This document shows positions 1 through 35,963 of a stretch of DNA of 35,963 nt, one piece after another (positions within the stretch are counted from its first letter, which is position 1; every line of letters begins with the position of its first letter). Below the pieces are notes generated by a model, which saw nothing but the letters and a program-made list of their open reading frames with translations, had not been told where the DNA came from and searched no databases. Source of the stretch: a virus; IMG/VR virus record IMGVR_UViG_3300030090_003295, positions 1 to 35,963 of that record. One strand, 5' to 3'. The position numbers were made by a program, and so were the translations under genes.

Positions 1-1
1 A

Positions 2-667
2 CACGCTGTTGCATATAGTTATTTAAATGAAACATTGGGACTTGAAGACTTTGAAGCGTTTCTTCACGAACCTGCGACGTCAGAACGTTTTGACAATTTG
101 GTTGCTTATGACGGGAACGATCCTGTGGGGATTGGTAGAAGCTTGGCCATCTTTTCTGCCTTTGCAGAGGGTGTTAGTTTGTACAGTGCTTTTGCTGTTT
201 TATATTCTTTTCAACTTCGCAATTTACTCAAAGGAGTAGGGCAGCAAATGAAATGGAGTGTAAGAGATGAATCACTACATAGCCGCATGGGTTGTCAGTT
301 GTTTAGACACATGTGTGAAGAATTACCTGAATTAAAAGAACAGTGTAAAGAAGATATTTATACAGCTGCTAAAATAATGGTAGAGCTTGAAGAAAAATAT
401 ATCGATAAAATGTTTGAAATGGGTGATATTGAAAACCTAAAGTCTTATGATTTAAAACAATTTATTAGAAAAAGAACAAATGAAAAATTATCAGAACTTG
501 GTTACACAGATAAAAGACGTTTCTTTAACTATGATAAAGAAGCTGCTGAAAATCTTGATTGGTTTTATCATCTTACTGGTGGTCACACCCATACAGATTT
601 TTTCGCTATTAGACCTACGGATTATAGTAAAGCAAATGAAAATGAAGACTTTGAAGACATTTGGTAA
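2..667 (+). CDS. nrdB: Ribonucleotide reductase beta subunit (class I NrdB), C-terminal part
   Basis: Ferritin-like subunit that holds the metal/tyrosyl-radical cofactor and works with NrdA to reduce ribonucleotides to deoxyribonucleotides in the host cytoplasm. The gene enters from the left already open. The first codons read HAVAYSYLNE, where the His matches a metal ligand (E. coli H118) and the Tyr four residues later (codon 14-16) matches radical Tyr122. Further ligands are the Glu in AFAEGVS (codon 167-169) and the Glu and His of RDESLH (codons 269-271 and 278-280). The C-terminus (ENEDFEDIW) is acidic and aromatic, as expected for the tail that docks on the alpha subunit. About 222 residues are visible; roughly a third, including the first ligands, lies outside the window. 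It overlaps the next small gene by 26 bases. G+C falls from about 35-48% in the first 250 bases to about 25% later. Confidence 0.95.
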   Translation, partial: HAVAYSYLNETLGLEDFEAFLHEPATSERFDNLVAYDGNDPVGIGRSLAIFSAFAEGVSLYSAFAVLYSFQLRNLLKGVGQQMKWSVRDESLHSRMGCQLFRHMCEELPELKEQCKEDIYTAAKIMVELEEKYIDKMFEMGDIENLKSYDLKQFIRKRTNEKLSELGYTDKRRFFNYDKEAAENLDWFYHLTGGHTHTDFFAIRPTDYSKANENEDFEDIW

Positions 668-839
668 ATACACCGTAGTGTGGATAAGTCAAAATTTAGC
701 TATACCGTTTTGGGTAGTAGGACATATTCATTTATCTATACATAGTTTTCATGATCTATATGAAATACTAGCTAGTGTAGGTATGAATATAATAGTATTA
801 ACAGGATTTATAATAGATTATAAAAATGCCACAAAATAA
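642..839 (+). CDS. Small membrane protein between nrdB and nrdA
   Basis: A 65-aa protein with two likely membrane spans: roughly residues 10-28 (TVVWISQNLAIPFWVVGHI) and 40-58 (ILASVGMNIIVLTGFII). They are joined by a short His-containing loop and followed by a charged tail. I chose ATG 642; ATG 636 would add two residues. A longer upstream extension would lie almost wholly inside nrdB. The start overlaps the last 26 bases of nrdB, and the stop overlaps the start of the next ORF by 14 bases, so the set is probably translated as a coupled chain. I recognise no family. A link to nucleotide metabolism would rest only on position. Its orientation, length and compact overlaps favour a real gene. 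Confidence 0.6.
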   Translation: MKTLKTFGKYTVVWISQNLAIPFWVVGHIHLSIHSFHDLYEILASVGMNIIVLTGFIIDYKNATK

Positions 840-1041
840 ATTAAAACAAAAAGTAGAAGGTTTAACTAATATTGTTAAACAATTAATTAAAGAAGTTCAA
901 ACTAATGCTAATATAGCTCAAGGAACATTAACAGCTTTGCAAATGCATATAGGTAAAGATGAATGGGAAAAATTAGTAGAAGAGCTTAAAAACGTAGAAG
1001 AAAGAAGAACAAAAAAGTTTGAAACAGATGTGGAAGAATGA
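826..1041 (+). CDS. Small helical hypothetical protein
   Basis: A 71-aa charged protein starting at ATG 826 (MPQNKLKQKV). It has no membrane segment. Residues 8-45 and 47-70 look like two amphipathic helices, with regular Ile/Leu/Val spacing (IVKQLIKEVQ, WEKLVEELKNVEE), so a coiled-coil or dimer is plausible. It overlaps the upstream membrane-protein gene by 14 bases and nrdA by 14 bases when nrdA starts at ATG 1028, which suggests translational coupling within the RNR operon. I do not recognise the family. Short helical proteins of this style are common in phage nucleotide-metabolism regions, but no function can be assigned from sequence. Confidence 0.6.
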   Translation: MPQNKLKQKVEGLTNIVKQLIKEVQTNANIAQGTLTALQMHIGKDEWEKLVEELKNVEERRTKKFETDVEE

Positions 1042-2722
1042 ATGGATTAAAGGAGTTGATTACCCAGAGTGGGGTGATACTGAAGTATATAAGAAAACAA
1101 TAGGCGGAGGATATTTATACAATGGTGAAACACCTAAAGAAGCATATAAAAGAGTTGCAAATACTGTTGCAAAAAGGTTGGCTAAACCTGAAATGGCTGA
1201 TTCGTTCTTTGAATATATATGGAAAGGTTGGTTATGTCTGGCTTCTCCAGTTCTTTCAAATACTGGTACTGATCGTGGGCTTCCTATATCTTGCTTTGGT
1301 ATTGACGTTGCTGACAGTATTATTGACATTGGTCAAAAGAATTTGGAGATGATGCTACTCGCTAAACACGGCGGTGGAGTTGGTATCGGTATAAATCAAA
1401 TAAGACCCGCCGGAGCTAAAATTACAGGCAATGGAACAAGTGACGGAGTTGTACCTTTTTGTAAAATATATGATTCAACTATACTCGCAACAAATCAAGG
1501 ATCTGTCAGACGAGGAGCTGCATCTGTTAATATCAACATTGAACATGACGATTTTGAAGAATGGCTCGAGATTAGAGAACCAAAAGGAGACGTCAATAGA
1601 CAGTCACTTAACCTCCATCAATGCGCGGTCGTCGGTGATAAATTCATGCGAAAACTTACTGCAGGAGATATTGAAGCTAGACGAAAATGGAGCAAACTAC
1701 TTCAAAAGCGCAAAGCTACTGGCGAACCTTATATTTTATTTAAAGGAAATACAAATAAGCAAAACCCAGCGGCTTACAAAGACAACGCATTAAAAGTACA
1801 TATGACAAACATCTGTAGTGAAATAGTTTTACACACAGATGAAAATCACTCATTCGTTTGTTGTCTATCTAGCTTAAACCTAGCTAAGTATGACGAATGG
1901 AAAAATACAAATATCATTTATGACTCAATATGGTTTTTAGATGGCGTGTTAGAAGAATTTATACAACGAGCTAAATACAGAAAAGGTTTTGAAAACTCTG
2001 TACGTTTTGCCGAAAAAGGTAGAGCATTAGGTCTAGGTGTATTAGGTTGGCACACGTATCTACAAGAAAAAGGTTTACCATTTGAGGGTTTATTATCACA
2101 ATATGAAACACGAAGAATTTTCAGCCAAATCAAAATCGAATCTGAGAGAGCTAGTATGGCTCTTGCTGATGTTTATGGAGAACCTCTTTGGTGCGTCGGT
2201 ACTGGCTTTCGTAATACCCATTTACGCGCTATTGCTCCCACTGTTAGTAATAGTAAACTTTCTGGAAATGTTTCTCCCGGGATTGAACCCTGGGCAGCTA
2301 ACATTTTCACTGAACAATCAGCTAAAGGAACGTTTATACGAAAAAATCCTACACTTCAAAAAGTGTTGGACGAAAGAGGATTAGATACAAAAGAAACATG
2401 GGATAAAATACTATCTGATGGTGGATCTGTACAAGATATAAAAGAACTTGACGATGAAATTAAAGAAGTATTTAAAACATTCAAAGAAATAAATCAATTA
2501 GAATTAGTTAGACAAGCAGGAATACGTCAACAATATATAGATCAGTCTGTAAGTTTAAATTTAGCTTTTCCAGCAGAGGCAACTCCTAAATGGATTAACC
2601 AAGTTCATTTAGACGCATGGAAAAAAGGAATTAAAACTTTATATTATATGAGAACTGAGTCTGTATTACGAGGAGATATAGCCGCTAAGGCTATGGAAGA
2701 ATGTGTTGCTTGTGATGGATAA
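1028..2722 (+). CDS. nrdA: Ribonucleotide reductase alpha subunit (class I NrdA), short form without ATP-cone
   Basis: Catalytic subunit of class I ribonucleotide reductase, partner of the nrdB product. From ATG 1028 it is 564 aa. All key residues are visible: C89 (LPISCFG) and C278 (FVCCLSS) form the redox pair; N261, C263 and E265 (TNICSEI) are the thiyl-radical site; Y539-Y540 (LYYMRT) are the radical-transfer tyrosines; a C-terminal CxxC (C559, C562, in ECVACDG) is the re-reduction pair. The protein begins almost directly with the barrel-entry region. The roughly 90-residue N-terminal ATP-cone that gives dATP feedback inhibition in E. coli NrdA is absent, as in many phage enzymes. A TTG at 1019 would add three residues, but ATG 1028 is the better start. 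Transcription ends at the hairpin 5 bases downstream. G+C is near 42% in the catalytic core and about 25-30% after 2380. Confidence 0.95.
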   Translation: MWKNEWIKGVDYPEWGDTEVYKKTIGGGYLYNGETPKEAYKRVANTVAKRLAKPEMADSFFEYIWKGWLCLASPVLSNTGTDRGLPISCFGIDVADSIIDIGQKNLEMMLLAKHGGGVGIGINQIRPAGAKITGNGTSDGVVPFCKIYDSTILATNQGSVRRGAASVNINIEHDDFEEWLEIREPKGDVNRQSLNLHQCAVVGDKFMRKLTAGDIEARRKWSKLLQKRKATGEPYILFKGNTNKQNPAAYKDNALKVHMTNICSEIVLHTDENHSFVCCLSSLNLAKYDEWKNTNIIYDSIWFLDGVLEEFIQRAKYRKGFENSVRFAEKGRALGLGVLGWHTYLQEKGLPFEGLLSQYETRRIFSQIKIESERASMALADVYGEPLWCVGTGFRNTHLRAIAPTVSNSKLSGNVSPGIEPWAANIFTEQSAKGTFIRKNPTLQKVLDERGLDTKETWDKILSDGGSVQDIKELDDEIKEVFKTFKEINQLELVRQAGIRQQYIDQSVSLNLAFPAEATPKWINQVHLDAWKKGIKTLYYMRTESVLRGDIAAKAMEECVACDG

Positions 2723-2726
2723 TAAA

Positions 2727-2751
2727 AAAGGGAGGCGCAATGCCTCCCTTT
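2727..2751. terminator. Bidirectional intrinsic terminator between the two genome arms
   Basis: A perfect 10-bp stem, AAAGGGAGGC (2727-2736) with GCCTCCCTTT (2742-2751), closes a 5-nt loop. On the + strand it follows the nrdA stop by five bases and ends in a short T run. On the - strand the same hairpin is followed by TTTTTTATT, a good U-tract for the late operon that ends at 2796. Its place between convergent genes and its high G+C against an A/T-rich background support use in both directions. Confidence 0.85.
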
Positions 2752-2793
2752 CGTTACAGGATCTTCGGGTATGGTACGCCCGTTATATTTTGA
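2740..2793 (+). CDS. Possible 17-codon micro-ORF starting inside the terminator loop
   Basis: An ATG at 2740 opens 17 codons to TGA at 2791-2793, reading MPPFRYRIFGYGTPVIF. The stretch is noticeably richer in G+C than its surroundings and uses codons not typical of the window (GGG, ACG, CCC, CGT). It lies between convergent operons, with its start within the terminator stem-loop, so it would be transcribed only on read-through. The open frame could be chance, or a by-product of the two-part hairpin at 2758-2797. I list it because the base composition is odd. Confidence 0.15.
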   Translation: MPPFRYRIFGYGTPVIF

Positions 2794-2797
2794 TCCT
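2758..2797. other. Second, interrupted stem-loop beside the terminator
   Basis: AGGATC (2758-2763) pairs with GATCCT (2792-2797), and inside it CGGG (2766-2769) pairs with CCCG (2779-2782) around a 9-nt loop, leaving asymmetric internal loops. It overlaps the last two bases of the 133-aa gene. It could be an RNA structure at the 3' end of the late transcript that protects or assists termination. It does not fold as a tRNA. Confidence 0.35.
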
Positions 2798-3197
2798 ATG
2801 ATTCTTTATTTTTACTACAAAAAGCTTTAGCTTCACCTTTACTACTAAAACCCCACTTTTTAAGAGCCATAGCTAATTTACTTGGTGATCCATCATCATC
2901 AGTCATATCTCCAGCCATTCCACCAAATCTACAAGCAAAAGAAACTCTACGACTACCTGTACCTGAGGTTTGTCTTTCACCTAATGTCTTACCTGTTTCT
3001 TTTTTATGATCAGACCTCATTTTTTTATTTTGTTTTTCATAAGCTTCTTCTTTAATATTTAAAGCTGATTCTCTTTTTATAGGTCTACAACTACCTTTTT
3101 CATATGCTTTTACTCCTGGTGTAGGTTCATAACCTTCCCAGCATCTTTCTTTATTTAATGGAGACAACCCCATCATTTGTAGTGGTGATTTTTTCAT
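2796..3197 (-). CDS. Small basic protein with SPL and CWxGY motifs (DUF5872-like C-terminus)
   Basis: A 133-aa basic protein, the last gene of the - strand operon. Three parts are visible. Residues 1-16 carry the tandem motif KKSPL...GLSPLNK. Residues 19-38 form a small Cys module, CWEGYEPTPG...GSC. The C-terminal ~55 residues (RRVSFACRFGGMAG...SKLAMALKKWGFSSKGEAKAFCSKNK) resemble a short conserved domain found in phage and giant-virus proteins, which I believe is DUF5872; that name is from memory and untested. There is no signal peptide or membrane span. The gene begins 4 bases after its neighbour's stop, and that neighbour shares the MKKSPL start and a CWDGY module. A late, probably virion- or DNA-associated role is inferred from basic charge and position only. 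Confidence 0.7.
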   Translation of the reverse strand: MKKSPLQMMGLSPLNKERCWEGYEPTPGVKAYEKGSCRPIKRESALNIKEEAYEKQNKKMRSDHKKETGKTLGERQTSGTGSRRVSFACRFGGMAGDMTDDDGSPSKLAMALKKWGFSSKGEAKAFCSKNKES

Positions 3198-3200
3198 AAC

Positions 3201-4226
3201 TTATTTTTTAACACAATTATTAACTGTTACGCCAGGTCTTGTTGGTGAAGGCTTAGTACCCTTTTTTACGTAACCATCCCAGCATTTACTATTTTCAGAA
3301 TTAGCACCTTTAAAATTAATTGGATTACTAGATTTCATATAAGTAGCATCAAATTTATCTCTTACTGCTTTAGCTTCTTCCTCGCTAACATCAGGAGTCA
3401 TATTATATACTTTTTCTTTAACTCCAGGTTTTCTATTATAAAAAAATTGAGTTTCTCCTGATTCGCCTTCGGCTCTTTCTCTTCTACGTTTTTGTGCTTC
3501 AGATTCTTGATGTAATGCAGATGATTTTCTATCTGGAGCTAATTGCCATTTTTCTATTCCAGTTCTATCTTGTACTTCACCATCGTCTGTAGGTATTAAT
3601 CTTAGTTTGCCATGCTTTGGTGAATAATAAAATTCTCCTTTTTCTCTATCATATTCTTCTTGTCCTCCTGGTTTTTTAAGATATTCTGCTTTGTGAGCTT
3701 TCCATGCTTTAGAAGACGCGATACTATCTTTATTTACTTCATGACCTTTGTTTAAAGGTGAATGATGTGGCATTTTAAATGTTCCTATTTTACTCATGAT
3801 TTCTTTATTATGTTTTATTGCTTCTTTATTACCAGTTGTTCCTGGACTATTATATTTTCTTACTTGACCCCAACCACCTGAGTGCATCATTTCTGAATCA
3901 CAGTGTTTAAATGGACTTAAAAATTTACGAGCTTTATTTACATACTTAGCCCCTTTTACAAAAGCTCCTCCTGGTATTAACCATGAAGCAGCTTCTTTAA
4001 TATAATCACTAGTAGTAACTTTACCATCATCATTCCAGTCCATATATGTAGTAAAAGCGTCCTGAACTGGGTTTAACTTCTTTGTTGTATCAGTTACTTT
4101 GTTAATTACCTTATCTTGAGATCTTTCATCAGAAAGTCCTGTAACACTTTGACCCATACTTCTTTTTAATCTATTTCCAGTTCCTTTAAAATCTGGAATA
4201 GTTTGTTTTAATGGTGATTTTTTCAT
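3201..4226 (-). CDS. Hypothetical late protein with SPL motifs, an EF-hand-like loop and a CWxGY tail
   Basis: A 341-aa basic protein of unknown function. It starts MKKSPLKQ, like the next gene downstream, and contains further short repeats: LSPFKHCD near residue 105 and HHSPLNKG near residue 158. Residues about 63-74 read DWNDDGKVTTSD, which fits a 12-residue EF-hand/dockerin calcium loop (D1, N3, D5, G6, D12). A hydrophobic stretch follows (ASWLIPGGAFVKGAKYV). The C-terminus, CWDGYVKKG...PGVTVNNCVKK, matches the Cys module of the 133-aa protein. The middle is hydrophilic and rich in Lys, Glu and Arg. The start overlaps the stop of the peptidase gene by 4 bases (ATGA). A minor virion or host-surface-interacting protein is possible; the family is not recognised. 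Confidence 0.7.
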   Translation of the reverse strand: MKKSPLKQTIPDFKGTGNRLKRSMGQSVTGLSDERSQDKVINKVTDTTKKLNPVQDAFTTYMDWNDDGKVTTSDYIKEAASWLIPGGAFVKGAKYVNKARKFLSPFKHCDSEMMHSGGWGQVRKYNSPGTTGNKEAIKHNKEIMSKIGTFKMPHHSPLNKGHEVNKDSIASSKAWKAHKAEYLKKPGGQEEYDREKGEFYYSPKHGKLRLIPTDDGEVQDRTGIEKWQLAPDRKSSALHQESEAQKRRRERAEGESGETQFFYNRKPGVKEKVYNMTPDVSEEEAKAVRDKFDATYMKSSNPINFKGANSENSKCWDGYVKKGTKPSPTRPGVTVNNCVKK

Positions 4227-4687
4227 ATTGTTTTATATTTAGTCTTATTATATTCGTCTTTATAAGCCTTTAGACATCTGTTTCTGTTATCTTCTTCTGA
4301 TACGTATGATATATGTACCCAGTTAGGATTCATGTCTGTTCCAAATTCCCATATCATTTGATCAAAATTTAAATTTTCTTTTATCCATGTGTACATTTCT
4401 GCATTAGTTTTACAACCATATACATCATCAATATCAATTGCTTGTCCTTTACAATGTTGAGATGTTTTTGATCCGCCAATAGCTTCGTTAAGCTCTGGTG
4501 ATCTAAAAAATGAATTAATTTTTATTGGTCCACCAACCCACTCTCTTAATGGTTGAAATATTTTTTCAGCAGTTAACTTCATATTTTCTACTTGTGTAGG
4601 ATTAGGTGTATTGTCTATACCTTTACGCTTAGCAGTTTGTGAATGTATTGCTTCAGCATATGTAATATTTTTACTTATATTTTCCAT
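4223..4687 (-). CDS. M15-family zinc peptidase (phage endolysin)
   Basis: A 154-aa peptidoglycan peptidase of the VanY/M15 type, expected to cut D-Ala-D-Ala or L-Ala-D-Glu bonds during lysis. The signature SxHxxGxAxD is present as SQHCKGQAID, with zinc ligands H78 and D85. The third ligand is H125 in WVHISY, and E114 in IWEFG is the likely general base. Upstream, residues 30-70 (KLTAEKIFQPLRE...INSFFRSPELN) match the usual helix and substrate strand of this family. There is no signal peptide, so release would need a holin; the single-span protein at 5913-6197 is the nearest candidate. Unlike its neighbours it has a purine-rich AGAGGAG about 10 bases before the ATG, although this also encodes the end of the preceding gene. 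It overlaps genes on both sides by 1-4 bases. Confidence 0.88.
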   Translation of the reverse strand: MENISKNITYAEAIHSQTAKRKGIDNTPNPTQVENMKLTAEKIFQPLREWVGGPIKINSFFRSPELNEAIGGSKTSQHCKGQAIDIDDVYGCKTNAEMYTWIKENLNFDQMIWEFGTDMNPNWVHISYVSEEDNRNRCLKAYKDEYNKTKYKTI

Positions 4688-5073
4688 TAGTCTAAATCTC
4701 CTCTTTTTAAAAAATCAATTGTTTTATTAACATCTCTACTTTGATTAAGAGCTGGATTATCTTTTATCATTTCATTTTTATCATATAATTCTCTTTCTGA
4801 TTCTTTAACAGTTGCTTGATCATATATTATACCAGCACCGGTCATATAACCATATTTTTGCTTGGTTTTTTTCCAATCAATAGCTGTATCCATAGGTTTT
4901 TTTACTGGACCAAACCATTTTTGTGCGCCTTTTTTAGTTGCTTGCCATATATCATCTAGTTTACCTCCGACTTTTTTATAAATCCATTTTTTTGGGTTTG
5001 GCAAAAAATTAGCTGGTGACTGATGTCCAGGACCATTAAAGTTATTATATTTTTGTTTATAAGGATGTGCCAT
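4687..5073 (-). CDS. Small hypothetical protein with PYK...SPAN N-terminus
   Basis: A 128-aa hydrophilic basic protein. It begins MAHPYKQKYNNFNGPGHQSPAN, whose framework (MAxPYK, then Gly, then SPAN) recurs in the 98-aa protein two genes upstream. The rest has Trp/Lys-rich segments (NPKKWIYKKVGG, WQATKKGAQKWFG) and an acidic-basic C-terminus. There is no signal peptide, membrane span or recognised domain. Its stop and the peptidase start share one base (TAATG), so the two are probably translated together. It may be a small structural or lysis-associated protein; only the shared motif and position inform this. Confidence 0.65.
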   Translation of the reverse strand: MAHPYKQKYNNFNGPGHQSPANFLPNPKKWIYKKVGGKLDDIWQATKKGAQKWFGPVKKPMDTAIDWKKTKQKYGYMTGAGIIYDQATVKESERELYDKNEMIKDNPALNQSRDVNKTIDFLKRGDLD

Positions 5074-5075
5074 AA

Positions 5076-5225
5076 TTATTCTATTTCGCTAAACACTGCG
5101 TAGACTTTAACATCACGTTTTCTACCTTTGCGTATTGTAGCTATTAATTCTTTTCTTTCTTTTACTTCTTCTTCTTTTACTGGATAGTACTTAGGATTCG
5201 TGCTATTTAATTTTCTTTTTTTCAT
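5076..5225 (-). CDS. 49-aa basic hypothetical protein
   Basis: The ORF can be opened as far as 5309, but that would overlap the upstream gene by 107 bases. The ATG at 5223-5225 overlaps the end of that gene by only 23 bases and gives a compact 49-aa product, MKKRKLNSTNPKYYPVKEEE and so on. It is rich in Lys, Arg and Glu and ends in a short hydrophobic strand (VKVYAVFSEIE). It has no recognised domain. It lies between the two PYK...SPAN proteins in a tightly packed operon. Confidence 0.5.
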   Translation of the reverse strand: MKKRKLNSTNPKYYPVKEEEVKERKELIATIRKGRKRDVKVYAVFSEIE

Positions 5226-5499
5226 GTCTAATCGTTTGTTGAGCTTCTGGTTTAAACCTAGCTTTAAAAGCGTTATTAATATCTTCTCTGCTATATGTTT
5301 TACCATCACGATGAAAAGGTTTAAAATTACTAGGTCTAGGTGTTTGTTGATTTATTGCTTTAGGTTTAGTAATTGCTTTAGAATATTGTTTTGCGGTGTT
5401 AGCAAACGCTTTACCTAGTTTTATTATTGATCTAACAACAATGTTATTTGCTGGACTATTACTACCAGCTCTTCCTGTATTTTTGTATGGATTTGCCAT
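5203..5499 (-). CDS. Small basic protein with PYK...SPAN N-terminus
   Basis: A 98-aa very basic protein beginning MANPYKNTGRAGSNSPANN, a second copy of the N-terminal pattern seen at 5073. The centre is a hydrophobic/basic segment (NIVVRSIIKLGKAFANTAKQYSKAITK), probably an amphipathic helix. The C-terminus (HEKKKIK) is Lys-rich. There are no Cys, no signal peptide and no known domain. The 49-aa ORF begins inside its last codons, and the next gene upstream ends 4 bases before its start. Function unknown. The pair with the 128-aa protein suggests duplication, or a shared docking peptide. Confidence 0.65.
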   Translation of the reverse strand: MANPYKNTGRAGSNSPANNIVVRSIIKLGKAFANTAKQYSKAITKPKAINQQTPRPSNFKPFHRDGKTYSREDINNAFKARFKPEAQQTIRHEKKKIK

Positions 5500-5502
5500 A
5501 AT

Positions 5503-5913
5503 TTAAAATTTACTTGCGTTATTTATTTCGTTTATTGTTTCTTGTATTTCTTTTAGGTTTGTAGGTAATTGTAAATCTAAACCTGCTTTCCAAACCTCTT
5601 CTTTTACACCATCTTTAAATATTATTATAGTTGGTGCCATTCTTACTCTATATTTTTTTTTAGCTTCAGGTGCTTTTGCTAAATCTACTCTATAATATAA
5701 AGCATTTTCTATTTTATCCCAATCAGCAAAACAATTTTCTTCATTAAATTTTGCCCAAAATTCTACTACTATAGGTTCTGTTTTATCATCACCAAACGCA
5801 CTGTTAGTATTTATAGAACTTTCAAAACTAGTATCATCTATCCAATATTTTGCTGGAACATCTTGTTGGCTAAATGAAAAAAATGGTATTAAAATTAAAA
5901 TTAAGTATTTCAT
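5503..5913 (-). CDS. Secreted thioredoxin-fold protein lacking the CxxC site
   Basis: A 136-aa protein with an N-terminal signal peptide (MKYLILILIPFFSFSQ, cleavage likely near residue 16), so it should act in the periplasm. The mature part has thioredoxin landmarks: strand IVVEFWAKF (48-56), a helix after it, strand YRVDL, the cis-proline loop RMAPT (P94), strand IIIFKDG, and a C-terminal helix. Where FWAxWCxxC is expected it has FWAKFNEEN followed by C61, the only Cys in the protein. A normal disulfide exchange is therefore unlikely; a binding or chaperone role, or a mixed disulfide through C61, is possible. It shares one base (TAATG) with the upstream single-span gene. Phages usually encode cytoplasmic thioredoxins, so export and loss of CxxC are unusual. 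Confidence 0.75.
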   Translation of the reverse strand: MKYLILILIPFFSFSQQDVPAKYWIDDTSFESSINTNSAFGDDKTEPIVVEFWAKFNEENCFADWDKIENALYYRVDLAKAPEAKKKYRVRMAPTIIIFKDGVKEEVWKAGLDLQLPTNLKEIQETINEINNASKF

Positions 5914-6197
5914 TATCTATTTTTTTGTATTTCATATAATCTTTCATCAATTTTATCTAATTGATCTCGCATAGCTTCAACGTCTTCTTGTGTATCCATA
6001 ATTGTTTGACGTATCAGCTCGTCTTTTAAATCATATTCTATTCTATCAATTACTGGAGCAGGTAATTCTTTTGCTTCAGCTATATCTGCTTGTAATGTAA
6101 ACCACATACCTGCGATCATTATTACAAAACCTACTATCATACCTATTGTTTTTAGATCAAGTGTTACCTGTGTTTCTTCACTTATTTTATTTGCCAT
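5913..6197 (-). CDS. Single-span membrane protein, holin-like candidate
   Basis: A 94-aa protein with a short polar N-terminus, one strong membrane span at about residues 17-37 (TIGMIVGFVIMIAGMWFTLQA), and a charged helical C-terminal domain (residues 58-94) with heptad-like spacing (EDVEAMRDQLDKIDERLYEI). This build fits small holins, or spanin-like and scaffold-tethering phage proteins. Two genes downstream in the same cassette there is an M15 peptidase without a signal, which would need such a protein for release. The gene shares a single base with each neighbour. No family motif proves holin function; the coiled-coil tail could instead tether another envelope protein. Confidence 0.6.
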   Translation of the reverse strand: MANKISEETQVTLDLKTIGMIVGFVIMIAGMWFTLQADIAEAKELPAPVIDRIEYDLKDELIRQTIMDTQEDVEAMRDQLDKIDERLYEIQKNR

Positions 6198-6958
6198 TAT
6201 AATTTAAAATTTCCTAGTTCATCAACTCTATTTTTTATTTGATCAAATTCCCAACTAGTTATTCTATTGGTATCCGCTACATCCTGCGCTTCAACTGCCA
6301 CCTCGTGATCTTCAATCATTTTAAGTATCTGTTGCTTAGTTTGCCACGCCACATTTTTAGGACCACCTGTATTCATTCCGCCTAGTTTAAAACCACCTTT
6401 TTCATCTTGCATCCTAGATATAAGACTAGTTAAATTTTTAACATAGTTTTCTTCTGTATAATCCATAGCTAATGCTTCTTCCATTATTTCACTAGATAAT
6501 TTAGCATCATGTTCCATATCTTTTAATATTCCTCTTGGTACTCCATCTAAACTACGCACTCTATTATACTGATCTTTATGCCATTGCTCACAAGCCGCAA
6601 CATTTTGATTTCTAGGATTTGTAGGATCAGGGTGACATTGCCAAGGTAAATTAGGTCCACTTCCTCCTATTGGTTCAAAATTATAAACCGACATTAAATA
6701 CGGATACTTTTTTTCTTTAGAGTTTGTAAACACTGGTTGATCACCTTGTCTTCTTCTTTCCATGGTTTCATAATATTTACTAGTACCTCTACGTTTAACA
6801 AAGTTTTCTTCTAACTTTTTTATCTCGCCCATTCTTTCATCTAAATTTTTATTAAAAGACGCGCGTTCATCTCTCCATGATTGAGGCATATAAGATTCAA
6901 ACCTTGAACCTGATCTTTCATCATTATTAGTAAATGGATTATTAATTTTAAAACTCAT
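6197..6958 (-). CDS. Hypothetical late protein, 253 aa
   Basis: A 253-aa hydrophilic protein beginning MSFKINNPFTNNDERSGSRF. Residues 30-75 are strongly charged and helical (DERMGEIKKLEENFVKRRG). A Pro/Cys/Trp-rich centre around residues 100-130 (WQCHPDPTNPRNQNVAACEQWHKDQYNRV) is followed by a helical C-terminal half. There is no signal peptide or membrane span. The Cys/His arrangement in the centre could bind metal, or the Cys could form a disulfide; neither can be shown. Its start lies 2 bases after the stop of the beta-barrel gene, and its stop overlaps the holin-like gene by one base. I do not recognise the family. A minor virion or cytoplasmic late protein is the most I can infer. Confidence 0.65.
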   Translation of the reverse strand: MSFKINNPFTNNDERSGSRFESYMPQSWRDERASFNKNLDERMGEIKKLEENFVKRRGTSKYYETMERRRQGDQPVFTNSKEKKYPYLMSVYNFEPIGGSGPNLPWQCHPDPTNPRNQNVAACEQWHKDQYNRVRSLDGVPRGILKDMEHDAKLSSEIMEEALAMDYTEENYVKNLTSLISRMQDEKGGFKLGGMNTGGPKNVAWQTKQQILKMIEDHEVAVEAQDVADTNRITSWEFDQIKNRVDELGNFKL

Positions 6959-6959
6959 T

Positions 6960-8144
6960 TTATTTCAATGTTATGTTCAAACCAACTGAACTGTTATATA
7001 TTTTACTATCCCAAAATTTGGTGTATTCGCCTTCAACAAATATTCCTATGTTTTTGTTTAATTTCCAACCAAACACTACACCTGTTTGGTAATCTTCCCA
7101 TTGTTCTTTTTCAGCATCTTGTATTAATCCACCTAAACCCCAGTTATTTCTATTATGATAACTAAAGTCTTCATCACCTTTAATGTATTTGTGATATGGT
7201 AGTAAATAAGAACCATAAGCATGTAGCCAGAAATTATTTTTATAATGATAAAAATCAAAACCGAGCACTGGTGAAATTACACCAAATTCATCTAATTCAC
7301 CCCATACTTCATTGTTGTAGCGATTAATTAAGTTTTCAAACACTGTGTCTCGAAACTGTAAATCAGTATAAGCAACAACTTCGCCTTGAGGATTATACCA
7401 GTAATAATCATATACTTGTTCACCATCAATATCTATAGTAACCCATTGATCAGTATAACCATAGTTATAACCTAATTGATACCAATAATTAACTGGCCAA
7501 CCATTTTCATCTGTTTCATTTAACCATATTTCTATAGGATTATATCCATAAGGTCTTTCATGCGTACGAAATATAGCACCAGCGTTTAAAGAAAACTTTT
7601 CACCAATAGGAAGCTTAGCTCTTAATTCAGCTGATTTATAGTTAAAATTAATTTTACCTTGTTTTCTACTTTCTACCTTAGCAATATGATATTTACCACT
7701 ATGTTTTAAAAAATATCGATGATTTTTAAATATTTCATCTCTGGATCTTTCTTTTTCAATATGTACTACGTATTCTAAACCTTTAATCGGTGAGTTAGAA
7801 GCTGCTAAACCTACGTTAGATTCAGTACCATCGTAATAGTTTTTACCTTTAACCTCATAATCAAATCTAGCAATTTTTCTAATACCAAAACCATAGCGAT
7901 AATCATAGTCATAATAATCTGTACCATCAACAACAACTGGTGGTTCATATATATTTCCGCTAGGATTAGTTCTTACAAAATAATCTTTAGGTTGTTCTTT
8001 AGGATTTTGTATATCACCTGCTAAATAAATTGTACTATACTCAAATAGATCTTCGTATATACTTTTAAATAAATTCTTCTTTTCTTGAGCATTAGCAGAT
8101 ACCGCAATAACCGCCGCAAAGAGGACAAGGATTAGTTGTTTCAT
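6960..8144 (-). CDS. Outer-membrane beta-barrel-like protein with signal peptide
   Basis: A 394-aa protein predicted to be exported: MKQLILVLFAAVIAVSANAQ is a clear Sec signal with AxA-type cleavage near residue 20. The mature chain is dominated by alternating hydrophobic/polar segments rich in Tyr, Trp, Phe and Gly: GFGIRKIARFDYEV, YRYFL-type strands, ELRAKLPIGEKFSLNAGAIF, FWLHAYGSYLLPYHKYI, QTGVVFGWKLNKNIGIFVEGEYTKF. It ends SVGLNITLK, as bacterial barrel proteins end in a terminal strand. The last ~110 residues read most like consecutive barrel hairpins. Long Tyr/Asp-rich loops (DYYDYDYRYG, YNYGYTDQWV) could face outward. The gene lies in the phage late operon and overlaps the next small secreted gene by 4 bases. 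Superinfection exclusion, receptor masking or envelope weakening are possible roles; none is shown. Confidence 0.72.
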   Translation of the reverse strand: MKQLILVLFAAVIAVSANAQEKKNLFKSIYEDLFEYSTIYLAGDIQNPKEQPKDYFVRTNPSGNIYEPPVVVDGTDYYDYDYRYGFGIRKIARFDYEVKGKNYYDGTESNVGLAASNSPIKGLEYVVHIEKERSRDEIFKNHRYFLKHSGKYHIAKVESRKQGKINFNYKSAELRAKLPIGEKFSLNAGAIFRTHERPYGYNPIEIWLNETDENGWPVNYWYQLGYNYGYTDQWVTIDIDGEQVYDYYWYNPQGEVVAYTDLQFRDTVFENLINRYNNEVWGELDEFGVISPVLGFDFYHYKNNFWLHAYGSYLLPYHKYIKGDEDFSYHNRNNWGLGGLIQDAEKEQWEDYQTGVVFGWKLNKNIGIFVEGEYTKFWDSKIYNSSVGLNITLK

Positions 8145-8374
8145 TTGTCATTTTTTCTTTTTTTACGTTTTTTTCTTTTTTTTCTCTCCCACTCTGTAAC
8201 AACATAAGATCTAATTGTTATTTCTTTAGGTTCTACACAGTGATTAGTTTTAATTACTTGAACTTTATAGTTAGGTAATTTTTTTTCTTCAACAGTAACA
8301 CATTTCTTTTTAATTTCTTGTGAAAATGCAACTGTCGATATTAATAATAATAAGATTAAAATAGTTTTTTTCAT
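8141..8374 (-). CDS. Small secreted basic protein
   Basis: A 77-aa protein with a signal peptide (MKKTILILLLLISTVAFSQ, cleavage after about residue 19). The mature part has two Cys (KKKCVTVEEK and NHCVEP), about 20 residues apart, which may form a disulfide in the periplasm. The C-terminus is a run of Lys/Arg (ERKKRKKRKKRKNDK) that could bind lipopolysaccharide, peptidoglycan or DNA. No lipobox is visible, so it is probably not a lipoprotein. It overlaps the beta-barrel gene by ATGA and follows the 25-codon ORF by one base. It could be a spanin-like or envelope-binding factor; the family is not recognised. Confidence 0.65.
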   Translation of the reverse strand: MKKTILILLLLISTVAFSQEIKKKCVTVEEKKLPNYKVQVIKTNHCVEPKEITIRSYVVTEWERKKRKKRKKRKNDK

Positions 8375-8375
8375 T

Positions 8376-8453
8376 TTATTTATATTTTTTAAACATTAAT
8401 TTATATAGCAATTTGTTCCAAGCTTGCTGTAACTTGTCTATGAATTTTTTCAT
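8376..8453 (-). CDS. 25-aa cationic amphipathic micro-ORF coupled to the giant gene
   Basis: The ATG at 8451-8453 overlaps the TGA stop (8450-8452) of the 3012-aa gene in an ATGA junction, the standard sign of translational coupling. The peptide, MKKFIDKLQQAWNKLLYKLM followed by FKKYK, has eight Lys and regularly spaced Phe, Ile, Leu, Trp and Tyr, giving an amphipathic helix. The next gene starts one base beyond its stop, so it exactly fills what would otherwise be the only gap in this part of the operon. Function is unknown; membrane binding is plausible from composition. Confidence 0.5.
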   Translation of the reverse strand: MKKFIDKLQQAWNKLLYKLMFKKYK

Positions 8454-11400
8454 TTTATTTTCATTTTAGGGATTATCCAATATTCTACTTTACCATTTGG
8501 TCTAATAACTTCTATAAAGTCTTCATTTAGTTTACCTGATGGTTTTCCTTTTGTCATAGGTATTCTTTTATAACCTTTATCTTTTAATTTTGTAGTATTT
8601 TCTTTATAGTCTTTTTCTCTATTCGCATCTTCTTGCGCTTCATTTCCAACAGTTGTAGGTGTTCCCCAATATGGTAAACCAACACTCCAACTACTCCAAC
8701 CTAAAGCTAAAGCAAATCTTTGCCACATAGCTGTATCTCTATCTGCCATTTGCATTAAAGTCATTGTCATTCTCATAGCTCTATCTAAAGGTATATTAAA
8801 TCCAGCATCTATTACTTGAGCTAAAGCATAGTAAGCAGGGTTTTCTAAACTAAATCCTCTACGCTTAATTTCATCTCTATTATATTTAAATGTTTTTCTA
8901 ACAGATCTAACTTTTCTTACTTTAGTATCTACTGTGGGAGAAAAATCAAACATATTCCAAGCAAAGTCGTCACCAAAGTCTGGTAAACCATCTTCTCTAA
9001 TACTTATCTCTCTACTCATGGATATAAGAGTATCAACTAAAGCACCTCCATATCCTAAACCTCTTAATAAAGAACTTAACATACCAAATCCTATATTTGC
9101 AGCTCTATCTTCTCTATTTTGTGCTTTCTTTTGTTCTTCTTCATCACCAAATGCTAGAGCAAATAAAGCTTGTTGTAAAGCGTTAAATATTAAATTTTGT
9201 ACTGCACCGTAATAAACTATTTTACTTACATTAGATTTCCAATCACCTCTACCTGCTAATAAATCTTGCGTAGATCTTTTTATTATACGAGCATACTGCA
9301 TAGGAGTGTTAGCGTAGTTAAGAACAATTCTACCTAATCCGCTAGCTTGTTGCATTGATATTCTATCAGTTCTACTAGACTGTTGAGTTTCTTCTGATAT
9401 TTGATAGAAATCATCAAACGCTTTTCGTTCAGCCTCTTTTTGAGTATAAAGTTTTCCAGTATCTGGATTTATTTCTTTTAATAATCTATTTAATCTATTT
9501 CTATAAAAAGTAGCACCACCTGTTGCAATTGCTATACTATCTGCTATTCTTGTAAATACAAAACCTTTATTTAATAAATACGAAATAACTCCTTTTAAAC
9601 CTCCTTTTTTCGATGCTTCTGCAATTTCAGATTCAGCAACATTAATTTTCATACCGTTACGTCTTTGTACTAAATAATCTGAATTCATTAAGTACATCAC
9701 ATCTTTCCAGTATTGTTTTTGATTAGCAAAAGCTTTACCTGCCATGATCAAATTGTTATCACTCCAGTTTATAAAGTTAACATTAGATATTAACTGTAAC
9801 AAAGCAGATTTTCTATTTAAGAACATTGTAGTACCCACAGAGTTATTAATCCAATCAATTACATTGTCTACTTGAGGGTTACCACTTTGAGCTCTATTGC
9901 TACCGCTTTTCATTCTAGCAAGAATATTTTTTAAAGCTACAACATAATTACTACCATATAAAGCTTCAAGTTTGTTAAGATTCTTTTTAGAAAATATAAT
10001 ATCTACGTTTTGCTGCCATTCAGCTAAAGCTTCTTTTCTATATGTTTTTTGAATGCTATTTATTATATCGCCAGTAATACTTCCACCAACCCAATTACCG
10101 TCTTTAGGACCTGGATAACCTTTTCCTTTTTGTATAAAAATTATTTTTTCAGCAAATATTCTCATGTCAGGATCATTTGCAATTAAGCTTACTAGTTTTT
10201 TTCTATCTCTAGTAGATAACCCAGGTATTTCCATACCTTGCGAATCCCACATAAACACTCTTAATGCTTGAGAATAAGTATAATTACTATAACCTATTTC
10301 ATCTTGTAAATTATCAGGTATATTTTCTAAGCTATCTCTTAATGCTTTAAAATCATTTGACGCTGCTATTTTAGCTGCTATAACTTCTTGTTCAGCTCTA
10401 TTAAAAGGATTAATTAAATTTTCTTTAATCCAAACTAAAGCTCTATCTCCATCTTTACCTTTAGGTAATAATTTATACATTAAACCTAAAAAGTCTTCAG
10501 CTGATGGTGGTATAATAAATTCAAATCTATTCGCCTTTTTGCCTTCTACTTTAGCTCTAGCATCTGAATAAGTTTTAAACCATTCCTTACCACTTTGTTG
10601 TTCTATTATAACATTAAAATCTTTATCAAGATCTACTTCTTTACTAGATCTAGCTTGTTGTATGTCAGATTTAACATCAACTTGATCAAGTACATTTTTA
10701 ACAGCTTGTACATTAGCTAATGCATCGTCTGCAAAATAAAAATCATTATAACCTTGAGCTGTTTTATCTAATATCCATAATGCTTTCGCCTCAGGACTAC
10801 CATTTTCTAAACCAGTTATATTTCCTAATGGTATATTTAAACCAATACCATCTAAGAATTTTTTAATAGCAACTGCAGATAGTTGTGGTCTTGCGGTTAA
10901 AACAAATATATCACCACTACCAAACTTATCTTGACGTTTTAAAGCTAGATCAGCTAGTGGTCCTTTTCTACCATTAACAACTTTATTAAATTCACTAAAA
11001 TCAAACTCAGCTCCATTAGCTTCTAAATCTTCTGCTTGATTAGCAAATTCTGCTGGTGTTATTTTTATAATTTCACCTGTTGCAAGTTTAACTAACACTT
11101 TACTATCACTGTATGCTAATGTATCATCAAAATCAAAAACACTAATACCTTTTGGTTCTTTACTATATCTTCTTGCTAAGTCTGCTGTAGTATCTGCATC
11201 GTTCATAGCTTTGATAGAAGCTTCAGTATCACCATCACTATCAATCAAATCAAACAAAGTCTTCTTATTTATAGTTACTTGTTTTGAAGATTTTTTATTT
11301 ACTGTGTTAGAATCTTTTAATAATTGCTTCGCTTTTTCAATAGTCATAGCATCTTCATCTGGAAAAGCATCAGGTGCTAATACTTTAAGTAATAGTTCAT

Positions 11401-14400
11401 TTTGATAATGTATACTGTCTGGATTTTGATCTGCTTTTGCTAAAGGTAAACCTAAATGCTCTGCTACAGTTACTACTTCACCATTATCATCTAGCATTAT
11501 ATAAGAATTTAAATCAATATTAGGATTACCTAATAAATATCTTACCCACGCATTAGGGTTTTTCATTCCCCAAAATATACCTGGTTGTCTTTCTTGAAAA
11601 CCAGCTTTAGTAATTATATTATCATCTGTTTTTAATAATTGACCTTGTATATAATTATCTGCTAAAAATTTAAAATCTTTATCAATAGTGTTGTTTATCA
11701 ACATATCTATAATAGCTCTAGCAACATTGTTAACAGGTAACATATGTTCTGCTTCATAATTTTTAAGAGCTCCTTCAACCAGTTCGTTATCTTTTTTTCT
11801 AACATTTAATATAGGTGTTGTAAAAGGTAGGGTAGAAGTAGAGAAAAATTTAATAGGAGCTAATACTCTTAAATCGTGAGTTGGTATATTGCCTTGACTT
11901 TCTATCCATGCAGCCCAAAATTCTAATCTAGCTGAAATAATGTCACCATCTTTCTTACCACCTCTTATATCTTTATCTATTCTTTTAACTATTTTTTCTA
12001 ATACTTTAACTTTATCGTTTTGTAGTTTTTGAAACTTAGGATCTTTTAAAGTCTTTCTTCTTTCAGCAGCTGTTTGTTTAGCATATTTCTGCTGTTCAGT
12101 TCTTGCCGTGCTTAAAACATCCCATTCTGCCTTGGTTAAAGCTTTACCTTGTTTTGGTATTTTTGTTTTATCTAAGAAGTATTCATTACCAACTTTTTTA
12201 GCATACTTATCTATAAAAGCTTTATTATTTTTTACAAAATCAACATCTAAAGGCTTGTTATATATTTGGTTTTCAAAACCTTCAGGATCATTCTTTGATT
12301 TTTTTAACCCACTAGATGGAAACATAGATTTACTATGTTTAAACCAAGAATAAGAATTAAAGAAATCTGTTCCAAACTCAGGAAGCATTCTAATAACAGC
12401 TTCATTTCTTTGTTTCTTTTGTTCATCTGAAAATGTATCAGACCAATTAGATTTAGTAGAAGGATAAGGGTTATAACCGTTATCTCTTAATATTTCTTTA
12501 GGTTTTTTAAGAACTGTTCTACCTACTCGTTGAAAGTCTTTGCTTTCAAACATCTTAGTAATATCTGTTTCGCCTTCAGTTTCTATACTAAGTCTAACAT
12601 CATCTAACGATGTGTCTTCTAAATTTCTTTTATCTAACGCAAACTCTAGCTCAGCCATAAACTGTTCAGCATTTAAATTAGAATCTCTAAAATCTAATCT
12701 ATTCTGCAAGTTGTTCATGAACTCTTGATCAGCAGCTATTTCGTTCATACCTTCTACAGCTAAACCTTCACCAATTAAACTCATTAATGATTGATGACGT
12801 TTTTCACCTGCTAAAAAGTATTGTTTTACTTTTCTTAATTTATTATCAGTTATAGCTGGTATCTGATATACTTGTTTATTAAAATCAGTACGCTTACCGT
12901 TTTCTATTTTAATAGTTGGTGTGGTACCTGTTTGCTTTATACCAAATAATTTACCAAATCTACGTTTAATATTAGCAACTGGTATTGATTTAATAAAATT
13001 ATTATTATTAAATAATTTGTTTACATTGTCTATATATTGTTCGCTTCCAAAAGGTCCTAATGCTTTTTTAATTATAGCTCTATATTCTTTTGTTTTAGTT
13101 TTTTCTACTATATATTTAGCTACTTTTTTAGGATCTGTACCAACTCTTAATATAGCTTCAGTAATATCATTTTTTAAGAAAGCTATTTGTTCGGCTCTTA
13201 TTTCACCTGTTATATTGTCAGATATTACTTTTATTGAATTAGGAAAAACCTTAGCTCTAGGACGTCTTTCTTTTGCAGCAGGCTTTTCATCAAAGTCCGT
13301 TTGCGTAGTTGTATCTGCTACTTGTCTTGCTTCATCTCTATCAATACTTCTAGCTTCGCCTTTACCTAAATTTTCTCTTGCTATTCTACCAGCCTTTATA
13401 TTAAATAAATTACTTGTTTGTTGACCTGGACCTAATAAATTTACATCCTGTTCTTCATTATATTTTTTAAGAGTTAATAAATATTCATTTTTTAAAGCTG
13501 TTCTAAATTGAGATTTAGTTAACAAACTACCTGGTCTATATAGTCTGTTTAATGTAGCTTCTATTACAGGAGCTGCCGCAGCTAAAACTCTATTTTGATC
13601 AAAAGTATTATCTAAATCAAAATCAGGATCGTTTATTAAATTATCTACTTGACCATATGAATCAACAACTTCTTTGCTTTCTAATTGATTATCTTGTTGA
13701 GCATCACCTCTATCTATTACATTACCCTCAAGATCTGTAATACTAGTATCAGTATCTAAAGCTATATTTACATCTGCAATACCAAAAGTACCCTTACCTT
13801 TAGCTAAATTTTGTAAACCTCTTGATAAACCTTTACCGCTTTCTACTGCTAAGTTGTAATCTCTTACTAAATTTAAAACATCTGCTCCACTATTAAATCC
13901 TAATTGAAAACCTAATGAAGAAAAGAATCTTCTAAATGCATCACCAATTTTTGTACCTGTATCTTCGTTTATAACAACACCGTTTCTAGTCATAGCTTCA
14001 CTTAGCAATGGCATTATTTCTTCAAGTACTACATTGTCACTTATTTTAGGATCATTTATATACTGGTTAAGTCGCGCCCCTAATTCATTGGTCATAATAG
14101 TTATTTTACCACTATTAACTCCATTTCTTATTTCTTTAAGTAAAGCTTTACCTAATCTAGCACTAGCAGTAGGATCTCTTCTTACTAACGCATCTAATAA
14201 ACCATGAAAACCTTCGTGTTGACCAGTAGTAAAAAACCCTTTTTTAGATGATTTAGCTGTATCTATTAACGCATATTTTTTTCCATTAGCAGTTACAAAA
14301 GCACCAAAACCTATACTTCTATCTACATTTGCGTTGGGATCTTCCTTTTTTAATTCAGCTATTTTAGCTTCTATTTCAGTAGTATTTCCTTCTATATACG

Positions 14401-17400
14401 CATAACCTATTTGTTCTGCTATTTTTTGATTACCAATATTTAAATCTGCTGTGTACAATAAAGCTAAATCTGTTTTTAAATCTTCTATTTGTACATCTAT
14501 TGCGCTGTGAAACTCAGGTGCTAAATCTTTTTTACTTGCATTTAAATCATCAATTTGTTGTAATAATTGACTTATTTCTAAAGTGTTTTCTGTTTTTATC
14601 CAACTAGGTAATTTAAAAACTTGATTTTTTAAAGCAATAGCATCGTTATAAAATTGATCAGCAGCAGATAGTTCTAAATCTCCTGCAGCAACCATTTGAT
14701 CTAATAGCTTTTTTAATTTTGCTGGACTTTTACCTAACAACATCAAATCTTGTATGTACTGTTGACTGTTAGTGTTTATTCCTCCAGTTGCCAATAAACC
14801 CATGCTACCTCCAGCAGCAAAAGAATAAATACCTGTATTAATAGCTTCATCACGAGTAAAATCCTCATCTAATAATTTTTTACCTACTACATTATTTAAA
14901 ATGGGATTTATTAATTCTTGCTGTCCACCTTCTTGCAATTCTTCTTGTAAAGTTTCTAAACTACCAGCTACTACTACATTGTATAATTTATTAAACACGC
15001 CTCTTGAAGTTGGACTTAAATTAGTAAAATAATTTCTCCAATAACTATTATAACCTTTCATTCCTCCTTTTTTAAAGGCATCTATAGATCTATTAGCAAC
15101 TCCTCTAAAACCTGATACAGCCCAAGGAATTTTATCATAAATAGCTTGTGGCGTGGCAACACTTGTTAAAAACCACCAACCACCTTGTAAAAGACTAGCT
15201 TGATTTGCTAACGATCTAGCATCCTCATCTTTTAAACCAGCTCCAATTGCAGTTTTATAAGTATTAATATATCCATCAGCCGCACCAGCAAAACCATAAT
15301 AACTAGCTGTATTAAGAAGATTACTTGCTGTTTTTACTTGAGAAGGATTAAATTTAAATCTAGAGTTTGCTAAAGATGTTTCAATTCTTTGAGTTAAACC
15401 TGTTTTTTTACCAGCCCATCTTGTAGCAAAGGTACCTGTAATATCAAATATTAAACCTCCCCATACAACTCCACCCATTCTTATTTGATCTCCAACAGAA
15501 ATCATTTTACCACGAGTTTCACTATTATCTAAAGCTGTTTTTACTTTTTCGTATTCTTCAGGGTTATCTGGTACATATTGTATTTCAAATTCTGAATCAT
15601 AAATCATACCAGAATCATCCATGATAAATGTTTTATTAACACCGTCTATTTCAACACTAGCTTCAACTCCTGTTACAACACCAGGAGTACCTATATAAGT
15701 TTCATTATAATAACGATCATCTACCATGTCGCTAAACAAACTGCTTTGAGTGTTAAATAAATCAGCATCGTTGTCATACCATGAGTAAGCACCTGATATT
15801 ATTCTTTTATTAAAATTAATTATATTACTAAATCTATCTGCAAATCCTTTGCCAAAATTAGTAAAAAAGTTTTCTTCAAACACCTGCCCTTTACTTTCAC
15901 CTCCTTTTACTCTAACAGAGTTTTTTCTTCTTTGCTCTTCAATACTTGCTCTAAAACTATAATAATCATTAAAATTATCTTTTTGATAATCTTTCCAAAT
16001 TTTTCTATTAAATTTAGACAAACTAAATAAATAATCTACAGCTTCTGATTCTGTTATATCATTTCCTAATGACGCAGCTAAATCTTCTCTTACCGCGTTT
16101 AACAAATCCTCATTCATATACCAGTTGGTAAATGATATTTTTTCTATTTCTCCAAATGTAGTTATTTGTTCACCATTTGCTAATTTTCTATTTAATTCCT
16201 TTATATGCTTTTTATATTTATGTACATTGCTTTTAAAATAATTACTTAGTAAATAAATACCATTTTTAATTTCTTCTTGTTTTATGTATTGGTTAAGTAT
16301 TTCTACTACATTACCTTCTTTTACTGCATTTACTTGTCCAATATCACTTTTATCATCAAGTAATTTAAAATTTTCAGGTAAATTAGTTTTCCATGGAGTA
16401 TTTTTTCCGCTTTGTGATTGAATATAGCTATCAATAATATCATTTAAATCAAAATTGTTTGGTTTATTTAATTGAACCCAAGCTAAAAAAGATTCTAATT
16501 TAACACCTAATGCATCTAAATTATTAGGTAATTCACTTGTGTTGCCAAATATTATATCAAATACAGCTAAATCATTATCCGCGTCTACATCTAAATCTTT
16601 TAATACGTTCTGCACATAATCAGAACCAGCTTCTCCTGAATAACTCCAACCGCTTAAATCATATTGTTTATCATAATTTTGAGATATAAACATTGCGTTT
16701 TCTCCACTTACATCTACCATGAGATCAAAACTTTGTTCAGTAACATCTGATTTACTAATAGTTTCTAAAAAATCATCACTACCAGATAATATATAACCCT
16801 CATCAATAGCGTTTTTAGCCGATTTATTTATAGACTTAAGATCATAAAGTTGATTATCAAGTTTTCTAAGCCGCTGCATATTAAGAAGATCATCTACATC
16901 GTATTCTTCATTTTGATCAAACAATATTTGTATATCAAACATTGATTGCTTATCTTTAACTTGCTTCCATTCATCTTCTTGAGTATCTCTATAATAATAT
17001 TGTAATATACCCTCATCAGAAAAATCAAACTTATAAAAACCTCCATGAGTATCAAACTCTGTTTCTTCACCTGGTTGGGCAATTTTAGTAAAAGGTTCTA
17101 ATGATTTAGCTACTCTATCTCTTTGAGCCTGTATAGAATTATTAAAAGCAATAGCTTGTGGTTTCCATTCATCATCAGGTAATTCTGCTATATTCCACAT
17201 TCCAGTATTTTGATTCCAATATTTTTCTGCTTCAATTCTAGCAAAAACATCAATACCTATTGATCGTCCTATTTCAGGATAAAGACTAGTATTACGAGAT
17301 TCTTCTACTTTATTTCTAAAACCTTCACCTTCAAATATTCCTGTAGAAATTTCATCAAACCAATCTTGATCTGCCACTCTTTCAGTTTCTGGTGCTTCTG

Positions 17401-17488
17401 TTTCCTCGACCTCTACCTCTGCGTTTGGAAGAACTGCTTTTTCTTCTTTATCAGGATCTTCAAATAATATATCAAGAGAGTCTACCAT
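8450..17488 (-). CDS. Giant 3012-aa virion/ejection protein with zincin and HAD phosphatase motifs
   Basis: A very large multidomain protein encoded after the internal-virion genes, as large ejection proteins of podoviruses are. The N-terminus is acidic (residues 1-45). Residues ~670-905 hold several hydrophobic segments (VVWGGLIFDITGTF, LLQGGWWFLTSV, YSFAAGGSMGLLATGG). HEGFH at 1091-1095 fits an HExxH zincin, with a possible third ligand in the later EEIMPLLSEAM helix. A complete HAD set follows: D2119 and D2121 (FDFDDT), T2198 (LTARP), K2235 (SPEAKA) and D2254-D2255 (FADDAL). Further hydrophobic segments lie at ~2755-2826, before a basic, Pro-rich end. The layout matches what are called large polyvalent proteins of phages, carried in the virion and injected with DNA. 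I found no RNA-polymerase signature. It begins 9 bases after the 516-aa gene stop and is coupled to a micro-ORF at its end. Confidence 0.85.
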   Translation of the reverse strand: MVDSLDILFEDPDKEEKAVLPNAEVEVEETEAPETERVADQDWFDEISTGIFEGEGFRNKVEESRNTSLYPEIGRSIGIDVFARIEAEKYWNQNTGMWNIAELPDDEWKPQAIAFNNSIQAQRDRVAKSLEPFTKIAQPGEETEFDTHGGFYKFDFSDEGILQYYYRDTQEDEWKQVKDKQSMFDIQILFDQNEEYDVDDLLNMQRLRKLDNQLYDLKSINKSAKNAIDEGYILSGSDDFLETISKSDVTEQSFDLMVDVSGENAMFISQNYDKQYDLSGWSYSGEAGSDYVQNVLKDLDVDADNDLAVFDIIFGNTSELPNNLDALGVKLESFLAWVQLNKPNNFDLNDIIDSYIQSQSGKNTPWKTNLPENFKLLDDKSDIGQVNAVKEGNVVEILNQYIKQEEIKNGIYLLSNYFKSNVHKYKKHIKELNRKLANGEQITTFGEIEKISFTNWYMNEDLLNAVREDLAASLGNDITESEAVDYLFSLSKFNRKIWKDYQKDNFNDYYSFRASIEEQRRKNSVRVKGGESKGQVFEENFFTNFGKGFADRFSNIINFNKRIISGAYSWYDNDADLFNTQSSLFSDMVDDRYYNETYIGTPGVVTGVEASVEIDGVNKTFIMDDSGMIYDSEFEIQYVPDNPEEYEKVKTALDNSETRGKMISVGDQIRMGGVVWGGLIFDITGTFATRWAGKKTGLTQRIETSLANSRFKFNPSQVKTASNLLNTASYYGFAGAADGYINTYKTAIGAGLKDEDARSLANQASLLQGGWWFLTSVATPQAIYDKIPWAVSGFRGVANRSIDAFKKGGMKGYNSYWRNYFTNLSPTSRGVFNKLYNVVVAGSLETLQEELQEGGQQELINPILNNVVGKKLLDEDFTRDEAINTGIYSFAAGGSMGLLATGGINTNSQQYIQDLMLLGKSPAKLKKLLDQMVAAGDLELSAADQFYNDAIALKNQVFKLPSWIKTENTLEISQLLQQIDDLNASKKDLAPEFHSAIDVQIEDLKTDLALLYTADLNIGNQKIAEQIGYAYIEGNTTEIEAKIAELKKEDPNANVDRSIGFGAFVTANGKKYALIDTAKSSKKGFFTTGQHEGFHGLLDALVRRDPTASARLGKALLKEIRNGVNSGKITIMTNELGARLNQYINDPKISDNVVLEEIMPLLSEAMTRNGVVINEDTGTKIGDAFRRFFSSLGFQLGFNSGADVLNLVRDYNLAVESGKGLSRGLQNLAKGKGTFGIADVNIALDTDTSITDLEGNVIDRGDAQQDNQLESKEVVDSYGQVDNLINDPDFDLDNTFDQNRVLAAAAPVIEATLNRLYRPGSLLTKSQFRTALKNEYLLTLKKYNEEQDVNLLGPGQQTSNLFNIKAGRIARENLGKGEARSIDRDEARQVADTTTQTDFDEKPAAKERRPRAKVFPNSIKVISDNITGEIRAEQIAFLKNDITEAILRVGTDPKKVAKYIVEKTKTKEYRAIIKKALGPFGSEQYIDNVNKLFNNNNFIKSIPVANIKRRFGKLFGIKQTGTTPTIKIENGKRTDFNKQVYQIPAITDNKLRKVKQYFLAGEKRHQSLMSLIGEGLAVEGMNEIAADQEFMNNLQNRLDFRDSNLNAEQFMAELEFALDKRNLEDTSLDDVRLSIETEGETDITKMFESKDFQRVGRTVLKKPKEILRDNGYNPYPSTKSNWSDTFSDEQKKQRNEAVIRMLPEFGTDFFNSYSWFKHSKSMFPSSGLKKSKNDPEGFENQIYNKPLDVDFVKNNKAFIDKYAKKVGNEYFLDKTKIPKQGKALTKAEWDVLSTARTEQQKYAKQTAAERRKTLKDPKFQKLQNDKVKVLEKIVKRIDKDIRGGKKDGDIISARLEFWAAWIESQGNIPTHDLRVLAPIKFFSTSTLPFTTPILNVRKKDNELVEGALKNYEAEHMLPVNNVARAIIDMLINNTIDKDFKFLADNYIQGQLLKTDDNIITKAGFQERQPGIFWGMKNPNAWVRYLLGNPNIDLNSYIMLDDNGEVVTVAEHLGLPLAKADQNPDSIHYQNELLLKVLAPDAFPDEDAMTIEKAKQLLKDSNTVNKKSSKQVTINKKTLFDLIDSDGDTEASIKAMNDADTTADLARRYSKEPKGISVFDFDDTLAYSDSKVLVKLATGEIIKITPAEFANQAEDLEANGAEFDFSEFNKVVNGRKGPLADLALKRQDKFGSGDIFVLTARPQLSAVAIKKFLDGIGLNIPLGNITGLENGSPEAKALWILDKTAQGYNDFYFADDALANVQAVKNVLDQVDVKSDIQQARSSKEVDLDKDFNVIIEQQSGKEWFKTYSDARAKVEGKKANRFEFIIPPSAEDFLGLMYKLLPKGKDGDRALVWIKENLINPFNRAEQEVIAAKIAASNDFKALRDSLENIPDNLQDEIGYSNYTYSQALRVFMWDSQGMEIPGLSTRDRKKLVSLIANDPDMRIFAEKIIFIQKGKGYPGPKDGNWVGGSITGDIINSIQKTYRKEALAEWQQNVDIIFSKKNLNKLEALYGSNYVVALKNILARMKSGSNRAQSGNPQVDNVIDWINNSVGTTMFLNRKSALLQLISNVNFINWSDNNLIMAGKAFANQKQYWKDVMYLMNSDYLVQRRNGMKINVAESEIAEASKKGGLKGVISYLLNKGFVFTRIADSIAIATGGATFYRNRLNRLLKEINPDTGKLYTQKEAERKAFDDFYQISEETQQSSRTDRISMQQASGLGRIVLNYANTPMQYARIIKRSTQDLLAGRGDWKSNVSKIVYYGAVQNLIFNALQQALFALAFGDEEEQKKAQNREDRAANIGFGMLSSLLRGLGYGGALVDTLISMSREISIREDGLPDFGDDFAWNMFDFSPTVDTKVRKVRSVRKTFKYNRDEIKRRGFSLENPAYYALAQVIDAGFNIPLDRAMRMTMTLMQMADRDTAMWQRFALALGWSSWSVGLPYWGTPTTVGNEAQEDANREKDYKENTTKLKDKGYKRIPMTKGKPSGKLNEDFIEVIRPNGKVEYWIIPKMKIK

Positions 17489-17497
17489 ATAATTTTA

Positions 17498-19048
17498 TTA
17501 AGAATATTGTTGAATTAACGCTTGTAATTGTTCGTCAGGTTGTTCTGGTATAGCTTTAACTTCTTCTGGAAGTTTTTGATAATAAATAGGCATTCCAGCT
17601 TCCCATTCTTTAACACCTAACATTGTTTTATAAAACTCAGGTATAGGTAATTCATTGTCATTTAATGCTTTTATTAAATCTTGTCCTTGACGAGTTTTAT
17701 CTGATAATATTTCTTTTACAATAACAGGTTGATTAGCATAATTTTTTTGAGGTAATTTTTTATCTAAATTACTTTGTAATATAATACTCATCATATAAGC
17801 TTTTTGCGCGTCAATTAAACTTATATATCTTCCATCATTACTTACTTTGTTGTACATGTATCTATTACCTATAAAACTTACTTTACCTTCAGGACTTAAT
17901 TCATTGTATAATTTTTCTAATTCAGGAGTTACTGATTCATTAATACCTACTGGTAAATCTAATCCTAATCTTTTATTAGAATAACCATATAAAACAGATA
18001 TATTACCTCCTGCTACTGCAAATAAACCAGCTATATGAGATTGAATAGATATATTATATGCTGGTGTATTATTTATAGCTTCTGTATTTATAGGTTTTAC
18101 CATGTATCTTTTTACTTTACCATTATCAACTGAATACATAGGAATTTTAATAGATGTATCTTGCGCTGGATCAGAGGCGTCTTCTGACAAAGGAGTTCCG
18201 CCTAAAAAGTATTGAGGTTGTAAGGTTGCATTTTTAGTAATACCCGCGTCATCAAATGTGGTTAATAAATCCATGGATTTAGGCACATCACTTATATATA
18301 ATGTTAATAAGTCTCCGTTTTGTAATTGATTAGAATTAATTTCCATGTCTATATAATAATACATTAATCCATCTTCACCTTTTATAATATTTTTATTTCT
18401 TAAAAAATCATCTACCACATATGGTTTTAAATGTAAGTATTTTCTAAAGCTTTCACCTTTAATTTGAAATAAAACTCTTTGTGTAAAAACTAATATTTCT
18501 CCATTTGTAGTAGGAGAAAAGTAATAACTTTTTTCTACATCAATATCTTCAAAATAATTAAACAAATCAGCCCATCCAGCAACCATAAACATATTTCTAT
18601 CTCTATTTCTTTCAGATGTTCCGTTTATATTTAAATTATCATAGTTAGCGATAAAGGTTGGTAAATTATCTGGAAATAAAGGCTCAATAGCTGAGGTTAA
18701 ATATCCTCCTAATTTTAATATTAAATCTAATCTATTAAAATATTCATCAATATCTTTTTGCATAGATTTAATTTCTAGTTGACTTAGATTTTTTATATTT
18801 AATTTAAGCGCTGTTTGCTTAGCAATAACACCATCAACAGGTCGTTGAGCTTCTTCAATAAAATCAGTTTTAACCATTTCTGCTAAACTTGGATTTTCAA
18901 AAGGATTAAATGCAATTCCTCCTGTTAAATACGCTCTATAGTTATTACTAGCTTTTGTAAAAAAGTCTAATTCAACACTTCTTCTAGCTGATGATAACGA
19001 TGATAAACGTTGTATTTTTTTATTATGTGCTTCTATTAATGTATTCAT
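17498..19048 (-). CDS. Virion protein of unknown function, 516 aa (probable ejection/cargo protein)
   Basis: A 516-aa soluble protein, MNTLIEAHNKKIQRL and so on, between the gp14-like protein and the giant protein. This is the place of a second internal-virion protein in T7-like gene order and of cargo proteins in crAss-like phages. The first ~120 residues are helical (SLAEMVKTDFIEEAQRPVDG, LEIKSMQKDIDEYFNRLDLI). The middle is mixed alpha/beta (EILVFTQRVLFQIKG, YYYIDMEINSNQLQNGDLLTLYI). A weakly hydrophobic Gly/Ala stretch at ~340-355 (IAGLFAVAGGNISVLYG) could be membrane-active. The C-terminus is Pro/Gln-rich (LPEEVKAIPEQPDEQLQALIQQ). There is no signal peptide and no recognised enzymatic motif. 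Assignment to the virion rests on context. Confidence 0.7.
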   Translation of the reverse strand: MNTLIEAHNKKIQRLSSLSSARRSVELDFFTKASNNYRAYLTGGIAFNPFENPSLAEMVKTDFIEEAQRPVDGVIAKQTALKLNIKNLSQLEIKSMQKDIDEYFNRLDLILKLGGYLTSAIEPLFPDNLPTFIANYDNLNINGTSERNRDRNMFMVAGWADLFNYFEDIDVEKSYYFSPTTNGEILVFTQRVLFQIKGESFRKYLHLKPYVVDDFLRNKNIIKGEDGLMYYYIDMEINSNQLQNGDLLTLYISDVPKSMDLLTTFDDAGITKNATLQPQYFLGGTPLSEDASDPAQDTSIKIPMYSVDNGKVKRYMVKPINTEAINNTPAYNISIQSHIAGLFAVAGGNISVLYGYSNKRLGLDLPVGINESVTPELEKLYNELSPEGKVSFIGNRYMYNKVSNDGRYISLIDAQKAYMMSIILQSNLDKKLPQKNYANQPVIVKEILSDKTRQGQDLIKALNDNELPIPEFYKTMLGVKEWEAGMPIYYQKLPEEVKAIPEQPDEQLQALIQQYS

Positions 19049-19059
19049 ATTATATATAT

Positions 19060-19755
19060 TTAACCAAAGAGTTTTCCAAATCCTTCTGATATATCTCCAA
19101 ATAAACCAGTCATTCCATCTGCTTTAGCTTCTCTTAAATTAGCTTCCACTTCACTTAAACCTAGATACATAGAAGTGTACATGTTAATATCCGCATTAGT
19201 TCTAGCTTCTTGTGCTTGAAACATAAATATTTCTCCTTTAGCATCCGCTTCTTCTTTTCTACCTATTAATTGTATTTGAGCTTCTTGAGCTCTTTGTTTA
19301 GCAGCAACTTTTTCACGCTGCATGTTTTGTTCACCTTGTGCTTTTAATTTACTATTTTCCGCTTCTTGTGTTTGTAATGTTGCGGCTACATCTTTTTTAG
19401 ATTTTAATGCAGCCATTGCTAAAGCAGTAGCTCCACCTGCACTAGCACCTGTTTGTTCTAAAGTATCTAATGTATTAGCTAAAGCTATATCTGCTTCTTC
19501 AGCTTGCATTTCAGCAGCTGCAGTAGCAACTGTTACATTGTTAAATGGATTAGTTATTTGACTAGATAAATCTTGTGCTAAACCAGAGAGATCAGTAATA
19601 CCAGCATAAGGATTAATGATGTCTTGACGCTTACTTCTAGCATCTTCAAGATCATACTTTGCTTGAGCTTTTTCATCTCTAATTCTGCCTAGTTCTTTGT
19701 CAGCATTTGCTACTCCAAAAACCCCGCCAATTATTTTGCCTACTGTTCCTCCCAT
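19060..19755 (-). CDS. Internal virion protein, T7 gp14-like
   Basis: A 231-aa protein with Gly-rich ends (MGGTVGKIIGGVFGVANADK at the start, GLFGDISEGFGKLFG at the end) around a long Ala/Glu/Gln/Lys helical body (residues ~85-185: EADIALANTLDTLEQTGASAG, QNMQREKVAAKQRAQEAQ). Residues 78-110 are Ala-rich. This build matches the small ejection protein of short-tailed phages (T7 gp14 type), which leaves the head first and forms a pore in the outer membrane. The similarity is architectural; I cannot show homology by eye. It is followed by the 516-aa and giant genes, giving the gp14-gp15-gp16 order of T7. The gene begins one base after the acetyltransferase stop. Confidence 0.65.
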   Translation of the reverse strand: MGGTVGKIIGGVFGVANADKELGRIRDEKAQAKYDLEDARSKRQDIINPYAGITDLSGLAQDLSSQITNPFNNVTVATAAAEMQAEEADIALANTLDTLEQTGASAGGATALAMAALKSKKDVAATLQTQEAENSKLKAQGEQNMQREKVAAKQRAQEAQIQLIGRKEEADAKGEIFMFQAQEARTNADINMYTSMYLGLSEVEANLREAKADGMTGLFGDISEGFGKLFG

Positions 19756-19756
19756 T

Positions 19757-20161
19757 TTAAATTATTTTTACTATTTCATGTGATGGTTTTTCATCTACTT
19801 TCCATCCTAATTTTTTATGTGTGTTTATTAAATGTTTACTTCTACCTATACTAAACATATATTGTTTATCTTGTTTTTTACAAACTGCTTCTATAGTATT
19901 TAATAATAATTCTACAGCTTGTTTTCTATCTTTATTTTTATAGTCTGGATTAGAAACAATCCATTCTACTACTACCGCGTCAGAATTTGTATAATATATA
20001 AACCCTGCTACAATAGGTACATTTTCTTTTTCTATCATTATTCCACCAGTACCATTATCTGGTAAAAAGTTTTTAGGAATAGGTGTCCAACGCCACCACT
20101 TCCACCAATTAACTAAACAATCATAATCTTTATCGTTTAGTTTACGTGCATTAAATTTCAT
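19757..20161 (-). CDS. GNAT-fold acetyltransferase-like protein
   Basis: A 134-aa protein with the outline of a GNAT N-acetyltransferase: an N-terminal strand and helix (FNARKLNDKDYDCLVNWWKWW), strands at residues ~40-75 (GGIMIEKENVPIVAGFIYYT, AVVVEWIVSNP), then a basic KNKDRKQAVELLLNTIEAVC helix where the pantetheine-pyrophosphate loop and alpha-helix A should be, and a final strand pair. The usual Q/RxxGxG/A loop is replaced by YKNKDRKQA, so acetyl-CoA binding may be altered. The WWKWWRWTPIP segment near residues 18-30 is distinctive. Small GNAT-like proteins of this kind sit among tail genes in many marine phages; a virion-protein or host-protein target is possible. It lies between the nozzle and the ejection proteins. 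Confidence 0.65.
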   Translation of the reverse strand: MKFNARKLNDKDYDCLVNWWKWWRWTPIPKNFLPDNGTGGIMIEKENVPIVAGFIYYTNSDAVVVEWIVSNPDYKNKDRKQAVELLLNTIEAVCKKQDKQYMFSIGRSKHLINTHKKLGWKVDEKPSHEIVKII

Positions 20162-20165
20162 ATAA

Positions 20166-21572
20166 TTATCTATTAGAATATACAGCGCCTACACTAAATA
20201 ATTGCTTAGCGCTTTGTACTGCTGTATTTGAATCTTGTTGCATTGTTAATGTTAAAAATTGAGCTTTTAAACCAGTTGTTTGACTGCTTGTTAATACTTG
20301 ACCACCAAGCGTGCCATCACCTGTACCTTTAATAGCAGCATAATAAATATTTTGTTTTCTATTAAAACCAGCTCTATATTCTATACCATTTTCAGTATAG
20401 TAACCATCATCATAGCTTAATATTGTTTGACCTCTATCTGTATAAGTAGTATCTCCTAATCCAGGTTGTTGAGGGTTTGTGTCTATACCTGTATAGTCGG
20501 AAGCAAGTAATTGAGCTCTCCAACCATTACTACCAGTATAATTAATAGTTGTAAAAGTTTTTGTTCTTACTGGGTCAGGGTTAAATACAAATGATACTGA
20601 AGAATATCTTTGAATACCGTAAAAATTATTATAATTAGAAGTATCAGCATTTTGTTGCCAAATAGCTTGATCTTTAAAAGTATAATATAAACCTCTTGAA
20701 CTAGTTGATAAATCTGGTGCATATTCCATTCTACTTACCCAACCATTAATAATATCATCAAACACTACAGTAGGAGCAGAAAAACCGTCCTCTATAGTTA
20801 ATGTATAATTTTTATTATAAACATCGTACCCAGCTGTTATAAAAGAGTCTTGTGATAATTTATCTCTAAAATAATCTATCATACCATAATTAGAAATAGG
20901 ATTTAAACCATTAGGTCCTAATTGTAGAACCACGCCTCTATCTCTATCAGTAAAATATTTATTATACCCATAATGAGCAAATGAACCTGGATCTCTTGAT
21001 ATACCAAAGTTTCCTTCAAAAGCAGATGGTGTACCTACAACTGTTTTAGCATCTGTAGATAATGGTAAACCTTCTTGTGTAAATATAACATCTTTATCTA
21101 CTGGTGCTCTATTTACTTTTCTTTCTTGTAGTATAATTAAATTAGTATTTTCTGCAAATAATTTTTGTATACTTCCTGAAGCAGGATCAACTGATCTTGT
21201 AATTTCTTCACCAATAGGAAATTGATTAGTATTATTAATACCATTCTTAGCATTATATACACCAGAATATATTATAGAGCTTTGTCGTCTAGTTTGTCTA
21301 TCTTCTTCTTCTACAATGTAAGCTTTGTTACCAAAGTCTACAGACGTGTTATTAAAACCACCTTCTATTCTTGCTTCTTCTAAAAACCAGTCTTCAAAAA
21401 CATTAGATTCTATATAACCTTCACCAGTTGTAAGATCTGGAGTACCAATAGTTGTTCCTCCACTTTCAACATCAACTGTACCATCTGGTTGTCTTTCTTG
21501 ATATAAAGTAAAGTTTTTTAACCTCTTTAACCAGAATGTATTAAAGTATGATACTTCTAATGTAGTTGCCAT
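20166..21572 (-). CDS. Tail nozzle/propeller protein, second subunit
   Basis: A 468-aa beta-rich protein. Motifs I associate with nozzle (muzzle) proteins of Bacteroidota short-tailed phages are visible in order: EDWFLEEARIEGGFNNTSVD (residues ~60-80), SIIYSGVYNAKNGINNTNQF (~98-118), SVDPASGSIQKLFAENTNLI (~125-145), YGYNKYFTDRDRGVVLQLG (~205-225), SNYGMIDYFRDKL (~230-243), GYDVYNKNYTLTIEDG (~250-266), GWVSRMEYAPD, and SSVSFVFNPDPVRTKTFTTI (~330-350). These repeats suit a beta-propeller ring at the tail tip. The gene begins 29 bases after the 1704-aa gene stop. In relatives I recall, these parts may sit in one longer protein, so this could be the detached C-terminal half of a nozzle. No catalytic motif. 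Confidence 0.75.
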   Translation of the reverse strand: MATTLEVSYFNTFWLKRLKNFTLYQERQPDGTVDVESGGTTIGTPDLTTGEGYIESNVFEDWFLEEARIEGGFNNTSVDFGNKAYIVEEEDRQTRRQSSIIYSGVYNAKNGINNTNQFPIGEEITRSVDPASGSIQKLFAENTNLIILQERKVNRAPVDKDVIFTQEGLPLSTDAKTVVGTPSAFEGNFGISRDPGSFAHYGYNKYFTDRDRGVVLQLGPNGLNPISNYGMIDYFRDKLSQDSFITAGYDVYNKNYTLTIEDGFSAPTVVFDDIINGWVSRMEYAPDLSTSSRGLYYTFKDQAIWQQNADTSNYNNFYGIQRYSSVSFVFNPDPVRTKTFTTINYTGSNGWRAQLLASDYTGIDTNPQQPGLGDTTYTDRGQTILSYDDGYYTENGIEYRAGFNRKQNIYYAAIKGTGDGTLGGQVLTSSQTTGLKAQFLTLTMQQDSNTAVQSAKQLFSVGAVYSNR

Positions 21573-21601
21573 ATATTATTATTACTCGTTTTATTAAATT
21601 A

Positions 21602-24600
21602 TTACAAAGGTCCGTTACAAGTTCCACATCCTCCAGGTGCTCCTGTTAACGCGTCATAAAAGTTAACATCTACTCTTGCACAAGTAAAACATCCTGACAC
21701 GCTACATCCATTACCATTATGAACACCATTTGTTCTTACCGCGTATTCACCAGGCGCACTAAAATAATAAGTTGCTGTAGCTGTAGAAGCTCCTGAAACA
21801 TTCACTGTTAAATTATTAAAACCTCCTACTCCACTTCCAGGATTTAAAGGTGATGAAGCATCGGCTGTGGCTATTTGCCAAGTATCTAAAGCAGTAGGTC
21901 TATACAGTATTGTATACTCAGTTACATATGTGTCAAGTCCTAATGCTGTAGGAGTTTTACTTAATGAAACCTCTATAGCTAATATTCCTTGAATTAAACC
22001 TCCAGTTGTAAATGCAGGAGTTACATTAATTAATGGTGGCGGTGGCGACGGATTTGTTTCAACACAAGTCCATCTGTTAGCAGCATATCTAGCTTCTTCT
22101 AAAACATTATAATAAGCTAAATCTATTCCATTATTACTAGATAAACCATAACTAGGTCCAGCGGCTCCTAAACCTGCATCAATTACGCTTGTAATTTCAT
22201 TGGTATCACTTCCTATAAAAGTTATTCCAGCATTACCTATAATTCCACAGTTTACATTTCTATTAGCACCAAAAAATACTTCTAATGGTTCACCTGTATT
22301 GTTAGTACATGTAGTATCAAGATTGCCCATCTGGCTTGTTGGTCCAAAACATAATGCTTGATTTACAGGTGGAGTTCCAAAAACTAATTCATAAACACAT
22401 GTATTTGTTAAACTATTAATATCATTACTACAAGAAGGAGAAGCGTCTGTTACTACACATTCTATTTCATAAGTACCGTTAACAGTTCCAGCTGTTGCAG
22501 AAACATTACCACTTTGATCAATACTCCATATAGCTGTAGAACCAAGCGGTTCATTAAGAACATTTAATTCATAACATAGTTCTAATGATTGTTGTGGTAC
22601 TGAAGCGCTACTATTTACAACGCTTGTAAATTGACCTAAAACACCTGTCATTGTAGTATTATAACCTGATGTTCCACCGAGTTTACCACAACCTTGTTCT
22701 ACTCCATTATCTGCTGAACTAGTTTGAGCAGGTGTAAAACCTCCTATTTCAGGAGCAACATTGTTAAGATCAATAGTAATTTGATTTGTTAAATTATCTA
22801 TAAATTCACCAGCTAAATAACTTGTTTGAAAACTAATAGTCCATTGATTAGAATGTGATCCACTAGATTTTAAATAAGCAAAATCTGTAGTAGTAGTTAT
22901 ATTAAAATCATCATAAGCAAAAGGAACTGTTGCGTCTATAGCAAAAATACCTGTAACATCTACACCGTTAGAGTTTAACACTTGTGTTATTATTGGAACA
23001 CCATCTAATGTTAATTCATTGGATGCAGAATCTGTAAAACTAAAAGAAGTTATAATTGTTGAACCTGACGCTTCGTCTTCATCAAAATTAGCACTTGTAA
23101 CAGTTGTACCTGATACACCTGCATAATCTGATAAAACTTGTCTATTTAAATTTACAAAATTACCTGAAGTAGATGATTCATAAAATATATCTAAATTACT
23201 TTCTACAGGTTCTGTTTCAGAAACAGATAAATAAGGATACATACAACCAATAGTAGCTGCTGCAGCTGGTATAATATTATTTGTAACTCTAGCTCCAAGG
23301 GTATTTAATATAGGATCTCCTTCTCTAGTTAAACTAGGTTGTGGTTCTTCAGTTCCTATTTTTAAACCTATAGCTGCTGGATTTTGTTGAACATCTATAA
23401 AGTTTTGATACCTTCCTGGAAAACCCCATGGTATTCTAGTATTAAAAGGTTCATTAGGCGCAGCTGGAACAGTAGTATCTCCAGCATTATTAAATTGACC
23501 CGGAGTAGCTTGACCACCTGAAGTAGTTCCAGGTTCAAAAGGAGAATTAGCTAGTTCTAATCCACCTAAACCTACATTTCCTATAGTCACTACTTCATCA
23601 CTAATTCTTCCTGGAAAATATTGAGTATTCCAAGCGTAAATTCTATTATCAAAATAAAAAGGTCCTCCTGGTTTATTGTTTCTATTTATAGAAGGATTAT
23701 TTACTCTACCAAATAATTTAACTGATGCGGAAAATTCTGTTTGTAATGGTCCTACTTCATTTAAATCTCTTGGTACTTTATTTACATTGTCTCCAATTAA
23801 CGTTGCAAATGCAACTCTACCAAAATCTGTAGCTTCTGTAACTGGATAACCTGAAACATAACCACCTAAATATACATTATAATATTCTTGTTCTTGTTGT
23901 TTTACAACAATTTTATATGATTGCCAACCTGTAACATTTACATCAAAGACATTTACCGTTATAACCGCGCTTAATCCAGCGCCGGTAGAACTAGCTTGAA
24001 ACAACTGTTGACCATCTACGTAACCACTTCCTCTATCTAATATTTTTAAACCTGTAATTACCCCAGCTGCTACTCCTACAACTTCTGTAGTTAATCCGCT
24101 TCCTAGCCCTAAATTACCTACTTGATAACCCCATGTAAGTACATCACCAATAGCATGACCATTTCCACCACTTACGATGTTTTGTATTTTATCTACACTA
24201 GTATCTGAATTAGATTTGTATAACCCTGGTTCACCAGTTAAAGAATCTTTTTGTAAAGTAGTTATACCATTATTTATTTTAACTCTTAAAACATTTCCTA
24301 ACCAAGAGTATATTCTATCTGTATTAGGTGTTATTCCAGTAACTTGATCAGCTTGAGGACCACCTACATCTTCCCAGTCTTTATAAGGTATATAAATAGT
24401 AGAACCTTTTTTATCTGGATTATCATCATTTATAGAAAGAACCACGCTTGAAGCTCTACCATATCTATCAGCTAACACAAAGCCAACTTGATAATTTCTG
24501 TTTTGTTTTAAAGAGTGATTAGGATATTGAGCGTAATTATTATATTCTACAGATTTATCACTTTGTATTACTTCAAAATCAATTCCATTAGGTGGAGTAT

Positions 24601-26716
24601 GTTTTTGTAAAAAATTAGCATACATTACTCTATTAGCAGTAACTTCTTGACCTAAAGCTTTTAAAGGTACATTATCGTAAACTCTATTTTGCTCGCTTGT
24701 TGGAATAGTTCTATAAGGTTTTATAGATTTATAATCAAAATTATAATACCATTGAGGACCAGCACCCAGCGATGTGTTAGGTATTTCTTCTATAAAAGAT
24801 AATAAACCGCTATTAATATCTATAACTTCTAATATTTTAGTACTTAACGCGTCAGATTCTTTATATAAAATTTCTAAACCTATTACTTTATAATTGTTTA
24901 TTAAATTATCTAATGATTCGGAAGCTGTTGCCCCACCGTCAGGTAAAGGTATTTTTAAAGAAACTGTATCTATTTTATTAGTAAACCATTCTACAATACT
25001 TGACTCATACGTGTTAATTTGATCTTGTAATGAATCATTTTTACCACCACCAAAATATCCATCATGTTTAGGTATAAAACATAATTGAGTATATGGAGCC
25101 GCTAAAGAATATTCATCATCTTCAAATTTAAATCTATAACTAAATCTTATAAATTTATCTTCTATTAAATCTGGATCTCCAGTAAACTCTTTTGGTGGAA
25201 CTTGTGCTAAACTATAATCTGGATTAGGAGCTATTGTAATATCAGCATTAATATCTATTAACTCTATTTCTTTATTTAAAGTTAGTTCTATTACTTGTCC
25301 ACCAACACCAATTGCAGTGTTAATTGACTGTATAGATTCTATTACTACTTCATCTGCTAGTAATATTTTTCCCGCTACAGTAGGGTTATTTGTTTCAGCT
25401 TGATCACTTATTATAAAATCTCCTACTCTAGGTGTAGGTAAAGGCGTAGGTTCATCAGTAGTATTTCTAAAATAATATTTAGCAGTAAGAGTATTACCTT
25501 GAGTAACTATTGTATTAGGAGCTGCGTTTACCGCTGTTGTATCAAAACCTCTATCTAATAATCGTTTAGATGAGTTACTCATTGATGGTCTACTAAACCT
25601 TAACTCTATATCAGTTGCTTCGTCCCATGTACCTGGTTGCATATTAGCACCACCATCACCATCTTTAAAATTGTTGTATATAGTTATTATTTCTGCAGTT
25701 TCATCTATATCAATAACATTCCATAACTCTTCTACTCCTTGCCCTGGAAAACCAGATACAATATCACCAATTTTAATAGTGCTTAAATCACTACCAGCCA
25801 ACATTGTCAAATCATAACCTCGTGCTACAGCACCTGGAGCAGTTGCTTGAGCTCCTGCATCTGCAGTTCTAATAGTTTGATTTAAAACTAAAGGTGTTTC
25901 GTATGGATAATATTTTGCTACTGATATTTGATCTTCATTCACATAATGTGATGGAAAAGGATCATTATTAGGATTAGCAAATTCTACATTTATTTTTCTT
26001 GGTTGATTGCGATTATCAGTCCAAAACAACAAATTATCTAATAAATTAGTAGCAAATATAGGATGTGATTGAGAAAAATTCAAAAATGAACCAATAGCTA
26101 ATAGTGTTAAAGTTTGAGTGTTAAGTTCATATCTATGAATTGTATTAGCCCAACCTATATTTATTGTATCTCCTGTAGGAGAACCTGCGCTAAAAATTAT
26201 AGGAACATTTAATGTTATATTAGTTAAGGTAATATTTACAATTACTGGCCCTATGAATACACTATCTGTAGAAGGTATGCCGTTCCACCCAGCATTGTCA
26301 CTCCACAAATTCATACCAAGTTCTATTCCTAAATTAGAAGGATTAAGTAAATTACCACTACTATCATAAAGTTCAATAGTTGTTCCTGATACTGGAGCTG
26401 CTGCTCCTGGCTCAGAAAAAACTTGAATATCTCTAGGACAAATATTTTCACCTGTATATCCAGCGCTATAAACATATAAAACATTATTAGTCTCGTCTGT
26501 GTACTGACCAATAACTTTTGCACCTGGTCCTGTTTTTAATCCTGAATTTGGTAATTGAATATTACCAGGTATATTCTCAAACTCTCCTACTTCGCTGCCT
26601 TCTGATCTACTAAGTTGTAAATTTTTAGCATCTCTATATTCACCGTTTGGTAACAATCTTGCGTCAAGGTCTTTATTCATTTTAGACCTTATAAACGTAT
26701 TAGTTACTTGTGGCAT
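21602..26716 (-). CDS. 1704-aa tail nozzle protein with Ig-like and Cys-rich C-terminal extension
   Basis: The N-terminus carries the nozzle signature KMNKDLDARLLPNGEYRDA (residues 12-30) followed by SRSEGSEVGEFENIPGN. This corresponds to the T7 gp12/P22 gp10-type tail tip start and is shared by Bacteroidota phage muzzle proteins. Residues ~30-1100 are almost all beta-strand with aromatic/Gly/Asn turns. The C-terminal ~600 residues differ: Thr/Ser/Gly-rich repeats, an Ig/PKD-like stretch around 1343-1446 (IWSIDQSGNVSATAG, YEIECVVTDASPSC), a PSPPPP linker near 1556-1561, a final beta-domain, and a Cys cluster (CSVSGCFTC, CGTC) at the extreme end. The extension probably projects from the virion and could bind the host receptor. 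Its start lies one base beyond the stop of the ring-protein gene. Confidence 0.8.
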   Translation of the reverse strand: MPQVTNTFIRSKMNKDLDARLLPNGEYRDAKNLQLSRSEGSEVGEFENIPGNIQLPNSGLKTGPGAKVIGQYTDETNNVLYVYSAGYTGENICPRDIQVFSEPGAAAPVSGTTIELYDSSGNLLNPSNLGIELGMNLWSDNAGWNGIPSTDSVFIGPVIVNITLTNITLNVPIIFSAGSPTGDTINIGWANTIHRYELNTQTLTLLAIGSFLNFSQSHPIFATNLLDNLLFWTDNRNQPRKINVEFANPNNDPFPSHYVNEDQISVAKYYPYETPLVLNQTIRTADAGAQATAPGAVARGYDLTMLAGSDLSTIKIGDIVSGFPGQGVEELWNVIDIDETAEIITIYNNFKDGDGGANMQPGTWDEATDIELRFSRPSMSNSSKRLLDRGFDTTAVNAAPNTIVTQGNTLTAKYYFRNTTDEPTPLPTPRVGDFIISDQAETNNPTVAGKILLADEVVIESIQSINTAIGVGGQVIELTLNKEIELIDINADITIAPNPDYSLAQVPPKEFTGDPDLIEDKFIRFSYRFKFEDDEYSLAAPYTQLCFIPKHDGYFGGGKNDSLQDQINTYESSIVEWFTNKIDTVSLKIPLPDGGATASESLDNLINNYKVIGLEILYKESDALSTKILEVIDINSGLLSFIEEIPNTSLGAGPQWYYNFDYKSIKPYRTIPTSEQNRVYDNVPLKALGQEVTANRVMYANFLQKHTPPNGIDFEVIQSDKSVEYNNYAQYPNHSLKQNRNYQVGFVLADRYGRASSVVLSINDDNPDKKGSTIYIPYKDWEDVGGPQADQVTGITPNTDRIYSWLGNVLRVKINNGITTLQKDSLTGEPGLYKSNSDTSVDKIQNIVSGGNGHAIGDVLTWGYQVGNLGLGSGLTTEVVGVAAGVITGLKILDRGSGYVDGQQLFQASSTGAGLSAVITVNVFDVNVTGWQSYKIVVKQQEQEYYNVYLGGYVSGYPVTEATDFGRVAFATLIGDNVNKVPRDLNEVGPLQTEFSASVKLFGRVNNPSINRNNKPGGPFYFDNRIYAWNTQYFPGRISDEVVTIGNVGLGGLELANSPFEPGTTSGGQATPGQFNNAGDTTVPAAPNEPFNTRIPWGFPGRYQNFIDVQQNPAAIGLKIGTEEPQPSLTREGDPILNTLGARVTNNIIPAAAATIGCMYPYLSVSETEPVESNLDIFYESSTSGNFVNLNRQVLSDYAGVSGTTVTSANFDEDEASGSTIITSFSFTDSASNELTLDGVPIITQVLNSNGVDVTGIFAIDATVPFAYDDFNITTTTDFAYLKSSGSHSNQWTISFQTSYLAGEFIDNLTNQITIDLNNVAPEIGGFTPAQTSSADNGVEQGCGKLGGTSGYNTTMTGVLGQFTSVVNSSASVPQQSLELCYELNVLNEPLGSTAIWSIDQSGNVSATAGTVNGTYEIECVVTDASPSCSNDINSLTNTCVYELVFGTPPVNQALCFGPTSQMGNLDTTCTNNTGEPLEVFFGANRNVNCGIIGNAGITFIGSDTNEITSVIDAGLGAAGPSYGLSSNNGIDLAYYNVLEEARYAANRWTCVETNPSPPPPLINVTPAFTTGGLIQGILAIEVSLSKTPTALGLDTYVTEYTILYRPTALDTWQIATADASSPLNPGSGVGGFNNLTVNVSGASTATATYYFSAPGEYAVRTNGVHNGNGCSVSGCFTCARVDVNFYDALTGAPGGCGTCNGPL

Positions 26717-26717
26717 A

Positions 26718-27986
26718 TTATCTTTTTATCCATTTAGATTTTCCACGCATTACTTGTACTATTTCATCTAACTTAACATTAGATAATCTAATTTTTGCGT
26801 TTCTTAATTTAGCACTTGCTTCTCTTTTTAATCTTTGTACTATATATTCAGGTTGATTTATTCTACTAGCAATTATAGCATGTGAAATATAAGCATATAA
26901 AGCAGCTTCTGCCATTTTAGGTATTCTACTATCTAAATCATAAGCAAGACCGTCAGAGATATATTCTAACACTATCTGTGCACCAATTAAATTACTTGAA
27001 AAAGATATTTTACCTTCTCTAGGGTTCATATTAAACCAACCATTATACTGAGCATACTGCGGTGACATACCATATTGTTCACCCCAACCCCAATACCAGA
27101 ATCCACCATAACCCCAGTTATATCCGGCCCAGTCCATACCTTCATTATATAAAGCAAAACTAGGTAAACCATTTACTAAATTAGTATTAGCTTGTTTCCA
27201 TTTTCTTTCAGTTTGTGATGTTCCTTCTAAATTATCTTCAAAATTATCCTGTGTTAATTGACCTAGATTATCTTGTAAAGGATTTTCATAAGGCGATATA
27301 GTTAAATTATTTGCTGGATATATAATTCTTTTTACTCCTAAATTATCTATACGTGATACTCTTACATAGTTTACATAATCTTGAGGTAATATATTATTTA
27401 AAGTATGTGGTACTGTAAGCTCTTGAGATTTTATAGATTTTAAAGTATCATAACTAAATTCTTGCAAACCACGTTTAGCGTGAAATATTATATCACTTCT
27501 TCTAATATTAGGTATTAATTTTTGCTCTCCTACATATCCTACTATAAAATTATTTACAATATCTTCTAAAGTCACATAGGCATAGCTACCATAATTTTCT
27601 TCTGTAGTTTCACCATACGCATCTCTATTACCAAAACTACCACCATCAATAGTTTTTAATTGACAAACTAAAACATGACTAGCAGGTAGATCTGCATTTA
27701 AACTAATTATACTGTTGTTGTTAGGTTGTACATCAAGAGTATAAGGATATTGAGCAGGCCAATTAGCAGCTGTAACCTCAGTATAAGTTATACCGTCAGC
27801 ACTAGCATAAAGCTTAAAATTGTTTAAAGCATAGTCTGCAGCATTTGGATCAGGCGAACCTAATACTAAAGGAGTGTCAAATGTAAAAGTAAAATCCTGC
27901 TGAAGTGCAGTTGTTAAAAACCCCTGCGCACCCGCGTAATATTGACTATTAGTTTCGGTGATTAATCCACCATTTGGCATTGGCAT
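26718..27986 (-). CDS. Tail adaptor/ring (stabilization-type) protein
   Basis: A 422-aa protein with two parts. Residues 1-125 are beta-rich and look like a carbohydrate-binding or Ig-type decoration (FTFTFDTPLVLGSP, NNFKLYASADGITYTEV). Residues 125-422 are the conserved body: VTLEDIVNNFIVGYVGE (~138-154), RRSDIIFHAKRGLQEFSYDTL (~161-181), a Trp/Tyr/Gly-rich insertion (GYNWGYGGFWYWGWGEQYG, ~287-306), and a C-terminal helical module, IPKMAEAALYAYISHAIIASR then LKREASAKLRNAKIRL. This resembles ring/stabilization proteins that bolt the tail to the portal in crAss-like and related short-tailed phages. It sits between the other adaptor and the nozzle gene, as expected for a portal-proximal tail ring. 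Confidence 0.7.
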   Translation of the reverse strand: MPMPNGGLITETNSQYYAGAQGFLTTALQQDFTFTFDTPLVLGSPDPNAADYALNNFKLYASADGITYTEVTAANWPAQYPYTLDVQPNNNSIISLNADLPASHVLVCQLKTIDGGSFGNRDAYGETTEENYGSYAYVTLEDIVNNFIVGYVGEQKLIPNIRRSDIIFHAKRGLQEFSYDTLKSIKSQELTVPHTLNNILPQDYVNYVRVSRIDNLGVKRIIYPANNLTISPYENPLQDNLGQLTQDNFEDNLEGTSQTERKWKQANTNLVNGLPSFALYNEGMDWAGYNWGYGGFWYWGWGEQYGMSPQYAQYNGWFNMNPREGKISFSSNLIGAQIVLEYISDGLAYDLDSRIPKMAEAALYAYISHAIIASRINQPEYIVQRLKREASAKLRNAKIRLSNVKLDEIVQVMRGKSKWIKR

Positions 27987-27989
27987 ATT

Positions 27990-28757
27990 TTATTGTTTTT
28001 CGTTATTATCTTGTACAGCCACTTGTTGTGAAGCTGCTTGTATTATTGATGGGTCTTGCAATATAACTCCTGCATAAGCTAATATTCTTAATATTAATTC
28101 ATCTTGTTCAGTTTGATCTAATTCAAATTGTATAGAAGCTTGTTGATTATATTCATACTGACCTTGTGGACCAAGACTAGAACCCCACAATACATCTTTT
28201 GGTTTAGCTAAATACGTAAAAGTTACTCCACTTGTTATACTACTTGGATATAATCTTAAAACATTATTCTCATATGTATATATTGGAAATTTTTCTGTAG
28301 GTTGAGTTAAAGGGGAAAGTATTAATTGTTTTAACTCATTAGGTTGTGTATATTGACCAAGGTCGTAATCTTTATAAAATACAGATCCTATTCTATATAA
28401 AACATCATTAGTTGTTCCTAATGTTCCTATTACTACAGGATTAGGCGCGTTTACTAAAGGGTTTTCAAAATCTGTAAAATCTAAAGTAATAAAATTACCT
28501 GTAGCTACATCATAAGTAGGTGTAGCAGTTCTTTGAAAAAATTGTAATTTTTGTTCAATATTTTTAACACGATCTGCGTATTCAGTGTCATTTTGTGATA
28601 CACGATATTGCTGATTCAAATCACTAGCGTATCCTTCAAATATAGCTAACTGAGCCTGTGTTCCAATTTTATTGAATTCATCAGGAGTTATGTAACCTCT
28701 TTGTTGTTGATTAAGGATTAGTAGTACTGTTTGATATACTGCATTAACGTTTACCAT
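27990..28757 (-). CDS. Head-tail adaptor/ring protein
   Basis: A 255-aa protein beginning MVNVNAVYQTVLLILNQQQR then GYITPDEFNKIGTQAQLAIFE. That pattern (VYQ-x-VL..-N-x-x-QRGYITP-x-EFN) recurs in adaptor proteins of Bacteroidota and marine phages as I remember them. The N-terminal ~75 residues are helical, the centre beta-rich (NFITLDFTDFENP, VLYRIGSVFYKDYDL, NVLRLYPSSITSGVTFTYLAKP), and the C-terminus helical (LDQTEQDELILRILAYAGVIL). Its place just after the capsid segment and before the larger ring protein agrees with a portal-binding adaptor. The gene begins after a UUCG hairpin and an A/T-only leader, so a fresh segment of the operon may start here. Confidence 0.7.
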   Translation of the reverse strand: MVNVNAVYQTVLLILNQQQRGYITPDEFNKIGTQAQLAIFEGYASDLNQQYRVSQNDTEYADRVKNIEQKLQFFQRTATPTYDVATGNFITLDFTDFENPLVNAPNPVVIGTLGTTNDVLYRIGSVFYKDYDLGQYTQPNELKQLILSPLTQPTEKFPIYTYENNVLRLYPSSITSGVTFTYLAKPKDVLWGSSLGPQGQYEYNQQASIQFELDQTEQDELILRILAYAGVILQDPSIIQAASQQVAVQDNNEKQ

Positions 28758-28776
28758 TATATTTGTATTTTAATAA

Positions 28777-28796
28777 AAGGCGGGCGAACCCGCCTT
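28777..28796 (-). terminator. UUCG-loop hairpin after the 275-aa head gene
   Basis: Read on the - strand: AAGGCGGG, loop TTCG, CCCGCCTT, then TTATTAAAA, eight bases after the TAG/TAA stop region of the 275-aa gene. The 8-bp G+C-rich stem followed by a broken T/A tract fits a leaky intrinsic terminator or an RNA-stabilising hairpin inside the late operon. Confidence 0.7.
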
Positions 28797-28803
28797 GTTA
28801 CTA

Positions 28804-29631
28804 TTATTGTAGTCTTTTTTCTATTGACTTAAATACTTCTACTCCTTCATCTGTTTTAAACCACGCAGCAATAGCTGAATATGGGTTTTCATCAAAAGGA
28901 ACATTCATTAACTTTCTATCATTACTAGACCAATGAATAGTTCTTTGATCTGGAGATATTCTAATAATATCTTGTTCAACTGCATTAATCGCAAAGTTTC
29001 TTAACTGTACGTTTTCATCAGCTGCTAATGTTAAAAATAATTTAGGATTAGCTTTAGCTAAAAGCAACAAATCTCTTCTTAATTCTTTAGAAGACATTTT
29101 ATTAACTTTTGAACCATACTCTACTCTTACAATTGCTTCTGCAACATCTACATCCATAGCTCTTGCAACATTTAATGCTTCAATTTCCCACTCAATATTT
29201 TCGATTTCATCATCTGCAATTTTTTGTGGAACATGCTCTGTATATCTTTTACCCTTCATTGGGTGATATAATGATAATAGTTTTTGTAAAGCAATTTTTT
29301 CTTTAGATACACTTAAAGTACCATCTCTAAATGTTATATGTCCTAAAGTAACCTCACCTTTTTGTTCATCTACAAACGGACTAGACATGTTTGTTGCATA
29401 TCTAAGTTCTCTTTGTTCGTTTTTATCTGTATCATACCACAATAACGGATGTCTTCTAGTATGTTTTGCAGGTATAGTAAATGTTAAAGGTTCTTTATTT
29501 CCTGTTAGTATATAAGTTCTATCTTTTACTTCCCAGTTATCTTTTTTAACCGGTTTAATAGCTGTAGGTTTTGGTGTAGCAACTGCTACTTCTTCTACAA
29601 CTACTTCTTCTTGTTTTTTCTTTTTTGCCAT
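28804..29631 (-). CDS. Head-associated hypothetical protein, 275 aa
   Basis: A 275-aa basic protein: MAKKKKQEEVVVEEVAV then a Lys/Pro-rich linker (residues 1-35). A compact mixed alpha/beta part follows (YILTGNKEPLTFTIPAKHTR, LLWYDTDKNEQRELRYAT, VTLGHITFRDGTLSV). Then comes a helical half (IADDEIENIEWEIEALNVAR, RRDLLLLAKANPKLFLTLAA, VQLRNFAINAVEQDIIRI). It ends in an acidic-aromatic tail. There is no signal peptide or catalytic motif. It lies directly after the major capsid gene and is bracketed by two UUCG hairpins, so its expression is probably set separately. Similar MAKKKK-type proteins follow capsid genes in related uncultured phages, as I recall. A capsid-decoration or head-completion role is inferred from position only. 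Confidence 0.65.
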   Translation of the reverse strand: MAKKKKQEEVVVEEVAVATPKPTAIKPVKKDNWEVKDRTYILTGNKEPLTFTIPAKHTRRHPLLWYDTDKNEQRELRYATNMSSPFVDEQKGEVTLGHITFRDGTLSVSKEKIALQKLLSLYHPMKGKRYTEHVPQKIADDEIENIEWEIEALNVARAMDVDVAEAIVRVEYGSKVNKMSSKELRRDLLLLAKANPKLFLTLAADENVQLRNFAINAVEQDIIRISPDQRTIHWSSNDRKLMNVPFDENPYSAIAAWFKTDEGVEVFKSIEKRLQ

Positions 29632-29637
29632 AATATA

Positions 29638-29654
29638 ATATAATTAAATAGTTA
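29638..29654 (-). repeat. 17-nt A/T element, copy 1 (before the 275-aa gene)
   Basis: The + strand reads ATATAATTAAATAGTTA, matching positions 32363-32379 at 16 of 17 bases. Both copies lie immediately upstream of a start codon on the - strand. In DNA this A/T-rich the match may be chance; a promoter or leader element is possible. Confidence 0.3.
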
Positions 29655-29688
29655 AAAGGTATATGGGCGCCGAAGCGCCCTAACCTTT
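29655..29688 (-). terminator. Extended UUCG-loop hairpin after the major capsid gene
   Basis: On the - strand GGGCGC, loop TTCG, GCGCCC forms a C(UUCG)G-capped stem (29665-29680), extended by an outer pairing AAAGGT/ACCTTT (29655-29660 with 29683-29688) and followed by TTAACTATTTAATTAT. It begins eight bases after the capsid stop codon. This is an intercistronic terminator or 3'-end protector that could raise capsid mRNA relative to downstream genes. Confidence 0.75.
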
Positions 29689-29696
29689 ATAAATAG

Positions 29697-31136
29697 TTAC
29701 ACTCCTTTGAATAATACAAAGTTGTTAGCAGCTTGAGTTACTAAACATCTTTCTGAAAGGAAGTTTACTTCCATTGCATCAAGATCACTAGTAAATGCAC
29801 CACCAACAGAACCTGTTAACCAAGATTTCATTCTTCTATCATCAGTTTGTGAAGCTCTATATCTTACGTGTAAGAAAGGTCTTCTGATGTTAGTTCCTAA
29901 AATTTGATCATAAACAGTTGTAGTACCAGCTGGAATTAAAACTCCTTCAATTGAGTTTGGTCCTACCATCGCACCTCTTGTAGAAGCATCGTTTAAGTAT
30001 TTCCAATCTGTTTTATAGAAGTCATATGAACCTCTTCTAAAACCGCTAAAACCTAAGTTTAAAGCCATTTCTTCTGAGTTTTCAAATAAACCAAAAGCAG
30101 TACCACCTTGAGCTCCTGATGAAATTGCAGCAAGCATATCATCAAAATCAAGAGCAGTTTGTCTGTCTAAGAATAACATGTTCTCTTCAATTGCACCTTG
30201 AGTGTCTAAGTTTCTAAGAATATCATCGAAATCTTGAATACCTGTAGCCGCAGCGAAACCAACTTGTACATTACCTCTATCTTCGATAGCAGCAAATAAA
30301 CCTTGAGTTCCCTTTAGGTTAGCGATAGGAGATACAGCTGCATCTACTAATTCACCTTCTACACACATCATTTCTAAATAATCTTCAAATCTTAATCTAG
30401 TTTCAGATTCAGCTTTTAGATACCATAAGTATCCTCCAGTTCCATCTTCAGTTGAAACCTCAACCCAACCAATCTGAGCTGTATCAGAACCATTTACTAC
30501 GTATTTGTTTCTGATAATTACAGGTAAGTTAGAAAATTGAGTAAACGCTGGGTCAACACTAATATAACCATCTGGTTGTGTAGCAGCATCGTAGTTAGGA
30601 GTGATAGATCCTTTTCTATACTCAGAACCATAAACGAATACTTTTACAACACCAACTAATCCAGCACCTGCTAAGTTAGCAGCTGTGTAAGGTTCTACAG
30701 TAATTGTACCAGCACCACCAGGAGTACTAGCAGTAACAAGAGCTTTAGCTTCGTTGCCAAAGTCATCCATAATTACTACAGTAGAGTTTACAGAAATAAC
30801 GTTGTTTACTCCTGCAACACCACCTGGGTTAAGTGTAATAACACCTGTAGCACTAACAAATGTACAGTTGTCATATGCAATATGTAATCTATTTTGTTCA
30901 GACCAGATTACTTGGTCACTTGTCATTGGAAGCTCCGCCCCAACCATTCTTAAGAATCCAGATAAAGTTCTATTACCATATCTTTCAACTTCAGCTTCGT
31001 AGATCTCTGGTAAATACTGTTGAGCAAATGATGTAAAATCAGCTGCAGCAGGATCAGTCCACTGTAAATAGTTAGTTTGTAAGACTTCTTGAGTTTGACT
31101 AGGTATAATCGAGCCAAACTGGGGATTTAAAGCCAT
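29697..31136 (-). CDS. Major capsid protein (HK97-fold)
   Basis: A 479-aa protein following the scaffold-like gene, the usual place for the major coat protein. The N-terminal arm (ALNPQFGSIIPSQTQEVLQT) is followed by helical FTSFAQQYLPEIYEAEVERY (~36-55). A beta-rich insertion at residues ~85-185 (VITLNPGG, VVIMDDFGNEAKALVTAS, VVKVFVYGSEY) comes next, then RLRFEDYLEMM (~245), a long P-domain-like helix region (IQDFDDILRNLDTQGAIEEN), and a conserved C-terminus, RRPFLHVRYRASQTDDRRMK then MEVNFLSERCLVTQAANNFV. That C-terminus is what I remember from capsid proteins of crAss-like and marine Bacteroidota phages. Its codons are less A/T-rich than in flanking genes, consistent with very high expression. 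A UUCG hairpin follows the stop. Confidence 0.88.
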   Translation of the reverse strand: MALNPQFGSIIPSQTQEVLQTNYLQWTDPAAADFTSFAQQYLPEIYEAEVERYGNRTLSGFLRMVGAELPMTSDQVIWSEQNRLHIAYDNCTFVSATGVITLNPGGVAGVNNVISVNSTVVIMDDFGNEAKALVTASTPGGAGTITVEPYTAANLAGAGLVGVVKVFVYGSEYRKGSITPNYDAATQPDGYISVDPAFTQFSNLPVIIRNKYVVNGSDTAQIGWVEVSTEDGTGGYLWYLKAESETRLRFEDYLEMMCVEGELVDAAVSPIANLKGTQGLFAAIEDRGNVQVGFAAATGIQDFDDILRNLDTQGAIEENMLFLDRQTALDFDDMLAAISSGAQGGTAFGLFENSEEMALNLGFSGFRRGSYDFYKTDWKYLNDASTRGAMVGPNSIEGVLIPAGTTTVYDQILGTNIRRPFLHVRYRASQTDDRRMKSWLTGSVGGAFTSDLDAMEVNFLSERCLVTQAANNFVLFKGV

Positions 31137-31147
31137 AATTTTAAATT

Positions 31148-32356
31148 TTAATTATTAAATGTTCTCTTTTTGATTTTTAGTTTTGACGAATCTGCTCCAC
31201 TAATGGCTTTTACCTTAAAACCTCCTACATAAACATCCCCGCTGGCAACTTGCCTTGGCGCATCTGTAGTTGGATTTTTAGATTGTTGAACTATGTCTTT
31301 AACACCGTCCGCCTTGCCTTGCTCATAAAAATGAGACGCTAGTTTATCAGCATTCATCGCAGCATATAAAGCTTTATGATAACCGGCAGTATCTGTTATT
31401 TTACCTTCTTTGTCTAAAAATCTACTCACAAAGTTGTTAATATCAGACTGTTTTTCCGCTATTGTCACAGGGTCTTTTATTTTGTATCTAAACTTTTTAT
31501 CTCCAACGTTATATTCAAAACCTTCAAATTCGTTGTTTAATATTTGGTTAGTACGTTCTTTAAAATCTGCCTGAGACAGCTTTATTTCTTCTTGCTGTTT
31601 ATTATAACGATTGAAAAAATCCATAGCTTTTTGTTGCTCTTGAGTAACTCCAGGTCTGTTTTTTATTTCAGCATAATATTTAGTTTTTCTAACTTCTAAA
31701 TCTTTTTTAGCTGAAGCAACAGCTTCCTTGTAAGCTAGTTTTTTCTTTCGTATTTCTTTTGGATCATCTATATCTTCTTCATATTGATAATCTTCCATGA
31801 TTAAATCAATATCTTCTTTATCTAGATGAGGTTTTGTTTTTCTTAAATATTCATGTAAAAGTTGATCATTGCTTAATTTTGAATAATCTTTATTTAACTC
31901 TACATAGTCCTCAACTGTACCACCTGTTTCATTCATAAATGTAACTAATTTTTCTACATTTTCAGGTAACTTTGGTGTTTCAATTAATTGAGGTTTTTCT
32001 TTTACTTGTTCTTTTGGTTTAACTTCTTCAGTTATCTCTTCAATTACTTGGAGTGGAGAATCTTCTTTATCATTTGTATCGCTGACCCGTACTTCTTTGT
32101 CCACTTCTCTGCTAGTTTCGGGTTTGTCGCCCACAGGTATCTCCTCTGTTTTTCGCTCTTGAACGGCATTGTCTTCTTTTTTAGTTAAATCAATTTTAGG
32201 AGTTTCAACCTTTTCTTCTACAGGTTTTTTAATCTCCATTTTTACAGGTTCTTTACTAGTTTTACCTAAGTCTTTAACCTTTCGTTTAGGTATATTTTTA
32301 CCTTTTAAAGTAAATTCACCTTCTTGTTTAGCCTCGACGGCTGCTTGTTTTGCCAT
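31148..32356 (-). CDS. Scaffold-like capsid assembly protein
   Basis: A 402-aa, highly charged protein between the portal and the major capsid genes. Residues 1-135 are low-complexity Lys/Glu/Pro/Val repeats (KKPVEEKVETPKIDLTKKED, EEVKPKEQVKEKPQLIETPK), probably disordered. Residues ~135-320 are helical (EDIDLIMEDYQYEEDIDDPK, RKTKYYAEIKNRPGVTQEQQ, NRYNKQQEEIKLSQADFKER). The C-terminus is basic (SSKLKIKKRTFNN), like the coat-binding tails of P22-type scaffolds. There is no protease motif, so removal during maturation would need another factor. Assignment rests on position and composition; it could also be an internal head protein. Its leader holds the A/T element shared with 29638-29654. Confidence 0.72.
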   Translation of the reverse strand: MAKQAAVEAKQEGEFTLKGKNIPKRKVKDLGKTSKEPVKMEIKKPVEEKVETPKIDLTKKEDNAVQERKTEEIPVGDKPETSREVDKEVRVSDTNDKEDSPLQVIEEITEEVKPKEQVKEKPQLIETPKLPENVEKLVTFMNETGGTVEDYVELNKDYSKLSNDQLLHEYLRKTKPHLDKEDIDLIMEDYQYEEDIDDPKEIRKKKLAYKEAVASAKKDLEVRKTKYYAEIKNRPGVTQEQQKAMDFFNRYNKQQEEIKLSQADFKERTNQILNNEFEGFEYNVGDKKFRYKIKDPVTIAEKQSDINNFVSRFLDKEGKITDTAGYHKALYAAMNADKLASHFYEQGKADGVKDIVQQSKNPTTDAPRQVASGDVYVGGFKVKAISGADSSKLKIKKRTFNN

Positions 32357-32362
32357 AATAAA

Positions 32363-32379
32363 ATATAATTAAATAATTA
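32363..32379 (-). repeat. 17-nt A/T element, copy 2 (before the scaffold gene)
   Basis: The + strand reads ATATAATTAAATAATTA, one mismatch from the copy at 29638-29654. It lies in the short leader between the portal stop and the scaffold start. Possible late promoter or translation leader; weak evidence in such A/T-rich DNA. Confidence 0.3.
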
Positions 32380-32382
32380 ATA

Positions 32383-34794
32383 CTAAACCCCAGTATCCAT
32401 GTTCATAATATCTTTAGCTGCTTTTTGTTCTTCAAAATCTATAGGTAAAGAATTATTTTTTCTTTGCGAAATCATTTCGCTTTGCTGACTACCGGTTATT
32501 CTTGTTCTTTTGTCTTTACGATCTTCGATCATAAATTCTCTATCTCTTTCACGTTGAGTTTTCATTTGCTCTAACTGCATTTGATAATTAAATTCTTCTG
32601 CCATTAAAGCTCTTTTAATTTCAGCTTCAGTCTGCATACGTTGTATTTCAAATTGAGACTTAGCTTCTTCAAATGTTACTTTTTCAGAAGTTAACGCTTG
32701 TTGTTTTTGTACTTCTGCTTCTGCTGCAGCTTGATTTGACTGAGTATTTAATTGAGATTGTTGCTGTGCCATTTCTGCCTGCATCTGTCTTTCTCTTGCT
32801 AATTTACGTTTACGCTTTTGTTTTAACATTTGATTAGCTAATTTTAAATTACGTATTTGACGTATATCAATTGCGTCTTCTAGATCAATTCCACCACTTG
32901 ATAAAGCAATTTGAATGTTTTGTTCTAGTTGTGCTTTTTCTTCTTCATCTGGTTCTAAATCTAAAAATATTCCAAAATCATATAGATTTAAAGTATCTAT
33001 TTCTTCCAGTGTAGCTGTATTAAATGCAGTAATACTATTTTTTAAAGCATTTTTAGTTAAAGGAAAATCTAACATATCTGCTACTTTTTTAGAAATATTT
33101 TCACATATTCTTAAAGTTATAAACAAACTAGCGTTATTTATATGCTTTGTAGCAATATTAGAAGCTTGTGCTGCAATTTTTTGTAAACCTACTAGTGTAT
33201 CTTTATCTGCTAACGCACCATCTCTAGCTTCATTTAATCCCGTCACATCTCTTATCATTTGTAAATAATAATTATATGTAGAAATTAAACTTTGTATTTT
33301 TTGTTGACCACTACCTGTTTGTAGTTCTTGAACTGGTACTTTACCTCTATTTAATTCACCATCTTGTGTAAGTGATCTACCTACAACAGAACCGGTTTGA
33401 AAATACATATTTAATGCTTCAGCTGGATTATAATTAGTACCATTGCCTAGATCAACTTCAGCAAGTCCGTCCATATCTAAAAACACACCATCTGGTACCA
33501 TTCTCGCTATAACTTGTTGTAGTTTTAAATGAGTTATTTGAATCATATCAGCAAATCCTGTTATTCTACTTACTGTAGAATCAATACGACCTTTATACAT
33601 TCTAGGAGCACAAATAGCATAATTCATTTCTACTTTTGTAGTATCAGACATTGGTCTAGTCATATTAGGACATAATTCCCATCTTAGTAATATATTAGTT
33701 CCTAAAACTTTAACACCTCTATATAAGGTTTCTATAGTTCTACCAACTGCTTCAAAATTTTCACTTGGCGGAGGATTAAATGTATCATCTTTTTGAATAG
33801 CTTTTTGTAAACCGTATTCAGTTTCTTTTACTTTAAAAACCTGATCACTATATGTTTTGTATTCAAAATAAAGTAGAGGTATAGTATTTTGATCCCATGG
33901 ACCATAACCATAACCATACATATATGTTTTATCACCTTGATATTCTTGTATTCTTTCTAGTTCATTATCTGGTAAATCTGGAAATTGTTTTGCTATTTCA
34001 GGTAGTGTAACTGCTTTTAGTTCACCTACATAATATATATCTTCAAAGTTTGGATCTTCAGTATAAGAATATATTAAATAAGCTGGATCTACATAATCTA
34101 CAGTAATACCATTTGCTGTATTAAAATTAGTTTTACAAGCTCCAATACCACATGTAACTAAATCGTAATTAATTCTACGTCTAGTTAAATCCCACTTATT
34201 ATAATCTAATATTTGATTAATAACTTCTTCTTCAGCTATTTCTACAGATTGTTTATAATCTAACTGCATGTGAAGTTCTAATTCTTCTATTGTATTAGGT
34301 AGTTTGTTTTCAGGTATATTAGTATTAAATAATGCTGAATCTAGTTTATCTACAATTTGCTGCATTGTTTCTCTTGCAAATACATCTTGAGCTAACATTT
34401 CGGCATAATTAGTTCTTTTTTCTAACGAAGCAGGATCTTGAGCAAATGCATTTATTTTGTAATCTTTATTAGATATACCATTAGTTAATATATCAACAAA
34501 TTTAGAAACAATAGGAACTGGTTTCCAGTCTAAATTTAAATAAGATAAATCTCCATTAATAGATAATTCATCTTTATATTTTTGTGTAGGTTGTTCACCT
34601 CTTGCATATAATCTAAGTCTGTTATAGTTATTCCAAGTAGTTAAATATCTATTACCATTTGTTCTACCTTGACTAAACCACTCTTGTTCTATAGCTTGAG
34701 CAACTTGCTCTCCATATTCCCAACTAGCTTTTTCAGCGTCACTAACCACTTGGCTAGGAAAAATACTATTACCATTAGTGTATATACTTTTCAT
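32383..34794 (-). CDS. Portal protein
   Basis: An 803-aa dodecameric portal candidate that forms the DNA gate at one capsid vertex. It directly follows the terminase (TAA then ATG with no gap) and precedes scaffold and capsid, the standard packaging order. The N-terminal half has the usual portal clip/stem mixture: WKPVPIVSKFVDILTNGISN (~92-110), KRTNYAEMLAQDVFARE, GIGACKTNFNTANGITVDYV, DPAYLIYSYTEDPNFEDIYY, ARMVPDGVFLDMDGL. Helices QKIQSLISTYNYYLQMIRDV then TGLNEARDGALADKDTLVGL lie at ~505-545. The last ~165 residues (from about MLKQKRKRKLARERQMQ) form one long Gln/Lys/Glu helix, matching the C-terminal barrel of P22-like portals. The length fits large portals of crAss-like phages rather than the ~530 aa of T7. 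Confidence 0.88.
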   Translation of the reverse strand: MKSIYTNGNSIFPSQVVSDAEKASWEYGEQVAQAIEQEWFSQGRTNGNRYLTTWNNYNRLRLYARGEQPTQKYKDELSINGDLSYLNLDWKPVPIVSKFVDILTNGISNKDYKINAFAQDPASLEKRTNYAEMLAQDVFARETMQQIVDKLDSALFNTNIPENKLPNTIEELELHMQLDYKQSVEIAEEEVINQILDYNKWDLTRRRINYDLVTCGIGACKTNFNTANGITVDYVDPAYLIYSYTEDPNFEDIYYVGELKAVTLPEIAKQFPDLPDNELERIQEYQGDKTYMYGYGYGPWDQNTIPLLYFEYKTYSDQVFKVKETEYGLQKAIQKDDTFNPPPSENFEAVGRTIETLYRGVKVLGTNILLRWELCPNMTRPMSDTTKVEMNYAICAPRMYKGRIDSTVSRITGFADMIQITHLKLQQVIARMVPDGVFLDMDGLAEVDLGNGTNYNPAEALNMYFQTGSVVGRSLTQDGELNRGKVPVQELQTGSGQQKIQSLISTYNYYLQMIRDVTGLNEARDGALADKDTLVGLQKIAAQASNIATKHINNASLFITLRICENISKKVADMLDFPLTKNALKNSITAFNTATLEEIDTLNLYDFGIFLDLEPDEEEKAQLEQNIQIALSSGGIDLEDAIDIRQIRNLKLANQMLKQKRKRKLARERQMQAEMAQQQSQLNTQSNQAAAEAEVQKQQALTSEKVTFEEAKSQFEIQRMQTEAEIKRALMAEEFNYQMQLEQMKTQRERDREFMIEDRKDKRTRITGSQQSEMISQRKNNSLPIDFEEQKAAKDIMNMDTGV

Positions 34795-35963
34795 TTAATC
34801 TATAATTTTAGATAACAACCCACTATTATCATATTTTTTTATTCCTAAATCATAATTTTGTCTAATTATTTTAGGAACAGGTCTATATTTATTTTTATTA
34901 CAAGCCATAATTGCTAGTCCTGAGCTAATAGAAGCATCATGTGTTGTTCTATTGTTTATATCAAATTTAGCCCAGTCTTCTAATGTTCTTTGAAAGTAAA
35001 CATCTCCATATGTATTATCATTACGCAAACCTACGTATGTTTCTATATAACTCTCAATCGCGGCAGCATGTGCTTGTTTAATATCTTCACTTGAGTTAGG
35101 TATACCGCCAATTTCTCTTTCTGTAACTGATAATTTATTATATATTTTATCTGGTCTGTTCATTGCATACCCTCTATAACCTCGCCTTTTAAAATGATAT
35201 AATAATCTAGGTTTGTTATTTTCTGCTAGTATTGGCATACCATAAAATACACAAGCCATAAGCACATCTTCAAAAAATATTTCAGCAGTTTGTGGTCTAG
35301 CTATATATTCTAAAAAGAAATGATTAGGTGGTATATCTTCCATGCTAAATTTAGTCAAACCGTGTAAAGATCCTTTAGAACCACGCTTATCTACTGTACC
35401 TGATATATCGTAACTATCACAACCAAAAGCACCAAGATGTTCATTACCTGGATATTTTTTACCTAACTTATGTATTACATTGTTTTGTAGCCTTATAGGC
35501 GGTGTCCATGATATAAAAAACCTACCATTATTTTGAGGAACAAATATAACTGAAGTATCTTTTATACCTCCTACCCACTGAAAATTACCCTGTGTAACAG
35601 TTGTATCTCTTGTTTCAGCATTCCAATCTATTTGTTCATATATTTTTGTAAGATTAAACAATGATGATTTAGCTTCATCTCTAAACGCATGCTCTTCAGT
35701 TCTAGGAAACTGTCTGTAAAATTCATTTAAAGCGTCTTGATCATCTTTTAATCCATCTACTTCATTTTGCCAATAATTTATAACGCCTAATGTTATAGGT
35801 ACTCCATGTGGTCCTTTAACAAGGTCGGTTGGATTGTCGAAGACAGGTATTCCATAAGAATCAATGTATCCTTCGTAATTCCATTCCATAGGAATGAACA
35901 AAGAATAGAGTCCCGAACGAGTCTGTCCATTCGCATTTCTTTTTGTGACATCTGAATCATAAT
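34795..35963 (-). CDS. terL: Terminase large subunit, C-terminal (nuclease) part
   Basis: The packaging motor/nuclease that cuts concatemeric DNA and pumps it through the portal. The frame stays open to the right edge (YDSDVTKRNANGQTRSGLYS precedes the TTG at 35901), so the ATPase half lies outside the window. The visible 388 residues contain the RNase H-like nuclease triad: an Asp in LGAFGCDSYDISGT, a Glu in ILAENNKPRLLYHF (the ENN motif), and a late Asp in HDASISSGLAIMA. The link segment FYRQFPRTEEHAFRDEAKSS is the typical terminase bridge between ATPase and nuclease. The internal TTG is not the true start. It abuts the portal gene with no intergenic base. Confidence 0.92.
   Translation of the reverse strand, partial: YDSDVTKRNANGQTRSGLYSLFIPMEWNYEGYIDSYGIPVFDNPTDLVKGPHGVPITLGVINYWQNEVDGLKDDQDALNEFYRQFPRTEEHAFRDEAKSSLFNLTKIYEQIDWNAETRDTTVTQGNFQWVGGIKDTSVIFVPQNNGRFFISWTPPIRLQNNVIHKLGKKYPGNEHLGAFGCDSYDISGTVDKRGSKGSLHGLTKFSMEDIPPNHFFLEYIARPQTAEIFFEDVLMACVFYGMPILAENNKPRLLYHFKRRGYRGYAMNRPDKIYNKLSVTEREIGGIPNSSEDIKQAHAAAIESYIETYVGLRNDNTYGDVYFQRTLEDWAKFDINNRTTHDASISSGLAIMACNKNKYRPVPKIIRQNYDLGIKKYDNSGLLSKIID

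Follow-up and report, generated by a model that had tools for sequence, protein, structure and literature searches.

The muzzle is among the best-conserved tail proteins of the crAss-like phages, a very abundant group, and is thought to gate ejection as a hexamer at the tail tip. To our knowledge, all characterised crAss-like muzzles consist of a single continuous chain, a trait that lies outside the Pfam and PHROG definition of the family. Their lengths vary with insertions in the crass region and in IG2, and the muzzle tip of crAss001 gp44 has been proposed to contact the cell (PMC10172136). BACON tandem repeats in tail-associated proteins of gut crAss-like phages are a further candidate for host binding, and have been gained repeatedly and partly by horizontal transfer (PMC6949934).

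The locus described here lies in the viral record IMGVR_UViG_3300030090_003295, analysed over 35,963 nucleotides (the window). The single continuous chain is not found here: the muzzle is encoded by two ORFs in the window and in every complete relative of its clade, at a cut that we call site-1. A sequence-only reading of this DNA had suggested that a receptor-binding module was acquired in the middle of an ancestral nozzle gene, splitting it, and we have followed up that suggestion.

Results

Two genes match opposite ends of one muzzle family

The gene order of ring protein, muzzle and cargo genes is present in the window (Table 1), where the genes at 17498–19048 and 8450–17488 lie downstream of the muzzle as in phi38:1, elemo and crAss001. 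Profile phrog_13977 covers only residues 120–411 of the ring protein, whose length is 398–422 amino acids in the window's clade versus 269–308 amino acids in relatives outside it.

Table 1. Coordinates of the muzzle locus and its parts in the window
Feature	Position	Strand	Basis
P1, 1704-aa ORF	21602–26716	minus	
P2, 468-aa ORF, muzzle C-terminal half (crass/IG2 end and remaining propeller)	20166–21572	minus	
P1 core, P1 residues 1–1195, muzzle N-terminal part (ring-joining part and propeller start, crass-type middle)	23132–26716	minus	
Extension X, P1 residues 1196–1704, added at the chain break	21605–23131	minus	
Predicted pair of tandem cadherin-like/Ig-like domains of X, P1 ~1196–1447	22376–23131	minus	AlphaFold2, Foldseek
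Putative C-terminal beta-sandwich of X, P1 ~1577–1689, perhaps FN3-like	21650–21988	minus	Predicted strands, weak profile
C-terminal end of X, conserved as C....GPL, here CGTCNGPL	21605–21628	minus	Alignment of 42 relatives
AT-rich 29-bp spacer separating the two muzzle genes	21573–21601	minus	
crAss_MUZ_C domain, P2 313–415	20328–20636	minus	PF25729
Ring protein, the next gene upstream of P1, bearing an additional N-terminal domain of ~118 aa	26718–27986	minus	phrog_13977

The 1704-aa and 468-aa proteins are confirmed as the two ends of one crAss-like muzzle/nozzle family. P1, for which a nozzle signature at the start had been claimed, matches phrog_14478, a crAss-like muzzle of 1474 aa, starting at profile position 3 (E 1.1e-35), and its residues 1–785 align to residues 1–411 of the phi38:1 muzzle (E 1e-52, hhalign to single-chain muzzles). 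P2, to which the later nozzle motifs had been assigned, matches positions 912–1225 of the same profile (E 1.8e-41), scores 47.1 bits to PF25729 (cut-off 27) and, searched as a profile against the PDB, finds gp44 1055–1295 (E 2.3e-12). Single proteins gave no match in the PDB sequence search, and profiles did. The P2 model superposes residues 188–467 on crAss001 gp44 1118–1371 (Z 16.7, rmsd 2.6, 233 residues), with a mean pLDDT of only 59 and the N-terminal 192 residues poorly modelled without the partner chain. For P1 ~763–1192 against gp44 453–904, the crass fold region, hhalign gave no confident alignment.

Aligned with single-chain muzzles, the two proteins fit opposite ends of one family. 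In all complete relatives the P1 core lacks the family's C-terminal half and P2 lacks its N-terminal half, and the two, taken in order, together span one single-chain muzzle. The cut between the chains is clean and falls within one short loop, whose flanking strands are recognisable: ..ETEPVESNLDIFYE (P1) and TLEVSYFNTFWLKRL (P2) versus ..FETIPVNDDSQLFFE..(about 30 aa)..LTLPVYNAFAWGN in phi38:1. In gp44 numbering it lies at approximately 930–960, a placement that rests on a weak alignment. P2 has its own start codon and stop and is kept as a unit, which would also be compatible with an independent protein, such as a second nozzle or a chaperone, that does not complete the P1 chain. This is very unlikely, given that P1 core and P2 are complementary in every relative, making one muzzle in order, and that their identity matrices correlate at 0.89.

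The same two-gene form was found at 72 loci in the collections, some of which are overlapping pieces of one contig. Across these loci the start codon (Met) of P2 is conserved, P1 and P2 lie in different reading frames, and the spacer is mostly 29–34 bp in site-1 relatives and 10 bp in forms that lack X. Could the break instead be an artefact, through a frameshift or mis-assembly, or a gene spliced through an intron or intein? Introns and inteins are known from crAss-like phages of the gut (PMC7886860), and the muzzle of Panino, a MinION-sequenced genome, shows a break that resembles a frameshift. Panino was rejected as an independent split: a single frameshift makes the break, and an unbroken single ORF is found in its nearest relatives, complete in L244–L247 and L250. 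In the window's clade, frameshift and mis-assembly are rejected because dozens of loci, drawn from different assemblies, share the two-gene form, and the differing frames, the conserved spacer and the conserved Met likewise speak against them. An intron or intein was also rejected, as no Rfam intron was matched in the window or in four relatives, the 29-bp spacer is too short, and X, which folds as beta domains, has no endonuclease or intein match. An artefactual or spliced origin of the split is thus extremely improbable.

The muzzle has been split repeatedly

The muzzle is a single gene in phi38:1, Gundel_1, elemo, the relatives of Panino and crAss001. In a tree of the capsid protein the single-gene lineages fall outside and the window's clade forms one group (100, starred); the single-gene muzzle is supported as the outgroup state. 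Full-length separate homologues of both genes are not found in all relatives, the gene being unsplit outside the clade.

The muzzle has been split at least three times independently, at one of two loops, and in every case the upstream piece carries an extension. Contig L251 has a muzzle of the phi38:1 type that is interrupted at the point where an extension, homologous to the one in another clade, has come in. In a second clade (site-2), which includes ctfjg026 (Manatee Spring), the muzzle is split as well, with the extension again on the upstream piece; here the cut lies about 270 residues further on than site-1, in a propeller loop, and the extension is unrelated to X. At many site-2 loci an extra gene of 0.55–1.65 kb separates the pieces, and the small piece on the downstream side matches phrog_18548, an unlabelled family. 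Pfam searches of the site-2 extensions and intervening genes gave no match at E 0.1 or below.

The suggestion that an incoming module split an ancestral single gene is strengthened in part by the single-gene outgroup, the clean cut, the adhesin-like module at that cut and the independent cases, L251 among them. No basal form in the window's clade has the split without an extension or an extension without the split, and the module may have caused the split or have come after it. No published split muzzle was found in the open-access papers searched, which is no proof of absence.

Extension X carries predicted cadherin-like domains

X had been put at about 600 residues; it is nearer 510 (P1 ~1196–1704) and is located exactly at the cut between the two halves. 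Where an Ig/PKD-like part had been noted, X is confidently predicted to begin with two tandem cadherin-like domains. The AlphaFold2 model has a pLDDT of mostly 90 or more over P1 1196–1447, and this part resembles protocadherin 5szr_A (VIA Z 9.6 over 196 residues), 5czr_C (Foldseek E 2e-8) and the staphylococcal adhesin SraP 4m03 (Foldseek TMt 0.63). Searched against the PDB, the X profile finds cadherin-17 (E 1.5e-4), and Pfam Cadherin matches 6 of 42 relatives (best E 2.5e-4), with no such match in the window. The C-terminal beta domain is less certain: strands are predicted over P1 ~1577–1689 (pLDDT mostly 73–94), and a profile match to the FN3 of gp130 is weak (E 0.011–0.03). The PSPPPP linker singled out earlier is absent from all six relatives checked, and what had been called a Cys-rich end corresponds to a Cys-Gly-Pro-Leu end that is widely shared in an alignment of 42 relatives.

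The X profile finds X across most of the site-1 clade. Two loci, L015 and L021, lack it, the core being the whole protein (1160 and 1144 aa), and L019 carries an extension that the profile does not recognise; all three are placed among X-bearing relatives. X is absent from all single-chain relatives. Homology of X to site-2 extensions or to single-chain muzzles was rejected, since hhalign against single-chain, site-2 and gp44 muzzles gave no match. When viral contigs were scanned with X alone, only two loci were returned, both on known muzzle contigs. Extension X has no conserved stretch.

The tip cassette is exchanged independently of the capsid genes

Among pairs whose capsid proteins are 85–99% identical, the median identity was 88 for the capsid protein, 71 for P2, 61 for the P1 core and 50 for X. 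Of the structural segments, X is conserved least, and the strong conservation that would have spoken against receptor binding was not observed. The high divergence expected of a receptor-binding extension was observed, but residues 72–213, 356–497 and 853–923 of the P1 core change just as quickly, and fast change is therefore not specific to X. The chains and X correlate with the capsid protein at only 0.21–0.25 (X 0.21), versus 0.81 between capsid and ring core, and P2 rejects the grouping seen for the capsid protein (AU p 2e-59). X diverges and exchanges faster than capsid genes, a pattern common to P1 core and P2. These data show that the two chains and X move as a single cassette whose exchange is independent of the capsid genes.

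Structural decoration of virions by cadherin-like and Ig-like domains is common. An alternative is ordinary gene fission: splitting would be neutral or an aid to assembly, and X would stabilise or space the tail tip, or else touch the spike or the N-terminal domain of the ring protein, and would not bind the host surface. When near relatives are compared, much of X is conserved about as well as the core, it co-varies with the P1 core (identity-matrix correlation 0.79), and a spike is available for binding. However, X has been lost or replaced while the split stays (L015, L021, L019), its low conservation and the exchange of the cassette, a pattern usual for host-range genes, fit this account poorly, and other lineages have put unrelated extensions at their own cuts. 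We consider a purely structural X rather unlikely.

A complete relative carries a separate spike upstream of the terminase

Inside the window, neither an S74 match nor a fibre family was found among the proteins scanned, in keeping with the earlier statement that no separate tail-fibre gene is visible and with X as the sole receptor-binding device of a phage that has no such gene. The window, however, stops inside the terminase gene, and the complete same-clade genome G001 (146-bp terminal repeat) encodes a 1225-aa spike upstream of the terminase, beyond the reach of the window, with an S74 chaperone and a phrog_4636 tail-spike match. S74 matches above the cut-off also occur in G009, G011 and G012 of the same clade, with one further contig below it. 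Because the window ends inside the terminase and the spike of the clade lies upstream of that gene, the missing fibre gene is best read as an effect of truncation. With a spike in its relatives, X is not needed to supply the receptor-binding device; a role as sole device is contradicted for the clade and highly improbable for this phage.

Discussion

We favour, at a probability of roughly 0.68, a two-chain muzzle with an adhesin-like arm mounted at its tip, serving as an accessory contact beside a separate spike. The two genes would together make up one muzzle, which would act as gate protein at the tail tip of a crAss-like podovirus and whose two chains would assemble non-covalently. Chain 1 would supply the part that joins the ring, the tip domain and the opening blades of the propeller, and chain 2, whose first strand is the one that follows the cut loop, the remaining propeller to the C-terminus. 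The ancestral joining loop would have been opened, with chain 1 continuing into an arm of ~510 amino acids whose first two domains are predicted to be cadherin-like. Since the cut falls within, or beside, the distal-tip region of gp44, the arm should protrude at the tip, where it would be exposed. It would most likely act as an accessory cell-surface contact that aids secondary binding or triggers the gate, in addition to the S74-type spike. X is probably a secondary or trigger contact and a candidate for host-surface binding.

It is tempting to extend this reading to the other lineages. Two preferred loops of the muzzle may have been opened by a C-terminal adhesin-like module together with a stop and restart, which would make the muzzle a two-chain propeller gate with interchangeable arms. 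Swappable tip arms could then let the gate evolve host contact, with the whole tip cassette passing between phages independently of the capsid, in at least three lineages. We put this generalisation at a little under even odds.

An arm that is lost, replaced and gained independently provides natural pairs with and without it for probing tip contacts, such as L015 and L048, whose capsid proteins are 99% identical and of which only the latter has the arm. Unlabelled families such as phrog_18548 can now be explained as muzzle fragments. Our results also call for caution in interpreting metagenome contigs, where a missing fibre gene may reflect truncation.

Among known systems, crAss001 gp44 (PDB 7qok, 7qol, 8ckb; PMC10172136) shares with this locus a homologous C-terminal half, the N-terminal family and the gene position after the ring protein. 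It is one chain of 1371 amino acids, whereas the chain in the window is cut near crass/IG2 and adds the predicted cadherin-like arm. The closest isolated relatives are Cellulophaga phi38:1 gp097 (Pervagoviridae) and Flavobacterium elemo gp22, in which the strands on either side of the cut can be recognised but belong to one chain of 1324–1470 amino acids, with a loop that carries no extension. Site-1 phages probably come from flavobacterial hosts. The site-2 muzzles, ctfjg026 included, resemble the window in being split with an extension on the upstream piece and differ in the loop used and in the unrelated extension. BACON repeats belong to another domain family and do not lie at a muzzle gene break (PMC6949934). 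The nozzles of T7 (gp12), P22 (gp10) and SU10 share the propeller fold matched by the P2 model (Z 10–12), yet these are single chains with neither a crass domain nor X.

Results

Both muzzle (nozzle) genes, P1 (1704 aa) and P2 (468 aa), lie exactly where the sequence-only reading had placed them. P1 matches the single-chain family phrog_14478 (E 1.1e-35) and P2 its opposite end (E 1.8e-41), and P2 carries the Pfam muzzle C-terminal domain with a score above cut-off; these matches are far above chance. Single-gene muzzles measure 1324 aa in Cellulophaga phi38:1, 1386 in Tenacibaculum Gundel_1, 1470 in Flavobacterium elemo and 1371 in crAss001. At the window's cut, the single chain runs FETIPVNDDSQLFFE, a loop of ~30 residues, LTLPVYNAFAWGN. 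Since these flanks are recognisable where the P1 core (residues 1-1195) ends, ETEPVESNLDIFYESSTSGN, and where P2 starts, MATTLEVSYFNTFWLKRL, the break falls within one loop. The cut may tentatively be placed near residues 930-960 of gp44, the crAss001 muzzle, in or adjoining its G-H insertion (940-1012), which contributes to the distal crass domain (PMC10172136). An apparent break in the Maribacter Panino muzzle gene was rejected as a real split: it is a one-base frame shift in a MinION-sequenced genome (PMC11590407), and near relatives have one unbroken ORF (1297-1333 aa in complete ones).

Viral-contig scans yielded hundreds of relatives, and profiles of the P1 core, its extension X (residues 1196-1704) and P2 were run on all fetched loci. 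All complete members of the window's clade (site 1; 72 loci, including some overlapping pieces of a single contig) are cut at the same place, mostly with a 29-34 bp spacer between the two genes. A second split clade (site 2), to which the Manatee Spring phage belongs, has its cut ~270 residues further downstream, its upstream piece bearing a 270-700-aa extension unrelated to X. Many site-2 loci have an additional gene between the two pieces, possibly a further tip module, for which Pfam gave no match and PHROG weak matches only. The function label missing from phrog_18548 can now be supplied, as this family corresponds to the C-terminal piece of the split muzzle in the site-2 clade. The split clades are adjacent and each well supported in the capsid-protein tree, with single-gene lineages outside. 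Because either clade is uninterrupted at the other's cut, the two cuts are separate events.

A third split was found in locus L251, which falls within the phi38:1 group (support 100, starred) in the same tree and is 47% (core) and 52% (downstream piece) identical to phi38:1. Its second loop holds a 451-aa extension, the first 250-270 residues of which match the site-2 extension (32%, E 1e-24). The flanks read YVITLGD, then extension, stop and ATG, then TITYDDGVKGWTSF; phi38:1 is uninterrupted there. Module and gene split thus coincide at one point in an otherwise single-chain lineage. The last part of this extension contains DSSGSM, by eye similar to the motif of von Willebrand A adhesion domains, though unconfirmed by Pfam.

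X is missing in single-chain relatives. Its AlphaFold2 model (mean pLDDT 83.5) comprises two tandem cadherin-like domains, a low-confidence stretch and a beta-sandwich. The cadherin-like pair has a structural match at Z 9.6 (196 aligned), the staphylococcal adhesin SraP was also matched, and a profile search gave cadherin-17 (E 1.5e-4), in agreement with the predicted fold. The Ig-like and Cys-rich character first remarked on is borne out; none of six relatives checked showed the polyproline linker.

X shows turnover. With capsid identity at 85-99%, median pairwise identities were 88 (capsid), 71 (P2), 61 (P1 core) and 50 (X), making the extension, whose comparison among relatives had been proposed, the most divergent of the four. 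"Capsid protein" here denotes the 479-aa virion structural protein, taken as major capsid protein from position and phrog_13704. X is wholly absent from L015 and L021, where P1 stops ~10 residues after an ESSTS motif; L019 has an extension unrecognised by the X profile. Between L015 and L048, DNA identity over the portal-to-ring gene stretch is 94% (obtained with L050, which is one contig with L015) and the capsid proteins agree at 99%, yet the P1 cores match at just 60% and X is present in L048 alone.

Identities of P1 core, X and P2 are intercorrelated (0.73-0.89) and correlate poorly with the capsid protein (0.21-0.25, versus 0.81 for the ring core), and P2 data reject the capsid clade (AU p 2e-59). 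These patterns show that the tail-tip genes are exchanged as one cassette and that the two muzzle chains evolve as a single unit.

Discussion

The window is probably a fragment, since the record is linear (35,963 bases) without end repeats. On the minus strand it runs terminase, portal, a 402-aa protein, the capsid protein, ring proteins, P1/P2 and cargo-type genes, and it ends within terminase.

Features of the window and of related loci
Feature	Locus	Coordinates	Remark
P1	window	21602-26716 (-)	
P2	window	20166-21572 (-)	
Ring protein adjoining muzzle	window	26718-27986	additional ~118-aa N-terminal domain, not in single-gene relatives
134-aa gene, phrog_17252	window	19757-20161	after muzzle in many relatives
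Cargo-type protein, 3012 aa	window	8450-17488	
Peptidase M15 gene	window	4223-4687	Pfam E 7.8e-18; likely endolysin
Gene between site-2 muzzle pieces	L103	11660-12574	variable, 0.55-1.65 kb
Gene between site-2 muzzle pieces	L121	5912-7561	variable, 0.55-1.65 kb
Gene between site-2 muzzle pieces	L171	8397-9920	variable, 0.55-1.65 kb
phrog_18548	L005	17218-18021	also in other site-2 loci
L251 extension	L251	10184-11524	

The sequence-only reading, seeing no separate fibre gene, suggested that X may be the receptor-binding device. The supposed absence does not hold for the clade. G001, a contig of the window's clade, is probably a complete genome (62.5 kb), because it has 146-bp terminal repeats (99%); upstream of terminase, adjoining GroEL/GroES, it encodes a 1225-aa protein that contains an S74 intramolecular chaperone and strongly matches a tail-spike family. 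S74 matches occur in further contigs (three above cut-off, one below). The window itself ends inside terminase. Given the spike in the clade, X is not required as sole receptor binder. The extra N-terminal domain of the ring protein, for which Pfam and PHROG gave no match, looks by eye like the anchor domain of the T7 fibre and could be a spike docking site. Among neighbouring genes, phrog_17252 is annotated as an acetyltransferase subunit in one relative, and the cargo-type protein varies greatly in length (1691 aa in phi38:1, 2307 in G001, 2396 in L021).

Hosts are likely Bacteroidota, judging by the isolated relatives and by Bacteroidetes and Flavobacteriaceae metagenome bins in which relatives of P2 occur; placements of some P2 relatives in Woesearchaeota and Ilumatobacteraceae bins are probably mis-binning. 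Contigs L252 and L253 of this phage clade, from a genome collection, lie in Woesearchaeota bin PBPJ01, itself a probable mis-binning.

Beyond the demonstrated two genes, homologies, cut, predicted extension fold, recurrence and exchange, P1 and P2 would close one shared propeller, with X projecting outward at the tail tip, where it might contact the host surface in secondary binding or as a gate trigger. The split muzzle is confirmed as an observation and its interpretation supported in part: the case for acquisition of a module is stronger than the first reading could have known, and the supposed lack of fibres is wrong. Cell contact by the gp44 tip has been proposed (PMC10172136). The muzzle is a known protein; the variant form described here is new.
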